A DNA stretch of 64,000 bases, taken from Sphingomonas echinoides ATCC 14820. GTDB lineage: Bacteria; Pseudomonadota; Alphaproteobacteria; Sphingomonadales; Sphingomonadaceae. Under the pieces are notes generated by a model that worked only from the letters and a program-made list of their open reading frames with translations, made no database searches and was not told where the DNA came from. The stretch covers positions 2,178,888-2,242,887 of the forward strand of contig NZ_JH584235.1 of the NCBI RefSeq assembly GCF_000241465.1, written 5' to 3'. Position numbers and translations under genes: made by a program. This document shows positions 1 through 64,000 of the stretch, one piece after another. Position 1 is the first letter of the stretch. Each line of letters starts with the position of its first letter.

Positions 1-329
1 TGGCGGCCGACTGGAATTTTGTCGACAAATGGTCATTGAACCCCAACATCGGCGTGGCGGTGTACGAGGACGACACGAAGCGCTCCTATGCCGCCGGACT
101 GTTCGCAGCTACGTTGAACTACAATCCGAGCAAGATCCTGAATTTCTTCGTCGACACCGGGCTTCAATATCCCGAGGAGAAGAATGGACGTACTTCGTTG
201 ATCTTCGACGTTGGGGCCGCGTACATCATCGGGCACGATATACAGATTGACCTTAGCGTCGGGACGGGTGCCGCCGGCACAAAACCACCTCATCCTTTTC
301 TCGCGGCGGGCTTCTCGAAACGCTTCTGA
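1..329 (+). CDS. C-terminal part of an outer-membrane transporter-like beta-barrel protein (5' truncated by the window)
   Basis: The reading frame is open from the first bases and ends at a TGA, so the start lies outside the window. The visible ~108 residues alternate polar and hydrophobic residues in strand-like blocks and end in a terminal Phe (GFSKRF), the usual outer-membrane beta-barrel C-terminus. Phrases such as the repeated 'DVGAAY..GHDIQIDLSVG' followed by a proline-rich loop resemble the putative-transporter / MetA-pathway (PF13557) group often found beside metal efflux genes in sphingomonads. Substrate cannot be told. Barrel assignment is fairly safe; the family name is inference. 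Confidence 0.6.
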   Translation, partial: AADWNFVDKWSLNPNIGVAVYEDDTKRSYAAGLFAATLNYNPSKILNFFVDTGLQYPEEKNGRTSLIFDVGAAYIIGHDIQIDLSVGTGAAGTKPPHPFLAAGFSKRF

Positions 330-448
330 TCGCTAAACCCGCAGCATGGCCGTATCATTTTCGGTCGGGGGGCTTGATCCTCGAGCGGCTGGAGCATGTA
401 GCAACGCTCGAACCTCTCCGCGACTCGTGAGAAGCGAATGGAAATTCG

Positions 449-1681
449 GTGGAACCCTGGGAAGAAATCAAGACGATTTGGCATGCTGACCGGCGGGCGG
501 CGATCATGTGGCTCGGGGCCGGGCTCATGACGAGCATTCCGCTTCCTCTATTGGCAGCGAGGACCGAGCGGGGTCGGTCTTGGGGCGGCTTCGCTACGCC
601 TCCGGTCTGGCGCCCGATAGAAGTCGCAACCGGCGACACGCTGATCGTGCCGGCCAAGGTGTCCGGCGTAGCAATCGACGCGGTGCTCGACAGCGGAAGC
701 GGCGCGTCAATTATCAGCAAACCGCTCGCGGCCAAGCTTGGCTTGACGAACCTGGAGCCGCGACGGATCAACGGCCTGGGCGGCAAGGCTCCGGTTGGTC
801 TGGTCCGTAATGTCGCGGTGATGCTGGACACTCATGCTACCGTCCTCCCCTCCGCAGTCGTTGCAGACTTGGGGGCGGTTTCGGCCGCCTTTGGTCGGCC
901 GATCGACATGATCCTCGGGTCAGACGTACTAGCGGGTGGCTGCCTGGCGCTCGATTTCACGACACGGCGGTTTGCATTTGAGAAGACCGCCAGCTTTGTG
1001 GGGGGTCCGGAATGGACTGTACTTCCGCTCGGGCACGGGGCCAAACGGGAATTGTTTGTGCTCGCGTCCATCGCCGGACTGGACCCGGTGCCGCTGATGC
1101 TCGATTTCGGCAGTTCGTCGGCGTTGATGCTATCCTCCGCCTATATCGAGGCGCACTCCGTTCTCGTCGGCAAGACCGTCTCCACCGCCGCCCTTGGCGG
1201 GGTCGAGGGAGTGCAAATCGTCAAGGCCTTCGTTGCCGACAAGGTGAGCCTGGGCGCGCTCTCGAGCGCCTTAGTTCCGGCGCTCGCCCTTGATCGGTGG
1301 ACCTCGGTGAGCACGGTAGGGAATGTGGGGATGCCGTTGCTCGGACAATTCGACATCGTACTGGACGTGTCTCAAGGACAGTTGTGGTTGCGTTCCGCCC
1401 CTCCTCGGGCGCGCCTGCCGATGCTGAAGGATCGAAGCGGCCTCGGCCTCGCCGCCTCCACTACTGACCTGACTGTCGTGCATGTGGCATCCGGCAGCCC
1501 TGCGGATCGGGCGGGGTGGGCCGTCGGTGAGCAGGTTGTAGCCGTGGACGGTCGTCCTATCGACAGCTCCTATACGCGGGGATTGCTTTGGCAATGGCGC
1601 TACGGCCCCGCAGGAAGCCGGGTAACGCTTAAGCTCGCGAACGGAACGACGCGGGTTCTAAAGCTTGCCGACTACTACTGA
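449..1681 (+). CDS. Retropepsin-like aspartyl protease with C-terminal PDZ domain
   Basis: About 410 residues. An N-terminal hydrophobic stretch (LGAGLMTSIPLPLLAA) looks like an export signal. Two related lobes follow: the first carries the retropepsin active-site type motif VLDSGSGAS, the second the altered form MLDFGSSSA. A PDZ-like domain occupies the last ~90 residues (GLGLAA...VVAVDGRPIDSSYTRG) and the protein ends in LADYY. It closely resembles the protein at 34627-35820 along its whole length. GTG 449 is the only clear upstream start that keeps the DRR segment shared with that paralog; ATG 507 would give a shorter signal. Likely a periplasmic peptidase or peptide-binding protein; substrate unknown. 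Confidence 0.75.
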   Translation: MEPWEEIKTIWHADRRAAIMWLGAGLMTSIPLPLLAARTERGRSWGGFATPPVWRPIEVATGDTLIVPAKVSGVAIDAVLDSGSGASIISKPLAAKLGLTNLEPRRINGLGGKAPVGLVRNVAVMLDTHATVLPSAVVADLGAVSAAFGRPIDMILGSDVLAGGCLALDFTTRRFAFEKTASFVGGPEWTVLPLGHGAKRELFVLASIAGLDPVPLMLDFGSSSALMLSSAYIEAHSVLVGKTVSTAALGGVEGVQIVKAFVADKVSLGALSSALVPALALDRWTSVSTVGNVGMPLLGQFDIVLDVSQGQLWLRSAPPRARLPMLKDRSGLGLAASTTDLTVVHVASGSPADRAGWAVGEQVVAVDGRPIDSSYTRGLLWQWRYGPAGSRVTLKLANGTTRVLKLADYY

Positions 1682-1898
1682 GCAGCTCGACACGAAAGCA
1701 ATGGGAAGCTACAGGTCCTGCTCGGGACTGGCGCTGGTTTGGAGGTGATGAGCCGGATCGCCATACTCAGTCGGTGGCATGCTGGCAGCCTCGCCGGTGT
1801 CAATGTTCGTTTTGGCGGCCGCTTAGCCGCTGTTGCTGCGCAAGCCGCTACGTCCATCTTCCAAAACGACCCCAACCTCTCAGCAAAAGGAAGTCATC

Positions 1899-2231
1899 AT
1901 AAGAGCGCTACGCATCGCATTGCGTACCGCCGCCATCTTCCGCCGGTCCGGCCCTCGCTCAATCCATGAGCGGAGATATGAAAGGCATGCCGGTATGGCG
2001 GGCATGGACAAGAAGGCGCCTGCCGTCACGACGGGGCAGGGTGTCGATGTCATCACCGCGATCGATACCAAGGCGAACAAGCTCACGATCCAGCATCGGC
2101 CGATACTGGCGGTGGGCTGGCCAGCAATGACCATGGCGTTCAAAGGCCATTCCGCCGACACCGTTCGTGCCTGCGACGTCGGCGATCAGGTCGGATGCCC
2201 GTTGATCACAACATTGTCTGCTACCAATTGA
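1899..2231 (+). pseudogene. cusF: Decayed CusF-like periplasmic copper-binding protein
   Basis: The segment reading VITAIDTKANKLTIQH..I.AVGWPAMTMAFK is the CusF/SilF signature (metal-ligand Trp and two Met). Upstream, the coherent signal-peptide end and Met-rich leader (ALAQSMSGDMKGM, from 1951) lie in a different frame from both the hydrophobic start (ALRIAL.TAAIF) and the CusF core. Two compensating frameshifts near 1948 and 1988 are the simplest explanation. A good Shine-Dalgarno (AAGGAAG) precedes an ATA rather than ATG at 1899. The C-terminus after VGDQV is also unlike the family. The gene sits alone between the protease gene and the pbr locus. Confident about homology, less about whether any product is made. 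Confidence 0.6.
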
Positions 2232-2377
2232 GCACGATTTGATCGATGTTGCTGCAAGAGCGGCGAACCTGTCACGGCGCCTCTCATCGTCGCCGAAATC
2301 TAGTATCTATCGGACTGTGGCTACATCTGACTGAGCTGCACGACCATTCGCCTGATACCAGATTGGGTGAACCTCCT

Positions 2378-2407
2378 AGGCATAGGCATAGGCATAGGCA
2401 TAGGCAT
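2378..2407. repeat. Five tandem copies of the hexanucleotide AGGCAT
   Basis: Five perfect head-to-tail AGGCAT units lie in the non-coding stretch just past the stop of the pbrB-like gene. The unit is in phase with nothing obvious and no gene crosses it. A simple-sequence tract that could vary in copy number. Confidence 0.9.
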
Positions 2408-2466
2408 CGCGATGCGTCGACGAGGCATTGCCATGCCAATTTCCCGATGTGTTGGGAGGCTGACGC

Positions 2467-3339
2467 TTAGACTAGCCAGGCGTTGGTGGTCGCGATGACC
2501 AGAAGAACGCCAAGCACTCCGCGATAGATGACGAAGGGCCAGGCGGAGAAGCGCTCGAGGACGCGCATTAGCGCCCAGATCGCCGCGAATGCTGAAACGG
2601 TTGCGACGCCAAGGCCGACCGCCAGAATGGACCAGCCGTGCATGTCGAGGTGGACTTTGTGCAGCTCCCACAATTCCTTCAATCCGGCGAGAGCGATAGC
2701 CGGGATGCCCAACAGGAATGAAAAGCGCGCAGCTTCTTCACGCTTAAATCCGAGTGCGAGCGCAGCGGTGAGAGTCGATCCGGAGCGTGAGACGCCTGGG
2801 ATGAGGGCTCCGACCTGGGCCAGGCCGACGAGCAGCGCGTCCACCAGTGATGCATTCTCGACGCTGCGGCGGTGGCGTGCCAGGATTTCGGTGAGCGCCA
2901 TCAGCACCGCCATCAAGATGCACGCCCAGCCAATCACCGGCAATGCGCGAAGGGGTGAGTTGCATGTATTGAGGCTGCTCGAAAGTAACGCGCCCGCCAG
3001 CGCGATAGGAATCGTTGCCAGCACGATCCAGGTCGCCAGACGAAGATCGGGATCGGCGAATTCGCGGCGGCTGATCGCCGACACTGACCCGACCGCAAGA
3101 CGGCGAACGTCTCGCCAAAAATAGCTGATAACGGCGGCGAGCGCCGCAAGCTGCATCGCGGCCGAAAAGGCCGAACCCGGATCTCGCCACCCCAGCACGG
3201 CAGGTACGACGCGCATATGGGCTGTCGACGAAATCGGCAGAAGTTCGGTAATGCCCTGCACCACGCCCAATAGGGCGACCTTGGCATAGCCCAATGTCAC
3301 AAAGCCCGTGTCGATGCTCGCGGTACATTGGCCGGCCAT
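2467..3339 (-). CDS. pbrB: Undecaprenyl-diphosphatase of the UppP/BacA family, PbrB-like
   Basis: A 290-residue multi-pass membrane protein. The two family signatures are present: GITELLPISSTAHM near residue 25 and PGVSRSGSTLTAALALGF further on, the two regions that form the C55-PP phosphatase active site. Start ATG at 3339 is chosen because an AAAGGA Shine-Dalgarno precedes it and it gives normal family length. It lies 65 bases downstream of the lead/zinc-type ATPase on the same strand. In the Cupriavidus metallidurans pbr operon a C55-PP phosphatase (PbrB) works with PbrA, supplying periplasmic phosphate that precipitates exported Pb(II). The same context here argues for a resistance role rather than the cell-wall housekeeping copy. 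Enzyme class is secure; the lead role is inferred from neighbours. Confidence 0.82.
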   Translation of the reverse strand: MAGQCTASIDTGFVTLGYAKVALLGVVQGITELLPISSTAHMRVVPAVLGWRDPGSAFSAAMQLAALAAVISYFWRDVRRLAVGSVSAISRREFADPDLRLATWIVLATIPIALAGALLSSSLNTCNSPLRALPVIGWACILMAVLMALTEILARHRRSVENASLVDALLVGLAQVGALIPGVSRSGSTLTAALALGFKREEAARFSFLLGIPAIALAGLKELWELHKVHLDMHGWSILAVGLGVATVSAFAAIWALMRVLERFSAWPFVIYRGVLGVLLVIATTNAWLV

Positions 3340-3404
3340 ATCAATGTAGTCCTTTGCGGGATGGAAGAGCGAAGATCGTGGCTTCGGGACGCTCGGTAAC
3401 CGGG

Positions 3405-5927
3405 CTATCGCGCCTGCTGGTCGCGATCGATAAGACGCAGCCCGTTGAGCACGACCAGGAGCGATGCTCCGACATCTGCTGCTATCGCGCCCCAGAGCGA
3501 CGCCATTCCAAGCAGCGTCAGCCCCCCGAAGACGAGCTTTACCGCAAGCGAGAAGCCGATGTTCTGCCGGATGATGGTGAGTGTCGCTCGTGAGTGCCGA
3601 ATGAGCCACGGTAGCTGGGAGAGATCGTCCTGCATCAGTGCGATGTCGGCCGTCTCGATCGCCGCATCACTCCCAATCGCGCCCATCGCGATGCCGAGGC
3701 TCGCCCGCGCCATCGCCGGCGCGTCGTTGACGCCGTCACCGACCATGGCAACAAGGCCGTGCTGCGCCACCAGTCTTTCTATCGCCTCGACCTTCTGTTC
3801 GGGAAGCAGCTCGGCGTAAACCTCATCCACGCCGGTTTCATGCGCGATCGCTTCGGCCGGCGCGCGAGCATCTCCCGTGAGCATGACCACTTGAGCGATG
3901 CCAAGGGCGTGTAATTGTGCAACGATTAGTCTTGCTTCAGGTCGCACCGCATCACCCACCGCGATCAACCCGATCACTGTCATGGATTCCCAGACCGCGA
4001 TTCCAGTCAGTCCGGCTCCAGCGATACGTTTCAAGGCGGTTGTCAGTTTTTCGCTGTCGCCGCCGCCGAGCCTCTGTTCAAGATAGATGGCAGAACCGAC
4101 CCAGACGTGGCGATCATTGATCTTGCCAACAACCCCTAGGCCCGGGACAGCCGTCACGTCTTTCGCGGGGACCACGTCTATGCCGCGCTCCGCTGCAATG
4201 GCGAGGATTGCGCGCGCAATGGGGTGTTCGCTGCGGGCTTCAACGGCAGCAGCAAATGACAGTAACTCAGATTCGCTCCGGGTGCCGATCGGTATGATTT
4301 CGATCACCTTGGGGCGGCCAAGCGTGAGTGTGCCGGTCTTGTCCATCGCAATCGCCGTGAGGCGGGCAGGCGTTTCCAGATGGACACCTCCCTTGATCAG
4401 CACGCCCCGCCGGGCCGCGCCGGTCAATCCTGCGACTATGCTGACAGGGGTCGAGATGACCAGGGCGCAGGGACAGGCGATGACGAGCAACACCAGCGCT
4501 TGATAGAACCATGCGGCCCAACTTCCCCCGAGCAGAAGCGGCGGCACGAGGAATGCCGCCAGGGAAAGCGCCATCACGACCGGCGTGTATATCCGCGCGA
4601 AGCGTTCCACCCACTGTTCGCTCGGAGCCCGTTTGCTCTGCGCCTCGCCGACCATGCGCACGATACGCGCGAGCGTGGTGTCGGAGGCTGGCCGGGTGGT
4701 TACGATCTCGAGCGCGCCCATGCCGTTGATGGTCCCGGCATAGACCACCGCGTCTTGCGTCACCGTAACGGGTACGCTTTCGCCCGTGATTGGCGCCTGA
4801 TCGACCGCGCTCGTCCCCGCAACCACATAGCCGTCGAGCGGTATCTTTCCGCCCGGGGGAACGATCACATGGGTTCCGACCGCAACTTCGGCAACGGGTA
4901 CGTCCTTCTCGACGCCTGCCGCATCTCGTATCCGGGCAGAATCCGGCGCGATTTCCATAAGTGCGGCGACGGCACGGCGGGCACGTCCCAGGCTCCATGC
5001 CTCAAGCGCCAGCGCAAGGGCGAAGAAAAATGCGACAGTCGCCGCTTCGAACCATTGGCCGATGCCGAGGGCACCCGCCACCGCGACCAGCATGAGCAGG
5101 TTCATGTCCGGCCGGAGTCGCCGCGCCGCGAGGATCGCCTTGGGTGCGACGTATCGAACTGCCGACAGGACCGACAAGGAATAAGCGAGCATCGCCAGAA
5201 CCGGGGGGTGCGCCTCGCGCGCCAGACTCTCGTGCAGTACCGCAGCGAAGCCGTTTGCGCGCGCGTGAATCGCAAAACCGACCAGGACCAAAGCGCCGCT
5301 TGCGATGGTCAGCCCGGCCTGAACCCGGCGTCGCCGCTGCTCCTCTGGCGCACCGGCACTGCGCTCGCCTTCTTTCCACAGTTCGGCGCGCATCCCCGTG
5401 CGTTCGACTGCCCTTAGGATGTCGGCGTGAAGAGAGAGATCGGCACCGCTCGCGATCGACATGCGACCGTTGATGAGATCGAACGACAGATTTTCCGGCC
5501 CTACGATCGGACCGAGTTCGCGCTTGAGCACCGCGACTTCGTCACCGCAGTCCATGCCATGGATTTCGAAAATGACGCCGTCCGGATGGTCCGGGAGAGC
5601 CTGGGCAACGGGCGCCGGTTCACCCGAGCAGCTTCTGCAACCGTCGGCTCCTGCGGCATCTTTTGAGATACCGCTCTGACCATCTAGCTCGGCGGTCATC
5701 CCGGTGGTCGATACGGCCGCGATCACGGCTTCGACTGTGAGGCCGGACGCGACATCGACGTCGAGCAGGCCAAGCTTCGGCTGGAACGACAAAAACCGCT
5801 CATCTCCAACGAGTGGGATAAGCGCTTCTCTGAGCAATCGAACCTCATTCTGGCAGTCTAGCCCCTGGACCTTGAAGCGCCACCGGCGCCCTATCGCTAT
5901 GGGGCTCGTCCCGGTCTGCTCGAACAT
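3405..5927 (-). CDS. pbrA: Heavy-metal P1B-type ATPase of the Zn/Cd/Pb class, PbrA/ZntA-like
   Basis: An 840-residue exporter. Two ferredoxin-like metal-binding domains near residues 18-80 and 118-185 carry single-Cys cores (GLDCQNE, GMDCGDE) instead of CxxC, and a separate CRSC lies between them at 97-100. The membrane motif CPCALVISTP, phosphorylation motif DKTGTLT and hinge GDGVNDAP are intact. CPC with this surround is typical of the Zn/Cd/Pb branch. An upstream ATG at 5951 would sit on the predicted transcription start; ATG 5927 has an AGGTGA Shine-Dalgarno and is preferred. It is driven by a MerR-type promoter shared back-to-back with pbrR, and followed by pbrB. Expected to pump Pb/Zn/Cd from cytoplasm to periplasm. 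Confidence 0.9.
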   Translation of the reverse strand: MFEQTGTSPIAIGRRWRFKVQGLDCQNEVRLLREALIPLVGDERFLSFQPKLGLLDVDVASGLTVEAVIAAVSTTGMTAELDGQSGISKDAAGADGCRSCSGEPAPVAQALPDHPDGVIFEIHGMDCGDEVAVLKRELGPIVGPENLSFDLINGRMSIASGADLSLHADILRAVERTGMRAELWKEGERSAGAPEEQRRRRVQAGLTIASGALVLVGFAIHARANGFAAVLHESLAREAHPPVLAMLAYSLSVLSAVRYVAPKAILAARRLRPDMNLLMLVAVAGALGIGQWFEAATVAFFFALALALEAWSLGRARRAVAALMEIAPDSARIRDAAGVEKDVPVAEVAVGTHVIVPPGGKIPLDGYVVAGTSAVDQAPITGESVPVTVTQDAVVYAGTINGMGALEIVTTRPASDTTLARIVRMVGEAQSKRAPSEQWVERFARIYTPVVMALSLAAFLVPPLLLGGSWAAWFYQALVLLVIACPCALVISTPVSIVAGLTGAARRGVLIKGGVHLETPARLTAIAMDKTGTLTLGRPKVIEIIPIGTRSESELLSFAAAVEARSEHPIARAILAIAAERGIDVVPAKDVTAVPGLGVVGKINDRHVWVGSAIYLEQRLGGGDSEKLTTALKRIAGAGLTGIAVWESMTVIGLIAVGDAVRPEARLIVAQLHALGIAQVVMLTGDARAPAEAIAHETGVDEVYAELLPEQKVEAIERLVAQHGLVAMVGDGVNDAPAMARASLGIAMGAIGSDAAIETADIALMQDDLSQLPWLIRHSRATLTIIRQNIGFSLAVKLVFGGLTLLGMASLWGAIAADVGASLLVVLNGLRLIDRDQQAR

Positions 5928-5958
5928 TGCGTCACCTCGACTTTTCGACATGACACCC

Positions 5959-5989
5959 ACTATACAGTCTGAAGTCACTAGAGGGTCAA
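5959..5989 (-). promoter_or_regulatory. MerR-family (PbrR-type) promoter of pbrA
   Basis: Read on the minus strand: -35 TTGACC (5984-5989), a 19-base spacer, then -10 TATAGT (5959-5964). The over-long 19-bp spacer is the hallmark of MerR-activated promoters. The spacer holds a partial dyad beginning CTCTAG. The -35 lies only six bases from the pbrR ATG, so regulator binding here would also affect pbrR itself. Confidence 0.85.
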
Positions 5990-5994
5990 ACGAT

Positions 5995-6414
5995 ATGTCC
6001 ACCGAGCCGCTCAGCATCGGGAGTCTCGCCAAAGCCACCGACAGCAAGGTGGAGACGATCCGCTATTATGAGAGCATCGGCTTGTTGGCGGCGCCCGCCC
6101 GAACAAAGAACAACTATCGCGCCTACACCGCCCAACATCTCGCACGGCTCAGTTTCATTCGCAGGGCTCGCGCGCTGGGTTTCTCGATCGACCAGGTTCA
6201 GGAGTTGCTCAAGCTCGCCGACCAGAAGGATATTTCTTGCAAGGCGGTGGACGCGATCGCGCGGGAGCATCTCGCCGAAATCGACCGAAAGCTCCGCGAT
6301 CTGAATACTTTGAGGTCCGAGTTGAGCAACGTGATTGTCCAGTGCGGACAGGGCACTATTTCCGAGTGCCGCATCATCGAGACATTGGCGCCGGATTCCG
6401 CCACGTTCAGCTGA
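5995..6414 (+). CDS. pbrR: MerR-family lead/heavy-metal-responsive regulator, PbrR-like
   Basis: 139 residues. The N-terminal winged helix-turn-helix starts LSIGSLAKATDSKVETIRYYESIGLL, followed by the long dimerisation helix and a metal loop. Three cysteines (C82, C117, C125) show nearly the spacing of the Pb(II)-binding cysteines of C. metallidurans PbrR, which are 35 and 9 residues apart; here they are 35 and 8. The gene is divergent from pbrA and upstream of the FTR1 gene. A near-identical dyad lies in front of each arm, so this protein most likely activates both pbrA-pbrB and pbrT. CadR/ZntR-like specificity is the main alternative. Confidence 0.85.
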   Translation: MSTEPLSIGSLAKATDSKVETIRYYESIGLLAAPARTKNNYRAYTAQHLARLSFIRRARALGFSIDQVQELLKLADQKDISCKAVDAIAREHLAEIDRKLRDLNTLRSELSNVIVQCGQGTISECRIIETLAPDSATFS

Positions 6415-6481
6415 GCAGGGCGGTTGATGATACCACCGTTCGCAATTGCCAGCAGCTAATGCAAACAAGTCGCAAAACCAC

Positions 6482-6512
6482 TTGACCCTCTAGCGGCTAG
6501 AGGGTGTAGACG
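6482..6512 (+). promoter_or_regulatory. MerR-family (PbrR-type) promoter of pbrT with a perfect dyad
   Basis: TTGACC (6482-6487), a 19-base spacer, then TAGACG as a weak -10 (6507-6512). The 21-base segment 6485-6505 is a perfect inverted repeat: arms ACCCTCTAG and CTAGAGGGT around CGG. The arm CTAGAGGGT matches, from memory, the dyad of the C. metallidurans pbrA promoter, and the TTGACCCTCTAG start is identical to the pbrA promoter at 5959-5989. Confidence 0.8.
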
Positions 6513-6518
6513 TTGCGC

Positions 6519-8492
6519 ATGTTTACGCCTTCAAACAGCCCTTTGTCGATTCTCTTGCGGACGGTCTCGTTGCGCCGCGCGCTGGCGGTGCTCGGCGCCC
6601 TCTTGTTTGCCCTTGGCACAAGCGTCGCGGCCCATGCCCAAACGACCGACGTCCAGACGGCATGGCGGCTACTTGATTATATGGCGGTCGACTATGGCGG
6701 TGCTGTCAGCGGCGGACGGGTGAAGAGTCCTTCCGAATATGCCGAGATGACCGAATTCGCGGCCTCGGTATCGACTCGCCTTTCGACGCTGTCGCCCACG
6801 CCGGCGCGCGGGAAGCTGATCGCGGGCGCAGCTCGACTTCAGGGCGTCATCGCCGCGAAGGGAACGCCCGAAGAGGTCGCCCGCATCGCCCATGGCCTCG
6901 CCGCCGATCTGCTCAAGGCCTATCCCGTGCCGCTCGCGCCGGGCAAGGCGCCCGACCTCGCCCGCGGCGCCACGTTGTTCGCGCAGAATTGCGCGAGTTG
7001 TCACGGCATGACCGGGGATGGGCATGGCCCCGACGCGGCGAAGCTCACCACGCCGCCGATCGCCTTCAGCGAAATAACGCGCGCGCGGCAACGCAGTCCC
7101 TTCGCGCTGTACCAGGTCATCGACCAGGGCATCGACGGCACGGCGATGCAAAGCTTTGCGACCTTGCCGAGCGATGATCGCTGGGCGTTGGCCTTCTATG
7201 CCGGTCGCTTTGCCTTTCCCGACGCCCTTGCAAGCCAGGGCGAGCGGCTGTGGAAATCCGATCCCGGCCTGCGGCACATGATCCCCGACCTGACAACACT
7301 GGCGGGACTGACCCCGGAGGTGCTTGCCAAGACGATCGGACCTGCCAAGGCCGACGCGGTGATCGCCTATCTGCGCCGTCACCCGGACGCGGTGATCCGG
7401 CAGGCACCCGGCTCGCTGACCATCGCGCGCGAAAAACTGGCACGGAGCCTTGCCGCGTACCGCGGTGGCGACCGTCACGCTGCCCAGGAACTCGCGCTTT
7501 CGGCTTATCTCGATGGCTTCGAGCCACTCGAGCCGATGCTGACCGCGCGCGACGCAACGCTCATGGGGCACATCGAAAGCGCCATGGGCGAATTTCGGGC
7601 ATCACTCCAGCAAGGTCGCCCCGCCGACGAGGTTGCCACGCGCGTCCAGGTGCTCGACGGCCTGTTCGACGATGCCGACGCGGCATTGTCCCCGGACGCA
7701 GCGAGCAGCGCATCGACCTTCCTGGGCGCCTTCACCATTCTGCTGCGCGAGGGGCTCGAAGCCCTGCTGATCGTCGTCGCGATGATCGCTTTCCTCCGCA
7801 AGGCCGAGCGGCCTGAAGTGCTGCCCTATGTCCATGGCGGCTGGATCGGGGCGCTCATAGTCGGCGCGGTCACATGGGGAATCGCGACCTATGCGATCGG
7901 GATCAGCGGCGCGAGCCGGGAGCTTACCGAAGGGTTCGGGTCGCTGTTCGCGGCTGTCGTCCTGCTCTCCGTGGGGATCTGGATGCACGGCAAGGCGCAG
8001 GCGGACCAATGGCAGCGCTACATCCGCGAGAAGATATCGCACGCATTGTCGAAGCAGTCGGCCTGGTTCCTGTTCGGCCTGGCCTTCATCGTCGTTTATC
8101 GCGAGGTGTTCGAGACGATGCTGTTCTATGCCGCGCTCTGGACCCAGGGCAATGGCGGCATGATGTTGGCGGGCGCCGGCTCGGCGGTCGTTCTGCTCGG
8201 GCTCATTGCCTGGGCCATGTTGCGCTACAGCCGCGCCCTGCCGATCGCGAAATTCTTTGCCTACAGTGCTTGGCTGATGGCCATCCTCACCGTAGTCCTC
8301 GCCGGCAAGGGCGTGTCGGCGCTACAGGAAGCCGGCATCATCGACATTGCGCCGCTTGGCGGCGGGATCCGCGTTTCTATGCTCGGTATCTTCCCGACCT
8401 TGCAATCGATGGCGGCTCAGCTCCTGATGTTCATCGCGGTAATCGGCGGGTTCATCCTCAACCGGCGCCGAGCCGCTGCGGCCACCGGCTGA
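6519..8492 (+). CDS. pbrT: FTR1-family iron/lead permease fused to a cytochrome c domain, PbrT-like
   Basis: About 657 residues with an export signal ending VAAHAQ, a helical periplasmic region, one c-type heme site (CASCH in NCASCHGMTGDGHG), then seven or so membrane helices. The two FTR1 iron-permease motifs REGLE and REVFE lie in the membrane part. This cytochrome c-FTR1 architecture is that of PbrT, a proposed Pb(II) uptake protein of the pbr system. The predicted transcription start coincides with ATG 6519, so the message may be leaderless or a later TTG (6543 or 6555) may be used. Transported ion (Fe or Pb) is inferred from context. Confidence 0.85.
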   Translation: MFTPSNSPLSILLRTVSLRRALAVLGALLFALGTSVAAHAQTTDVQTAWRLLDYMAVDYGGAVSGGRVKSPSEYAEMTEFAASVSTRLSTLSPTPARGKLIAGAARLQGVIAAKGTPEEVARIAHGLAADLLKAYPVPLAPGKAPDLARGATLFAQNCASCHGMTGDGHGPDAAKLTTPPIAFSEITRARQRSPFALYQVIDQGIDGTAMQSFATLPSDDRWALAFYAGRFAFPDALASQGERLWKSDPGLRHMIPDLTTLAGLTPEVLAKTIGPAKADAVIAYLRRHPDAVIRQAPGSLTIAREKLARSLAAYRGGDRHAAQELALSAYLDGFEPLEPMLTARDATLMGHIESAMGEFRASLQQGRPADEVATRVQVLDGLFDDADAALSPDAASSASTFLGAFTILLREGLEALLIVVAMIAFLRKAERPEVLPYVHGGWIGALIVGAVTWGIATYAIGISGASRELTEGFGSLFAAVVLLSVGIWMHGKAQADQWQRYIREKISHALSKQSAWFLFGLAFIVVYREVFETMLFYAALWTQGNGGMMLAGAGSAVVLLGLIAWAMLRYSRALPIAKFFAYSAWLMAILTVVLAGKGVSALQEAGIIDIAPLGGGIRVSMLGIFPTLQSMAAQLLMFIAVIGGFILNRRRAAAATG

Positions 8493-8662
8493 TGCAGCCC
8501 GAACGCGCGTGTATATTCCTAGGCGAGTGGGTGCGTGCCGAGGCGATCCCGATATGGCGCAAGGCACGTCCTATTTTATTGCAGACTTTCCGATGACGGC
8601 TTTATTTCTTCATGCGACGAGCGGACTAGCCCGTTACCTGCGTTCCTGTTAGAGCGTGATCC

Positions 8663-9013
8663 GTGCGACGCCTGCTGAACATCCTTGCGTATTTGACGAT
8701 CGCCCTCTCCTTGGGAACGACGGCGACTGCGCATGTGCTGGAGCGACCGGATGTTAGCGCTTCATCCCATGAGGCGCGCGTGGACGAAGTTGCGTTAGGC
8801 CATGTACCTGGCGACGCCGACCAAGTGCCTTCTGATAGCGACAAGGGCTATCCTCATCATCACGGTGGTTGCCATGGCGATCACGTCGCAGCGCCGGTCA
8901 AGGCTACCAACGCAGCACTGACGCGCGATCTTCGGGTCGCCCCCGTCTTCGCGAGTCATTCCATGCGGCCGCTCTCTACCGCCGATCCGGCGCTGAGGCC
9001 TCCCCAAGCCTGA
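8663..9013 (+). CDS. Small secreted His-rich protein preceding czcCBA (CzcI-like position)
   Basis: 116 residues from GTG 8663, with a typical signal (LLNILAYLTIALSLGTTATAH) and a metal-binding-looking patch YPHHHGGCHGDH. It lies 65 bases upstream of the efflux operon on the same strand. CzcI-type small proteins occupy this place in other czc operons, but I cannot show sequence homology. Probably a periplasmic metal-sensing or buffering accessory. A TATATTCC-containing stretch at 8511-8519 may belong to its promoter. Confidence 0.6.
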   Translation: MRRLLNILAYLTIALSLGTTATAHVLERPDVSASSHEARVDEVALGHVPGDADQVPSDSDKGYPHHHGGCHGDHVAAPVKATNAALTRDLRVAPVFASHSMRPLSTADPALRPPQA

Positions 9014-9078
9014 GGATCCGCTGACCTCGCCGGCAATTGCCGCGCGGGGCGAACCCGGTTCGTCAGGAGTTATCATCC

Positions 9079-10431
9079 ATGTATCGTACAATCGCGGCCG
9101 TCATGGTCGCGGCGTCCCTTGCCGGTGCGGCCGGGGCGCAAACAACAACGCCGCCCGGCATTCCGGCGGCGACCACTTCGTCACAATCGGCCGATGCGTT
9201 CTCGCTCGAGAACGCTCTCGCTGCGGGCGGCATGCCATCCATCCCGTCGGCCGTCCTCGACAACGGCGCGGCATCGGGGGGGAGCGGATCGGCTCCACTT
9301 CCGTCGATCGCGGCGGCCACGGCCGGCGTCGATGCCGCGACCGCGGCGCGGCGTGTCGCAGGCTTGCGCCCCAACCCAGAAGTGCAGGCGCAGGTTGAGA
9401 ATCTTGCGGGGACCGGCGTCTACAAGGGTTTGCGAAGCTCCGAGACGACGGTTGGCGTGGCGCTCCCGCTAGAGTTGGGCGGCAAGCGGCCAGCGCGTGT
9501 CGCGCTTGCAACCGCACGCCTCAGTCGCGCGCAAGTCCAGGCTGAAATCGCGAAGGCGGATCTCCGCTTGCGGATTACGCAGCTCTATATCGAAGCCGCC
9601 GCCGCCGAGCGCCGTGCCGAAGTGCTGAGCGAGCAGGCAGGGATCGCCAACAACGCGTTCCGGGTCTCAAGCGAGCGCGTCAAGGCCGGCGATGTAGGTC
9701 CGATCGAGCAACAGCGCGCCGATGTGCTGCGCATCAATGCGCAGGTCGCAGCCGATATCGCGGCCCGGCAGGCACAGGCGGCGCGTGCAAACCTTGAGAC
9801 ATTGTTGTCGGTGCCGGTGATGGGCCCACTCGATCGCGCCTGGTTCGAGCGGATCGCTGATTACGGACCGCCCCGGCCCGTCGATGTTGATGGGACGCTC
9901 GCCTTGGTTGCTGCGGAAGCGGATGTTCGCACCGCGGATGCGCAGGTTCGCGTGGCTCGGTCGTTGCGGGTTCCTGACGTAACGGTCAGCGCCTCCGCCC
10001 GCCGACTGGCGGCGACCAACGACACCGCCGCGGTCGTCGGCATTTCGATCCCGATCCCGTTCTTCAACAACGGCAGCGCCTTCGTGGCGCAGTCACGCTC
10101 TGAACAGACGCAGGCGATCGCGCTGCGCAACCTCGCCGTGATCGATACCCGGCAACAGATCGCTAGCGCACAAACCGAAGTGGCGAACGCCGCTGCGACC
10201 GCGCGAGCGGCGGGCGGGCCGGGACTGGCGGCGGCACAGGAGGCCGCCCGCATAGCGCGGATCGGTTGGACGCAGGGCAAGTTCGACCAGATCGCGCTCC
10301 TCGATGCCGAGCGCACGCTTTCACAGACCCGCCAGACCTACGTCGATGCGCTTGCGGCGTACCACGACGCGCAGGCCCGGCTCGACCGGCTCACGACGCC
10401 GGCCCCGACGATTTCCGGAGATGATCGATGA
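9079..10431 (+). CDS. czcC: Outer-membrane channel of an RND heavy-metal efflux system (CzcC/TolC family)
   Basis: 450 residues; signal peptide (AAVMVAASLAGAAGA) then the duplicated coiled-coil OEP pattern: long Ala/Arg/Glu/Gln helices such as LATARLSRAQVQAEIAKADL and IARIGWTQGKFDQIALLDAERTL. Start ATG 9079 has an AGGAG Shine-Dalgarno eight bases upstream. The 3' end overlaps czcB by ATGA. Together with CzcB and CzcA it should form a periplasm-spanning cation exporter. Confidence 0.9.
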   Translation: MYRTIAAVMVAASLAGAAGAQTTTPPGIPAATTSSQSADAFSLENALAAGGMPSIPSAVLDNGAASGGSGSAPLPSIAAATAGVDAATAARRVAGLRPNPEVQAQVENLAGTGVYKGLRSSETTVGVALPLELGGKRPARVALATARLSRAQVQAEIAKADLRLRITQLYIEAAAAERRAEVLSEQAGIANNAFRVSSERVKAGDVGPIEQQRADVLRINAQVAADIAARQAQAARANLETLLSVPVMGPLDRAWFERIADYGPPRPVDVDGTLALVAAEADVRTADAQVRVARSLRVPDVTVSASARRLAATNDTAAVVGISIPIPFFNNGSAFVAQSRSEQTQAIALRNLAVIDTRQQIASAQTEVANAAATARAAGGPGLAAAQEAARIARIGWTQGKFDQIALLDAERTLSQTRQTYVDALAAYHDAQARLDRLTTPAPTISGDDR

Positions 10432-11597
10432 TGAACGATAAGCGCTTTCTTGGCGGTGCGGCGGCTGTCGCGATCGTCGCCGCACTTGGCGGCTTCGGGA
10501 TCGCACGCTGGACCGCGAGTGAACCTGCCGCGACCGAAGCGGCAAGCGGCAACACCGCCGCCCCTAAAGAGGAGAAAAAAAACCCCGACACGGTGGCGAT
10601 GACCGCGCAAGCGGTCCAGCAGGCCGGTATTGCCGTCGAGACGATCAATCCCAGCGGGCTCGGCGCGGAAATCGTAGCGCAGGCGACAGTCAGCGCATCA
10701 CCGCAAGGCGAAGCGATCGTGACCGCCCGCGCAGGCGGCGCGGTCACGCGATTGATGAAGCGGCTCGGTGATCCGGTGCGTGCCGGCGAAACGCTCGCCG
10801 TCGTCGAAAGCCGGGACGCGGCGCAGTTTGCTGCCGATCGCACAGCTGCCGCTGCGAAATCGACGCTGGCGCAAAAGGCACTCGCCCGCGAGCAATATCT
10901 ATTCCGCCAGAAGGTCTCGGCGCGGGTCGAGCTTGAACAGGCAGAAGCCGAGGCCGCGTCTGCTGTGGCTGAGGCGCGCCGCGCCAGCGTGGCGGCAGGG
11001 GCCGCACGGGTGACGTCCGATGGCCGCGGCGTGTTGGTGTCCAGCCCGATTTCCGGCCGCGTTACCTCGGAGAACGTAAGCTTGGGCGCCTTTGTCCAGC
11101 CCGAGACCGAGCTGATGCGCGTCGCCGATGCGTCGAAGATACAGGTCGAGGCCGCGGTCGGACCGACCGATGCACAGCGGCTATCGCCCGGCGATCGGGC
11201 GATTATCGAATTGCCCGACGGCCGAACCGTGGAAGCACGGGTGCGCGCCGTCACGCCTGGCCTCGCCAATGACACGCGCTCGGCGACTGCTGTCCTCGAT
11301 GTGACGGGCAGCCTTCAGCCAGGGCTCGCGGTGCGCGTGCGGCTCCTACCGAGCGGAGGCGGCACGACTAGCAATGCGATCGTGGTGCCGGAGGATGCGG
11401 TGCAGACGCTCGAGGGGCGTGACATCGTGTTCGTGCGGACCGCGCGGGGCTTCAAGGCTCAGACCATCACGATCGGACAACGCAGCAACGGCCGGGTCGA
11501 GATCCTGAAGGGTCTCGCGGCAGGCAGCCAAGTCGCAACCAAAAACGCATTTCTGCTCAAGGCCGAACTCGGCAAGGGCGCGGGCGAGGAAGAATAG
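10428..11597 (+). CDS. czcB: Periplasmic adaptor (membrane-fusion) subunit of the RND efflux system
   Basis: 389 residues. A single N-terminal membrane anchor (GGAAAVAIVAALGGFGIA) is followed by a Glu/Lys-rich linker, the lipoyl-like halves (PQGEAIVTARAGGAVTRL and VLVSSPISGRVTSENVSLGAFV), the alpha hairpin between them and beta-barrel/MP domains. It overlaps czcC by four bases and ends three bases before czcA. No His-rich metal-binding N-terminus of the C. metallidurans CzcB type is visible. Confidence 0.9.
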   Translation: MMNDKRFLGGAAAVAIVAALGGFGIARWTASEPAATEAASGNTAAPKEEKKNPDTVAMTAQAVQQAGIAVETINPSGLGAEIVAQATVSASPQGEAIVTARAGGAVTRLMKRLGDPVRAGETLAVVESRDAAQFAADRTAAAAKSTLAQKALAREQYLFRQKVSARVELEQAEAEAASAVAEARRASVAAGAARVTSDGRGVLVSSPISGRVTSENVSLGAFVQPETELMRVADASKIQVEAAVGPTDAQRLSPGDRAIIELPDGRTVEARVRAVTPGLANDTRSATAVLDVTGSLQPGLAVRVRLLPSGGGTTSNAIVVPEDAVQTLEGRDIVFVRTARGFKAQTITIGQRSNGRVEILKGLAAGSQVATKNAFLLKAELGKGAGEEE

Positions 11598-11600
11598 ATC

Positions 11601-14600
11601 ATGATCGCAAATCTCATGGCGCTCTCCGTCCGCGCACGCTGGACGGTCCTCGCATTGTTCCTCGTCATCGCCGGCCTCGGCGTGTGGCAGCTTTCCAAGC
11701 TGCCGATCGACGCGGTGCCCGACATCACTACCAAACAGGTTCAGATCAACACGATCGATCCGCGGCTGTCGCCGGTCGAAATCGAAAAGCTCGTCACCTA
11801 TCCAGTCGAAATTGCGCTCGCAGGCATTCCCGGGCTAGAAACCACACGTTCGATCTCGCGCAACGGCTTCAGCCAGGTCAGTGCGATCTTCACCGACAGC
11901 ACCGACCTCTATTTCGCGCGCCAGCAGGTCGGTGAGCGCCTGCGCCAAGCGGCCGAAAAATTGCCGGACGGTGTGCAGCCGCAGGTCGGGCCGGTCTCGA
12001 CCGGCCTCGGCGAGATCGTCATGTATACGGTCGGCTACGCCAATCCGGACGGCAGGGGCGCGAAAAAGGTCGCCGGCCAACCCGGCTGGCAGCCTGACGG
12101 CAGCTATCTGACGCCCGAAGGCGAACGACTAACGGACGCGGTGGCCAAGGCGAGCTATCTGCGAACTGTCCAAGACTGGATCATCGGTCCGCAGCTTCGC
12201 TCGGTTAAGGGCGTTGCCGGCGTCGACTCGATCGGCGGCTTCGCTAAGACATTCGTGGTTGAGCCTGATCCGACGAAACTAGCCAGCTATGGCATCTCCT
12301 ATAGTGAACTTGGCCAAGCTCTCGAGAACGCAAATCTCGCGGTGGGCGCGAACTACTACAACCGCGGTGGTGAAGCGTACCTTGTGCGCGTCGACTCCCG
12401 CGTGCGTACCGTTGACGAAATCCGCAACGCGGTCGCCGCTACGCGGGGCGGGACGCCGATCACGATCGGCCAGATCGCCAACGTTCGTGTTGGCGGTGAC
12501 CTGCGTACCGGCGCTGGCAGCATGAACGGCCGCGAAGCGGTCATCGGCACGGTGCTGATGCTGATTGGACAGAACAGCCGGGTCGTGGCCGAACAGGCGA
12601 CTACCAAGCTCGATCAGATAGCAAAGACGTTGCCGCCCGGCATCCAGGTTAAGGTGGTGCTGAACCGCGCGGCGCTGGTCGGGGCAACGGTGGCCACGGT
12701 CCAGCGCAACCTGACCGAAGGCGCGATCCTCGTCGCGGCGTCGCTGTTCCTGCTGCTCGGCAACTGGCGCGCCGCGGTGATCGCGACGCTGGTAATCCCG
12801 TTCTCGTTCCTGATGATGGCCATGGGAATGAACGCGTTCAACGTCCCCGGCAATTTGATGAGCCTGGGCGCGCTTGACTTTGGGCTGATCGTCGATGGCG
12901 CGGTCATCATCATCGAAAACTGCCTCGCCCGATTGGCGCATAGGCAAGAACATGAGGGAAGGCTGCTTTCGGTCAGGGAGCGGCTGGAGGAGACCATGCG
13001 GGCCGCGCAGGAGATGATCAAGCCGACCGTTTTTGGTCAGGCCATCATCCTCCTGGCATTTGCACCGCTGCTGACCTTCACCGGCACCGAAGGCAAGACG
13101 TTTTCGCCGATGGCGATCACGATCATGCTCGCGTTGGTGGCGGCGTTCGTGCTGGCGATCACGCTGGTTCCGGCGCTGGTCGCAATCCTGATCCGCGGCA
13201 AGGTCGCGGAGAAGGATGTGTGGCTGATCCGCAAGTCCAAAGAGCGCTACCTTCCACTGCTCGACAGGGCGATCGCCAAGCCGTGGCCGTTCATCATCGG
13301 CGGGCTTGCCTTCTTCCTGGCGGCGATCCCCGCCTTTGGACTGCTCGGTTCCGAGTTCATCCCCCAGCTCGACGAGAAAAATCTCGCCTTCGCGTCTACG
13401 CGCGTGCCCTCGGTCAGCCTCGAACAATCGCTGTTGATGGAACGCAAGGTCGAGGAGGCGGTGATAAAGGTGCCGGAAGTCGCGTTGATGTTCTCCAAGA
13501 CGGGCATCGCGGAAGCCGCAACTGACCCGGCGCCGCCGAACGTCTCGGACGGGTTTGTGATCCTGAAGGAGAAGGAGGAATGGGCCAAGGGCACGACCAA
13601 GGCCGACATCGTTGCCAAGATCCAAAAGGCGACCGGCGGACTGCTCGGCAATCTTTATGAGGTCAGTCAGCCGATCCAGCTCCGTTTCAACGAGCTGATC
13701 GCGGGCGTCCGCGGCGACGTCGCGATCAAGATCTACGGCGACGATCTTGACAAGATGGCGCAGACCGCTGGCGAAATGGTGCGGGTGCTCCAGACGGTAC
13801 CCGGCGCGGCGAGCGTCAAGGCCGAACAGGTCGGGGGCGCGCCAGCGCTCGACGTAAAGCTCAATCGCGCGGCGATCGCGCGGTACGGCCTGACCATCCG
13901 CGATGTCGCGGATACCGTTGCGGCTGGACTCGGCGGTCGTGAGTCCGGGCGTGTGTACGAGGGCGATCGGCGTTTTGATATCACCGTGCGTGTGCCAGAT
14001 GCGACCCGTGCCAATCTCGACGACATCCGCTCGTTGCCGGTGCTGCTACCCGAGGTAGCGGGTCGTCCGCGTGGGCAGGTGCCACTGGCGCAAGTCGCGC
14101 AAATCCGGCTGACCGAGGGTCTGAACCAGATCAGCCGCGAGAACGGCAAGCGTCGCGTCGTTGTTCAGGTTAACCTGGGCGGTCGAGATGCCGGGTCGTT
14201 CGTACAGGAGGCGCAGGCAAAGATCGCGCAGATCAAGCTACCGGCCGGCTACTATCTTGAGTGGGGTGGCCAGTTCGAGAACCTGGCTGCAGCGTCCAAA
14301 CGACTGTCGATCGTCGTTCCACTTTGCTTCCTGGCCATCTTCGGGCTCCTCTATATGGCGCTCGGCGGGTTCGGCAGGGCGGCATCGGTGTTCCTGGCGG
14401 TTCCACTGGGCCTCGCCGGCGGCGTGTTCACACTGGCGCTGACGGGCATCAACTTTTCGGTGTCGGCGGCGGTTGGGTTCATCTGCCTCGCCGGCGTGGC
14501 GGTGCTAAACGGGCTTGTCGTCATGACGGCGATCCGAGACCGGAGTGAAGGTGGACTGCCTATCGCGCAGGCGATTCGCGAAGGCATGGCCGAGAAGATG

Positions 14601-14942
14601 CGCGCGGTCATCATGACGGGGTTCGTGCCGGCGATCGGCTTCGTGCCGATGGCGCTCGCGCACGGTACCGGCGCTGAGGTCCAGAAGCCGCTTGCGACGG
14701 TCGTGATCGGCGGCCTGATTGCGGCAACTATCCTTACCTTGCTCGTGCTGCCGGCGCTCGCGAAAGTGATCCTCGGGCGAACCCAGGACCAAAAAGAACA
14801 AGAGGGTAGCACCCCGCTCGAAAATTGCTGCGGATCTACACAGACGAAGCGGCCTATATCGGCGATCGCAAGGTTTTCGAACATGTCGCCTCGCTGGCGC
14901 GCGATCGGAAGATGGCGGGTCTCACGGTGCTTGAGGCGCTGA
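11601..14942 (+). CDS. czcA: HME-type RND cation/proton antiporter, CzcA-like
   Basis: The frame spans 1113 residues, slightly longer than usual. TM4 carries DFGLIVDGAVIIIEN, the heavy-metal-efflux RND proton-relay signature (D..D.E). The two large periplasmic loops and 12 membrane segments are in place. The Co/Zn/Cd type is favoured by this motif, but Ni/Co (CnrA/NccA) members look similar. The last ~40 residues, after a charged KEQEG tail, do not look like a natural end and overlap the next gene by 118 bases, suggesting an indel near 14810-14825 and an original stop there. Confidence 0.9.
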   Translation: MIANLMALSVRARWTVLALFLVIAGLGVWQLSKLPIDAVPDITTKQVQINTIDPRLSPVEIEKLVTYPVEIALAGIPGLETTRSISRNGFSQVSAIFTDSTDLYFARQQVGERLRQAAEKLPDGVQPQVGPVSTGLGEIVMYTVGYANPDGRGAKKVAGQPGWQPDGSYLTPEGERLTDAVAKASYLRTVQDWIIGPQLRSVKGVAGVDSIGGFAKTFVVEPDPTKLASYGISYSELGQALENANLAVGANYYNRGGEAYLVRVDSRVRTVDEIRNAVAATRGGTPITIGQIANVRVGGDLRTGAGSMNGREAVIGTVLMLIGQNSRVVAEQATTKLDQIAKTLPPGIQVKVVLNRAALVGATVATVQRNLTEGAILVAASLFLLLGNWRAAVIATLVIPFSFLMMAMGMNAFNVPGNLMSLGALDFGLIVDGAVIIIENCLARLAHRQEHEGRLLSVRERLEETMRAAQEMIKPTVFGQAIILLAFAPLLTFTGTEGKTFSPMAITIMLALVAAFVLAITLVPALVAILIRGKVAEKDVWLIRKSKERYLPLLDRAIAKPWPFIIGGLAFFLAAIPAFGLLGSEFIPQLDEKNLAFASTRVPSVSLEQSLLMERKVEEAVIKVPEVALMFSKTGIAEAATDPAPPNVSDGFVILKEKEEWAKGTTKADIVAKIQKATGGLLGNLYEVSQPIQLRFNELIAGVRGDVAIKIYGDDLDKMAQTAGEMVRVLQTVPGAASVKAEQVGGAPALDVKLNRAAIARYGLTIRDVADTVAAGLGGRESGRVYEGDRRFDITVRVPDATRANLDDIRSLPVLLPEVAGRPRGQVPLAQVAQIRLTEGLNQISRENGKRRVVVQVNLGGRDAGSFVQEAQAKIAQIKLPAGYYLEWGGQFENLAAASKRLSIVVPLCFLAIFGLLYMALGGFGRAASVFLAVPLGLAGGVFTLALTGINFSVSAAVGFICLAGVAVLNGLVVMTAIRDRSEGGLPIAQAIREGMAEKMRAVIMTGFVPAIGFVPMALAHGTGAEVQKPLATVVIGGLIAATILTLLVLPALAKVILGRTQDQKEQEGSTPLENCCGSTQTKRPISAIARFSNMSPRWRAIGRWRVSRCLRR

Positions 14943-15151
14943 TCGGGTTTGGGGCGTCGTCGCACGTCCACCGCCGCCATGTGCTCGAAAGTGATCGAGC
15001 CGTGGTGATCGAGATCGTCGATTTTGAGGATGCGTTGCGCGCGTTCGTTGCCAGTCTGGATGATGTGCCTGACATCGGCCTCATCACTCTCGAAGCCGTA
15101 GAGGTCATCGGGGGCAAGGCCAGTAAAACGCTGGAAAGCCCTAGCCAATGA
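14825..15151 (+). CDS. DUF190 (PII-like) protein downstream of czcA
   Basis: About 108 residues beginning LLRIYTDEAAYIGDRKVFEHV and containing GLTVLEALIGFGASSHVH and a C-terminal VEVI strand: the DUF190/COG1993 family, a PII-like fold often coupled to cation transporters. The only start in frame is TTG 14825, since a TAG lies at 14807. It overlaps the czcA frame by 118 bases. Family members normally have two or three more N-terminal residues, so the junction may have been damaged. Possible signal-sensing accessory of the Czc system. Confidence 0.75.
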   Translation: MLRIYTDEAAYIGDRKVFEHVASLARDRKMAGLTVLEALIGFGASSHVHRRHVLESDRAVVIEIVDFEDALRAFVASLDDVPDIGLITLEAVEVIGGKASKTLESPSQ

Positions 15152-15236
15152 GGATCGGCCCGCACGCACCGGGGCCTGGTCCGTACCAGCCCCTGGCGTC
15201 CACGCAGCTCCCATCAATTTCCCGCTTAATCGGGGA

Positions 15237-15260
15237 GGAGGCCGCTTTTGCGCGGCCTCC
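15237..15260. terminator. Perfect 9-bp hairpin after the czc operon
   Basis: GGAGGCCGC at 15237-15245 pairs perfectly with GCGGCCTCC at 15252-15260 around a TTTTGC loop. It lies in the 146-base gap between the DUF190 gene and the next coding region. No T-tract follows, so it may be a weak terminator or an mRNA-stability hairpin. Confidence 0.5.
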
Positions 15261-15297
15261 GGTTCGGCCGTGTCGGGCCCCGACAGGACAGGCAGTC

Positions 15298-15798
15298 ATG
15301 AAGGAAGAGACGAGTTTCGATTTCAACATGTCAGCGCTCCGCGTTTGGTCGCTGATCTCCGATCTAAGGAGCTTTGCACGATGGCACCCCGTATATCGCA
15401 TCGCGGGCGAGGCCGAACGTGGTGCCGAAATCGATGTGACATGGCTCCTGTTCGGCGGCGATCGGAAAATGACGACGCAAATGATCATCAACCGGCTGAC
15501 GAAACCCCAGCTCATCGGATGGCAGATGGGTGTGCGAGGTTTTCTCACCCTGGACGAACGCTACGAGATCGAGCCTATCGCGAACGGCGTCTGTGTTCAC
15601 CATTCAGTCGAATGTCGGGGTATCGTCGGCGCCTTGGTCGGCCGCATGATGCGCAAGGGCCTGCGCCGGACCATGCGTCAGCAGGATGCGGCTTTTTTGG
15701 CCCTTCTGCGCCGTCAGTCCCGATTGCCGGGGCGATCCACGCGAAACCGCCCACGGCCGATTAAACCGCCCGCTGCTCGCAATGCCGCCAATGACTGA
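15298..15798 (+). CDS. SRPBCC (START-like) domain protein
   Basis: 166 residues. The pattern FDFNMSALRVWSLISDLRSFARWHPVYRI at the N-terminus is the polyketide cyclase/START-like (SRPBCC) opening, followed by a beta sheet and a C-terminal helix with MRKGLRRTMRQQD. Start ATG 15298 is the first Met before the fold. No export signal. Function unknown; families of this type bind small hydrophobic ligands. Confidence 0.65.
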   Translation: MKEETSFDFNMSALRVWSLISDLRSFARWHPVYRIAGEAERGAEIDVTWLLFGGDRKMTTQMIINRLTKPQLIGWQMGVRGFLTLDERYEIEPIANGVCVHHSVECRGIVGALVGRMMRKGLRRTMRQQDAAFLALLRRQSRLPGRSTRNRPRPIKPPAARNAAND

Positions 15799-15869
15799 CA
15801 CGCTGTCGAACGCGGCGGACATTGGCTGATCGTCATTTGCTTCTTAAATCCAAAAGAAAGGGTGTCGTC

Positions 15870-16172
15870 ATGGTAGAGAACAGAACCTCACAAGGTCTGT
15901 TGTGCCCGACTTGCAAGGTTGATCTCGTCATGAGCGAGCGCCAAGGCATCGAGATTGACTATTGCCCGCAATGTCGCGGGGTCTGGCTCGATCGCGGCGA
16001 ACTCGACAAGATCATCGAGCGCAGCGCCGGCGGCGACATCGCGCCGCCGGCGAGCGGCGGTCGCGCCGGGATGTTCGACGATCGTGGCCATGGCGATCAT
16101 GGCGGGAAGCACGGCGACGAGCGGGGCCATAAGGGTCGCCGCAAGGGCTTCCTGAGCGAATTGTTCGACTGA
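15870..16172 (+). CDS. Small zinc-ribbon (zf-TFIIB type) protein with His/Gly-rich tail
   Basis: 100 residues. Two CxxC knuckles, LLCPTCKVDLVM and DYCPQCRGVWLDRGELDKII, are the zf-TFIIB (PF13453) signature. The C-terminal half is rich in Gly, His, Asp and Lys (DDRGHGDHGG), a likely metal-interacting tail, and ends FLSELFD. ATG 15870 is preceded by AAAGAAAGG. First gene of a same-strand run that continues with lipoproteins and transporters. Confidence 0.75.
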   Translation: MVENRTSQGLLCPTCKVDLVMSERQGIEIDYCPQCRGVWLDRGELDKIIERSAGGDIAPPASGGRAGMFDDRGHGDHGGKHGDERGHKGRRKGFLSELFD

Positions 16173-16289
16173 ACTGCTGTGGATCGGCCGCCGCACAACG
16201 AGTCCTTCGGGTGTCCGTGTGAGAACGGCCCGCGCCATGGGCGTGCCCCCTGTAGCGCCCATGGCGATAGATCGTGGGAAGACAGGGAG

Positions 16290-16730
16290 ATGACGGCTCG
16301 GCGACCTAGCAGCGGTCCGGTTCGATGGATCATCATCGCAACCGGGCTTGCCCTGGCGCCGGGCCTGCTCGGCTGCTCGCCATCTGCGAGCGACAGCGAG
16401 GCCAAAGCATCCCGTGATCGTCAGATGCCCGACTTCATTGGCGAGCATTTCTACGCATGTCCTGATGGTTCACGCCTCGATGTCGATTTTCTCGGCGATG
16501 GCCTGACCCTCGCTATAAAGACAAATCCGAACGCAGCCCCGATGCGAGTGACTTCGCCGGCAAGCGGGCTGACCTACGTCGGCCCAAATCTTAACGTGTC
16601 GATCTCAGGCGGCGACCTGATCACGCTCGAGCGCCCCGGCGCGCGCGCCATGACCTGCAAGAGGGCGCCCGCCTATCGAGATTCAGCGGACAAGGCAGCA
16701 AGCGGAAAAGCCGCGGGCTCGGCCGCATGA
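16290..16730 (+). CDS. Lipoprotein with an MliC-like (C-type lysozyme inhibitor) domain
   Basis: 146 residues. Lipobox LLGC near residue 27 after a hydrophobic signal. The mature domain begins YACPDGSRLDVDFLGDGLTLAIK and ends TCKR, matching the MliC pattern of an early Cys, a GLTYVG strand and a late Cys. A second protein with the same pattern is at 17655-18068. Overlaps the following MgtC-like gene by ATGA. MliC identity is by eye only. Confidence 0.6.
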   Translation: MTARRPSSGPVRWIIIATGLALAPGLLGCSPSASDSEAKASRDRQMPDFIGEHFYACPDGSRLDVDFLGDGLTLAIKTNPNAAPMRVTSPASGLTYVGPNLNVSISGGDLITLERPGARAMTCKRAPAYRDSADKAASGKAAGSAA

Positions 16731-17185
16731 TGCTGCTGCCGTCATTGTGGGAAGCCCTTTCCCATATCGTCAGCCTCGCGCTGGCGTATGCGCTAGCGCT
16801 TCCGGTTGGCTGGGACCGGGAGAAGGACGAACGCAGCGCTGGCATCCGAACCTTTCCGTTGGTCGCCATCGCCAGTTGCGGGTTCGTGCTTGTCGCTATC
16901 GCCATTCTCGGTCGCACGTCTCCTGCCCAAGCACGTCTGCTCGAAGGATTGATCACAGGCGTCGGGTTCATCGGCGGTGGCGCCATTTTGAAGCATGGCG
17001 GAAAGGCTTCCGGGACCGCTACCGCTGCAAGCCTATGGGCGACCGGAGCGCTGGGGGCCGCAGTCGGCTATGGTCTCTACGACATCGCGGCGGTTCTCAG
17101 CTTGACGACCTTCCTGACGTTGCGCTTTTCTCATCCGCTGAAGCGTGCCTCCCAAGATCACGTCGAGCCGGTTGACCGGCAATGA
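16727..17185 (+). CDS. MgtC/SapB-family membrane protein
   Basis: 152 residues with four to five membrane helices. Diagnostic MgtC features: ALPVGWDREKDERSAGIRTFPLVAIASCG and LITGVGFIGGGAILKHGGKASGTATAASLWATGALGAAVGYG. The large soluble C-terminal domain of Salmonella MgtC is absent, as in the short SapB-like forms. MgtC proteins modulate F-ATPase and Mg/phosphate homeostasis. ATGA overlaps at both ends put it in one translational unit with its neighbours. Confidence 0.85.
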   Translation: MMLLPSLWEALSHIVSLALAYALALPVGWDREKDERSAGIRTFPLVAIASCGFVLVAIAILGRTSPAQARLLEGLITGVGFIGGGAILKHGGKASGTATAASLWATGALGAAVGYGLYDIAAVLSLTTFLTLRFSHPLKRASQDHVEPVDRQ

Positions 17186-17667
17186 GGCACAATCGTCCCG
17201 CAGACACGCGCATGAAATGGCGAGTGCCGAAGAGTGGTGGGCAATCCGAGCCGGTGTCCGCGCTCCCGAGCGGCGACCGTCGTTCACGCTTGGTGCGCTG
17301 GGCTTCTCTGCTCGAACGCGATCCGCACCGGCTTATCGCGCTGCTGCGTCCGTCATGGGCAGCGGGCGACGACATCTCACCGATGGCCGCGAATCCAAGC
17401 GCCATCGAACTGGCTTGGGCCGACCCGGTTTTTCGCGTGACGGGTCTCACGGGACGCTCTCGGACTGACGTGAAATCGTTTTTCCGCCTTTCGGATACCG
17501 AGCTGGACCGGATCGCGTCCGGGTCTTGGCGCGTCCCGGTGCGCCCTGCCTGGCAGGTCGCGGCGCGAATACGAAACGTCGCCGATCCGCGCCGTGAAAA
17601 GCTGATCCTGGTTGGCGTCATCGTCACGATCGCCGGCGTCATCGGAGCTGCTCAATGGCTTTTATGA
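17182..17667 (+). CDS. Hypothetical protein with a C-terminal membrane anchor
   Basis: 161 residues, Arg-rich N-terminal part (LLERDPHRLIALLRPSWAAGDD) and a single hydrophobic helix at the extreme C-terminus (LILVGVIVTIAGVIGAAQWLL), so probably tail-anchored. No family recognised. Overlaps MgtC by ATGA and the next lipoprotein by 13 bases, so it is very likely translated. Confidence 0.6.
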   Translation: MRHNRPADTRMKWRVPKSGGQSEPVSALPSGDRRSRLVRWASLLERDPHRLIALLRPSWAAGDDISPMAANPSAIELAWADPVFRVTGLTGRSRTDVKSFFRLSDTELDRIASGSWRVPVRPAWQVAARIRNVADPRREKLILVGVIVTIAGVIGAAQWLL

Positions 17668-18068
17668 GTATCAGGATGTGCCCGGCGACACACATGACGC
17701 GATTTCGGATTGGAATCGCCGGCATATGCGTTGTGCTGACGTTATCGGGTTGTTCCGAACAGCCTCGCAAAGGGCCGCCGACCGAACAGGAAATCCACGC
17801 CGGCGACAGCGGGGATGCGAGCGGAACCCGCGGTCGTCACCCCTATCGGTGCGAGGACAATCGCCCGCTCCTCGTCGACTTCAAGGATGAGGGCTTGGCG
17901 CTCGAGCTGCGCCGCGATGCGAACGCGGCGCCGATCGTCCTGACCGCGCCGGCACCCGGCCTCCAATATGTCGGCGACACGATGAGCGCGACCTTCTCGG
18001 GCAGCGAAATCAAAATCGAGGAAGCGGACAAGCATCCGGTCCTGTGCAGGAAGGCAACGAGCTTGTGA
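17655..18068 (+). CDS. Second MliC-like lipoprotein
   Basis: 137 residues from ATG 17655, chosen because GGAG lies seven bases upstream. Lipobox LSGC follows a hydrophobic stretch. The mature part has YRCEDNRPLLVDFKDEGLALELR and a late VLCRK, the same architecture as the lipoprotein at 16290-16730, including NAAPI and GLQYVGD against NAAPM and GLTYVGP. The two are paralogs that flank the MgtC-like and tail-anchored genes. Confidence 0.6.
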   Translation: MAFMSIRMCPATHMTRFRIGIAGICVVLTLSGCSEQPRKGPPTEQEIHAGDSGDASGTRGRHPYRCEDNRPLLVDFKDEGLALELRRDANAAPIVLTAPAPGLQYVGDTMSATFSGSEIKIEEADKHPVLCRKATSL

Positions 18069-18099
18069 CCAATTCACCCGGCCCAGAGGGGCGCTGACG

Positions 18100-18783
18100 A
18101 TGGCAGCGCTCAAATTCTCCTTGATCCCCATGATCGCGATCATGATCGGCGCGCTAGTCGCCGGATGGCGCACGCCCGGCGAGAAGCTGGTCGCGGCCAT
18201 GCAGCACCTCGCGGCCGGCGTGGTGTTCGCCGCCGCTGCGACGGAGATCCTGCCGCTGGTGATGCACGGCAGTTCTCCGACCGCAACGTTGATCGGCGGA
18301 GCGCTGGGCGTCGCTGTGATGCTCGGCCTGAAGGCGGCGGAAAGCCGGTTCAGGGGGCCGGTCGCGCTGCTCGCCGCGATCGGTCTTGATCTGGCGATAG
18401 ACGGCCTTGTTCTCGGCCTCGCCTTTATCGCCGGCGAGAAGGCGGGTTCTTTGCTGGCCGTCGCGCTGACCCTCGAAGTGCTGTTCCTGGCCCTGACCCT
18501 CACCAACGATCTGGCAGGCCGGTATCGCAAGATGAAAGCGATCGGCCTGACCTGCGCGCTGGCGGTGCTGGTGCCGATCGGCGCGCTGATCGCACAGCCG
18601 GTGGCGTTGCTGACGCCGATATGGATCACCGGCTTCCTGAGCTTCGGTCTTATGGCGCTACTCTATCTCGTCACCGAAGAGCTGCTGGTCGAAGCGCACG
18701 AGAAGCCGGACTCGCCGCTTATTAGCGCGATGTTCTTCGTCGGCTTCCTCGTCCTCCTGCTGATCGAGGAAATCATGGTATGA
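18100..18783 (+). CDS. ZIP-like divalent metal transporter
   Basis: 227 residues, about eight membrane helices. HLAAGVVFAAAATEILP and GLDLAIDGLVLGLAF occupy the positions of the ZIP family metal-path helices, and EELLVEAHEK near the C-terminus resembles the ZIP TM5 acidic/His motif. The usual HN.PEG motif is replaced by D..IDG. The next gene, CDF-like, starts at its stop by ATGA. ZIP proteins usually import metal while CDF and P1B proteins export it, so the direction is not certain. Confidence 0.7.
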   Translation: MAALKFSLIPMIAIMIGALVAGWRTPGEKLVAAMQHLAAGVVFAAAATEILPLVMHGSSPTATLIGGALGVAVMLGLKAAESRFRGPVALLAAIGLDLAIDGLVLGLAFIAGEKAGSLLAVALTLEVLFLALTLTNDLAGRYRKMKAIGLTCALAVLVPIGALIAQPVALLTPIWITGFLSFGLMALLYLVTEELLVEAHEKPDSPLISAMFFVGFLVLLLIEEIMV

Positions 18784-19385
18784 CGGCTTCCCCGGATGGG
18801 CAGGTTTCAGTCGAGCGCCGCACGCTCTGGATCGTGCTGCTGCTCAACGTAGTGATCGCCGCGGGCTTCTTCGTGACCGGCCTGATCGGCGATTCCAGCG
18901 CGCTTATCGCCAATGGCGTCGACAACCTCTCCGACACCGCGGTCTATGCCCTCAGCCTGATTGCCCTGAGTCAGGGACGCGCTTGGAAGACGCGGGCTGC
19001 AACAGTGTCCGGCGTCATGCTGCTGATCTTCGCCGGCGGCATCCTGATTGACGTCGGCCGCCGCTATATCCAGGGCAGCGACCCGATCGGGCCGACAATG
19101 ATGGTGATGTCGGCGATTGCCGGCGTCGTGAACTATATCTGTCTGCGACTGCTGCAACGGCTCAAGCAGCCCGATGTTAATCTACGCGCCGCGACCACGT
19201 TCAGCTTCAACGACTTCATCTCTAACGGCGGCATCCTGATTGCTGGGGCGTTGGTGCTCTGGCTGGGAACGAATTGGCCCGATCTACTGGTCGGCCTGGC
19301 TACCGCCCTTATCGCGATCAAGGGCGGCATCGAAATCCTGCGTGATGCGCGCGCAGAAACCAAGACCAACGCGGAGACGGCGTGA
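18780..19385 (+). CDS. Short cation-diffusion-facilitator-like membrane protein
   Basis: 201 residues and six predicted helices. NGVDNLSDTAVYALSL in TM2 and FSFNDFISNGGILIAGALV in TM5 resemble the two CDF metal-site helices, with one Asp replaced by Asn in each. The cytoplasmic C-terminal CDF domain is missing, so it is about 100 residues shorter than typical CzcD. Its stop overlaps the ATG of the following ATPase (TGATG). Likely to act with the ATPase; ion unknown. Confidence 0.7.
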   Translation: MTASPDGQVSVERRTLWIVLLLNVVIAAGFFVTGLIGDSSALIANGVDNLSDTAVYALSLIALSQGRAWKTRAATVSGVMLLIFAGGILIDVGRRYIQGSDPIGPTMMVMSAIAGVVNYICLRLLQRLKQPDVNLRAATTFSFNDFISNGGILIAGALVLWLGTNWPDLLVGLATALIAIKGGIEILRDARAETKTNAETA

Positions 19386-21910
19386 TGACCGAAAAGCTCG
19401 AACTCGATATTCCCGTCCTTCTGCCCGAGGTTCCCGACGCGGCCGATGCCTGTGTCGGGCGCCTCGTCTCGACGTTGAGCGCCAAGCGCGGCGTCGAGCG
19501 CGCGCATGTCCTGCCCGCCGACGGCGATACGGCGGCAAAGCTCTGCATCCATTTCGACGGCGAAGCGCTGCCGCTGTCACGCGTGCGCGACATGGTGCGG
19601 GCGGCAGGCGCCGAGATCAGCGGGCGATACGGTCATGTGACATGGCAGGTCGAAGGGATCGGCCACGAACGCCGCGCCCGTACCGTCGGGGAAACCCTGT
19701 CCCAGGTGCCCGGCGTATTGCAGGCCGATGCCAGCGCCTCGGGCAGCGTCCGTGTCGAATATGACAAAGAACGCGTCGACGAAGCGGCGATCCTCGCGGC
19801 ACTGGGCAGGCTCAAGGTCAAACCCGGCAAGCGGACTGGCTCCGATCAGGCCGGTGATCATGCCGGACACGATCACAACTCCGGCGACCATGCCGGGCAC
19901 GATCACGGCGAAGGCGCGGATAAGCATGGGCCGGGGGATCGCCACGACCATGCCCACGCCAATTTCCTCGGCCCTAATACCGAGCTGATCTTCGCGCTGG
20001 CATGCGGCGCGCTGCTGGCGATCGGCTTCGCGATCGAGAAGCTGGTCGCGGGCGCGCCCGACTGGCTGCCGACCGCTTTCTATGTCGGCGCCTATGTGTT
20101 CGGCGGCTTCTTCACGCTGCGCGAGGCGATCGACAATCTGAAGCTCAAGAAATTCGAGATCGATACGCTGATGCTCGTCGCGGCCGCCGGCGCCGCGGCG
20201 CTCGGCGCCTGGGCGGAAGGCGCGCTGCTGCTGTTCCTGTTCAGCCTCGGCCATGCGCTCGAGCATTATGCGATGGGTCGCGCCAAGCGCGCGATCGAGG
20301 CGCTGGCCGAACTCGCGCCCGACAAGGCGACGGTGCGCCGTGACGGGCAGACGACGGAGATCCCGGTCGAGGAGCTGGTGGTCGGCGACATCGTGGTCGT
20401 GCGCCCCAACGAACGCCTGCCCGCCGACGGCTTCGTCATCAAGGGGTCGAGCGCGATCAACCAGGCCCCCGTCACCGGCGAGAGCATTCCGGTCGACAAG
20501 GAGCCGGTCGCCGATGTCGAGGCGGCGCGCGCGAAGCCCGATGCGGTCGAGGCGACGTCGCGGGTGTTCGCCGGCACGATCAATGGCGGTGCGGCGATCG
20601 AGATCGAAGTGACGCGGCGTTCCAACGAAAGCGCGCTCGCCAAGGTCGTGAAGATGGTGAGCGAAGCGGAGACGCAGAAGTCCCCAACGCAGCGCTTCAC
20701 CGATCGGTTCGAGCGCGTCTTCGTGCCGGCGGTCCTGGCGCTCTCGTTCATCCTGCTGTTCGCGTGGGTCGTGGTCGACGAGCCGTTCCGCGACAGCTTC
20801 TATCGCGCGATGGCGGTGCTGGTCGCGGCCAGCCCCTGCGCGCTAGCGATCGCTACACCCAGCGCGGTGCTGTCCGGCGTCGCGCGGGCCGCCCGTGGCG
20901 GCGTGCTGGTAAAGGGCGGCGCACCGCTCGAAAACCTCGGCTCGCTAAAGGCGATCGCCTTCGACAAGACGGGGACACTGACGGAAGGCCGGCCGCGCAT
21001 CACCGATGTCGTCCCCGTCGACGGCGCGAGCGAAGAGGATCTGTTGGCGCTCGCCATCGCGGTTGAGGGGTTGAGCGATCACCCGCTGGCACAGGCGATT
21101 GTGAAGGATGGACGCGAGCGGTTGGGCGGGCGCGAGCTGCCGACCGCGACCGACCTCAAGAGCCTGACCGGACGCGGCGTCACCGCGACCGTCGACGGCG
21201 AGACGGTATGGATCGGCAAGGCCGAGATGTTCGGCAAGGAGGGTATCCCCACGCTGAACGCGGCCGCGACCGACGCCATCGCCACCCTGCGCGAGGGCGG
21301 GCGCACGACGATGGTGGTGCGCAAAGGCGACAAGGACATCGGCGCGATCGGGCTGATGGATACGCCGCGCGAAGCGGCCAAGGTCGCGCTCAAGCGGCTG
21401 CGCGAGATGGGCATCACCCGGATGATCATGATCTCGGGCGATCATCAGAAGGTGGCGGACGCCATCGCCAAGGATGTCGGGCTCGACGAGGCATGGGGCG
21501 ACCTGATGCCGGAGGACAAGGTTGCCTCGATCAAGAAGCTCGCTGGCGAGGACAAAGTTGCGATGGTTGGCGATGGCGTCAACGACGCGCCGGCGATGGC
21601 GTCGGCGACCGTCGGCATCGCAATGGGCGCTGCGGGCTCGGACGTGGCGCTGGAAACAGCCGACGTCGCGCTGATGGCTGACGATCTCGCGCATCTGCCC
21701 TTCGCGGTGGGGCTGAGCCGCCACACCCGCGGCATCATCCGGCAGAATGTGTTCGTCAGCCTCGGCGTCGTCGCGTTCCTCGTGCCGGCGACAATCCTCG
21801 GCCTGGGCATCGGCCCGGCGGTCGCGATGCATGAAGGCTCGACGCTGCTGGTCGTGTTCAACGCTCTGCGGCTGCTCGCCTACCGCGATCCGGCGCTCAA
21901 CGCAGCATGA
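19385..21910 (+). CDS. P1B-4-type heavy-metal ATPase with degenerate metal-binding domains and a His-rich linker
   Basis: 841 residues. Two ferredoxin-like N-terminal domains lack CxxC: one keeps a single Cys (DACVGRL, C23), the other has GHERR. Residues 157-191 form a His-rich linker with GDHAGHDH twice. The membrane motif is SPCALAIATP, the P1B-4 (Co/Zn/Fe-type, CoaT/CtpD) signature rather than CPC. DKTGTLT, GDGVNDAP and a final HEGSTLLVVFNALRLL are intact. It ends the ZIP-CDF operon and overlaps the HAD remnant by ATGA. Specificity therefore differs from pbrA; Co or Zn is the best guess. Confidence 0.88.
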   Translation: MTEKLELDIPVLLPEVPDAADACVGRLVSTLSAKRGVERAHVLPADGDTAAKLCIHFDGEALPLSRVRDMVRAAGAEISGRYGHVTWQVEGIGHERRARTVGETLSQVPGVLQADASASGSVRVEYDKERVDEAAILAALGRLKVKPGKRTGSDQAGDHAGHDHNSGDHAGHDHGEGADKHGPGDRHDHAHANFLGPNTELIFALACGALLAIGFAIEKLVAGAPDWLPTAFYVGAYVFGGFFTLREAIDNLKLKKFEIDTLMLVAAAGAAALGAWAEGALLLFLFSLGHALEHYAMGRAKRAIEALAELAPDKATVRRDGQTTEIPVEELVVGDIVVVRPNERLPADGFVIKGSSAINQAPVTGESIPVDKEPVADVEAARAKPDAVEATSRVFAGTINGGAAIEIEVTRRSNESALAKVVKMVSEAETQKSPTQRFTDRFERVFVPAVLALSFILLFAWVVVDEPFRDSFYRAMAVLVAASPCALAIATPSAVLSGVARAARGGVLVKGGAPLENLGSLKAIAFDKTGTLTEGRPRITDVVPVDGASEEDLLALAIAVEGLSDHPLAQAIVKDGRERLGGRELPTATDLKSLTGRGVTATVDGETVWIGKAEMFGKEGIPTLNAAATDAIATLREGGRTTMVVRKGDKDIGAIGLMDTPREAAKVALKRLREMGITRMIMISGDHQKVADAIAKDVGLDEAWGDLMPEDKVASIKKLAGEDKVAMVGDGVNDAPAMASATVGIAMGAAGSDVALETADVALMADDLAHLPFAVGLSRHTRGIIRQNVFVSLGVVAFLVPATILGLGIGPAVAMHEGSTLLVVFNALRLLAYRDPALNAA

Positions 21911-22216
21911 AATGGCTGATCGTGTTCGACCTCGACGGGACGCTTGCGGAGAGCAAGCGCCCTTTATCGGCTGAAATGGGGGCGACGTTCGCGCGTCTGC
22001 TGGCCGTGGTCGATGTTGCGGTGATCTCGGGCGGCGACTGACCCCAATTCGATCGGCAAGTCGCCTCGCGCTTGCCGATCGGCGCCGTGCGCGAGCGGCT
22101 GTGGCTGATGCCGACCACTGGTACGAAGCTCTACCGCTGTGTCAACGGTGCATGGCGTGCGATTTATGCCGAGCTGTTCGACGATCGCAGTCGGCTTCGG
22201 CCTGAAATTGCAGCCG
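21907..22216 (+). pseudogene. Truncated HAD-IIB phosphatase (phosphomannomutase-like), killed by a nonsense codon
   Basis: Starts by ATGA overlap with the ATPase and reads MKWLIVFDLDGTLAESKRP through AVISGGD, then TGA at 22039. Translation resumes in the same frame with PQFDRQVASRLPIGAVRERL, then LWLMPTTGTKLYRC and AIYAELFDDR. The intact relative at 42086-42832 reads GGDWPQFEAQVVSRLPI here, so the stop is a single TGG-to-TGA change. Homology fades after about 22216, where the rest of the gene is missing. Confidence 0.85.
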
Positions 22217-22540
22217 TTGCGATGGCTGGCGACAGACAGATGAGTCCCAATCCGCATACCAATGGCGGGGCTCTGATACGCCCTCTGCGGTTATCCGACT
22301 TCGCATCCTACGCGATCCGGTCGTAAGCGCCGCCGGAACCCGGTCTTGTTGAGGGCGGCAGATTAGGACAGCTCGCGGACCCTCACGAAAGGCGGCGAGT
22401 GATGGGTGGTCAGCGGTCAAACGAGATGGGGTGGTTGCCGCCCTCCCCAGACGGCATCGAGATGTGCCAGGATAGTGGAGTTAGGACCACTGAGCGGAAA
22501 GGACGGCAACCGTGTCAAAGGATACAATGATCGGGGTGGA

Positions 22541-22657
22541 CTCCAGGCACTTGAACGTGAGGAACGACTGACGCGTCAGGAGGAAATCACCGCCGAGGTG
22601 GTTGAGCTGGCGGCCGGAGCACGCGCACGCGGCCGAACCCGGACGGTATCGGAGTAA
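22541..22657 (+). pseudogene. Possible C-terminal remnant of an F1-type ATPase gamma subunit
   Basis: The open frame here ends RQEEITAEVVELAAGARARG then a stop. The R-Q-x-x-I-T-x-E-[IV]-x-E-[LI]-x-x-G-A pattern is the signature of the C-terminal helix of AtpG, especially the N-ATPase type. The sequence before it is not AtpG-like and no start is evident, so only a tail would remain. Short match by eye; chance resemblance is possible. Confidence 0.35.
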
Positions 22658-22757
22658 GGGTGGCTGAGATGACGCCGGTGGCGACGTGACTGCCTTGCAT
22701 ACGTTTGCGGCACTGCCATCCGTATCAATACGCATGTTGCGAGCGGTCTTCCCCATT

Positions 22758-22874
22758 CATGGTTGCGCCGGCAGCATCGAGGCGATGCGCGTGGCGCTGC
22801 TCGATGTCGCCGGACAATGCCGGGGCAACGGCCGGCGAGCCTGTCCGATGATCGATAAGCTGGTGGCGCGCTGA
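22758..22874 (+). pseudogene. Possible C-terminal remnant of a MerR-type (CueR-like) regulator
   Basis: Reads SIEAMRVALLDVAGQC then RGNGRRACPMIDKLVAR and a stop. The pattern AM..AL..L...C.G..R..CP.[IL]..L is the usual C-terminus of MerR metal regulators, with the paired metal-binding cysteines. The DNA-binding half is absent. Its place 47 bases before the multicopper oxidase gene suits a lost copper regulator, and MerR-type dyads survive elsewhere in the window. Confidence 0.45.
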
Positions 22875-22920
22875 ATGCTCATTTTGCAAACCGGCGCTAC
22901 GCGCTAACCAAGAGGCGGCC

Positions 22921-24405
22921 ATGACGTTATTGGACCGGCGGACATTGCTGGCGGGCGGGGGCCTGCTCCTGGCGGCGGCGTGTACCCGAAAATTCGCGTC
23001 GCCCGAGCGTGCCGGGACGCTTCCGATCCCGCGCCTGATCGATGCGCGCCAACAGGGCCAGCTGATCAGCCTGCAGGCACAAAAGGGCGAGACCGCGTTC
23101 TTCCCGGGCCGGCGAAGCACCACGCTCGGATATAATGGCAGCTATCTCGGCCCGACGCTGCGGGTTCATCGCGGCGACGATGTGACGATGGCCGTCCGCA
23201 ATAGCCTGTCGGCCGATACGACGGTTCACTGGCACGGGCTGCTGGTGCCGGGAGAACTGGATGGCAGCCCGCACCAGCTGATCGCATCCGGTGCGACCTG
23301 GCGTCCTACGCTACCGATCCGCCAGCCGGCGGCGACCCTCTTCTATCATTCGCACGCGCATGGTTTGACGGGCGAGCAAGTCTATTCCGGGCTGGCGGGC
23401 ATGCTGGTCGTGACGGACGAGGAAGAGCAGGGGCTTGGCCTGCCATCGGACTATGGCGTGGATGATCTCCCGGTACTGATCCAGGATCGGCAATTCGAGG
23501 ACGGCCGTCTGGTCATGCCGACCGGCATGATGATTGCGTCGCAGGGCCGCCGCGGCAACACCATCCTGGTCAACGGCGCACCCACGCCTCGCGCCGACGT
23601 TCCGAACGGTCTGGTGCGGCTGCGGCTCGTGAACGGTTCGAACGCCCGCATCTATGAGCTTTCGTTCAGCGATGATCGGACGTTTCATTGGATCGGCACC
23701 GAGGGCGGTCTCCTGGCGAGGTCCGTTGAACTGCAGGCCATCACCCTGGCGCCGGGTCAGCGTGCAGAGATACTGGTCAGCTTCGCCGACGGCCAGCCGG
23801 TCTCCCTGGTCACCGGCCAAGATGCGAACGCGTCGATGATGGGAATGATGGGAGGCATGGGCATGATGGGCGGCCATCACGACGATGAAGACGACGCTTC
23901 AACGACGGAGACGGTGCTGGCCTTCTCGCCGCGCCCAGGCTTGGGCGGGCGGGCCGCAGCCCCTGTCCCAACGCTCCTGGCAGCACGCACCGTGCCAGAT
24001 CCCGATGCGGCCGTAACGCGCCGGCGCTTCGTGCTCAATATGTCGACGGAAGGGGAGGGGATGATGGGCAGCGATGGCGACGCCCTCACGATCAACGACA
24101 GGTCGTTCGACATTGGCCGCATCGATGAGGAAGTCCGCCTCGGGGACGTCGAGATATGGAAAGTCTCCGGGCGGAAGATGCCACATCCCTTCCATATCCA
24201 TGGCGTGCATTTCGATGTGCTACGCCGCGATGGCGACGACCCGGACGTTCTCGATCAGGGGCCTCGCGATACGATCGTCGTGAAGGAGGCGGTGGAACTG
24301 TTGGTCCGGTTCGACCAGCCGGCGACGAAAGCACCTTTTATGTATCATTGCCATATCCTGGAACATGAGGATGAAGGCATGATGGGGCAATTCACGGTCG
24401 CCTGA
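22921..24405 (+). CDS. cueO: Multicopper oxidase, CueO-like cuprous oxidase
   Basis: 494 residues. Tat-type signal (DRRTLLAGGG) running into a Cys (AAACTRK) that could be a lipobox. Copper ligands: HWHG near residue 103, YHSHAHG, PFHIHGVHF and HCHILEHEDEGMM, the complete T1/T2/T3 set. A Met/His-rich insert (MMGMMGGMGMMGGHHDDED) before the last domain corresponds to the CueO Met-rich region that binds Cu(I). Oxidises periplasmic Cu(I). Distinct from the CopA-type oxidase at 32070-33800. Confidence 0.88.
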   Translation: MTLLDRRTLLAGGGLLLAAACTRKFASPERAGTLPIPRLIDARQQGQLISLQAQKGETAFFPGRRSTTLGYNGSYLGPTLRVHRGDDVTMAVRNSLSADTTVHWHGLLVPGELDGSPHQLIASGATWRPTLPIRQPAATLFYHSHAHGLTGEQVYSGLAGMLVVTDEEEQGLGLPSDYGVDDLPVLIQDRQFEDGRLVMPTGMMIASQGRRGNTILVNGAPTPRADVPNGLVRLRLVNGSNARIYELSFSDDRTFHWIGTEGGLLARSVELQAITLAPGQRAEILVSFADGQPVSLVTGQDANASMMGMMGGMGMMGGHHDDEDDASTTETVLAFSPRPGLGGRAAAPVPTLLAARTVPDPDAAVTRRRFVLNMSTEGEGMMGSDGDALTINDRSFDIGRIDEEVRLGDVEIWKVSGRKMPHPFHIHGVHFDVLRRDGDDPDVLDQGPRDTIVVKEAVELLVRFDQPATKAPFMYHCHILEHEDEGMMGQFTVA

Positions 24406-24837
24406 TCCCGTCCGGAAACTCGCAGAAGACCAGCGAACAGCGGGTGCAGCTCATCGCGGCAGCCAACGCCACGTTTTCTTGCCCCTCGATCGACAGCGAC
24501 CGGCCCTCCCACCCGCATTCAACGCTATCCGCGTGTCATCATGAACGCGCCCGGCTCGTCGATACCGCTTGACCCTGGACTATGGTCCAAGGTCCACAAC
24601 GGCCATCCGGACGATGTCCGGTCCATCGAAGGACTGGAAACGGAGCGTGAGGGGTAACCGCTGCTCCTGCGTATAGGGTTATGGGGAGCCACGCTTGATG
24701 TCTCGTTTCGAAAGCCAACGCCGATTTTCGCTCGCCGGGTGCATGGCGGGAACGATGGCAGAAACCCTGCCTCCGACGCCTGTCGGCGCCTGTCCGCAAA
24801 TCCATTCCAACCTTGTTTGACTGTGGATGACGAGGAG
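24406..24837. other. Intergenic region between cueO and fixL
   Basis: About 430 bases without a convincing gene. It holds the MerR-type dyad listed at 24569-24593. No terminator with a T-tract was seen after cueO. Confidence 0.6.
24569..24593 (+). promoter_or_regulatory. MerR-type operator-like dyad without an obvious -10
   Basis: TTGACC at 24569-24574 opens a dyad in which TGGAC and GTCCA face each other around TATG, inside ACC/GGT ends (24572-24593). This is the architecture of MerR-family operators and is very like the site at 61942-61966. The hexamer 19 bases after TTGACC is CCACAA, a poor -10. Could serve fixL on the plus strand or be a relic of a lost copper operon. Confidence 0.5.
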
Positions 24838-26382
24838 ATGGACGGGGGCATGATTGAGGGCGACAAGGCAAATCGGCATGATGCTGCTTCGGGCACGATC
24901 CTCCAGGTTGTGGAGAGCGCACCAAATTACGCCGTTTATGCGCTTGACCTTGGGGGCCTCGTAACAGTCTGGAACAAGGGCTGTGAAGACATTACGGGAT
25001 GGGCCAGCTCCGACGCGATCGGGAAACACCATTCGTTCCTGTATTGCGCGGAAGATGTCGCGGCGGGCGTTGCGGACAGGCACCTCGCGCAGGTCGAGCA
25101 GCTTGGCAGGGTCGAGCAGGAGTCGTGGCGCGTCCGGAAAAACGGGTCAGAGTTTCTCGCACATCTGACGACGACGGCGCTCCGGGATGAAACCGGCCAG
25201 CTGAGCGGCTATGGCAAGATCCTGCGCGACACCACCGATGAAGCCGCGACCAAGGAAGCGATCGTTGCGCGCGAGCAGCATCTCCAGTCGATCCTGGACA
25301 CCGTGCCCGATGCCATGGTCATTATCGATGAGCGCGGGCTGATAACCTCGTTCAGTGCCGCGGCCGAGCGCTTGTTCGGATATTCGGAAGCGGACGTACT
25401 CGGCGCCAATGTGAGCAGCCTGATGCCGTCACCCGACCGGGAACGGCACGATTCCTATATCGGCCGATATCTGTCCACCGGCGAACGGCGGATCATCGGT
25501 ATTGGCAGGATCGTCGTTGGCCAGCGGAGCGACGGTACCACCTTTCCGATGGAACTCTCGATCGGAGAGGCCGGTCACCGTGGGTATCGTGTCTTCACGG
25601 GCTTCATTCGCGACCTGACAGAAAGCGACCGCAACGAACTGCAGCTCAAGGAACTGCAGGCCGAATTGATCCACGTCTCGCGCCTCAGCGCGATGGGCAC
25701 GATGGCGTCGACGCTGGCCCATGAGTTGAACCAGCCGCTTACCGCGATCGCCAATTATCTGGAAACGACGCGCGACCTGCTTGTCGATCCCGATGCCGAG
25801 ACCGTCGCGATCGTGCGCGACGCGCTCGACGAGGCAGCTAAGGAATCCCACCGCGCGGGGCATATCGTCCGAAGACTTCGTGATTTCGTGGCGCGAGGGG
25901 AGACCGAGAAGCGGATCGAGGATTTGCCGCGGCTGATTGAGGAAGCCTCTGCTCTCGGCCTTGTCGGTGCCCGTGAACGAGGCGTTCGCAGCTTTTTCGA
26001 TTTTGATCCGGCGGCCTCGCCGGTGCTCGCCGATCGCATACAGGTCCAGCAAGTTCTCGTGAATCTGATCCGCAATGCGGTCGAGGCGATGGCGCAGGTC
26101 GCCATTCGCGACCTGACGATCACGACACGGCGGCGGCCGAAGGGGATGGTTCAGGTGTCGGTGGCGGACACGGGCCCCGGCATATCCGAGCAGGTCGCGC
26201 CCCAACTTTTCGAAGCCTTTGTAAGCAGCAAGACCGACGGCATGGGCCTTGGCCTTTCGATCTGTCGAACGATCATCGAAGCCCATGGCGGCCGGATCTG
26301 GACCGAGGGTGCCCCAAACGGAGGTGCTGCTTTTCATTTCACGCTGATGCAGGCCCGCCCGGAGGATGAGCATGACGCCTAA
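24838..26382 (+). CDS. fixL: FixL-type oxygen-sensing histidine kinase with heme PAS domain
   Basis: About 514 residues from ATG 24838 (ATG 24850 also possible). PAS1 spans roughly 18-135 and PAS2 150-265. PAS2 contains the FixL heme-pocket sequence RERHDSYIGRYLSTGERR followed by IGIGR, with His204 as expected proximal heme ligand and Arg224 as the gas-sensing arginine. H-box HELNQPL with phospho-acceptor His295, then N, G1 and G2 boxes of the ATPase domain (DTGPGIS, GMGLGLS). No membrane helices. Overlaps fixJ. Should autophosphorylate when oxygen is low. Confidence 0.88.
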   Translation: MDGGMIEGDKANRHDAASGTILQVVESAPNYAVYALDLGGLVTVWNKGCEDITGWASSDAIGKHHSFLYCAEDVAAGVADRHLAQVEQLGRVEQESWRVRKNGSEFLAHLTTTALRDETGQLSGYGKILRDTTDEAATKEAIVAREQHLQSILDTVPDAMVIIDERGLITSFSAAAERLFGYSEADVLGANVSSLMPSPDRERHDSYIGRYLSTGERRIIGIGRIVVGQRSDGTTFPMELSIGEAGHRGYRVFTGFIRDLTESDRNELQLKELQAELIHVSRLSAMGTMASTLAHELNQPLTAIANYLETTRDLLVDPDAETVAIVRDALDEAAKESHRAGHIVRRLRDFVARGETEKRIEDLPRLIEEASALGLVGARERGVRSFFDFDPAASPVLADRIQVQQVLVNLIRNAVEAMAQVAIRDLTITTRRRPKGMVQVSVADTGPGISEQVAPQLFEAFVSSKTDGMGLGLSICRTIIEAHGGRIWTEGAPNGGAAFHFTLMQARPEDEHDA

Positions 26383-26998
26383 ACGTACTGTCCATTTGGT
26401 TGATGACGAAGAATCCATCCGCAAGTCGGCCGGCTTCATGCTGAAGACATCGGGATTTGCCGTGCAGACCTACGCCTCCGGCATTGCGTTTCTGAAAGCC
26501 GTAAAGACCGCTGAGCCGGGATGTATTCTGCTCGACGTTCGCATGCCCGGCATGGACGGACTCGAGGTCCAGGAGGTGCTTGCCGAGCGCGGTATCACCA
26601 TGCCGGTGATCGTTTTGACCGGGCACGGCGATGTCGGGATCGCGGTGCGCGTCATGAAGGCGGGGGCGGTCGATTTCCTGGAGAAGCCGTTCGAGAAGAG
26701 CGCGCTCCTGGCCTCGATCGGCGTGGCTTTCTCGAGGCTCGATAAGTCCGACGCGCGGTCGCTTCGCGAAGCCGAGGCGAGGGTGCGGGTCGCGGTGCTC
26801 ACGCCTCGCGAACGAGAGGTTCTCATCGGCCTGGCCAACGGGTTTCCCAACAAGACGATCGCCTATGACCTCGACATATCGACTCGAACGGTGGAAGTGC
26901 ACCGCGCAAACCTCATGACCAAGCTCGAAGTGCACAGCCTGTCGGATGCGCTCAGGATAGCATTTGCCGCCGGATTGGGCGATTTGCCAGAACCCTGA
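26372..26998 (+). CDS. fixJ: FixJ-type response regulator
   Basis: 208 residues. Receiver domain with acidic pair D11-D12, phospho-Asp55 (LLDVRMPGMDG), the switch Thr in VIVLTGHGD and Lys in EKPF. C-terminal LuxR-type helix-turn-helix (LTPREREVLIGLANGFPNKTIAYDLDISTRTVEVHRANLM). ATG 26372 sits six bases after GGAGG and overlaps the fixL stop. Cognate partner of FixL; usually activates fixK or similar hypoxia genes, neither of which is visible here. Confidence 0.88.
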   Translation: MTPKRTVHLVDDEESIRKSAGFMLKTSGFAVQTYASGIAFLKAVKTAEPGCILLDVRMPGMDGLEVQEVLAERGITMPVIVLTGHGDVGIAVRVMKAGAVDFLEKPFEKSALLASIGVAFSRLDKSDARSLREAEARVRVAVLTPREREVLIGLANGFPNKTIAYDLDISTRTVEVHRANLMTKLEVHSLSDALRIAFAAGLGDLPEP

Positions 26999-27092
26999 GC
27001 TTGGGATCACTACGTAGCGACGGCCTCCTGTTCATTTGCGATGCATGCCGAGGATCCGAGGGTGGATCGGCTAAGAGGCAGCATCGTCGGTC

Positions 27093-27512
27093 ATGGGCGT
27101 TATCGATCACCAAGCGAGCGAGAAAGCGGCCCTGATCCTGTTGTCGGACGACGATGCCTCGGTACGCAGGTCCCTTCATCTCTTGTTGCGATCGCGCGGC
27201 TTTGGCGTCCTGGCCTATGCCAGTGGCACCGCCTTGCTGCTCGATCCTCAGATGCAATCCGGCGATTGCCTCGTGGTCGACTATCTTATGCCGGACATCG
27301 ATGGGATTTCGATCCTGAGGCAGCTTCGGTCCGCGGGCTGGTGCGGGCCGGCGATTCTAATCACGGCGCATTACGCCGACACGCTCGCCGAAAGCGCGCG
27401 CGAAGCGGGCTTTGCCGCGGTGCTCGAGAAACCGCTGCGCGATGGTGTGCTGGTACAGACCATCGGCGAAGTAATCTCCGCCGGGCGGAGAGCTGGCAGC
27501 GATCACTGCTAG
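27093..27512 (+). CDS. Stand-alone receiver-domain protein
   Basis: 139 residues: one receiver domain with acidic triad DDD at 19-21, phospho-Asp63 (VVDYLMPDIDG), a switch Thr (ILITAH) and Lys (EKPL). No output domain. It resembles the FixJ receiver and lies 94 bases downstream of fixJ, so it may be a phosphate sink or anti-activator of the FixL-FixJ relay, as small FixT/single-domain partners do elsewhere. That role is inference. Confidence 0.8.
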   Translation: MGVIDHQASEKAALILLSDDDASVRRSLHLLLRSRGFGVLAYASGTALLLDPQMQSGDCLVVDYLMPDIDGISILRQLRSAGWCGPAILITAHYADTLAESAREAGFAAVLEKPLRDGVLVQTIGEVISAGRRAGSDHC

Positions 27513-27714
27513 GGCAATGGAATATCGTGCCGTGACCGGATCCTCTGTGACATCCTCACGCCTTCCCGGGGCTGGCGCTGGTCCCACATGGAATTTTCTC
27601 CGCCGCCTTCTGATGGTGGATATGCGCGCTATCTTATTCGCGGCCGCGCCCGGCTCTGGTGACTGCAAGGGGGGGGCCAGTGCGATCCGGGTACTGATGG
27701 CCGGGTCGTAGCAT

Positions 27715-28890
27715 ATGGAGGCGAGCTCGCCCGCCACGGTCATCGAAGCGGCGCGCGATCGAGGCGAACTTGGCTTCGTCGTTCTTCTCTTCGCGGCCAC
27801 GGCGGTTGCTCTGGGCAATAGCGTTGTCCTGCCATTCCTGCCAGAAATGGTGGGTCAAATGTCTCCGGGCGCGAGTGGCCTCGCGAGAGGGCATCTTGTC
27901 GTCGCCCTGGTCACGGTTTCCCAGATCGCAGGGTGTCTGTCGGCGCCGTTATGGGGCTGGGTCTCCGACCGGTGGAAACGGTGGCCGATCCTGGTCGTGG
28001 GGCTGTTGGGCTTCAGCCTGACAATGGCGTTGTATTCTGCGGCCGGATTCGAGCGACTCTATGTTTTGCGGTTCCTCAATGGCGTGTTTGCGGCGGCCGT
28101 CGTGCCGACGGCGTTTGCGATGGTCGCCGATCGTTCACCAGATCTGGTTCGGCGAGCGCGCCAGTTCACCTGGCTGAATGCCCTGGTCTTCGCAGGCGAC
28201 CTGACCGGCCCGCTCCTTGGAGAAATTTCGGTGGCGCTCGGAGCAACGTCGCCATTTCTGGCGCCAGCGGCATTGAGCGCGATCGCCATGCCCGGTCTTC
28301 TTCTGGTTTCACGGGAAAGTGCCGCTGGTGCGGTCGGCAGCGTTCCACGCCCAAAAGCGCGTGAGGCGCTTGTCCCGCTGCTCCTGATCTCGGCCATTGC
28401 GTCCGGGTGCCTCACCGTTCTGCATCTGACGTTGTCGCTTGGATCGGGCGCGCGGAACCTTTCCCGCGAGAATGTCTCGATGCTGTTCGCTCTGTGCGGT
28501 GCAGCGATGCTGGTGGCGCAGCTCGTTCCGTTCACAGGGCGCAGAGTCACGGTCGGCGCGGGCTGGCTGTTGCGGCCAATGCTCGCCGGGCTGGCCGCCG
28601 CATTGATCATTGCCGTCTTCGCCCGGACCCTGTGGGTGCTCGTGCCTGTATTTCTGCTCGCCGGCTGGAGCACAGCGACGCTGAAGCTGCTCACCAATTA
28701 TCTTACGTCGAAAGTGTCCCCTGGTACGCAGGGTTCGGGCCTTGCGCTCCAGTACGCGGCGGTGAGCGCCAGCCAGGCTGCGGCGTCGATCGCCACTGGA
28801 TGGGCAAGCGCGTCGGAGCATTTGATGCTGTGGCTTGCTGCTGCCGCCGCGTTGGCGGTCACGGCGATGACGTTACGGTTGAAAGATTGA
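27715..28890 (+). CDS. MFS transporter
   Basis: 391 residues with 12 predicted membrane helices. The first-half loop signature GWVSDRWKRWPILVVG is the MFS motif A, and FLNGVFAAAVVPTAFAMVADRS resembles the motif C drug/efflux region. Start ATG 27715. It converges on the DUF6691 gene, overlapping by 32 bases. Substrate unknown; multidrug-type efflux is plausible. Confidence 0.8.
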   Translation: MEASSPATVIEAARDRGELGFVVLLFAATAVALGNSVVLPFLPEMVGQMSPGASGLARGHLVVALVTVSQIAGCLSAPLWGWVSDRWKRWPILVVGLLGFSLTMALYSAAGFERLYVLRFLNGVFAAAVVPTAFAMVADRSPDLVRRARQFTWLNALVFAGDLTGPLLGEISVALGATSPFLAPAALSAIAMPGLLLVSRESAAGAVGSVPRPKAREALVPLLLISAIASGCLTVLHLTLSLGSGARNLSRENVSMLFALCGAAMLVAQLVPFTGRRVTVGAGWLLRPMLAGLAAALIIAVFARTLWVLVPVFLLAGWSTATLKLLTNYLTSKVSPGTQGSGLALQYAAVSASQAAASIATGWASASEHLMLWLAAAAALAVTAMTLRLKD

Positions 28891-29371
28891 GGCGCTTCTC
28901 GTTCGCTCCGTCGTCAAAGTATATCAAAGGGCCGGCTCCGATCCAGATTTTCGGGCGATCGATGAAGCGGTGCACCGCGAACCCTACCAGCATCGCGATC
29001 ACGAAGGGCGCGGCAAGCGTCGGGCGGATGGCAAGGTCCGCAATCGCAGGACCGGGGCAGAGGCCGGCAATTCCCCAGCCGATCCCGAAGATTGCGCTAC
29101 CGCCGATCAGGCGCGCGGTGATCTCGAGGGTATCCGGCAGCGAGAAGCGGCTGTCGGCAAGGGGCGTCTCCATCCGCCGCCGGATCACCCAGGCCAAGGT
29201 CATCGGGGCGATGGCGCCTCCCATCACGAAAGCAAGCGTAGGGTCCCAGCGGCCTCCGGACAGATCGAGGAAGGCACGCACGCGGGTCGGATCTGACATG
29301 CCGGAACAGGCGAGTCCTGCGCCAAACAGGAGCCCGGCAATGAGTGCGATAGGGATGCGGACCCTCACCAT
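28859..29371 (-). CDS. DUF6691 (YeeE/YedE-related) membrane protein, PmpB-like half
   Basis: 170 residues. Conserved cysteine motifs GLACSGMSDPTRVRAFLDLSG and GIAGLCPGPAI mark the YeeE/YedE superfamily half-transporter. ATG 29371 overlaps the upstream partner by seven bases. The pair forms a two-gene transporter; related full-length YeeE imports thiosulfate, and Pmp proteins are often found in sulfur or metal loci. Confidence 0.8.
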   Translation of the reverse strand: MVRVRIPIALIAGLLFGAGLACSGMSDPTRVRAFLDLSGGRWDPTLAFVMGGAIAPMTLAWVIRRRMETPLADSRFSLPDTLEITARLIGGSAIFGIGWGIAGLCPGPAIADLAIRPTLAAPFVIAMLVGFAVHRFIDRPKIWIGAGPLIYFDDGANEKRLNLSTVTSSP

Positions 29372-29802
29372 GAAACGCCTAGCACGCGCATCACCGCGAC
29401 GGTCGCGAAGCCAAAGCTCATGAAGCTCAAAGTTGCTACGATCGATCGCGGTGACAGGCGGGAGAGGCCACACACGCCGTGGCCGCTGGTACAGCCGCTG
29501 CCCATCCGGGTACCGAAGCCGACCAGCAGCCCGCCGATCAGGACCACCGCCGGCGAGGATGGAAAACGGGCAATTACCGGACCTGAGATCAGGTTCACGA
29601 TCCCCGCTCCGGTCGGCAGGCCGACAATGAAAGCCGCAGCGATTCTCCAGGGCGGGCCAGTCTGTGAGAGGGCGAAGGCACGCGCGGCGAGGCCGCTCAC
29701 GCCCGCTATCCGGCCGAGGCCGAGCAACATGATCGCGCACGCCAATCCGATCAATATTCCGCCCGTCAAGGCAGCGAGCGGCGTGGCGTTGGTCCAGTCC
29801 AT
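29365..29802 (-). CDS. YeeE/YedE-family membrane protein, PmpA-like half
   Basis: 145 residues, four helices, with GFGTRMGSGCTSGHGVCGLSRLSPRS, the YeeE/YedE cysteine motif lining the transport path. First gene of the pair with 28859-29371. Sulfur-compound transport is the family function (thiosulfate for YeeE); the actual substrate here is unknown. Confidence 0.82.
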   Translation of the reverse strand: MDWTNATPLAALTGGILIGLACAIMLLGLGRIAGVSGLAARAFALSQTGPPWRIAAAFIVGLPTGAGIVNLISGPVIARFPSSPAVVLIGGLLVGFGTRMGSGCTSGHGVCGLSRLSPRSIVATLSFMSFGFATVAVMRVLGVSW

Positions 29803-29837
29803 CAGAGCCTATCCAGCGGCAACCTCAATGGCGCCGT

Positions 29838-30332
29838 TCAAGCTGTGGCGTCAATCGCCATCGCTTGAGCCTGGCGGTCGGCAGGGTTGATGCGTTGGCG
29901 TGCCGCCGTCGCAGCACTGGTCGTCGCGACAGTTACGTTCGCGTTGAAAAGCTGAGGGGCTTCAGGAACGCTCTGTCGGCCAAGGGCGGTCAGGTCGTGA
30001 TCGACCAGTACGCTGGCCGGCTTGTACCGAATGGCTGGGACCGCCCCGTTTTCTCCACGTTCGCCCGCTGCGGCGGTTGCGGATGTTGCGCGACGGCTCT
30101 GGGCCATTTCCGGGTCTTGCCCTTCGCAAAGGCAGGCGCGTTCAGCACAAGGCGGGCTTCCCCGGTCGCCTCGCTCACGAAGTTGGTCCCGCCGTATTCC
30201 CACCAGCAAATGCTGATAATTCTCGACGAAGCGTCGGTGGATCAAGCGCGCCTCGGGGCAATTCGCCGCCGCTGCCTGTGACCGGTGGGCGCGCACGCGC
30301 CGTAGCAAGTAAGGAATATCGCACTCGTTCAT
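29838..30332 (-). CDS. Hypothetical protein
   Basis: Up to 164 residues. ATG 30332 has a GGAGG Shine-Dalgarno. The first ~55 residues (MNECDIPYLLRRVRAHRSQA, then a predicted helix with HRRFVENYQHLLVGI) look like a real helical protein common in sphingomonads, but the remainder is low-complexity and Arg/Ala-rich, so the gene may be frameshifted after residue ~50. No function recognised. Confidence 0.4.
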   Translation of the reverse strand: MNECDIPYLLRRVRAHRSQAAAANCPEARLIHRRFVENYQHLLVGIRRDQLRERGDRGSPPCAERACLCEGQDPEMAQSRRATSATAAAGERGENGAVPAIRYKPASVLVDHDLTALGRQSVPEAPQLFNANVTVATTSAATAARQRINPADRQAQAMAIDATA

Positions 30333-30644
30333 GACCGCCTCCATGCATTGAAAGTCGCAATTGGGTCGCGCCGGGTCTCTACGGAAATATACGAATGCTT
30401 CTCGTGCTTGTCCCGGCTCGGATGCGGCGCCCTATGAGTGCGGGACGGATATGCCAGATGCTGTTGCGCCAGGACGCAAAGCGCCGGGAAGTTGTTGCTG
30501 GCTCAGACGGGTGGCCTGGGGGCGGCAAACATGCGGTCCGCAGCGGAAATCTGGCACGACCGTGCCCGCGGCTGATTGGCCCGTCGCGTGGCTTGCGGAA
30601 TGAACGTCGGGTGCGGATCCGGAGGCAAGTGGTGACCGGCCAGA
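30333..30644. other. Intergenic region upstream of the hypothetical gene and downstream of the copper-storage gene
   Basis: About 310 bases with no supported gene. A CGTATATTTCC stretch at 30384-30394 (minus strand) resembles -10-like sequences seen near other units here. No terminator recognised. Confidence 0.5.
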
Positions 30645-31085
30645 TCACATTCCCATACTGGCCATTTCCTTGCAGCTGGCCGCGCAGTCCCGGCAGGTCT
30701 GGGCACAAGTCTGCATGCGAGCGTCGCCGGCGATCTTCGCGCAATCGCGCGCACAGGCTTCGCACATCCGGGCACAGGCGTCGCACAGCAGGGCATGCTG
30801 CGGCGACCGGCGAAGCATGGAATTGGCCGTCGTCTGGCAGAGCTCCGCACAGTCGAGAAGCAAAGCGATGTGCGACGCCTCGATATGAGCCGAACTGCCC
30901 TGCTCGGTGCAGTATCGCGCAGTTTCCAGGCACATGCGGTGCGATGCGACACAGCTATCGACGCACTCGTCGAGCGTCATCATCGCCCCGCTGCGTTTGG
31001 GAGCCGCCATCGCCGCGTTTGAAGCGACGATTCCGCCGACCGCCAGGGAGAGTCCGGAGCCGATGACGGCGCGACGATCAAGCAT
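30645..31085 (-). CDS. csp: Four-helix-bundle copper-storage protein (Csp/DUF326) with Tat signal
   Basis: 146 residues. The signal contains DRR and a hydrophobic stretch ending NAAMA, suggesting Tat export. The mature protein has 15 Cys spaced along four helices (ECVDSCVASHRMC, DCAELC, CDACARMCEACARDC, CAQTCRDCAASC), the pattern of Csp1 whose Cys-lined tube stores many Cu(I) ions. AAAGGA precedes ATG 31085. Downstream of copAB on the same strand, so copper is the likely metal. Confidence 0.85.
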   Translation of the reverse strand: MLDRRAVIGSGLSLAVGGIVASNAAMAAPKRSGAMMTLDECVDSCVASHRMCLETARYCTEQGSSAHIEASHIALLLDCAELCQTTANSMLRRSPQHALLCDACARMCEACARDCAKIAGDARMQTCAQTCRDCAASCKEMASMGM

Positions 31086-31134
31086 GACTAGGTCCTTTCG
31101 ATAAGCCTTAAGAAGGTGTGTGTGAGCTCCGGCG

Positions 31135-32073
31135 TCACCACCAGATACGCAAGCCAGCCACAAACCGACGTTCGGTGGGATTTTCGCCAGCGAGCCGGCG
31201 AAAATCCGCCGTCTCGCCAAAGGAGCGCTCCCATACAAAGCCGACATAGGGAGCGATTTTCCGGTGGATCTCGTAGCGCATCCTCAAGCCAAGTTCGAGG
31301 TTGCTCAGGCCCCCGCCGAGCCCGCGCTCGGGTGCCGCCTTGCTGTAGGCGTTCGATTCCAGCTGCGGTACGAGGATGAGGCGGTTGGTGAGCAGCACGT
31401 CATAGGATGCCTTCAGACGTGCCGCGAGACGGCCATCGTCTCCAACATAGCCCGTCAGCTGGACATCGAACCAGTAGGGGGCCAGGCCCTCGATCCCCGC
31501 AGCGATCCAGCGATGGGCTCCCGGGCCGATGTCCTGACGCACGCCAAGGATCGTTCCCCAGAACGGGCGTTGTCCGTGCCACCAGAACGCCTCGACCGAG
31601 GATTCCGGATCGAGCCGCTCGCCGGACTGTTTCAGGCCCTGGCTCCGCAGCAAGAGCTTGTCGTTGTCCGGGCCATTGGTAATCTGACCCGACCAGCTGA
31701 TGCCCTGGCCTTGCTTGTTCGTGAGGAACTCGAGCTCATCCACGAGCACCTTGGCCACTGAAATTCTGTCGGCCATCTCGTAGCCGGGCAGCGTCGAATT
31801 CTTATAGCCGTCGGAATAAGCGTCCGGGTCGCGCGCATCGGCGCCGGGTTTTCCGCCACTCATGTCCATGCCGGGCATATTCATTGGGGGCGCGCTGCTG
31901 CCATCCTTTTGCTGGTCGCCCATCGGCATATCCGGCGACATGGCCTGATCGTTCGAGCCGGCCGCCTCGGCGTTGACCGCAGGCTTCACCTGCTGGCTGA
32001 GCGCCGGTCCGGCGACGGTGGTCATCGCGAGCCCGGTGAGGGCCAGCAACCATGTTGCGCGCGAGGTTGTCAT
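31135..32073 (-). CDS. copB: Copper resistance protein B, outer-membrane
   Basis: 312 residues. Signal ending GPALSQQ, a Met-rich N-terminal mature segment (MSPDMPMGDQQ, MNMPGMDMSGG) for Cu binding, then a beta-barrel region and C-terminal Trp (LRIWW). The conserved GYKNSTLPGYEMADR and FWWHGQRPFWGT are CopB hallmarks. ATG 32073 overlaps the copA stop by ATGA, so copA and copB are translationally coupled. Confidence 0.9.
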   Translation of the reverse strand: MTTSRATWLLALTGLAMTTVAGPALSQQVKPAVNAEAAGSNDQAMSPDMPMGDQQKDGSSAPPMNMPGMDMSGGKPGADARDPDAYSDGYKNSTLPGYEMADRISVAKVLVDELEFLTNKQGQGISWSGQITNGPDNDKLLLRSQGLKQSGERLDPESSVEAFWWHGQRPFWGTILGVRQDIGPGAHRWIAAGIEGLAPYWFDVQLTGYVGDDGRLAARLKASYDVLLTNRLILVPQLESNAYSKAAPERGLGGGLSNLELGLRMRYEIHRKIAPYVGFVWERSFGETADFRRLAGENPTERRFVAGLRIWW

Positions 32074-33800
32074 GCCACGACCACCTCGCGGAACATGCCC
32101 GCGGCCATGTGGTAGAGGAGGTGGCAGTGAAAGGCCCACCGGCCCATCGCGTCGGCCGTCACGCGAAAAGCCACGCGCTGGGCTGGTTGCACCGAAATGG
32201 TGTGCTTGCGGACCTGGAACCGTCCGTCGGGCGATTCCAAATCGCTCCACATCCCGTGCAGGTGCATCGGGTGGGTCATCATCGTGTCGTTGACGAGGAT
32301 GATCCTGAGCCGTTCGTTCGGCGTAAAATGAAGGGGTTTCGAGTCATTGAGCTTCACGCCGTCGAACGCCCACACGAAGCGTTCCATGTTGCCGGTCAGA
32401 TGAAGTTCAATCTCCCGCTGCGGTTCGCGAGGGTCTGCTGCCGGCCCTGCTGTCCTCAGATCCGCATAGGTCAGGGTCCGGCGCCCATTGCGCCGCAACC
32501 CGACGCCGGGATCATCGAGATTGGTGCGCGGAAAATCGACGCGCATATCTGTATTGGCCCCATATTCGGTACGCGCATGGCGGGCTTTTGGTGCCGTCTC
32601 GACCATGCCATGGTCCTGCCCAGCTGGTCCCATCCCGGCCATCCCGGCCATCCCAGCCATTCCACCCATCATGTCGATCGGATCGAGCCAGGAGCCGGGG
32701 TCGACCGGGGGAATGTCCGCGCTCATGTCGTCACGCGGCGCGAGTACGCCGTGGACAAAGCCGGTGCGGTCCATGGACTGGGCGAAGATCGCATAGGCCC
32801 TGTCGTCCGCGATGGTCGCGATGACGTCGTAGGTTTCACCGGGTCCGATCCGGAATTCGTCTACGTCGACCGGCTCGACCGGTTGCCCGTCGGCGGCGAC
32901 GACCGTCAGCATCAGGCCGGGAACCCGAACGTCGAAATAGGTCGCGGTTCCGGCACCGATGAAGCGCAGGCGAACCCTTTCGCCCTTCCTCGCAATTCCC
33001 GTCCAGCGCCTGGCGGAGGGGGCGCCGTTCAGGAGATAGGTGTAGGTAGCGGCCGATACGTCGCTCAGATCGGTCGGATTCATGCGCGCCTTGTTCCACA
33101 TCGCCCGCTTCGACAGAGCGCCGCTCAGCCCGAGCTTGCCGGCATCGCTCGCAAAATCGCCGACGGTCGGCTGCGCGAAATTATAATAGCCGCTCATCTT
33201 CTTCAGGTTCAGATAGACCTGAAGCGGAGCCTCGTCCGTCCAGTCGCTGAGCATGATCGTATAATCGCGGTCGGCTGCGAGAGGCGGTTCGCTCTTCGGT
33301 TCGATGATCATCGGGCCGTAGAGGCCCGTCTGCTCCGCCAATGTATGAGCATGGTACCAGAAGGTGCCGCTCTGCTTCACGACGAAGCGGTAGGTAAAGG
33401 TTTCGCCCGGCGCGATTCCACCAAAGCTGATCCCTGGCACGCCATCCATCTCCGTCGGCAGAATCAGGCCGTGCCAATGGATGCTGGTCATTTCGTCCAG
33501 GTTGTTCTTGACCCTGATCGTTACAGCGTCGCCTTCGCGCAGCCTGATCAGCGGCCCCGGCACGCTCCCGTTGACGGCGGTGGCGACACTGGCTTTTCCG
33601 GAATAATTGACCGTGACCCGGCCGATTTCGAGATCGAGTTCAGTGCCGCTCAGTACGGTCGGCGTCGTCACCGCCGGCACCGCGAACGCATGGGCGGGCC
33701 AACCCAGCGTGGCAAGAGCTGTCGCGAGCAAGAGACCTTGCACGAAGCCTCTGCGACCGGTGGTCGTCTCGGCGAAAGGGGGAAGTGGAGTCCGCATCAA
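32070..33800 (-). CDS. copA: Multicopper oxidase CopA of the periplasmic copper-resistance system
   Basis: 576 residues. Tat signal (TTTGRRGFVQGLLLATALA). Cupredoxin copper sites: IHWHGLI, FWYHAHTLAEQTGLYG, THPMHLHGMW and HCHLLYHMAAGMF. A Met-rich insert with repeated MAGM (near residue 390) precedes the last domain. Start ATG 33800 or 33797. Part of the minus-strand cluster Met/His-rich protein-copA-copB-csp. Sequesters and oxidises periplasmic Cu. Confidence 0.92.
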   Translation of the reverse strand: MMRTPLPPFAETTTGRRGFVQGLLLATALATLGWPAHAFAVPAVTTPTVLSGTELDLEIGRVTVNYSGKASVATAVNGSVPGPLIRLREGDAVTIRVKNNLDEMTSIHWHGLILPTEMDGVPGISFGGIAPGETFTYRFVVKQSGTFWYHAHTLAEQTGLYGPMIIEPKSEPPLAADRDYTIMLSDWTDEAPLQVYLNLKKMSGYYNFAQPTVGDFASDAGKLGLSGALSKRAMWNKARMNPTDLSDVSAATYTYLLNGAPSARRWTGIARKGERVRLRFIGAGTATYFDVRVPGLMLTVVAADGQPVEPVDVDEFRIGPGETYDVIATIADDRAYAIFAQSMDRTGFVHGVLAPRDDMSADIPPVDPGSWLDPIDMMGGMAGMAGMAGMGPAGQDHGMVETAPKARHARTEYGANTDMRVDFPRTNLDDPGVGLRRNGRRTLTYADLRTAGPAADPREPQREIELHLTGNMERFVWAFDGVKLNDSKPLHFTPNERLRIILVNDTMMTHPMHLHGMWSDLESPDGRFQVRKHTISVQPAQRVAFRVTADAMGRWAFHCHLLYHMAAGMFREVVVA

Positions 33801-34018
33801 TTCGATCTTTCGGAAGCAGCCCTAAAGTGACGCCGCGGTGCCGATTGCCACGCGGATGTATGTTCGTAGCACGGCGGACCCGGTAGGCGGGGCCAGGCGT
33901 ATGAAACCTGGCCGAAGAAGCGAAAGGCACACAGGGTCAGGATCCAATGGGGCATCCGTATCCGGCGGACCCTCGCATCTGTCTCGCCAACGCTGTCGGC
34001 CCTTCGCTTCCGCGTTTC

Positions 34019-34381
34019 CTACATGTCGTCGCCCATGGGCGCGGAGGGCATGTTGGCGGCGGGCGGTGCCTGGTCCGGCTTTGCCTTGGGCGCCATCGGC
34101 ATTTTGTCCTTGCACCGGGCCGTACCGCCACATCCCATCTGCATGCCGCCCGACGCGTTCATCCCCATCTGATGGTCATGCATCATCTCGTCATGCATCT
34201 GCCTCGCGCCATGCTTCATCCCTCCCTGATGGGCCTGATGCGCCTGGTGGTTTTGGTGCTTGACGAGTTTCGCCGGTACGGGCGGGGCCTCGTCCGCCCA
34301 GGCCTGTGTCGCCGAGAGCGCGACAAGTGCAGCGATGGCGGGGACGATCAGGCCAGCTTTGCGACGGAAAACATTCTGCAT
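34019..34381 (-). CDS. Met/His-rich secreted protein upstream of copAB
   Basis: 120 residues. Signal ending TQAWADE; then a His/Gln-rich and Met-rich segment (HQNHQAHQAHQGG, MHDEMMHDHQMGMN, CGGTARC) and a Pro/Met-rich tail ending PMGDDM. Probable periplasmic Cu(I)/Ag(I) buffer. Its C-terminus is shared with 58881-59261 (PMKDDM) and 60796-61134 (PMKDM). First gene of the copper cluster; the element at 34472-34489 lies 90 bases upstream. Confidence 0.75.
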   Translation of the reverse strand: MQNVFRRKAGLIVPAIAALVALSATQAWADEAPPVPAKLVKHQNHQAHQAHQGGMKHGARQMHDEMMHDHQMGMNASGGMQMGCGGTARCKDKMPMAPKAKPDQAPPAANMPSAPMGDDM

Positions 34382-34471
34382 GACTTGGCTCCTCGAAGAA
34401 TTGGAAAGGGGACCGCAAGATTTCGATCCGTTTGAAGATGTCGGCAGAAGTGCCGTTCGTGCCGCTCGGGG

Positions 34472-34489
34472 AATATACGTTTTGTTACG
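34472..34489 (-). promoter_or_regulatory. CGTAACA-N6-ATATT element upstream of the copper cluster
   Basis: On the minus strand CGTAACA, six bases, then ATATT, about 90 bases before ATG 34381. The same arrangement occurs at 35918, 40503 (second half diverged) and 63055. Alternatively read GTAACA-N14-CGAGCG, an extracytoplasmic-sigma-like promoter form. Confidence 0.45.
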
Positions 34490-34626
34490 GATGCCCGCCG
34501 TCGGGCGCGGCATGCGAACTATCATACCGGGCGATGAGACCCCCGGTGCGGCTTTGATCGTCGTACGGGCTGTCTCCCAGAAGCAGGCAGGGCTGATTGG
34601 AAAACGACGGAGACGATTACGACGCG

Positions 34627-35820
34627 ATGGATCGTCGAACGCTTCTCGCCCGCGGTCTGTCGGCTGCGTCGCTTGTGGGCGCCTCGTCCGTTGCCGGCCC
34701 TCTGGCGGCTCTCACCCACACAGGCGAAGGGTGGGGTTCCTTTGCGTGGACGCCTGCGGAGATAGCGATGGGCGATACGCTGATGATCTCCGCAGACGTG
34801 GCCGGTAGTCCCGTCCGCGCCATTCTGGACAGCGGAAGCGCCGCTTCGATCATCAATACGCGCCTGGTGAAGAGGCTGGGCATCGCCCCATCCGGGAAAC
34901 GTATCATTCGCGGCACCGGCGGCCGCGTCGAAGTCACCGAGATCAGCGACGTTGCCCTCACCGTCGCCGACGATCGTAGGCGCTTGCCGTTCGCCATCGT
35001 GAGCGACCTTGCGGCAATATCGTCGGCATTCGGCCGCCCGATCGATCTGGTCCTGGGTGAGGACATCCTCGCCGGACGCTGTGTCGCCCTCGACTTCACG
35101 CAGGATCGGATCGGCTTCGCGCAGACGGGGAGTTTTGCTGGTGGGAGCGGCTGGCGTCGCCTCCCTCTGACGCATGGGACACGTCGCGAGCTCCTGGTCG
35201 CCGCGTCTATCGGGGGCGGAAGCCCCGTGCAGCTCATCTTCGATCTCGGGAGTGCAAATGCGCTCATGCTGTCCACCGCCTTGGTGGCCGCGCAGAATCT
35301 CCTCGCCGGCAAAGCCCGGTCGACCGCGGCGTTGGGAAGCCTCGATGGGGTTCAGATCGTGACCGCCTTTGTCCTGGACGACGTTGCTATCGGCGGAGCC
35401 CACATTGTCGTGGTGCCGGTGGCGGGGCTGGATCATTGGCAATCCGACAGCGCGGTGGGCAGCATCGGATTGCCGCTTATCGCGCAATTCGATGTGATCA
35501 TGGATATCACCGCGGAAAGTCTGTGGCTGCGCCCGGCGCCGCCAAAGCGCAGGCTTCCGATGCTGAAAGACCGCTCAGGCTTCGGCTTGGCGGTTTCGCC
35601 TTCGGCCCTGACCGTCGCCCACGTCGCGGCCCATAGTCCGGCCGAGATGAGCGGCTGGTCGATCGGCGATCAGATCGTCCGTATTGACGGTCGGCCAATC
35701 AATGCCAGCTACACGCGCGGGGAGCTTTGGCGCTGGCGCTTCCTCCCTGCCGGCACGCACGTTAGGCTCGTCGACGGATCCGGTATCGTGCGGCGGCTGA
35801 CGCTCGCCGATTATTACTGA
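34627..35820 (+). CDS. Aspartyl-protease/PDZ protein, paralog of 449-1681
   Basis: 397 residues. Tat-like signal (DRRTLLARGLSAASLVGAS). Lobe 1 carries ILDSGSAAS, lobe 2 IFDLGSANA, then a PDZ-like domain with VRIDGRPINASYTRGELW and a terminal LADYY. Long stretches match the protein at 449-1681, including FGRPIDL.LG.D and LPMLKDRSG. ATG 34627 precedes the DRR. Stands between the copper cluster and the dehydrogenase genes. Function unknown. Confidence 0.75.
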   Translation: MDRRTLLARGLSAASLVGASSVAGPLAALTHTGEGWGSFAWTPAEIAMGDTLMISADVAGSPVRAILDSGSAASIINTRLVKRLGIAPSGKRIIRGTGGRVEVTEISDVALTVADDRRRLPFAIVSDLAAISSAFGRPIDLVLGEDILAGRCVALDFTQDRIGFAQTGSFAGGSGWRRLPLTHGTRRELLVAASIGGGSPVQLIFDLGSANALMLSTALVAAQNLLAGKARSTAALGSLDGVQIVTAFVLDDVAIGGAHIVVVPVAGLDHWQSDSAVGSIGLPLIAQFDVIMDITAESLWLRPAPPKRRLPMLKDRSGFGLAVSPSALTVAHVAAHSPAEMSGWSIGDQIVRIDGRPINASYTRGELWRWRFLPAGTHVRLVDGSGIVRRLTLADYY

Positions 35821-35913
35821 CGTTGACGCCGGTGTCGGCGTTCGGCCCCGATACACTGCTTCTAGCGTCCGATCCGCGGCGCATCATCCCGCCCTCGGAT
35901 TGGTCGCCCAGCA

Positions 35914-35935
35914 GCTACGTAACAATCCCAATATT
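35914..35935 (+). promoter_or_regulatory. GCTACGTAACAATCCCAAT element upstream of the aldehyde dehydrogenase gene
   Basis: The 19-base string at 35914-35932 recurs exactly at 40499-40517. Extended, it reads CGTAACA-N6-ATATT as at 34472 and 63055. It lies 114 bases before ATG 36046. A CAAAG follows 14 bases after GTAACA. Candidate promoter or operator. Confidence 0.55.
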
Positions 35936-36045
35936 TCGCAAAGTCGTCAGCTCGCACACCCCAACTCAGCCCTCCTGCGAGGGAGAATATCGGGTTCGCG
36001 GTGCCGCACACCTGGGGGCCCGGCCATGTGTAGCGGAGACGTTTC

Positions 36046-37566
36046 ATGTTCCAGCAAGCGATCGACACCGTCCGGGCGAAGGGTCACGCACCGTCACGCT
36101 ACGGCAACTTCATTGGCGGCCGATGGGTGGAACCCATTCGCGGGGAATATTTTACAGACCATAGTCCGATCAACGGCCGGCAGCTGGCCGAGATCGCCAA
36201 GTCTTCGCCAGAGGATGTGGAGGCAGCGCTGGACGCTGCTCACCGGGCGAAGGAGGGCTGGGCGCGCATGGCCCCTGCCGAGCGCGCAAAGATCCTCAAT
36301 TGCGTGGCCGACCGGCTCGAGGAGAATCTCGAGCTGCTCGCGCTTGCCGAGACCATGGACAACGGCAAGCCGATCCGCGAAACGCGCGGCGCCGATGTGC
36401 CGCTGGCCATCGACCACTTCCGCTATTTTGCCGGCTGCGTCCGCGCAGAAGAAGGGGCGATCTCGACAATCGACGACAAGACGATCGCCTACCATTTCAG
36501 GGAACCGCTGGGCGTCGTCGGGCAGATCATCCCGTGGAATTTCCCGCTGCTGATGGCGGCATGGAAGATCGCCCCGGCGCTGGCGGCCGGCAACTGCACC
36601 GTCATCAAGCCGGCCTCGCAGACACCTCTTTCGCTGCTGCTGTTCGCCGAGCTGACCGCCGATATCCTGCCGCCTGGGGTGGTAAATATCGTGACCGGAC
36701 CCGGCGCGTCGGTCGGGCGCGCGATTGCGGCCAATCCGCGGATTGCGAAAGTGTCCTTCACCGGCGAAACGACGACCGGCCGGCAGATCATGGGCTATGC
36801 CGCCGAGCATCTGATCCCGCAGACGATGGAGCTGGGCGGAAAGTCCCCGAACATCTTTCTGGCAGACGTCATGAACGAGGACGACAGTTTCCTCGACAAG
36901 GCACTGGAAGGCTTCGCCCTGTTCGCGTTCAACAAGGGCGAGGTCTGCACCTGCCCCTCGCGCGCGCTCGTCCATGAATCGATCTTCGATCGGTTTGTCG
37001 AAAGAGCGGTCGCGCGCGTCGGGGCGATCCGGGTCGGCGACCCGCTCGATCCGCTCACGCAGATGGGCGCGCAGGCATCGGAGGATCAGCTTCACAAGAT
37101 CCTGGGCTATATCGACATCGGCAAGCAGGAAGGCGCCGAGTGCCTGACGGGGGGACAGCGCGCCCGTCCGGGAGGCGAGTTCGACGACGGCTTCTTCGTC
37201 GAGCCCACCGTGTTTGTCGGCAACAACAAGATGCGGATTTTCCAGGAGGAGATTTTTGGGCCGGTCCTGTCGGTGACGCCGTTCAAGACGGTCGAAGAGG
37301 CGATCTCGATCGCCAACGACACCATCTATGGATTGGGCGCCGGCGTGTGGACCCGCAGCGGCAATGATGCCTATCGGCTGGGCCGCGCGATCGAGGCGGG
37401 CCGGGTGTGGACCAATTGCTACCATGCCTACCCGGCGCACGCGGCATTCGGAGGTTACAAGGCCTCCGGATTCGGGCGCGAAAACCACAAGATGATGCTC
37501 GACCACTATCAGCAGACCAAGAATCTGTTGGTCAGCTACGACGAGACGTCCCTCGGCCTTTTTTGA
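36046..37566 (+). CDS. NAD(P)-dependent aldehyde dehydrogenase (ExaC/AldB type)
   Basis: 506 residues. NAD-fold and oxyanion motif [19 protein letters not shown] with the catalytic Glu, and [12 protein letters not shown] with the catalytic Cys: the acetaldehyde/ExaC-AldB subgroup signature. Full length. 57 bases upstream of the alcohol dehydrogenase on the same strand, so together they would interconvert an alcohol and its acid, most likely ethanol and acetate. Confidence 0.88.
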
Positions 37567-37623
37567 CCCGGCTCACTCCGGCTGCGGCTAACCCGCGCGG
37601 CCGTCACCGCAAGGAACTCCACT

Positions 37624-38661
37624 ATGAACAAGACAATGAAGGCCGCGGTCGTACGCGAATTCGGCCAACCGCTGGTGATCGAAGAAGTGCCTGTCACGAT
37701 GCCGGGCCCGGGCCAGATCCTGGTGAAGATCGCGGCGACCGGCGTCTGTCATACCGACCTTCATGCGGCCGAGGGAGACTGGCCGGTGAAGCCCAATCCG
37801 CCCTTCATCCCAGGCCATGAGGGTGTCGGTCATGTGGTCGCGGTAGGTAGCGGCGTGACCTATGTGAAAGAGGGCGACCGTGTCGGCGTCCCCTGGCTCT
37901 ACACGGCCTGCGGGCACTGCGTTCATTGCCTCGGCGGATGGGAAACCCTGTGCGAGGCCCAGCAAAATACCGGCTATTCGGTGAATGGCAGTTTTGCGGA
38001 ATATGTTCTTGCCGATCCCAATTATGTCGGTCACCTGCCGGCCAATATCGGGTTCATCGACATCGCCCCGATCCTGTGCGCCGGCGTGACGGTCTACAAG
38101 GGGCTGAAGGTCACCGAGACGAGGCCCGGTAATTGGGTGGCGATCTCGGGCATCGGCGGTCTCGGACATATGGCCGTGCAATATGCCAAGGCAATGGGGC
38201 TCAATGTCGTGGCCGTCGACATCGACGACGCCAAACTCGCGCTCGCGGAGCGACTGGGCGCGGATCTCACCGTCAACGCGCGCAACGTCGACCCTGCCGC
38301 ATTCATCAAGAAGGAGATCGGTGGCGCCCATGGCGCACTTGTCACAGCAGTGTCGCCGATCGCATTCCAGCAAGCACTCGGCATGGTCAGGCGGGGAGGC
38401 ACGGTGGCGTTGAACGGGCTTCCGCCAGGCGACTTTCCGCTGTCGATTTTCGACACGGTCCTGAACGGGATCACTGTTCGTGGCTCCATCGTCGGCACGC
38501 GGCTCGATCTGCAGGAAGCGCTTGATTTTGCCGCTGAGGGCAAGGTTCGCGCGACCGTCACGACGGACACGCTGGAGAACATCAACGATATTTTCGCGCG
38601 CATGCATCATGGTGAAATCGAGGGGCGGATCGTGATCGATTTCGAGGGCGGCGCCCACTGA
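37624..38661 (+). CDS. adhP: Zinc-dependent alcohol dehydrogenase, AdhP type
   Basis: 345 residues. Catalytic zinc ligands in [15 protein letters not shown] and PGHEGVGHV, structural zinc four-Cys lobe in [15 protein letters not shown], and NAD-binding [13 protein letters not shown]. The ethanol-active AdhP/AdhT branch is the best fit. Follows the aldehyde dehydrogenase by 57 bases. Confidence 0.87.
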
Positions 38662-38850
38662 CCAAGCGAATGCTCTGACGGTGTGCCCCGCCTGTGCCCA
38701 ACCACCCGTGCGTGCGCCCACATCGTCCCGGCAGGTCCGATCTTTTGGTGAGAACCGCCGCGCCGTCGGCCCCCGGCATAGTGGCATCGCTCGGACCGGG
38801 ACTCCGGCTCATTTCGATCATGGCGCCACTTGGCGCCAGTGGAGAACAAC

Positions 38851-40422
38851 ATGGCAAGCGGTAGAAAAGCGTATCTTGTCGGCGGCGGCATCGGCTCCCT
38901 GGCCGCAGCGGCCTTCCTGATCCGCGACGGTGGCCTGAAGGGCAGCGACATTACCGTCTATGAAATGCTTCCGATCCTTGGCGGCAGCCTCGACGGCGCC
39001 GGCAGCGCATCGGATGGCTATTCGATGCGCGGCGGCCGGATGCTGACAACGGATAATTACGAATGCACCTGGGGTCTGTTCAAGACGATCCCCTCGCTCG
39101 AACATCCCGGCTTGACCGTCTTCGAGGAGACGATCGCGTTCAACGAACGTGTACGATCGCATTCGAAGGCACGCCTGATCGACCGCGATTGTGCCATCCT
39201 CGACGTGACCTCGATGGGCTTCTCGATGAACGACCGGCTGGAATTGCTCAGCCTTTCCGTCGCCAGTGAAGAGCGATTGGGCGCCACACGGATTACCGAT
39301 TGGCTCTCGCCTTCATTTTTCGAGACCAAATTCTGGTATATGTGGGCAACGACCTTCGCCTTTCAGCCATGGCACAGCGCGGTCGAATTCAGGCGCTACC
39401 TCCATCGTTTCATCAAGGAATTCTCGAGGATCGAAACGCTCGCGGGCGTAAAGCGCACGGTCTACAACCAATATGATTCCCTGGTCCGTCCTCTGGCCGC
39501 CTGGCTCGAAGAACGGGGCGTCCATTTCGCCAGGGACACATTGGTCACAGACCTCGTCCTCGCCCCGATCGGCGGCAAGTCAGCGGTCAGCCGCATCCTG
39601 CTGCGCCACGGCGAAGCGGCCGAAGCCATTGACGTCGGACCCGAAGACCTCGTCTTTTTTCAGAACGGTTCGATGACCGACGCCTCGAGCCTGGGATCCA
39701 TGACCAGTGCGCCGCCGCATCGGACGAAACATGACAGCGGCGGGTGGGCCCTATGGGAGAAGCTCGCCGCGGAGCATCCCGGCTTTGGGAACCCAGCCGC
39801 CTTCAATAGCTCGATCGCCGAATCTTGCTGGATATCGTTCACGGTCACGCAGGGAAACACGCGCTTCTTCGACCATATGGAATCCTTCACCGGAAACGTG
39901 GCGGGCACGGGCGGACTTGTGACCTTCAAGGATTCGAGCTGGTTGATGTCGGTGGTATTGGCGCATCAACCGCATTTCCCCGACCAGCCGGCGACGAGCC
40001 GGGTGTTCTGGGGGTATGCTCTGCACCCCGATCGCATCGGCGATTTCGTGCCAAAGGCGATGTCAGCCTGCTGTGGGGAGGACCTTCTGATCGAGCTATG
40101 TGGCCATCTCAATATCGACATGACAGTCTTTGAAACGGCAAACTGCATCCCCTGCCGGATGCCCTATATTACGAGCATGTTCATGCCGCGCTCGAAAGGC
40201 GAACGGCCGTTCCCGGTTCCCGAAACGACGCGGAATCTCGCCTTTGTCAGTCAGTTCGTCGAAATACCCGAAGATGTCGTCTTCACCGTCGAATATTCGG
40301 TGCGGGCCGCGCAAATGGCGGTCTATCAGCTTCTCGGAATCGATGCGCAGATCCCGCCAGTCAGTCACTACGATCGATCTGCCAGGGTCAATCTGAGCGC
40401 GGCGATCAAGGCATTCCGCTAG
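38851..40422 (+). CDS. ohyA: Oleate hydratase (FAD-dependent fatty-acid hydratase)
   Basis: 523 residues. N-terminal FAD-binding GGGIGSLAAAAFLIRDGG, then MRGGRMLTTDNYECTWGLF and NDRLELLSL, which are diagnostic of the myosin-cross-reactive-antigen/oleate hydratase family, and a C-terminal PCRMPYITSMFMPR. ATG 38851 has GGAGA nearby. Hydrates unsaturated fatty acids to 10-hydroxy acids, often as a detoxification step. Confidence 0.85.
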   Translation: MASGRKAYLVGGGIGSLAAAAFLIRDGGLKGSDITVYEMLPILGGSLDGAGSASDGYSMRGGRMLTTDNYECTWGLFKTIPSLEHPGLTVFEETIAFNERVRSHSKARLIDRDCAILDVTSMGFSMNDRLELLSLSVASEERLGATRITDWLSPSFFETKFWYMWATTFAFQPWHSAVEFRRYLHRFIKEFSRIETLAGVKRTVYNQYDSLVRPLAAWLEERGVHFARDTLVTDLVLAPIGGKSAVSRILLRHGEAAEAIDVGPEDLVFFQNGSMTDASSLGSMTSAPPHRTKHDSGGWALWEKLAAEHPGFGNPAAFNSSIAESCWISFTVTQGNTRFFDHMESFTGNVAGTGGLVTFKDSSWLMSVVLAHQPHFPDQPATSRVFWGYALHPDRIGDFVPKAMSACCGEDLLIELCGHLNIDMTVFETANCIPCRMPYITSMFMPRSKGERPFPVPETTRNLAFVSQFVEIPEDVVFTVEYSVRAAQMAVYQLLGIDAQIPPVSHYDRSARVNLSAAIKAFR

Positions 40423-40498
40423 AACATCGCGCATTCGATCGAGCAGGCCAAACGCAGGCATCACGTTTCCCTGGTGCGCTGCGCGCGGCACTGAAATG

Positions 40499-40520
40499 GC
40501 TACGTAACAATCCCAATTCG
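40499..40520 (+). promoter_or_regulatory. Second copy of GCTACGTAACAATCCCAAT, upstream of the GH130 gene
   Basis: Identical over 19 bases (40499-40517) to 35914-35932, in the same orientation and 140 bases before ATG 40657. The following bases differ (CGGCGCGAAGG), and CGAAGG lies 14 bases after GTAACA. Confidence 0.55.
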
Positions 40521-40656
40521 GCGCGAAGGCACCATGCCCTACCGACGCGACAGTGCCATCCACCGAGGGCGAATGTCGGGCCCAGGACGGGCTCGCGATA
40601 TTGGCGCTCGCGCCTTTATTGATCTGCGCGGATTATTCGAATGGAGACCGACCAGC

Positions 40657-41946
40657 ATGACCGCACGCGCAAAGCTAAACTTCTATGATCGCGTTCTTCG
40701 ACCCGATCCATCGCGCACCGTCGTCCGTCCTTTTGAGCCGAATTATCCCAGAGATTTCGACGGCGGCACGTCCCGCACCCAGGAGACTGTCGATCTGATC
40801 GTGGCGCTCGATGAGGCTGAGTTGGCGCGTCAGCTGAAAGGCGTCACACTATCCCTGGACGAGAACCACCGCGACGTCGATGCGATGTTGCTTCGCCGGT
40901 TCAACGAAGTCGCCAGCGGGATCGCGGGTGCCGATCGTATCAACGCCAAGCAGCGGCGATTAATAGGCGCCTACTGCAGCGAAGAATTTGCATATGAGGC
41001 CGCCGCCTTGTTCAACCCAAGCGCCGTGCTCCATCCCGACCAGTCGGGTCTGCCCGAGGGCACGCTTCGTTTCGTGATGTCGCTGCGAGGCATCGGCGAG
41101 GGGCATGTATCTTCCGTGACGTTCCGCACCGGCACCTGGACGCCTGGCGGCGCACTTTTGGTCGATGATCCCAGCCCGACATCGGTATCGCCCCTCATCG
41201 ATACATGCGGGAGAGGGGAGGGCATAGCAGCACGCCTGTGTTGCGCCGGCAGTCGCACGATCTCGGAGACAGTGCTTTTCCCGGTCCTGCCGAGCCAAAC
41301 GCAGGGTATCGAGGATACGCGCCTTGTTCGCTTCTGCGAGGATGATGGCAGCATCAGCTACCATGGTACATATACAGCGTTCGGCGGTGGCCAAGTGCGA
41401 TCGGAATTGCTGAGCACGGCCGATTTTAGATCGTTCGAGATGCGCGTCCTGACCGGCCAGGCCTCGAGTGGAAAGGGCATGGCCCTTTTCCCTCGCCGCA
41501 TAGCGGGAAAATACGCCATGCTTGGGCGTCAGGACAGCAAGAACATCTGGCTTCACTTCTCCGACGAACTGCTTAACTGGGCAGGTGGCGAAAAGCTCAT
41601 TACACCAAAATTCCCTTGGGAATTCGTCCAGATGGGCAATTGCGGGTCGCCGATCGAGATTGACGAAGGCTGGTTAGTGATGACCCACGGCGTTGGTACG
41701 GTCCGCAACTATTGCATTGGCGCATGCCTGCTCGACAAGAATGACCCATCAAAGCTGCTGGCGCGCACGCCGCGCCCGGTACTGGCCCCGAGCCCGCACG
41801 AGAGGGACGGGTACGTACCCAACGTCGTCTATAGCTGCGGTGTGATCGTTCACGATCGAACGATGTTACTACCCTATGGGGTGGCCGATAGCTTCACTGC
41901 CTTTGCTACGGCCTCGATTGATAACCTCCTAAGTGTGATGGAGTAG
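40657..41946 (+). CDS. GH130-family beta-mannoside phosphorylase or hydrolase
   Basis: 429 residues. GIEDTRLVRF, GNCGSPIEIDEGWLVMTHGVG, RNYCIGACLLD and ERDGYVPNVVYSCG are signatures of the five-bladed beta-propeller GH130 family (mannosyl-glucose and beta-mannan phosphorylases or mannosidases). ATG 40657 lies after a GGAGAC box. Converges on the operon with a glycosyltransferase at its head, so the two may act on the same beta-mannoside. Exact substrate unknown. Confidence 0.8.
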   Translation: MTARAKLNFYDRVLRPDPSRTVVRPFEPNYPRDFDGGTSRTQETVDLIVALDEAELARQLKGVTLSLDENHRDVDAMLLRRFNEVASGIAGADRINAKQRRLIGAYCSEEFAYEAAALFNPSAVLHPDQSGLPEGTLRFVMSLRGIGEGHVSSVTFRTGTWTPGGALLVDDPSPTSVSPLIDTCGRGEGIAARLCCAGSRTISETVLFPVLPSQTQGIEDTRLVRFCEDDGSISYHGTYTAFGGGQVRSELLSTADFRSFEMRVLTGQASSGKGMALFPRRIAGKYAMLGRQDSKNIWLHFSDELLNWAGGEKLITPKFPWEFVQMGNCGSPIEIDEGWLVMTHGVGTVRNYCIGACLLDKNDPSKLLARTPRPVLAPSPHERDGYVPNVVYSCGVIVHDRTMLLPYGVADSFTAFATASIDNLLSVME

Positions 41947-42085
41947 GTCACTCGAACTGATTGGGAATTGCAGACTGTTCGAGCGGTAGATGCCGTTCAA
42001 GGAAGACGAACGTCAATTCGGGGCGGCCGCGCGTCGTTTAGCGATGTTGGCTGTGCACAGGGGATACCATGCCATAGCAATCGGA

Positions 42086-42832
42086 TCAGGGTTTGAGGCA
42101 AGCGAGAATTGCCATCATCGCGGTCCGGGTCTCCGCCACGTCTCGCACGGGGATTACGTCGATTCCGGCTGTGCGAACGGGATCATCGTTGCCACCGGGA
42201 TAGATCGCGTCTCCCATGAACAGCATAGCCGACTGCGGAATGCCGGATTCCTCGGAAAGACGGCGCATTCCATAAGCCTTGTCGATGCCTTGGCGAGTAA
42301 TGTCGATGGAGGTTGATCCCCCCACGTTGACGGACAGCTCGGGCAGTCGTGATCGAAGCGCTGCCTGCAGTGCCTTGCGCTTGGCGAAGTCGGGATCCCA
42401 CGCTTTCTTTGCGTCGAGCGGCGCCTCCTGTCCAAGTCCAGAGAAAGTAATCTGGCTCCCGCGGTCCTCGATCCGCTCACCCCATGTCCTCTCGTCCGGA
42501 AGGCCCACTTCCCATGGGGCCAGTTCAAACGCCTGAAGAATGCGCCTGCGCTCGTCGGGGTCGAATACATCAGCATAGACCGGCTTCCAGGCATCCGTGA
42601 AGCGGTAGAGCTTGGTGCCCGTGGTTGGCATGATGAATAACTGACGGACGTCAGCTCTGATGGGCAATCGCGACACGACTTGTGCTTCGAACTGAGGCCA
42701 GTCGCCACCGGAGATCACCGCGACGCCGACGAGATCAAGCAGCTTGGCAAGCAACTCGGCCGTTTCTTGGCCTATAGGCTGTTTGCTCTCGGCCAGGGTG
42801 CCGTCAAGGTCGAAGGCGATAAGGCGCTTCAT
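42086..42832 (-). CDS. HAD-IIB phosphatase (phosphomannomutase/sucrose-phosphatase-like)
   Basis: 248 residues. DLDGTLAESKQ motif I, VISGGDWPQF motif II, TTGTKLY and GGSTSIDITRQGIDKA and a C-terminal FMGDAIYPGGNDDPV, the HAD-IIB sugar-phosphatase pattern. Last gene of the eight-gene operon; begins by ATGA overlap with the small 68-aa gene. The dead relative at 21907 shares its start and motifs. Likely dephosphorylates a sugar phosphate made by the operon. Confidence 0.8.
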   Translation of the reverse strand: MKRLIAFDLDGTLAESKQPIGQETAELLAKLLDLVGVAVISGGDWPQFEAQVVSRLPIRADVRQLFIMPTTGTKLYRFTDAWKPVYADVFDPDERRRILQAFELAPWEVGLPDERTWGERIEDRGSQITFSGLGQEAPLDAKKAWDPDFAKRKALQAALRSRLPELSVNVGGSTSIDITRQGIDKAYGMRRLSEESGIPQSAMLFMGDAIYPGGNDDPVRTAGIDVIPVRDVAETRTAMMAILACLKP

Positions 42833-43035
42833 CGGTGGACTCCAATCAGGGTGCTGTCGCTCGGCGGATAGGCGGCGCTCGAGCGATCGGGTTCGATATT
42901 CTTCAGGCGGACGGTAACCGGTGCGACGGTTGTATCGAGGATCGCCTGCACGATAGCCGGCTTTGACGGCCCTCCGAACGCGATGAACTTTTCCAAGATG
43001 TCGCGGCGGATCCGCTCTTGGCCAGGCTCGATCAT
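42829..43035 (-). CDS. Small 68-residue protein linked by ATGA on both sides
   Basis: A charged, Ile/Val-containing protein (MIEPGQERIRRDILEKF then IAFGGPSKPAIVQAIL). ATG 43035 overlaps the stop of the upstream HAD gene and its own stop overlaps the ATG of the downstream HAD gene, which is strong evidence of translation. No family recognised; it could be a small regulator or a truncated enzyme piece. Confidence 0.55.
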   Translation of the reverse strand: MIEPGQERIRRDILEKFIAFGGPSKPAIVQAILDTTVAPVTVRLKNIEPDRSSAAYPPSDSTLIGVHR

Positions 43036-43847
43036 CTCGAAGCCTCCATCAGGATGATATTGTCTATCGCTTGGGCAGCGCCGTCCTCCTCGTTCGACAG
43101 GGTCACCTGGTCAGCGGCGGAGCGGACCGCATCGGGACCCTGCCCCATCGCAATCGAGAGGCCGGCGCGCGCGAACATCGGCAGGTCATTACGCTCGTCG
43201 CCGAGCACGGCAACGTTGGCGAGCGGTACGCCGATCGCGGCTGCCAGCGCGGCGACGCCATCGCCCTTGTTGGCCTGGGGAGCGGTAATGTCGAGATAGT
43301 AAGGCTGCGAACGGCCGACAGTCGCAAACTGTCCGAGCGCTGCCGCGATCTCGCCGTCAAGTCGCGCGAGCAATGCATGGTCACCGCTGACGCCGACGAT
43401 CTTGTCGGGATGAGCGAGCAATGCCGCGAAGTCGTCCTTGATTATCGGCTCGATGCTTGCCGCGCGCCGCTCGCGTGGAACATACACATCGTCGGTTGCT
43501 TGGGCATACCAGAGGCCACCCGAGAACAGCCACGGCGTGACGGCCGGGTGCTCAAGCAGGGCGAGTGCTCGCGCGGCGCATTCGGGCTCAAGTTGATCTG
43601 CCGAAACGACAGTCCCGTCGGGCCGGACGATCGTGCCGCCGTTGAAGGCACCGATGACGCCTGTGAGCTCCAGCCGTTTCGCGATCCAGAGCATGCCGCT
43701 GGGCGGGCGGGCACTGATCAGGCTCACCGCAATACCAGCCGTCCTGGCCCTTCCAACCGCAGAGATCACGCCGTCGGAGAGGCTTTTGTCCTGGCGGAGG
43801 AGCGTGCCATCTATATCGGAGACGATCAGGCGAATAGGGCCGCTCAT
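43032..43847 (-). CDS. Cof-type HAD-IIB hydrolase
   Basis: 271 residues. SDIDGTLLRQDKSL motif I, SARPPSGM motif II, and GDERNDLPMFARAGLSIAMGQGP motif IV are the Cof-type HAD-IIB set. Sits between zwf and the 68-aa gene with ATGA overlaps at both ends. Sugar-phosphate phosphatase of unknown specificity. Confidence 0.85.
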   Translation of the reverse strand: MSGPIRLIVSDIDGTLLRQDKSLSDGVISAVGRARTAGIAVSLISARPPSGMLWIAKRLELTGVIGAFNGGTIVRPDGTVVSADQLEPECAARALALLEHPAVTPWLFSGGLWYAQATDDVYVPRERRAASIEPIIKDDFAALLAHPDKIVGVSGDHALLARLDGEIAAALGQFATVGRSQPYYLDITAPQANKGDGVAALAAAIGVPLANVAVLGDERNDLPMFARAGLSIAMGQGPDAVRSAADQVTLSNEEDGAAQAIDNIILMEASR

Positions 43848-45274
43848 CCAAGGTGATGCCAGCGTCGATGCGCGCGGTGCATCAGCGCATCTGCACTTTC
43901 GGGGCCGGCGCTGCCTGCGGCGTATCCCTCGGGGGTGCCTTGCGCCCACAGATCGAGGAGCGGCTGCACGGCGCGCCAGCCACCTTCGATCTGCGCGGCA
44001 CGCTGAAACAGCGTCTGGTCGCCCGATTGCACGTCATAGAGCAAAGTTTCGTAGCCGGTCTGGTGGCCCACGTCGAAATGGTCCCGGTAGCGGAAATCCA
44101 TGGCGACCGGCGCAGTGTTCACGACGAGCCCAGGCCGCTTGACCACAAACTCAAGGCTGATGCCCTCGTCGGGCTGAATTTGCACCACAAGACGGTTGGG
44201 GGGCAGCCGGTCCACCACCGTCTCCTGGAAAAGCGCCAGCGGCACGTCGCGGAATTGGACGACGATCTCGGTATCACGGGTCGCCAGCGCCTTCCCGGTG
44301 CGCAGATAGAAGGGCACGCCCGACCACCGCCACGTCTCCACGTGCAACTTGAGCGCGGCGAAGGTCTCCGTGCGGCTGGCAGGGTCAACGTCGGGCTCAT
44401 CGAGATAGGCGGAAACGGCCTTGCCAGCGATGGCGCCGGAGCAATAGCGCCCGCGAATTGCCTCGGTCGGGTCGATCGGGCGGATGGCGGCAATGACCTT
44501 CTCTTTCTCCGTCCGGATCGCATCGGCATCGAAGCTGATCGGCGGCTCCATCGCTATCAGCGCCAGCAGCTGGAAGAGATGATTGGGAACCATGTCGCGC
44601 AATGCGCCGGTGGCATCGTAGAAGCTGCCGCGGGTGCCGACGGTCACCGCCTCGGCCGCCGTTATTTGGACATGATCGACGTAGCGGTTGTTCCAGACGG
44701 CTTCCATCATGGTGTTGCCGAAGCGTGTGACCATGATGTTCTGCACGGTCTCCTTCCCAAGGAAATGATCGATCCGGTAGATCTGGGACTCGCTGGCGCG
44801 GGAAAGGATTTGCCGGTTCAGCGCCTGTGCAGAGGCAAGGTCGGTCCCGAACGGTTTTTCGATCACGACGCGGCGGAAACCATCGGTCTCGTTGAGCAGC
44901 CCTTCATCGCCGAGCTGATTTACGACGGTACCGAAGAAGGCCGGCGCTGTGGCGAGGTAGAAGATCGCGTTCCCGGTAAGTTGGCGGCCGAGAGCCTGAT
45001 ACATAGTCGAATCGGCGAAATCGCCCTTCAAATAGCGGATACGACTGCGGAGCCATGGCCAGTTGGCATCGTCCTTCACGAATTCGTCAAGCGCCTGGCG
45101 CAGCTGCTCGTCGTCGCTGTCATGATGGCTGACACCGACGAGCGCCATGTCCTCATTCAGCAAGCCGGCCCGAGCGAGGTTAACGAGCGCGGGTATCAGC
45201 AATCGGCGGGCGAGGTCCCCAAATGCGCCGAAGATAACGAAAGTAGCAGAGGGTGCAGTCAGAGCATCGCTCAT
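43844..45274 (-). CDS. zwf: Glucose-6-phosphate 1-dehydrogenase
   Basis: 476 residues. N-terminal [16 protein letters not shown] dinucleotide motif and the active-site [19 protein letters not shown] are intact. ATG 45274 overlaps the gnd stop by ATGA. First oxidative step of the pentose phosphate pathway, producing NADPH. Confidence 0.93.
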
Positions 45275-46254
45275 TGCGGCATCTCGACATGGCCGCCGAA
45301 GCCGAACCGCATCGCCGAGAGCAGCTTGTCGCCGAACGTCGTGTCGACCCGGCTGCGGTAGCGCGCGAACAGTGCCGCTGAGAGCACGTAGGCAGGGACC
45401 GCCTCCTCCATTGCCGCCTCGATCGTCCAGTGACCCTCGCCGGAATCCGCGACCTGGCCCGAGAACTGCTCCAGCATTTGGTCTTTGGCGAGCGCCGTCG
45501 CGGTCAGATCGAGCAACCACGACGAAATCACGCTGCCGCGGCGCCAGACCTCGGCGATGTCAGTGAGGTTGAGGTCGAAGCGCTCGTCTTCCGGCAGCTT
45601 GGCGGATGACTTGCCCTTCAGGATGTCGAACCCCTCGGCATAGGCCTGCATCAAGCCGTATTCGATGCCGTTGTGAACCATCTTGACGAAATGGCCCGAG
45701 CCGGCTGGACCGGCATGGATATACCCCTTCTCGGCACGGGTGTCCTCGTTGGGACCGCCGCGATCCGGTGTGCGTGCGATCGTCCCAAAGCCTGGTGCCA
45801 TGGCCTCGAAGAGAGGATCGAGACTGTCGAGCGTCGCGGCATCGCCTCCGATCATCATGCAATAGCCTCGGTCAAGGCCCCACACACCGCCCGAGGTGCC
45901 CACATCGACATAGTGGAGCCCTTTCATGGCGCACAGCTTCGCCCGGCGGATGTCGTCCTTGTAGAAGCTGTTGCCGCCGTCGATGATGATGTCGCCTGGG
46001 GAGGCCAGGCCCATCAGCGTCTCGATCGTGCTCTCTGTCGGCGGCCCAGCCGGCAGCATCACCCAGAAGATGCGCGGGCCCTCCAGTTTGGCTGCGACCT
46101 CTTCAAGCGAAGCGGCAGCGGTTGCGCCTTCGCCGGCCAGCATGTCCACCAGCGGCGGGTTCCGATCGAAGGCGACGATCTCGTGACCGCCGCGCATCAG
46201 ACGGCGCGCAATATTGGCTCCCATTCTGCCAAGGCCGATCATCGCTATACGCAT
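45271..46254 (-). CDS. gnd: 6-phosphogluconate dehydrogenase (decarboxylating), short YqeC/GndA-type
   Basis: 327 residues, the length of the short decarboxylating class. [15 protein letters not shown] dinucleotide fold, [22 protein letters not shown] and [14 protein letters not shown] with catalytic Lys and His. Third enzyme of the oxidative branch here after zwf (the lactonase is not seen nearby). Confidence 0.9.
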
Positions 46255-46265
46255 GTGCTCATTCC

Positions 46266-49073
46266 TCAGTTTTGGGTTGCCGCGATGACAGCTGCGCGCA
46301 AGGCTTCGATGCCGCTGCCGTCCTTCTTGATGTGGACCCGCAGAACGGGCCGCCCGCGCGCAGCAAGCACGGCCATGTCGCCGCGCGCCTGCGCAATCTG
46401 AATGGTGCCGAAGCTCGCCTTCCTGCCTGGGATCGACAGATCGGGATGGGGATCGCGCGTGATCGTCAGAAACAACCCGCTCGCCGGGCCGCCTTTATAG
46501 GCCTGCCCCGTTGAGTGTAGGAAACGCGGCCCAAAACCCGCGACCGTCGCCACCGCCTTGGTAGCACGCACCGCCATCCGCATCGCGGCCATTGCCGCCG
46601 CATTCGCCTCGTCGCGCTCGATAAATCCGAGGAAACCGGCATAATGTCCGGGCTTCAGCCGGGCAAAGTGGAGCCGCAGCAGGTTCACCGGATCGCCCGA
46701 GCCGAATCCGCTTTCGCCAGCAGCGTAGATCGCCAAGTCTGCGTCTTCCGCGATCGCGATCTCTGGTTCAAGCGCACTGGAAGCTTCATAAGCATCGACG
46801 AGCTCGCGCGTGGCGATTTTGGCATCCTCCACGTCGGGCTGGTCGAACGGATTGATCCCAATAACGGCGCTTGCAATTGCCGTCGCGATTTCCCAGCGGA
46901 AGAACTCCTGGCCGATCAAATCGCGTGAGGCGACCGTGATCCGGATGAGGGGATGGCCGGCCTGCTTTAGCTGCGCGAGCTTGCTGTCCAGCCCGTCCTC
47001 CGCGTCTCCTTCGAGGTGAAGATGCACGAACAGGCGATCGCTCCCGTAAACCTCCGGCGGTCCCGCGGGCTCAAGGTCGACCGGAATAATCCCCTTGCCT
47101 TTCTTGCCTGTCGACTCAGCAAGCAACTGCTCGAGCCAGGCCCCGAACGGTTCTAGTCCCTTGGATGCCAAGATGGTTAGCTTGTCGCGCCCGCCGATAG
47201 CCGCCTCGCCGATTATCACCCCAAGGCGCACGCCAGGGTTTGCTGCAGGAGGTGAATCGGCACCGCAGGCGAAGACCATTGGCTGGGTTTTCTCGTAGAA
47301 ATCCTGGATATCGATGCCCATCGCGGCGGCGGGAACCATGCCGAAAGCCGACAGCACCGAATAGCGCCCGCCGATCGCGGGATCCCCTGCGAAGATATGC
47401 GCGAAGCCATCCGCCTTCGCGGTCTGGTCCAGCTTTGATCCAGGGTCGGTGACCGCAACGAAATGGCTGCCGTCCTGGCCGGCCGCTGCATAGAAATAGG
47501 CGCGCAGGAGCTCAGGCTCCATTGTCGATCCCGATTTGGAGGATATTATGAACAGCGTGTTCGCCGGGTCGATCGCTGCCGCGACCGTCGCGATCTGGCC
47601 GGGGTCGCTGGTGTCGAGCACGTGCAGCTTTGGGCTACCCTTTGCGCTGCCGAGGATGCGCGCGATCACCTCGGGGCCGAGGCTCGATCCGCCCATGCCG
47701 AGCAGCACCGCGTCCTTGAAGCCTTTGGCTTCTTCACCGAGCATCTTGAGCGTGTCTGGATCAACCTGCTCACTGCGGGCGGCGGCGAGCCACCCGAGCC
47801 ATTTGCCCTCGTCCTTGCCGGTCCAGAGCGAGGCATCGCCCTTCCACAGCCGGCGCGGCCAAGCCTCGGCGCGAGCGGTTTCGAGGCGCGTGGCGACAGC
47901 CTCCTGAAGTCCTGCCGGGAGATCGACTGCCATCAAGTTTTGTCGGCGGCCGAGGAACGCGGTACGCTTGCCCGCGACCGCGCCAAGCAGTGCATCCGCC
48001 GCATCGGCGAACAGCGTCACACCCGCCTCGACCAACCTGTCCGCAATATCACCCAGTTTAAGGCCGAGACGCTCGGTTTCGGCCAGCACATGGAGTGCTT
48101 TATCCAGATTATCGGTCAGTGTGGCCAGGGCCGTGCCATGGTCACGGAACGCGTCCATCGTCCCAGGCGGCATCGTGTTGACGGTGTCGGGTCCGATCAG
48201 CGAGTCGATGTAGAGCGTATCGGGGTAGGCGGGGTCCTTAACCCCGGTCGAGGCCCACAATAGTCGCTGCGGCATCGCTCCCTTGGCGGCCAGCGCCTGC
48301 CATCGGTCGCTCGCGAGCAACTCCTGGTACCAGGCATAGGCAAGCTTGGCATTGGCGATTGCGACTTGGCCGCGAATGGCATTTAGAGCCTCGCTTTCCG
48401 GGTCGCCTTCCCTGACGCGCGCATCAATCGTCTTGTCGATCTGCGCATCGATGCGGCTGACGAAGAAGCTCGCGACGCTCGCGATCCGGTTGATCGCTTC
48501 TCCCTTCTTCACCCGCGCCTCGAGGCCGGCCATATAAGCCTCCGCGACCGCCTGATAAGCGGTGAGCGAGAAAAGCAATGTCACATTGATGTTGAGCCCA
48601 TCCTCGATCAGTTGACGGATCGCAGGAATGCCAGCCCGTGTGCCGGGCACCTTCACCATCAGATTGGGCTCGGCCACCATATCCCACAGTCGCCGTGCTT
48701 CCTCGATCGTGTCGTCGGTGCTGTTGGCGAGATTGGGCGAAACCTCAAGGCTTACATAGCCGTCCCCGCCGCCGAGCCGGTCGTACACCGGTCGTAGATC
48801 GGCGGCTGCCGCCTTGATGTCGGCGATCGCCTGGCTTTCGTAGGTATCGGTGACGCTCGCGTCGGCCTTGCCGAGGAAGTTGTTAAAACCCTCGTCATAG
48901 GCGTCGCCATGGCCCATCGCCTTCTCGAAGATCGAGGGGTTGGAGGTGACGCCGGTCAGACCGTCCTCCTCAACCAGCTTGCGCAGCCCGCCTTCGTTCA
49001 GAAATTTGCGGTCGACGAAGTCTAGCCACACGGCCTGTCCCGCAGCGCCAAGGTTTTTGAGACGGCGGGTCAT
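46266..49073 (-). CDS. tal-pgi: Bifunctional transaldolase/glucose-6-phosphate isomerase
   Basis: 935 residues. The transaldolase half (about 1-370) has [12 protein letters not shown] and the Schiff-base Lys in [11 protein letters not shown]. The isomerase half (about 385-935) has [14 protein letters not shown] and [15 protein letters not shown]. This fusion is known from several bacteria and cyanobacteria. ATG 49073 overlaps the tkt stop by ATGA. Confidence 0.92.
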
Positions 49074-51154
49074 TTGTTCTTCTCGATCAGATCGCGCGCC
49101 ACGGCGCAGATATTGTCGACGGTGAAACCGAATTTTTCCTGGAGCTTGGCGAGCGGCGCCGAGGCTCCGAAGGTCTTCATAGTTATTGTCCCGCCGTCAT
49201 GTCCGACATAGCGGTCCCAGCCCATCGATCCGCCCTGTTCGACGGCGAGCCGCGCGCGCACCGCATCGGGGAACACTCTGTCGCGATAGGCGTCGTCCTG
49301 CTTTTCGAACAAATACCAGCTCGGCAGCGAAACCACTCGCGATCGGACGCCTTCGCCCGATAACTTCTCGTGGGCGGCCACCACCATCGGCAGTTCGCTG
49401 CCGGTACCGATGAGGATGATCTCGGGATCGCCGCGCTCGGCGTCGCCAAGGATGTAGCCGCCTCTCTCCAGCCCGTCGGCGGACGCATATTTTGTTCGAT
49501 CGAGCGTCGGGATCGCCTGGCGCGAGAGGATCAGCGCGGTCGGCTCGTGGCTGTGGCTGAGAGCGACCTTCCACGCTGCCGCCACCTCGTTTGCGTCGCC
49601 CGGCCGGATCGTGTCGAGCCCAGGGATGGCTCGAAGCGTGGCCAGATGTTCGATCGGTTGGTGAGTCGGCCCGTCCTCGCCGACACCAATAGAATCATGC
49701 GTGAACACGAACACGACCGGCAGTTCCATGATCGCTGCCAGCCTTATCGGCGCGCGCATATAATCCGCGAAAACCAGGAAGGTGCCGGTGTAGGAGCGCA
49801 GGTAGGATAGGGCCATGCCGTTGGCGATCGATCCCATCGCATGCTCCCGCACACCGAAGTGCATGTTGCGACCTGAATGGTCGTTCTTCCCAAACGATCC
49901 CGCTCCCTGAAAAGTCAGGCTAGTCTTGGTAGAGGGCGAGAGATCCGCCGCGCCCCCGATCAGCAGCGGCACGTGCGGTGCGATTGCGTTCAGCACCTTG
50001 CCACCGCTGTCGCGCGAGGCCAGCCCCACGGCATCGGGAGGAAAGGTGGGGATTGTTGCCTGCCAGTCACTCGGCAGCTTGCCCCGGCGCAGCAGGTCCA
50101 TCTCCCTGGCCTCAGCTGGAAAGCTCTCGCGGTAGCGGGCCAAGGTTTCCTCCCACGCCTCGCGTGCCGGCCTGCCGCGTCCCGCAACCGCGGCGTTGAA
50201 CGCTTCTGCCACACCGTCCGGCACGAGAAACTGGGCGCCTTCGGGCCAGCCATAGGCTTTCTTGGTAGCGCGGACATTGTCTTCGCCCAGTGGCTCGCCG
50301 TGCGCCTTCTCGCTACCTGCTCTGGGGCTGCCCCAGCCGATCACCGAGCGGATGACGATGAGGGTCGGCCGGTCATGGGCGTCGCGAAAGGCCGCGATTG
50401 CGCGCGCGACGGCCCTGGTGTCGTTAGCGTCATCGACCTGGATGACGTTCCAGCCATAGCCCTCGAATCGTTTGCCGACATCCTCGGTGAAGGCGAGCTC
50501 GGTCGAACCTTCGATCGAGATATGATTGCTGTCGTAGATCCAGCAGAGATTTGACAGGGCGAGATGTCCGGCGAGTGATGCGGCCTCACTCGAGACGCCC
50601 TCCATCATGTCGCCGTCGCCGCACAGCACATAGATGTTGTGATCGAACAGCTCGAAACCGTCGCGGTTGAAGCGCGAGGCAAGCGCCCGCTCGGCAATCG
50701 CCATGCCGACCGAATTGCCGCACCCTTGGCCGAGCGGGCCGGTCGTCGTCTCGACACCGGTAGTCATACGGTACTCGGGGTGGCCCGGGGTCTTCGAGCC
50801 GAGTTGGCGGAACTGCTTGATGTCGTCGAGACCGACCGCGGGCCTGCCCGTCGGCTTGCCGTCCGGGTCAATCTCCTTGACCAAGGCCAAGTGCAGCACC
50901 GCATAGAGCAGCATCGAGGCATGGCCGACCGAAAGAACGAAGCGATCGCGGTTCGGCCAGTCGGGCGTGTCCGGATCGTAGCGGACGAAGTCCCGCCACA
51001 GCGTGTAGGCCACCGGCGCCATCGCCATCGGCGTGCCCGGATGGCCCGAATTGGCCTTCTGTACGGCATCCATCGCCAACGTGCGGATGGTGTCGATCGC
51101 GCGCCTTTCGAGTGCTTCGTCCGGTTGAGCCAGCTGTGCCGAGTCCGCTTTCAT
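49070..51154 (-). CDS. tkt: Transketolase
   Basis: 694 residues from ATG 51154 (ATG 51166 adds four residues). GHPGTPMAMAP, thiamine-diphosphate motif GDGDMMEGVSSEA and PTHQPIEHLATLRAIPG of the pyrimidine domain are intact. ATG 51154 is chosen because it overlaps the upstream stop as ATGA, the operon's usual junction. Confidence 0.92.
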   Translation of the reverse strand: MKADSAQLAQPDEALERRAIDTIRTLAMDAVQKANSGHPGTPMAMAPVAYTLWRDFVRYDPDTPDWPNRDRFVLSVGHASMLLYAVLHLALVKEIDPDGKPTGRPAVGLDDIKQFRQLGSKTPGHPEYRMTTGVETTTGPLGQGCGNSVGMAIAERALASRFNRDGFELFDHNIYVLCGDGDMMEGVSSEAASLAGHLALSNLCWIYDSNHISIEGSTELAFTEDVGKRFEGYGWNVIQVDDANDTRAVARAIAAFRDAHDRPTLIVIRSVIGWGSPRAGSEKAHGEPLGEDNVRATKKAYGWPEGAQFLVPDGVAEAFNAAVAGRGRPAREAWEETLARYRESFPAEAREMDLLRRGKLPSDWQATIPTFPPDAVGLASRDSGGKVLNAIAPHVPLLIGGAADLSPSTKTSLTFQGAGSFGKNDHSGRNMHFGVREHAMGSIANGMALSYLRSYTGTFLVFADYMRAPIRLAAIMELPVVFVFTHDSIGVGEDGPTHQPIEHLATLRAIPGLDTIRPGDANEVAAAWKVALSHSHEPTALILSRQAIPTLDRTKYASADGLERGGYILGDAERGDPEIILIGTGSELPMVVAAHEKLSGEGVRSRVVSLPSWYLFEKQDDAYRDRVFPDAVRARLAVEQGGSMGWDRYVGHDGGTITMKTFGASAPLAKLQEKFGFTVDNICAVARDLIEKNK

Positions 51155-53556
51155 GAATTTGGGCATCCACAGGAGAGCTGAGATTCTGGGCGGTCTTCGG
51201 GAAGACCTGTTCGGAATGCGTTGGGTACCCGCCTGAGAGGTTTATTACCGGCCGTGCAAAGTTCGACCACGCGCCGGGCTTTACTCAACGAGGCATCCTT
51301 CTCGGCCGCGCTCAGGATCGCGGTCAGCGCGGAAAGATATGCGAGCGTCGATTCAGCGCCTTGGTTGGCATTGCGCCGGTCCGGATGGAGACCATCGAAG
51401 CAGGCGCCTCGTTTGACGTCCACGACGGGAATGCCAAGGTCGTTTGCCCCGAGAAACCAGTTGAATGCACGGCGCGCTTCGCGCTGCCACCATGCGTCGC
51501 TCGTGACTCGCGCCGCGGTAAGGCATGCACCAACCGCTGCACAGGCTTCCAGGGGCTGTTGGTCGAATGGCTGCGGATGACGCCGATCGCTTCCAAATGT
51601 TTCGGTTCCGATAGGCCGAAAGTGCCCCACTTCGGCCGTCTGCAGCGTCATCAGCCACCGTAGCGTATCGAGGCCGGCATCAAGGTGAGACTGGTTGCCG
51701 GTGTCATGGCCGCTTTCGATGAGAGCTTCACACAATCGGGCATTATCATAGCCGAGCCTGTCTTCGAACCAGACCCAGTCGGGCGCAGCTGCGTCACACC
51801 AACGTTGGAACAAGCGATTGGACAGTTCTCCTCGCAGCTGCTCCAGGTTGCGATGGCCTGGGAAGCGCCGGAGAAGTTTTGAGATGCCGAGCAGCCCGTA
51901 GGCCCAGGCGCGCGGCGTGGTCAGCGCTACCAACGCGGGTGCCATCTCCAGCAAGCGCGCGGCGGCCCATCCGTCCAGGAATCGATCGTCTTTTCGCATT
52001 GCGAACGCGCCCAGTGCCCAGACCGTGCGACCATGCGCGTCGTCGGCTCCCGCATCGTCGAGCCATGTGCGGTCGAACCCCATGAAATTATGAACGCGGT
52101 TATCCTTTGGCGACCAGGCGTGCTCAACGAACGCGGCATATGTCAGCGCAAGCTGCTCCTCCTGTGGCGTGAGAGAACGCAGCGTCGAGAGTTCAGAGAG
52201 AAGCAACAGCGCGCGCGCGTTGTCATCGAGACAGTAGCCGTGCCTCCGGTCCGGAACCGCGAATTTTGTGTGCTGGGTTATGCCGACCATGTCGGTAAGA
52301 GCGGCGAGATGGTCCGTCGTTATCGGTGGAAGCGCCCTGTTCCAGGCTTCGTCATTTGAAGGACGTATAGCCCGCGACGCGCCGGAGCGTCTTTCAAATC
52401 GGACATCGGAGAAGACTTTCAGGTACTGCTTCGCCACGCTCGACCAGATCATCGCGCGACCGCGCTCGTACGCGCGGGTTCGAATCTCGCTACGCGACGC
52501 GCCATCGACGATCAATCGAGCGACGGCAGCTCCGAGTGCATCCGGTTCCGAAAACGGCACCAGAACGCCACAATGGTCGGCGAGCAGTTCCTGCGCATAC
52601 CAGAAGGGCGTCGAGACGACCGCTTTACCAAGGGCAACAGCGTAGGCCAGCGTTCCTGAAACGATCTGCGCTTCATTGGGGTAAGGCGATAGGTAGATAT
52701 CGCATGCAGCCAAATGGTCGAGCAGCTCATCCAGTGAGAGATATCGGTCGACAAAGCAAATATTCTCGATGACGCCGAGTTCGGCTGCGAGTGCAACGAG
52801 GCTATCGCGATAGCGTTCGCCTTCATCCCTAACGAGGTTGGGGTGGGTTGCGCCGACGATCATATAGAGCAGATTGGGATGGTCGCGAACGAGTGCCGGC
52901 ACTGCACGAATTGCCGTTTCGATACCCTTGCCTGGACCAAGCAGGCCAAAGGTCATCAACAGGGTCCGGTCTGCAAGTCCCAGTTTGTGCTTCGCCATCG
53001 CCGGATCGATAAAGGCTCGGTCCGGAACGCCGTGTGGTATCACGGCGATGTGCTCGGCCGGGACATCATAGACGTCCTGCAGAATGCGCCGTCCTTTGTC
53101 CGCCATGACGACGAGGCGCGATGAATGTTCGATGATGCCATCCATGACGCGACGTTGTGCAGGGTTGGGGTTGGCCAGTACGGTGTGTAGCGTCGTGACG
53201 ATCGGAGCGCTGAGGCCGCTGAGAAGGCCAAGGATGTATTCACCGGCCTCGCCTCCGAAGATCCCGAACTCGTGCTGAAGAGAAACGAGATCGACGTTCG
53301 ACACGTTGAGGAAATCGGCGGCGACTGCATAGGACGCGGGCGTGGCCTGCTGGATCTCCAGGGCGACATCGGGCGGATAGGCGTAAGTGTTGGCATCGTC
53401 CGTCAGCGCGATCGTCGTTGAAGAAAGATCGGAATCGCAGTTCTTCAATGCCTGCTGCAGATCGTTGGTGAAGGTGGCGATGCCACACTGCCTCGGAACG
53501 CACGTTCCTATCACGGCAATACGCTTGAGCGGGGGAATGATCACAGAGTGGTTCAT
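51151..53556 (-). CDS. GT4-type glycosyltransferase fused to a C-terminal alpha/alpha-barrel glycosidase-like domain
   Basis: 801 residues. The first ~400 form a GT-B fold: CGIATFTNDLQQAL start, HEFGIFGGEAGEYI, and the nucleotide-sugar site GKAVVSTPFWYAQEL with SPYPNEAQIVSG. Residues ~430-790 are helical with HGYCLDDNARALLLL, FMGFDRTWLDD and NQGAESTLAYL, resembling alpha/alpha-barrel glycosidase or phosphorylase domains. ATG 53556 has GAGGTTGAG upstream. First gene of the pentose-phosphate operon. A mannosyl or glucosyl transferase role is inferred. Confidence 0.8.
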   Translation of the reverse strand: MNHSVIIPPLKRIAVIGTCVPRQCGIATFTNDLQQALKNCDSDLSSTTIALTDDANTYAYPPDVALEIQQATPASYAVAADFLNVSNVDLVSLQHEFGIFGGEAGEYILGLLSGLSAPIVTTLHTVLANPNPAQRRVMDGIIEHSSRLVVMADKGRRILQDVYDVPAEHIAVIPHGVPDRAFIDPAMAKHKLGLADRTLLMTFGLLGPGKGIETAIRAVPALVRDHPNLLYMIVGATHPNLVRDEGERYRDSLVALAAELGVIENICFVDRYLSLDELLDHLAACDIYLSPYPNEAQIVSGTLAYAVALGKAVVSTPFWYAQELLADHCGVLVPFSEPDALGAAVARLIVDGASRSEIRTRAYERGRAMIWSSVAKQYLKVFSDVRFERRSGASRAIRPSNDEAWNRALPPITTDHLAALTDMVGITQHTKFAVPDRRHGYCLDDNARALLLLSELSTLRSLTPQEEQLALTYAAFVEHAWSPKDNRVHNFMGFDRTWLDDAGADDAHGRTVWALGAFAMRKDDRFLDGWAAARLLEMAPALVALTTPRAWAYGLLGISKLLRRFPGHRNLEQLRGELSNRLFQRWCDAAAPDWVWFEDRLGYDNARLCEALIESGHDTGNQSHLDAGLDTLRWLMTLQTAEVGHFRPIGTETFGSDRRHPQPFDQQPLEACAAVGACLTAARVTSDAWWQREARRAFNWFLGANDLGIPVVDVKRGACFDGLHPDRRNANQGAESTLAYLSALTAILSAAEKDASLSKARRVVELCTAGNKPLRRVPNAFRTGLPEDRPESQLSCGCPNS

Positions 53557-54021
53557 GCTCAACCTCAAATATGAAAGTGTCTCTGGGAGTGGCTTACACT
53601 GGCTGGAGGCCGCGTCCGCTGCTCCCTCATGATCGCGCCGCGGCAGGACGCCGGTTTCTGAGGAGTGGGATTCGTGACCCGACCATGTTGTCGGGCTTCG
53701 ACCACCGTCCAGAGTCAAGGCCGATATTCTGTCCCCACGGCCCGAGCAGCTTGGACGCAGGATTGCGCACCCAAGCCGGCTTTAAGGCGTCAGTGCTTGC
53801 GCGGTGGCTTGGGCGATTGGCTTGCATTTCCTTGATTTATGTCAGGCACACACACGTAGCGTTACGTAATGTTCACAAGACTTGCTGACCGATGTCGTCC
53901 TGAGCGAGGCCGCGCGTCGTTCGGATTCGCGATGCTGCATTGGCTGAGGCGGAAAGCTTCAATCTCAAGCCGAGCTTGACCTGTCAGTGCGAAAGCTGGA
54001 TCGCTAGGCGCCAATCATCAT
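53557..54021. other. Divergent-free gap upstream of the glycosyltransferase operon
   Basis: About 465 bases. A minus-strand TTACGTAACGCTACG lies near 53855-53869 and partly resembles the element at 35914. No gene or terminator supported; the operon promoter is probably here. Confidence 0.45.
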
Positions 54022-55425
54022 TTACCGCGCGGCCGGCGCGATCCACGAAACCGTCGTCATGATGGCGACGCCAACCATGACCAGACAGGCCGCGCCACCG
54101 AGCAGTTGCAGCCGCCGGGGAATGGGGTGACCGTTCATCGCTTCGGAATCCGAGCCGAGCCATATCACCAGGGCAATAAGTGGGGCTGCAACAAAGCCGT
54201 TGATGACAGCACTCCACAGCAGCGCCTGCATGGGACTGATCGGCGAGAAATGAACGAGAATGCCCAGAATGCCGGCCGAAGCTATCACGCTGTAAAAAGC
54301 CTTGGCATTCCGAGGTGCCAGCCCAAGGCCCGCACGCCACCCAAAGGCTTCGGAGACCGCATACGCCGCCGAGCCGGCTAGAACCGGGACGGCAAGAAGG
54401 CCGGTCCCGATGATACCGCTGGCAAAAAGTGCAAAGGCAAAGTCGCCCGCCAGCGGCCTGAGTGCTTCGGCCGCCTGCGCGGCCGTATCGATCTGCGTAA
54501 TACCAGCGATATGCAAGGTCGCGGCGGTGGTTATGATGATAAAAATGGCAATGAGGTTTGAAAAAAACATACCGAACCAGCTATCGAGGCTAATCCGGCG
54601 CTCTTCGCCGGCGCTGACTTCCGATGTCGAAAGGCTTTTCGCTTTAGCTCTGGCATCTTCTGCTTCCTGGGAGGCCTGCCAGAAAAACAAATAGGGGCTG
54701 ATCGTGGTGCCGAAGATCGCGGCTACCAGCATCCAGGCGCTTGAGTCCGGCATGCTCGGTAGCAGGACTCCACGCAGCACATCGCTCCATGACAGGTGCA
54801 CGGCAAATGCCGTAGCCGCATAGGCCAGCAATGCCAGCGTCATCCATCTCAGGAAACGCGCGTAGCGCTTGTAGTCGAGGAAGGTCTCTAACAGCGTTGA
54901 GAGCAAGGCGAATATGATGACCCAGAGGTGCGGCGCGCCGCCGCCGATGAGCGACATTGCCGAACCCATCGCTCCCAGATCAGCACCAAGGTTGATGACA
55001 TTGGCGACCACGAGGAGCAGAACGACCGTTCGGAGCAGCGCGAGCGGGCAGCGCTTGCTGATCGCCGCCGTCAAACCTTCGCCCGTCGTTCTGCCGATCC
55101 GCCCGCACGTCTCCTGCACAGCTGCGGCGAGCGGCCAGGTAAGCAACATCGTCCAACCGAGCGTGTAACCGTAAGCCGCTCCCGCTTGCGCATAGGTTGC
55201 AATCCCGCTTGGATCGTCGTCGGCCGCCCCGGCAATGAATCCCGGGCCAAAAATCCGCCCGATACTCTGAAGCCGGTGAGCGTGCGGGATCGCCACTTGC
55301 CCCTCGCCCGCGGCCTGGCCAGGGGTCGGCGGCAAGTGCAGATCGGCTTCAAGAAGCGTGGTCCCTTGCCCGGCCTGCCCGGGCAAGGGGACACAGCGTT
55401 CCGCAGGATCATTGGGCGCGTTCAC
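54022..55425 (-). CDS. Nramp-family divalent metal transporter with non-canonical TM1/TM6 motifs
   Basis: 467 residues, 11 predicted membrane helices. The Nramp fold is recognisable, but the canonical DPGN (TM1) is DDDPSGIATY and the MPHN region (TM6) is IFGTTISPYLFFWQ. GTG 55425 is preceded by GAGGAG and starts NAPNDPAE. The ion is therefore not predictable from the usual Mn/Fe motif; Mg- or proton-independent relatives are possible. Last gene of the minus-strand redox cluster. Confidence 0.8.
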   Translation of the reverse strand: MNAPNDPAERCVPLPGQAGQGTTLLEADLHLPPTPGQAAGEGQVAIPHAHRLQSIGRIFGPGFIAGAADDDPSGIATYAQAGAAYGYTLGWTMLLTWPLAAAVQETCGRIGRTTGEGLTAAISKRCPLALLRTVVLLLVVANVINLGADLGAMGSAMSLIGGGAPHLWVIIFALLSTLLETFLDYKRYARFLRWMTLALLAYAATAFAVHLSWSDVLRGVLLPSMPDSSAWMLVAAIFGTTISPYLFFWQASQEAEDARAKAKSLSTSEVSAGEERRISLDSWFGMFFSNLIAIFIIITTAATLHIAGITQIDTAAQAAEALRPLAGDFAFALFASGIIGTGLLAVPVLAGSAAYAVSEAFGWRAGLGLAPRNAKAFYSVIASAGILGILVHFSPISPMQALLWSAVINGFVAAPLIALVIWLGSDSEAMNGHPIPRRLQLLGGAACLVMVGVAIMTTVSWIAPAAR

Positions 55426-55511
55426 GGTGACACTCCTCGCCTGGGCGAAGATGTCGCCGGGTTTGATAATTGGAGGGCTCTTCGATGGCAGGTCGGGTTT
55501 GGCGAGGATTT

Positions 55512-56207
55512 TCAGTGCACTTTGACCATGCCGACACCCTTGATATTGTTGAACGAGTCGGTCTGGTGGCAACTGAAGCATTGATCAACCCGCGCCCGTT
55601 TTTCACCGCTGATCATCTTGTCCATCATTTCGAAGTGCATCATGTTGTGGCTCGGCGGCGGCTTGTGGCACTGCGAGCATTCGGTGGATTTGGGGCTGGG
55701 GTGCAGATACCCGCTGATTTTCCAGCTCGTTGTGGTGTGGCAGCTTGCACAATCACTGCCGAAGAACCCCAGGTGCTTGTCGCGGGGGGCGTGACAGGAC
55801 TGGCAATCGAGAGGAGTGTCACGCCCTGTCGCCCGTTCGGCGATGCGCTCGAGAACCTGGTGATCCATCCGGACCGGACGGAGCGTGTTTCCCTGATGCT
55901 CGATATGGCAGCCACTGCATTCCTTGATGTTGACATGGAAAGCGGTCGAAGGCTTCTTCAGGATTTCCGGCGAAGCTGCGTGGCAGGCTATGCAGGTCTC
56001 GGCCTTGATGCCCCGATTGGGTGTATGGCAACTCTCGCATTTGCCCTCGAGAAAAGCATGGGCGTTCGACAGCGAACCGGGTCGAACCGACGCCGCCCAT
56101 TGCGGCAGCGCGGCGCTGCCCGAGCGGTAAATGGTAAGGGGGATGATGATCGCGGTGGCCAGGACCAGTGTCGCGAGGATCAGGCAGACGATACCAGTCC
56201 GCTTCAT
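55512..56207 (-). CDS. Membrane-anchored heptaheme cytochrome c
   Basis: 231 residues. One N-terminal helix (GIVCLILATLVLATAIIIPL) and then seven CxxCH heme-c sites (CESCH, CIACH, CSGCH, CQSCH, CASCH, CSQCH, CFSCH). Spacing resembles cytochrome c3/class III multiheme proteins rather than NapC/NirT. Periplasmic. ATGA overlap with the cytochrome-b-like gene upstream shows coordinated production. Confidence 0.85.
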   Translation of the reverse strand: MKRTGIVCLILATLVLATAIIIPLTIYRSGSAALPQWAASVRPGSLSNAHAFLEGKCESCHTPNRGIKAETCIACHAASPEILKKPSTAFHVNIKECSGCHIEHQGNTLRPVRMDHQVLERIAERATGRDTPLDCQSCHAPRDKHLGFFGSDCASCHTTTSWKISGYLHPSPKSTECSQCHKPPPSHNMMHFEMMDKMISGEKRARVDQCFSCHQTDSFNNIKGVGMVKVH

Positions 56208-56887
56208 GGCCACCACCGCAAGCCGAAGTAGACGCTGCTCCAGATGTGGATCGTCAGCAATCCGTACATGATGATCGCAGCGACAATATGCACGACGACC
56301 CACTTGTCGAGCGTGGCCTTGATGACGTCGCGTGCAGTAATCGTGAATTCGAGGTCGGATATTGCGCCAAGGAGCGAGTCCAGCGGCAACCCTGACGGAT
56401 CAACGACGCTTTGATGGCGCAGATCGGCCGATACGGCGGCAAGCACATCATAGCGGTCGCGCAGAACCTTGAGTTCCTTTTGCTGAAACCGCAATTCCTG
56501 CCCGACCTGCGCCAGATAATATCGGCCAATGAAGCCCGTGACGACGACAGTCAGCATCGCGATCACGAGGGCGATGCCGATCGGGCTTTGAAACTTGTGC
56601 CCCGAATGGATGATTCCGAGCAGAGCGCCGATCGCGCCGGCATACACATGGAAGCTGAGCAGTCCTCCGAGGGAGACGAGGCGCTGCGTGCGCTCCTTGA
56701 CCCACGCCTGCCGCTTTACGATGCTGTAGACGAGCAGAAGCACGAAAAGCAGGGCGGCGGCGATGCCGAACAGTCCGCCTGCCAGGCTCCCGGGGAAACG
56801 CGGTGCGGAATGCAGCAGGAAGGCCGGGACCAGCAGCGCAAGAGCGCTCAGCAGAGCGCCGACCGTTACTTTCTCGGTTTCGGTCAT
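56204..56887 (-). CDS. Four-helix membrane protein resembling a b-type cytochrome
   Basis: 227 residues. Helices near 10-30, 37-60, 75-95, 100-120 and a final one (VVVHIVAAIIMYGLLTIHIW). His residues in FHVYAGAIGALLGIIHSGH and HIVAA/TIHIW could ligate heme. Between them a cytoplasmic helical loop with SADLRHQSVVDP. No family name is certain. Position between the Fe-S reductase gene and the heptaheme gene suits an electron conduit through the membrane. Confidence 0.6.
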   Translation of the reverse strand: MTETEKVTVGALLSALALLVPAFLLHSAPRFPGSLAGGLFGIAAALLFVLLLVYSIVKRQAWVKERTQRLVSLGGLLSFHVYAGAIGALLGIIHSGHKFQSPIGIALVIAMLTVVVTGFIGRYYLAQVGQELRFQQKELKVLRDRYDVLAAVSADLRHQSVVDPSGLPLDSLLGAISDLEFTITARDVIKATLDKWVVVHIVAAIIMYGLLTIHIWSSVYFGLRWWP

Positions 56888-56888
56888 T

Positions 56889-58868
56889 TCATGCGTCCAC
56901 CACGAGATCACCCACCGATTTTGCCTGGCAGGCGAGGATGATGCCGTCAGCCTTCTCGTCGGCGGCAAGCGCGTCTTCCACTTCCATCGTCACTTGGCCT
57001 TGCCGCAAGGGGACCTTGCACCTTCCGCAGATGCCGACCCGGCATTCATAGTCGATGGCCACGCCAATCGCCTCGGCCGCCTCGAGGACGGATTGGTCGG
57101 GCGCGAGCGCGCCGTTCTTGCCGGACTTCGAAAATGAGATCGTCGCCTGCGCAGAAGGAATGGCGGGCGGCGTCTGCGGGGTGGCCGATGCCTGGCTGTC
57201 GGTCGCGGTCGCTGCCGGTTCATCTTCAAGGACGGGGCCGCCCTTGGGGGGGGCAAATTCCTCGGTCTTGACCTGCTCCGCCGGCACCTTGAGCTGCGCA
57301 AGCGCCGCCTTCACCGCGTCCATCATCGGCGGCGGGCCGCACAGGTGAACGCGCCTGCTGGCGATTTCGGGAACGGAAGCGGCGATGAAATCGGCCGTCA
57401 AATAACCGGAAGGCCCGGCCCAGTCGGTCCCTTCGGGCTTTGCGACGATGGAGACGATGTGAAGCTTGTGGTGGCGCCGCGCCAGATAGTCGCATTCCTC
57501 GCGAAAGATCAGATCCGTCGGCGTGTTGACACCGTAGAGGAGGTAGATGTCGTGTTCATAGGAGCGGTCCGTCAGGCTGCGCAGCACACTCATCATCGGT
57601 GTGATGCCGACTCCGCCGGCGATCAGGACGATCCCCTCGGCTTCCTTGCCGGTGAAGAAGAACCGGCCCGCGGGCGCCGCAATCTCGAGAAGGTCGCCCG
57701 TGGCGGCATGATCATGGAGATGGCGCGATTCCAGCCCATATTGTTCGCGCTTGATCGTGAGCTCGATATAGTCGCGCTGTGTGGGCGATGACGAGATCGT
57801 GTAGGATCGGCGGACCTTCTGGCCTTCGATCTCCGAGGTGATCGAGGCATATTGGCCGGGCAGGAACGTGAACGGCATCGGCCCGCGGTTCGGTTCCATG
57901 AGCCGGAACGTCTTGACGCTCGGGGTCTCGTCGAAGATCGCGGTGATCCGCAGGACGCCTTTCCACAGTCGCGGCGCTGCCGGCGTGGCGCTTCCGGGCG
58001 TAGCTGCGCCTGCAGGAGCAGCGGGCGCCGGCACGATAGCGGCCGGGGCCGGAGAGGTGGCCGGCCTGGCCGGTGGTGTAGCCCCGCCTGGTGCGAGCCG
58101 CTCCATCAAGCTTGCGATGCGGCGCAGCCGCGCCCATCGGAGTAGCAGCGCCGCAACCAGAGCCGCCGCCAGCAGCGCCATCGCGATCAGGTGCCACCAG
58201 GAAAGGCCCGCCAGCTCGTTTCCGTATGCCATCTGGTCGCTTTCGGCAAAACCCGACTGGGTCTTGAACCAGCTCAGGGCAATCTGCCGGGGAGGGCGGC
58301 CCTCTTCGAGGCCCCTGAGCGCGCCTGCTCCGCTGTCCGCGAGTGCGAGGCCTTCGCGAGCGCCCCTGATCGCATCCTGGGCTCCTTTCGTGTCGTTCGA
58401 CATGAGAGCGTGGTGAAGCCGGGCTTGCTCCGCGGTCAGGACCTCGGCGCCCGACCCCAGGCGGGCGAGAGCCGCGGCGCGTACCGTCCGTCGTGCCTCA
58501 TCGGTCAGGACGGGCCAGTCCATCAGCGAGGGGTAGAAGGGTTTGGCGCCGCCGTTCCCACAGCATCCCGCCGGTCCCGCGCCCATTTTGGCACCCGGCG
58601 ACGGCGCCATCATCCCTTTCATCATCGCCGCCATGGGATCGGCAGCTTTCGCCGCGGCCGGAGCTGCTGCCCCCATCACGTTGCCCGCTGGCATCGCCGC
58701 TGGCGCGGCGGCTCCGCCCGCTGGATGATGCGACGCGTGCTCGGACTCGGCCATCTGCGCCGACGCTGGCGGTGATCCGGAGATCATCGCCAGCGCGAGT
58801 GCGATACCGCTCGTCCTCAAAGCCCGCGATAGCTTGAGGCCGGTGATGTTGTTGTGAGGGCGCGTCAC
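56889..58868 (-). CDS. Fusion of a Met/His/Cys-rich exported domain, one membrane helix, an FAD/NAD(P)H reductase and a 2Fe-2S ferredoxin
   Basis: 659 residues. Signal (21-38), then His/Met/Ala/Pro-rich segment with AGCCGNGG (100-107) and a helical periplasmic part to ~220. TM helix 226-248. Pro/Ala linker, then ferredoxin-reductase domains: FAD RRSYTISS (353-360), NAD IAGGVGITPMMS (416-427), CGPPPMM. A Glu/Ala/Pro linker leads to a plant-type ferredoxin with Fe-S Cys609, 614, 617 and 647 (ECRVGICGRCK, ACQA). The reductase half faces the cytoplasm. I have not met this exact architecture. Confidence 0.85.
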   Translation of the reverse strand: MTRPHNNITGLKLSRALRTSGIALALAMISGSPPASAQMAESEHASHHPAGGAAAPAAMPAGNVMGAAAPAAAKAADPMAAMMKGMMAPSPGAKMGAGPAGCCGNGGAKPFYPSLMDWPVLTDEARRTVRAAALARLGSGAEVLTAEQARLHHALMSNDTKGAQDAIRGAREGLALADSGAGALRGLEEGRPPRQIALSWFKTQSGFAESDQMAYGNELAGLSWWHLIAMALLAAALVAALLLRWARLRRIASLMERLAPGGATPPARPATSPAPAAIVPAPAAPAGAATPGSATPAAPRLWKGVLRITAIFDETPSVKTFRLMEPNRGPMPFTFLPGQYASITSEIEGQKVRRSYTISSSPTQRDYIELTIKREQYGLESRHLHDHAATGDLLEIAAPAGRFFFTGKEAEGIVLIAGGVGITPMMSVLRSLTDRSYEHDIYLLYGVNTPTDLIFREECDYLARRHHKLHIVSIVAKPEGTDWAGPSGYLTADFIAASVPEIASRRVHLCGPPPMMDAVKAALAQLKVPAEQVKTEEFAPPKGGPVLEDEPAATATDSQASATPQTPPAIPSAQATISFSKSGKNGALAPDQSVLEAAEAIGVAIDYECRVGICGRCKVPLRQGQVTMEVEDALAADEKADGIILACQAKSVGDLVVDA

Positions 58869-58880
58869 CTGAGGACTTCC

Positions 58881-59261
58881 TTACATGTCATCCTTCATGG
58901 GCATCGGCTTGTCCGCGGGCATCGGCGCCGGCTTCGCGGCGGCGGGTTTCGGATGGCGGTGCGGGGCGGCCTTGTGCTTGGCCATCGGCTTCTTCTTCAT
59001 GCCGCAGCATCCGGCCTTCTTCGCCATCGGAGGCATGGCCGCGGGCATCTTGTCGTGCTGCATCGGCATGCCGGCCATGCCCGGCATCGTGTCGTGCTTC
59101 TCCATCATGCCGCCTGCCGGCATCGACCTGTCGGCGGGAGGCGCGGGCTGGGCCGAAGTCTGGCCGGCGGCTTGCCCTTGGGCGGAAGCGATGGCGGGCG
59201 ACAGCAAGATGGAACCTGCCAGCGCAAGCGCGCGCAAGCGGAAAGAACCTGTCATGATCAT
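58881..59261 (-). CDS. Met/His-rich secreted protein heading the redox cluster
   Basis: 126 residues from ATG 59261 (ATG 59255 also possible). Signal ending AIASAQG. Mature part has MMEKHDTMPGMAGMPMQHD, AGCCGMKKK and HKAAPHRHPK, and ends PMKDDM. The AGCCG motif also occurs in the next gene's product (56889-58868). Likely periplasmic metal-binding partner of that reductase. Twelve bases upstream of it. Confidence 0.75.
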   Translation of the reverse strand: MIMTGSFRLRALALAGSILLSPAIASAQGQAAGQTSAQPAPPADRSMPAGGMMEKHDTMPGMAGMPMQHDKMPAAMPPMAKKAGCCGMKKKPMAKHKAAPHRHPKPAAAKPAPMPADKPMPMKDDM

Positions 59262-59402
59262 AATCAATACTCCATTGCAATGACCTGGCCGATCATCCGG
59301 CTGGCCACGGTTCTGAGGGACCACAGATGGATTTTGGCCAATATACGTAATTTCCTATTCGCCCGGCGTCGTCGCCTGGCCGCCAGGAGCCGGCGACGAC
59401 AC

Positions 59403-59774
59403 TCAATCATCGCGTGGGGTTCCTGTCGCTCTCTGCCACGGCCAACGGCCCTTGATCTCGACCTCGAGCGAGAAACTCAGGAAGGTTCGTATCAGTACGA
59501 TGCCGGCAAGGACCGCGAGGCTGCTGAGCGTGGGCTGGATCGCGATGGTGTTGATGATGTCGGCCGCGACCAGGAATTCGAGTCCGAGAAGAATGGCTTC
59601 GCCAAGGCTCGACCTGAAGCTGCCCACCACATGCTGGTCGATCGGACCTTTCACGGATTGCTGCAGGAATCTGATCAGCGAAGAACCCGCGCCCACGACG
59701 ATGATCGCCGTCCCCGTGACTTCAATTGCCCGCGTGATCCAGTGGATGCCCTCCACGATGAGGCTCTCGGTCAT
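59403..59774 (-). CDS. DUF1622-family membrane protein
   Basis: 123 residues. VTGTAIIVVGAGSSLIRFL, GSFRSSLGEAILLGLEFLVAADIINTIAI and IRTFLSFSLEVEIKGRWPW match DUF1622. Three helices. ATG 59774 overlaps the upstream gene by ATGA. Function unknown. Confidence 0.8.
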   Translation of the reverse strand: MTESLIVEGIHWITRAIEVTGTAIIVVGAGSSLIRFLQQSVKGPIDQHVVGSFRSSLGEAILLGLEFLVAADIINTIAIQPTLSSLAVLAGIVLIRTFLSFSLEVEIKGRWPWQRATGTPRDD

Positions 59775-60232
59775 CGCGGGCACCGGTGCATCACGTGGCG
59801 AACCCTGCGACCGCCCAATGCGACGAGGCGATCGGGTTCGCGTTCGATGATCACCATGCGTTTTTCGGGCGGCCCCGGGGCGGCGGTCTCCGGCCGCGCC
59901 AGGGAATAGAAGATGGTGTCACCGAGTTCGTACCACTTCCCGGTGGCGCGCGGTGTCCGGTCGGGCAAACGGAGTTCGTTGTAAGAGCCGTCTGCCCTGA
60001 ACTCCCAGGCTGTGCCGGTCTCGCATCCGGACCGGGCATCGAACGACCAGATACCGACAAGATCCGTTTTCGTGCCACGACCCTGGGCGGGCTGGCTCTC
60101 CGCAACAGAAGGCTGGGCCAGGCCGCCAGCTGCAGCGACGATAGCCAAGGCCAAACCTGCTCGGCGGCGGAGCGACGGGGACCGGCCGGGCCAAAGCAAC
60201 GGCGGACCCAAGCGCTGCAAAACGGGTCTCAT
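59771..60232 (-). CDS. Secreted hypothetical protein with a lipocalin-like opening
   Basis: 153 residues. Signal ending SVAESQ. Mature domain begins LVGIWSFDARSGCETGTAWEFRADGSYN and continues as short beta strands, recalling small lipocalin-like proteins of the DUF5004/GxWxF type. Overlaps merR by ATGA and DUF1622 by ATGA, so a three-gene unit. Confidence 0.5.
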   Translation of the reverse strand: MRPVLQRLGPPLLWPGRSPSLRRRAGLALAIVAAAGGLAQPSVAESQPAQGRGTKTDLVGIWSFDARSGCETGTAWEFRADGSYNELRLPDRTPRATGKWYELGDTIFYSLARPETAAPGPPEKRMVIIEREPDRLVALGGRRVRHVMHRCPR

Positions 60233-60693
60233 GAGGGCGCCTTCACCGCGCCGGCTGCAGGAGGGTTTCCGTGCCCTGGTGCGTCTTCCCTGGGAATGCT
60301 CGCGAGATGCGCGAGGATCGGGCAATCCGCGATGGGAATGTCGATCGAGCATTGGGCGGACAGGGCGGACAGGGCGGTCTTGATGCGGGTCAGATCATCG
60401 ATACGGGTGGTCGCTTCATTGATCTTGCTCTCGGTGATGGCCAGGACATCGGCAGTTGTCGCGGTGTCGGACGCGCGCAAATCGAGCAGGCTTCCGATTT
60501 CGCGAAGCGTGAAACCCAGCAGCTGCCCCTTGCGGATGAACCGCACGCGCTCGAGATCGGCGTCGCCATAGGTGCGGTAACCGGCAGAAGACCGGGCGGG
60601 CGGAGGAAGCAGACCGTTGCGCTCGTAATAGCGGATGGTATCGGGACGGATGCCGAGCGCACGCGACAGCTTTCCGATCGTGAAATATGTCAT
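60229..60693 (-). CDS. MerR-family regulator (heavy-metal type)
   Basis: 154 residues from ATG 60693. DNA-binding TIGKLSRALGIRPDTIRYYERNGLLPPPARSSAGYRTY, dimerisation helix, then the metal loop CSIDIPIADCPIL with two Cys eight apart. Leads the merR-lipocalin-like-DUF1622 unit. A perfect dyad lies 16-39 bases upstream. Cu, Zn or Cd response is possible. Confidence 0.8.
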   Translation of the reverse strand: MTYFTIGKLSRALGIRPDTIRYYERNGLLPPPARSSAGYRTYGDADLERVRFIRKGQLLGFTLREIGSLLDLRASDTATTADVLAITESKINEATTRIDDLTRIKTALSALSAQCSIDIPIADCPILAHLASIPREDAPGHGNPPAAGAVKAPS

Positions 60694-60708
60694 GGCGCGT
60701 CTCCGTTG

Positions 60709-60732
60709 CCGCGACCATTCGAAAGGTCGCGG
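60709..60732 (-). promoter_or_regulatory. Perfect dyad upstream of the merR gene
   Basis: CCGCGACC and GGTCGCGG face each other around ATTCGAAA, 16 bases from ATG 60693. Operator for the adjacent regulator is the natural reading; no -35/-10 with 19-base spacing is obvious. Confidence 0.5.
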
Positions 60733-60795
60733 CATTATTCCTTCGATTTGATCTTGCTCGGCCCAGGCAGCGCCGGGCGTTCCCGCCCGCTTTGC

Positions 60796-61134
60796 TTACA
60801 TGTCCTTCATCGGGGCGGACTGACTGTTGTCGGGCGTGCTCGTAGGCGGGGCGCCATTGGGCATCATCGGCCCACCCCGGCGCATGTCGCTGTGGTCCAT
60901 ATCCTGACGGTGGCGCTCATCCATATCGGCCGCCGCGTTGTCGGTCCCGACAGAGTCCGTGGCGGCGGCGGTGTCGTTTTCAAGCGCGCCGGGCGCGCTT
61001 GCAGAGGCATTGGAGGCAGCCTGGTTTTGCGTGCCGTCCGTCTTCTTGCCGCACGCAGCAAGCGTTCCGAGAAGCGCAAGGGCTGTGAGCCCCGAGACGA
61101 TCTTCCCGGACGTATTCGTGAGGTGAGTCTTCAT
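60796..61134 (-). CDS. Met-rich lipoprotein
   Basis: 112 residues. Signal with lipobox LAACG. Mature protein is Asp/Ala/Met/His-rich (MDERHRQDMDHSDMRRGG, PMMPN) and ends PMKDM, like 34019-34381 and 58881-59261. Probably a metal-binding periplasmic or outer-membrane lipoprotein. Confidence 0.7.
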   Translation of the reverse strand: MKTHLTNTSGKIVSGLTALALLGTLAACGKKTDGTQNQAASNASASAPGALENDTAAATDSVGTDNAAADMDERHRQDMDHSDMRRGGPMMPNGAPPTSTPDNSQSAPMKDM

Positions 61135-61220
61135 GATGTGTCTCCGAATGAGAGTGAGCGGTCGAACGCAAATCCCGTCGGACGAGCTTGATAAGCGTGC
61201 TCGACCGACGGATCAGGGTG

Positions 61221-61436
61221 TCATTGCTGCTTGAGAATCTGCAGGCAGCGATCGTGCGAGAGATTCATCGGGTTGCGCCCCTGTCCCTTCATCTCGTTGT
61301 GATCATGGGGCGTCGCGAGACCCATATTGTCTTCCATGGCCTTGCAGCTCGCGATCTGCGCGCTAGTCGGCGGAATGGTCGCGCAAGCGCCGAGCAGCGC
61401 CAGTGGTAGCAATCCCAGCGAGATAGAGTATTTCAT
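61221..61436 (-). CDS. Small lipoprotein
   Basis: 71 residues with lipobox LLGAC. The mature part has Cys and His/Met-containing segments (CKAMEDNMGLATPHDHNEMKG, LSHDRC) with a final LKQQ. Follows merR (61439) by two bases, so part of the same unit and probably under that regulator. Confidence 0.7.
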   Translation of the reverse strand: MKYSISLGLLPLALLGACATIPPTSAQIASCKAMEDNMGLATPHDHNEMKGQGRNPMNLSHDRCLQILKQQ

Positions 61437-61438
61437 GT

Positions 61439-61918
61439 TCAGTCCTTCCCGGTGCAGGTGGTGTGGTCCTCTCCCACGGAAATTTGTTCTGGTTGATCTG
61501 CGGCCAATTGAGACAGCCGCCCGTCCCGAACCAGAAAGAGGATCGGGCAAGGGTCGCTTTCGGCTTCGTGCGAGGGCGCTTCACCCAGCTGCTCAAGGCC
61601 TGTTTCGATAAGCTTGAGCTGTTCCACCCTGGCCAGTGCTTCGCGCAGTTTGACCCGCGTGACGGCGAGGATCTCCGACCCGGCGAGGGCGTCTCCGGCC
61701 CGCACCAGCAGGAGCGCCTGCGTTTCGGTGAGGGTGTAACCGAGCCCCTGTGCAGCGCGAACGAACTTGATGCGTTCGACGTCTGCAGGATGATAGACGC
61801 GGTATCCTGCACTGGTCCGTTGCGGAGCGGGGAGCAGGCCGGTGCGCTCATAATAGCGTATGGTATCCTTTCGAACGCCGGCAGCCTCGGCCAGCTCACC
61901 GATTCTAAGCCGTGACAT
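61439..61918 (-). CDS. MerR-family regulator (metal-responsive)
   Basis: 159 residues. DNA-binding RIGELAEAAGVRKDTIRYYERTGLLPAPQRTSAGYRVY; the C-terminal region has a single Cys in DPCPILFLV and CTGKD at the tail. Unlike the PbrR-type protein, the paired metal-loop Cys are not adjacent. An operator-like dyad at 61942-61966 lies just upstream. Precedes the small lipoprotein. Inducer unknown. Confidence 0.8.
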   Translation of the reverse strand: MSRLRIGELAEAAGVRKDTIRYYERTGLLPAPQRTSAGYRVYHPADVERIKFVRAAQGLGYTLTETQALLLVRAGDALAGSEILAVTRVKLREALARVEQLKLIETGLEQLGEAPSHEAESDPCPILFLVRDGRLSQLAADQPEQISVGEDHTTCTGKD

Positions 61919-61941
61919 GGCAAGTCTCGGAGGCACCGTGC

Positions 61942-61966
61942 CGCTTGGACCTAGGTCCAGGGTCAA
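61942..61966 (-). promoter_or_regulatory. MerR-type operator-like dyad upstream of the second merR
   Basis: Minus strand TTGACC (61961-61966) followed by a spacer containing the palindrome TGGACCTAGGTCCA. It matches the form of the site at 24569-24593 closely. The -10 position, after 19 bases, is GCACGG and weak. Confidence 0.5.
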
Positions 61967-62092
61967 GAGAAATATTTGGACGTCGGTCGATCATCGCCGC
62001 TCTCCTGTCCGCTCAAACGCCGCGCGATTTTTCGTTGCTTGCGGTCGCCATCAGGCATCATGGGGAGCGGCAAGCCCCTCCCCGGCACTCCC

Positions 62093-62455
62093 TTATTTCT
62101 TGCGGAGCTCGACGATGTCGTGAACTGCGGGCGTGCCGTCGGCGACGCTCACATGCGCGAAATGGTCATCGAAAATATGGTCGACCCTGACGTGGCCGAT
62201 GAGGTCTCGACGATAAGCGGGGCCAGTTCCTTTGAAGCCGGAGCCGGGCAGCGTCTTCATGCGATAGACGTCGAGCACCTGTCCGACTGTCGCGCCATCG
62301 GCTTTGCCGACACACACGATCGTTCCGGTCGTGTCTTTGCCGACAATGGATCCGCGCATGAAGAATGTGTGGCCGATGCCGGTCGCCAGAGCGGGAACCG
62401 CGCCGGCGAGGGCGATACCAGCGAGGGCCAGCGATATTGATTTCCTGAAACGCAT
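62093..62455 (-). CDS. Secreted 120-residue protein, first of a tandem pair
   Basis: Signal (LALAGIALAGAVPALA), then GIGHTFFMRGSIVGKDTTGT, VCVGKADGATVGQVLDVYR and a C-terminal VGHVRVDHIFDDHFAHVSV leading to HDIVELRKK. Nearly the same sequence as the next gene (62595-62954). Start ATG 62455. No function recognised. Several His residues in the last third could bind metal. Confidence 0.7.
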   Translation of the reverse strand: MRFRKSISLALAGIALAGAVPALATGIGHTFFMRGSIVGKDTTGTIVCVGKADGATVGQVLDVYRMKTLPGSGFKGTGPAYRRDLIGHVRVDHIFDDHFAHVSVADGTPAVHDIVELRKK

Positions 62456-62594
62456 CTCGATTCCTTTCAATTCATGTCCCCGAGCGCCAAGTCCGGTGTT
62501 CGTCGTTTGATTGCGAGCGCTGGTGCCGGTCTGGTTTCGCAGCGAGGTGTCGCGTTGATGGTAGGGGACGGCGATCGCCGTCCCCGCTGCCAGC

Positions 62595-62954
62595 TTATTT
62601 CTTGCGGAGTTCGACGATGTCGTGGACCGCGGGAGTGCCATCGGCGACGCTCACATGCGCGAAATGGTCATCGAAGATATGATCGATCTTGACGTGCCCG
62701 ACGGCCACGCGACGGAAGCCCGCGCCGGGGGTCTTCGAAGGACCAGGCGTGCTTTGCACACGGTAGACCTCGAGGACCTGTCCGACAGTCGCGCCATCGG
62801 CCTTGCCGACGCAGACGACCGTTCCGGTCGAGTCTTTGCCGACGATCGATCCGCGCATGAAAAAGCTGTGGCCGATGCCCTGGGCGAAGGTGGGCGCGGC
62901 GCCGAGCATGGCGAGGCCAGCAAGCGCGATGGTGATCTTCTTCTTGAGCAACAT
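62595..62954 (-). CDS. Secreted 119-residue protein, second of the tandem pair
   Basis: Signal (LAGLAMLGAAPTFAQ), then GIGHSFFMRGSIVGKDSTGT, the same VCVGKADGATVGQVLEVYR and HIFDDHFAHVSV. Recent tandem duplication of the gene at 62093-62455, with close DNA identity in the 3' half. Its upstream region contains the CGTAACA-N6-ATATT element. Confidence 0.7.
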   Translation of the reverse strand: MLLKKKITIALAGLAMLGAAPTFAQGIGHSFFMRGSIVGKDSTGTVVCVGKADGATVGQVLEVYRVQSTPGPSKTPGAGFRRVAVGHVKIDHIFDDHFAHVSVADGTPAVHDIVELRKK

Positions 62955-63054
62955 GGTGGAAGCCTCCTTGGCTGAGTTTACAAGACCCGCCGAGGAAACC
63001 TGGCGGTGAAGAACCTTTCTTCGCCACCAGAACTATGGACCCAGCTCCCGACTC

Positions 63055-63072
63055 AATATGCGTAATGTTACG
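63055..63072 (-). promoter_or_regulatory. CGTAACA-N6-ATATT element upstream of the tandem secreted-protein genes
   Basis: Minus strand CGTAACA, TTACGC, ATATT, about 100 bases before ATG 62954. Shares the pattern with 34472-34489 and 35918-35935. Confidence 0.45.
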
Positions 63073-63553
63073 AGGACGGATCAAAGGCTCCGGGGAGACA
63101 TCTTTGCGTCTTACGCTTCTCTATTCGCTACTCATTTGCTTGGAACATCGCACAAAAAGGGGAGGACCCAGCCGGATTCCCGCTCGGCCCTGCACCATAG
63201 ATAGAGACCGAACATCGCCAGCCCGAAAAGAAGAATCAGGTCAAGAGACAATCCCAGACCGACCGGAATGGCCACGATGTCCGGCAAGGCTCATTGGCCT
63301 TGCAGGGCTATGCGCGGCCTCCGAGCGCTTGGCGGCCCCTTATGGCAGCCGCAGCGGATGCGAGGTTCAATGACCACGCGCATCTCTCCCGTACGATGCG
63401 GCGGTTTATGGTTGTCACGCCAAGGACTGCGGCATGGGCGATGCCCTCCCGCTGACGGCAGCATCGACCAGCGTCGAGTGACCAAGCCTTGGGTGGAATA
63501 CGTATAGTGGCTGTCTTCGATCCGGCCCAAATTTGGGGGGAAAGGAAGCCGTC
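63073..63553. other. Intergenic region with one possible small membrane ORF
   Basis: About 480 bases with no strongly supported gene apart from the low-confidence small ORF at 63132-63287. No repeats or RNA gene seen. Confidence 0.5.
63132..63287 (-). CDS. Possible 51-residue membrane protein
   Basis: A TTG-initiated frame reading VAIPVGLGLSLDLILLFGLA then MFGLYLWCRAERESGWVLPF. One convincing transmembrane segment, basic and aromatic C-terminal side. No clear Shine-Dalgarno and TTG start, so it may not be translated. Confidence 0.25.
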   Translation of the reverse strand: MPDIVAIPVGLGLSLDLILLFGLAMFGLYLWCRAERESGWVLPFLCDVPSK

Positions 63554-63820
63554 ATGACCGATGCAAGCAAGCTCAGTGTGATACGATGTGCCGCGAGCAG
63601 CGCTGCCGCTCTTTCCACTGTCTTCGTGCTTTGCTGGCTCGCGGCGACTTTGTTCGGTCCGATCGGGTCACACATGTTTGTGACGATGTTCACGCCAGCT
63701 CCGCCGGGATCGTTCGTCGCGCTGGGGGCGGGGTTGTGCTGGTCGATCGTCTTCGGAGCAGCCGTGGGAGGTCTCTTCGCCGCATTCCACAATTGGATCG
63801 GTCATTGGCAGCGTCCCTAG
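63554..63820 (+). CDS. Small membrane protein, DUF5676-like
   Basis: 88 residues with two helices (AAALSTVFVLCWLAATLFGP and ALGAGLCWSIVFGAAVGGLFAAFHNW). ATG 63554 is preceded by AAAGGAAG. The pattern resembles the DUF5676 group often next to metal-resistance and DUF2933 genes. Family assignment is by eye. Confidence 0.55.
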   Translation: MTDASKLSVIRCAASSAAALSTVFVLCWLAATLFGPIGSHMFVTMFTPAPPGSFVALGAGLCWSIVFGAAVGGLFAAFHNWIGHWQRP

Positions 63821-63885
63821 GACGGCGCAGCGCAAGTGAGCAATCAGCAATTTTTAACGAGTTCTATATTCAAGGAAACGTGATC

Positions 63886-64000
63886 ATGGAACGGCAACGA
63901 CCGGCACATACTGGGAAAGAGAATTTCCTGACGTCGCGCGCGGGCATCGTGATGATGGGCTTTCTTGCGCTCGGTTTCGTGCTGCTGTTCACGGAGCATC
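63886..64000 (+). CDS. Start of a DUF2933-like small membrane protein (truncated by window end)
   Basis: Begins MERQRPAHTGKENFLTSR with a following hydrophobic helix GIVMMGFLALGFVLLFTEH, where EH is the DUF2933 end-of-helix feature. AAGGAAA Shine-Dalgarno nearby. The rest is outside the window. Confidence 0.5.
   Translation, partial: MERQRPAHTGKENFLTSRAGIVMMGFLALGFVLLFTEH

Follow-up and report, generated by a model that had tools for sequence, protein, structure and literature searches.

A conserved three-gene unit linked to copper genes in Sphingomonas echinoides: a candidate NAD(P)H-dependent periplasmic cupric reductase

Analysis of a 64,000 nucleotide stretch of the genome of Sphingomonas echinoides ATCC 14820 (contig NZ_JH584235.1, referred to here as the window) identified a conserved three-gene unit, B-C-D, whose products may pass electrons from NAD(P)H through FAD and 2Fe-2S to two b-hemes and then into a heptaheme cytochrome c; the periplasmic acceptor is most likely Cu(II). 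A probability of about 0.5 is assigned to this reading. Domain content, topology, conserved ligands, gene order and copper linkage are supported by sequence comparison, and we infer that hemes are bound, which way the electrons flow, that metal is bound and that copper is the acceptor. More tentatively, the unit may represent a novel bacterial class of quinone-independent periplasmic metal reductase, made up of an NAD(P)H flavo-iron-sulfur reductase whose exported head would bind copper, a two-heme cytochrome b and a heptaheme cytochrome c; it would have spread on copper-resistance plasmids, with one lineage apparently re-used beside a hydrogenase. A search of open-licence papers found no published description of a three-gene B-C-D system.

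The trio lies within a run of five ORFs (A to E) on the minus strand, all of which were confirmed at 54022-59261 from the ORF listing of the window, as the first-pass annotation had described. The gaps of 86 bases or less and the single ATGA junction that it had claimed were also borne out, with 12 bases between A and B, 1 base between B and C, 86 bases between D and E, and a 4-base ATGA overlap joining C and D. The longest ORF at the position of E begins at 55581. The features of the locus are as follows:

60229..60735, minus strand: MerR-family regulator (Pfam), heading the same-strand run
59771..60283, minus strand: ORF between the MerR and DUF1622 genes, without a Pfam match
59403..59783, minus strand: DUF1622 membrane protein (Pfam), a neighbour of the trio in 11/26 loci
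58881..59261, minus strand: A, 126 aa, 18 of them Met
56889..58868, minus strand: B, 659 aa
56204..56887, minus strand: C, 227 aa
55512..56207, minus strand: D, 231 aa, seven CXXCH motifs
54022..55425, minus strand: E, 467 aa from a GTG start
31135..33800, minus strand: copB and a multicopper oxidase (Pfam), approximately 22 kb from the trio in the same window

As the MerR gene, the ORF at 59771-60283 and the DUF1622 gene are situated upstream on the same strand, the unit may exceed A-E. Regulators named as 'heavy metal-responsive' were found upstream in other trio loci. A promoter scan identified five promoter-like sites, with none upstream of A or of the MerR gene.

Using C alone, 51 loci were retrieved, which were then searched with profiles for B and D. 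B was found to precede C in 51/51 loci and D to follow C in 50/51, with the trio being present in both Pseudomonadota and Bacteroidota; the recurrence of this order across other families and a further phylum shows that it is not due to chance. The conserved unit is B-C-D. Comparison of gene order, which had been suggested as a check on the locus, thus retained the synteny of these three genes in other genomes and not that of the Nramp gene. Pairwise distances within the three protein sets correlated with one another at 0.84-0.92 (30 of 31 dereplicated sets, uncorrected for phylogeny). The trio is a rare accessory element, identified in 10/199 genomes of the family and often borne on plasmids. 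B was broken across frames in loci L016 and L108, and in the latter an intact D ORF was not picked up.

The protein encoded by E was found to match the Nramp family (PF01566) with 268 bits against a cut-off of 29.8. The canonical Nramp metal site possesses DPGN in TM1 and MPH in TM6; E carries DPSG and ISPY, departing from these motifs. It is a divergent Nramp-family transporter and a local addition outside the conserved unit. A joint role with Nramp transport had been suggested for the locus, and the coupling of metal reduction to such transport now appears scarcely likely at all. The Nramp gene is positioned directly downstream of D in the window, and on a Rhizorhabdus plasmid the trio is followed by the gene for a divalent metal cation transporter. 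However, Nramp was found beside the trio solely in close relatives of the window (9/28 loci, and 2/26 in a second neighbourhood set), so that the Nramp step fails, and E is without the canonical metal-site motifs. The protein encoded by A, for which no Pfam match was obtained, is Met/His-rich with a signal-peptide-like start (judged by eye) and a Cys-Cys pair. It was found in 15/28 loci, with other Met-rich or Spy-like genes preceding B in some loci, and is likely to be a metal binder peripheral to the unit.

B passed the Pfam cut-offs for FAD_binding_6, NAD_binding_1 and Fer2, bearing out the FAD/NAD(P)H/2Fe-2S reductase half of the claimed fusion with an exported domain. These domains were matched in 20/20 relatives (E up to 0.1), and the FAD, NAD and 2Fe-2S residues were invariant across 20 aligned rows. 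The predicted layout consists of a signal-peptide-like N-terminus (judged by eye), an exported His/Met head, one transmembrane helix (225-243) with a positively charged C-terminal flank, and a cytoplasmic FAD, NAD(P) and 2Fe-2S reductase. The head carries the motifs HxxHHP and MMKGMM, with HxxHH being present in 30/31 dereplicated heads (0.11 expected from shuffling) and its His columns being 93-97% identical, compared to 37% for the median head column. When modelled from the FYPSLM motif through the transmembrane helix, the head was predicted to form a helical hairpin followed by the membrane helix (pLDDT 84.7), and this model gave zero structural matches with E up to 0.001. Kinship of the head with the neighbouring Spy-like proteins was considered and no relation was seen (hhalign E 0.26). 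Among 20 rows, zero Pfam matches to Spy/CpxP-like or Metal_resist families were obtained.

Two-heme transmembrane cytochromes b (Ferric_reduct, NOX, cytochrome b) possess two helices, each with a pair of His approximately 13 residues apart. C follows this rule, as expected for a predicted b-type cytochrome, with H-x13-H pairs at H80/H94 and H200/H214. Invariant His were seen in 22 aligned rows, and two H-x13-H pairs were found in 31/31 C proteins and also in 9/9 sister proteins inspected. Where C had been described as a four-helix protein, five membrane segments were predicted instead (about 7-25, 39-57, 75-93, 103-121 and 197-215). C of the window was below the Pfam cut-offs for Ferric_reduct (PF01794; 11.4 vs 28 bits) and DUF4405 (PF14358; 20.6 vs 26.7 bits). 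At E up to 1, these families matched 7/22 (best 3.8e-4) and 15/22 relatives, respectively. NCBIfam provided no usable name for C. An AlphaFold2 model of C built from 15 sequences (pLDDT 73.5) gave zero Foldseek matches with E up to 0.001, while its VIA-align rows consisted of generic helical bundles. Against the sequences of solved structures, the best match of C was to unrelated proteins (E 0.024). Neither this model nor that of the B head had a convincing match to any solved structure.

D was found to contain PF09699, PF14537 and PF14522 (c3/c7-type multiheme) domains over cut-off which, together with its seven CXXCH motifs, agree with the seven-heme cytochrome c that had been predicted at this position. 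The CXXCH motifs and nine further His were invariant in 19 rows, with D of locus L072 showing six CXXCH. A single N-terminal membrane segment places the protein in the periplasm by prediction. One weak match to a c3 sequence was obtained among solved structures (E 0.014). The host carries Cytochrom_C_asm genes, which are required for attaching c-heme.

On this basis, B-C-D would be a self-contained conduit that leads electrons from NAD(P)H in the cytoplasm to the periplasm without quinones. The reductase half of B, on the cytoplasmic side, would take hydride on FAD and hand single electrons to 2Fe-2S, C would move these over the membrane by way of two b-hemes (H80/H200 inner, H94/H214 outer), and the membrane-anchored heptaheme D would distribute them in the periplasm, where electron flow probably ends. 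This path of FAD and 2Fe-2S inside, b-hemes within the membrane and seven hemes outside had been put forward in the first-pass annotation, and it fits the domains, predicted topology and invariant ligands. Copper would be bound in the periplasm by the head of B (HxxHHP and the MM motif), and by A where present, and reduction of Cu(II) to Cu(I) could then feed Cu(I)-specific storage or efflux under copper stress. NAD(P)H-dependent cupric reduction is a candidate function for the trio. If true, a mobile system for NAD(P)H-driven periplasmic Cu(II) reduction would fill a gap in the copper redox control of resistant bacteria, and a quinone-free NAD(P)H link to periplasmic multiheme cytochromes could find use in hydrogenase wiring and electron-export engineering. 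The HxxHHP head and H-x13-H pairs open both claims to direct mutational testing.

As copB is present in 154/199 genomes of the family, its presence or absence is uninformative and distance was used instead. copB was found within 30 kb of 13/17 trio copies (0.64 expected under random placement) and within 20 kb of 11/17 (0.43 expected under uniform placement, P 5.5e-15), with the uniform-placement expectation taking no account of the clustering of metal genes on plasmids. Among the carrier genomes, 3/15 were without copB and a fourth had it on other contigs only. A multicopper oxidase or CopB was identified in 13/26 trio neighbourhoods vs 1/17 control stretches, and at least one of seven looser metal markers in 20/26 vs 4/17. 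Of the 17 plasmid stretches viewed, 12 carried a multicopper oxidase, a gene named for copper or a heavy-metal ATPase. Genes for CopB, multicopper oxidases, an RND efflux set and P-type ATPases also occur in the window; near the window's own trio copy no marker was found, with none in loci L002, L013 and L019 and a weak P-type ATPase match in L010. This linkage shows shared islands, not function.

Multicopper oxidases oxidise Cu(I), the reverse of the reaction proposed here. As one of these neighbours the trio in 12/26 loci, D might instead donate electrons to it, and the two would then act in the periplasm as an NAD(P)H:O2 oxidoreductase, lowering oxygen or regenerating the oxidase. This is considered very improbable, as no oxidase was named in several of the plasmid stretches viewed and we know of no c-type cytochrome that partners a multicopper oxidase in this way. 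A role in repair or protection, with D feeding periplasmic thiol, methionine-sulfoxide, peroxide or cytochrome c maturation steps hurt by copper, is also improbable, albeit less so. In the periplasm, cytochrome c biogenesis and enzymes with thiols are reported as copper targets (PMC7558416), ccm genes are located downstream of the trio in Methylophaga, and the trio of Rhizorhabdus has a protein named as belonging to the vitamin K epoxide reductase family nearby. Against this, the 17 plasmid stretches inspected contained no product named as Msr, Dsb or peroxidase, and the conserved head of B bears metal-type His/Met motifs.

With regard to the cupric reductase reading, the trio was also found to adjoin [NiFe] hydrogenase and hyp genes on two Alteromonadales plasmid records (Alteromonas and Glaciecola), which suggests a conduit not confined to copper. 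The link to metal handling in the first-pass annotation was sharpened to copper by copB distance and the markers, whereas a purely metal-specific form of it is countered by these trios. They retain the HxxHH head. The trio could be a general reversible conduit between NAD(P)(H) and a varying periplasmic partner, its copper linkage being real, and beside a hydrogenase it may run inward, from H2 to NAD+; this is rather unlikely overall. A sister B'-C'-D' set, with 8-12 CXXCH and the exported head apparently absent, showed metal markers in 0/14 cases, in keeping with such a conduit. Likewise, the A. macleodii genes orf1 and cyt, homologues of C and D by gene order, are reported not to be required in E. 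coli for the hydrogenase to reach its maximal activity (PMC3102683). However, both hydrogenase-linked trios form one clade within a mostly copper-linked fork (the fork itself being unresolved), the Alteromonas trio still has Met-rich neighbours, and copB linkage is far above the uniform-placement expectation. Furthermore, another A. macleodii strain is reported to have its hydrogenase genes and a copA cluster on one genomic island, in an account where the trio is unmentioned (PMC8478169). Weak matches in 21/28 genomes (E about 1e-18 to 1e-10) proved on inspection to be the sister family or other proteins and were left out of the copper-family counts.

In Rnf-MmcA of Methanosarcina and in CymA/Mtr, a multiheme cytochrome c receives electrons from across the inner membrane, as proposed here for D. 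Rnf is a different membrane complex, and CymA/Mtr use quinol and outer-membrane conduits, unlike the trio; among the gene names of the 17 plasmid stretches inspected there was no outer-membrane cytochrome conduit (Mtr-type porin-cytochrome). NOX/FRE proteins are single-chain flavocytochromes b, whereas B and C are separate genes. RclA of E. coli is not known to be a transmembrane heme system. Eukaryotic heme metal reductases of the Fre/Steap type, and NOX, have in common with the trio NAD(P)H, flavin, His-paired transmembrane b-hemes and metal reduction on the outside (PMC7558416), and the trio differs in its separate reductase and heme-b proteins, additional 2Fe-2S and outer seven-heme cytochrome c. 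CcoG is likewise membrane-bound with iron-sulfur centres and is reported to reduce Cu(II), aiding copper tolerance, but its clusters are two of the 4Fe-4S type and its electron donor has yet to be identified (PMC7558416); the sole match to CcoG (TIGR02745) in the genome lies at C1:1482467, away from the trio. RclA is also a bacterial Cu(II) reductase, differing in that it is described as acting with intracellular copper (PMC7527725). PepSY_TM proteins (CrpH) similarly perform heme-mediated, copper-related reduction on the periplasmic side (PMC13038864), but are of a different family, with B, C and D of the window having no PepSY match in Pfam. In the passages of PMC3102683 on orf1 and cyt, these are handled as hydrogenase-cluster genes without assigned function, and there is no discussion of B or of copper.

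An ALDH-AdhP-CopA-CopB cluster is reported to be nickel-induced in Sphingobium ba1 (PMC5557971), and a word search of the main text of that paper did not return 'cytochrome', '2Fe-2S' or 'ferredoxin'. Similar ALDH-AdhP-CopA-CopB genes were found to follow the trio in three plasmid stretches, one of which ends early and shows ALDH and AdhP only.

Five minus-strand ORFs (A to E) were confirmed at positions 54022-59261, present and placed as the first-pass annotation had stated. The first encodes a Met/His-rich protein. Protein B begins with a signal-peptide-like sequence (identified by eye), followed by an exported region (the head), a single transmembrane helix that is strongly positive on its predicted inner flank, and a reductase part with FAD, NAD and 2Fe-2S domains in the cytoplasm. 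Five membrane segments are predicted for C, D has a single predicted N-terminal membrane segment followed by seven CXXCH motifs, and E was identified as an Nramp protein with Pfam. Upstream on the same strand lie genes for a MerR protein, one further ORF and a DUF1622 protein, close together or overlapping:

59403-59783, minus strand, DUF1622 protein (Pfam)

DUF1622 was found to adjoin B-C-D in 11 of 26 loci, on either its upstream or downstream side.

The conserved unit is B-C-D. With C as the sole query, 28 loci were retrieved from 84,980 species genomes, along with 52 plasmid records, half of which (26) were typed as conjugative. When 398 genomes of the phylum were searched with a profile, 28 matched at E-values up to 1e-10, seven of them strongly (E below 1e-76, the window's own genome included) and 21 weakly. 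Within the window's family, 10 of 199 genomes carry the trio, and its hosts include sphingomonads, Legionella species, Acetobacter, Bradyrhizobium, Variovorax, Methylophaga, Pseudoxanthomonas, Spirosoma and Pontibacter. On a Methylophaga plasmid, the trio is followed by a set of ccm genes for cytochrome c maturation (L034:11751-14750).

Gene order was found by profiles to be conserved elsewhere, with B before C in 51/51 loci and D after C in 50/51, the exception (L029) being a stretch that ends at a contig edge; these 51 loci include near-copies and, with the window, form 31 clusters at a C identity of 90%. In L016 and L108 the B gene is spread across more than one frame, and L108 yielded no intact ORF for D. 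Distances for B, C and D correlate at 0.84-0.92 across 30 sets, with kinship ignored. A was found by sequence in 15 of the 28 loci. Inclusion of the Nramp transporter in the system was not upheld, as it is present in nine of the 28 loci, all near relatives of the window.

Transmembrane cytochromes b with two hemes have paired histidines at both sides of the membrane. Among 22 aligned C proteins, H26, H80, H94, H97, H200 and H214 are invariant, and two H-x13-H pairs occur in all 31 dereplicated proteins. Positive-inside flanks predict H80/H200 to be at the inner side and H94/H214 at the outer side, a layout predicted to match that of such a cytochrome. C was not placed in DUF4405, Ferric_reduct or cytochrome b561, as its matches to these families were weak. 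For D, the seven CXXCH motifs and nine other histidines are all invariant in 19 aligned proteins (the D of L072, outside this alignment, has six motifs). These nine would suffice for bis-His coordination, and D would therefore probably serve electron transfer rather than catalysis. The FAD, NAD and 2Fe-2S residues of B are invariant in 20 aligned rows.

An HxxHH motif, mostly HxxHHP, is retained in the head of 30 of 31 B proteins despite variable linkers (0.11 expected with each head shuffled), in two cases (L031, L039) upstream of the annotated start; the remaining protein, from Acetobacter, has no head in its ORF. A Met-Met motif is likewise conserved. These motifs suggest that the head binds metal outside the membrane.

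The individual parts are all of known type, and some RefSeq records label C as 'iron reductase' and D as 'cytochrome c3 family protein'. Searches of open-licence literature found no description of the assembled system. We rate B-C-D as a candidate variant of the NAD(P)H-driven transmembrane heme reductases, a known kind of system. In the simplest reading, electrons would pass from NAD(P)H through FAD and 2Fe-2S to the inner heme b, the outer heme b and the seven c-hemes.

NADH has a potential of about -320 mV. For Cu(II)/Cu(I), a value of +160 mV is given in PMC7558416. Between these potentials, Cu(II) reduction by NAD(P)H is downhill and transfer from Cu(I) to NAD+ is not, so that electrons should move outward where copper is involved. 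Why Cu(I) would be produced next to a multicopper oxidase that oxidises it is a puzzle for copper reduction. The product could possibly load Cu(I)-specific efflux or Met-rich proteins, or four-helix copper-binding proteins, which are located near some trio copies.

A multicopper oxidase, named copper gene or heavy-metal ATPase was found near the trio in 12 of 17 plasmid stretches (the Glaciecola marker lying at a stretch edge) and was not seen in those of Pontibacter, Rhizorhabdus, Methylocystis, Alteromonas and Qipengyuania. A metal marker set was positive in 20/26 trio neighbourhoods against 4/17 control stretches (Fisher P 0.0013), although it is partly not copper-specific and is biased toward the cases, some queries having been drawn from the same loci. 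For multicopper oxidase or CopB only, the counts were 13/26 and 1/17. As a cleaner test, copB was sought regardless of position in 15 carrier genomes (17 trio copies) and was found within 10, 20 and 30 kb of 6, 11 and 13 copies, where uniform placement would give 0.21, 0.43 and 0.64. That model ignores the clustering of metal genes on islands and plasmids, so that this proximity speaks for shared islands and not for function. The window's trio lies about 22-25 kb from copB, and the island around it also encodes multicopper oxidases, RND efflux components and P-type ATPases.

In the plasmid records viewed from Alteromonas and Glaciecola, a single ORF separates the trio from a [NiFe] hydrogenase operon downstream. 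Judged by gene order, orf1 and cyt of an A. macleodii hydrogenase cluster studied earlier appear to be C and D. These were described in PMC3102683 as dispensable for maximal hydrogenase activity in E. coli, which would fit an electron partner bypassed by such an assay. These trio copies retain the HxxHH head and form one clade inside a fork, of unsettled branching order, of mostly copper-linked copies. Another A. macleodii strain is described as carrying hydrogenase genes and a copA cluster on one island (PMC8478169). A deeper-branching sister set was identified in 14 stretches from other genomes of the phylum (L076-L089; for example L079:8197-11031), with B' in 9 and C' and D' in 13 each; B' apparently lacks the exported head, C' is about 192 aa and D' has 8-12 CXXCH motifs. 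No metal markers were found around it in these 14 stretches, four of which are below 13 kb. The hydrogenase-linked copies and marker-free sister set thus argue for the module being a conduit first, with copper as our best guess for its acceptor in the window's branch.

Elsewhere in the window, positions 31135-38661 hold copB, a multicopper oxidase and, judged by eye, apparent aldehyde and alcohol dehydrogenases; a like set comes after the trio in other plasmids, and a similar one is described as nickel-induced in Sphingobium ba1 (PMC5557971). Two proteins with an aspartyl protease and PDZ domain lie near metal genes (449-1681 and 34597-35820), and cytochrome c domains are joined to an FTR1 iron permease in one protein (6513-8492). 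Small exported proteins occur in tandem at 62093-62641 and 62595-62954, the one tested giving no Pfam match. Their relatives were found near the trio in several loci, and in Alteromonas a similar-looking one precedes it (L107:5764-6120).
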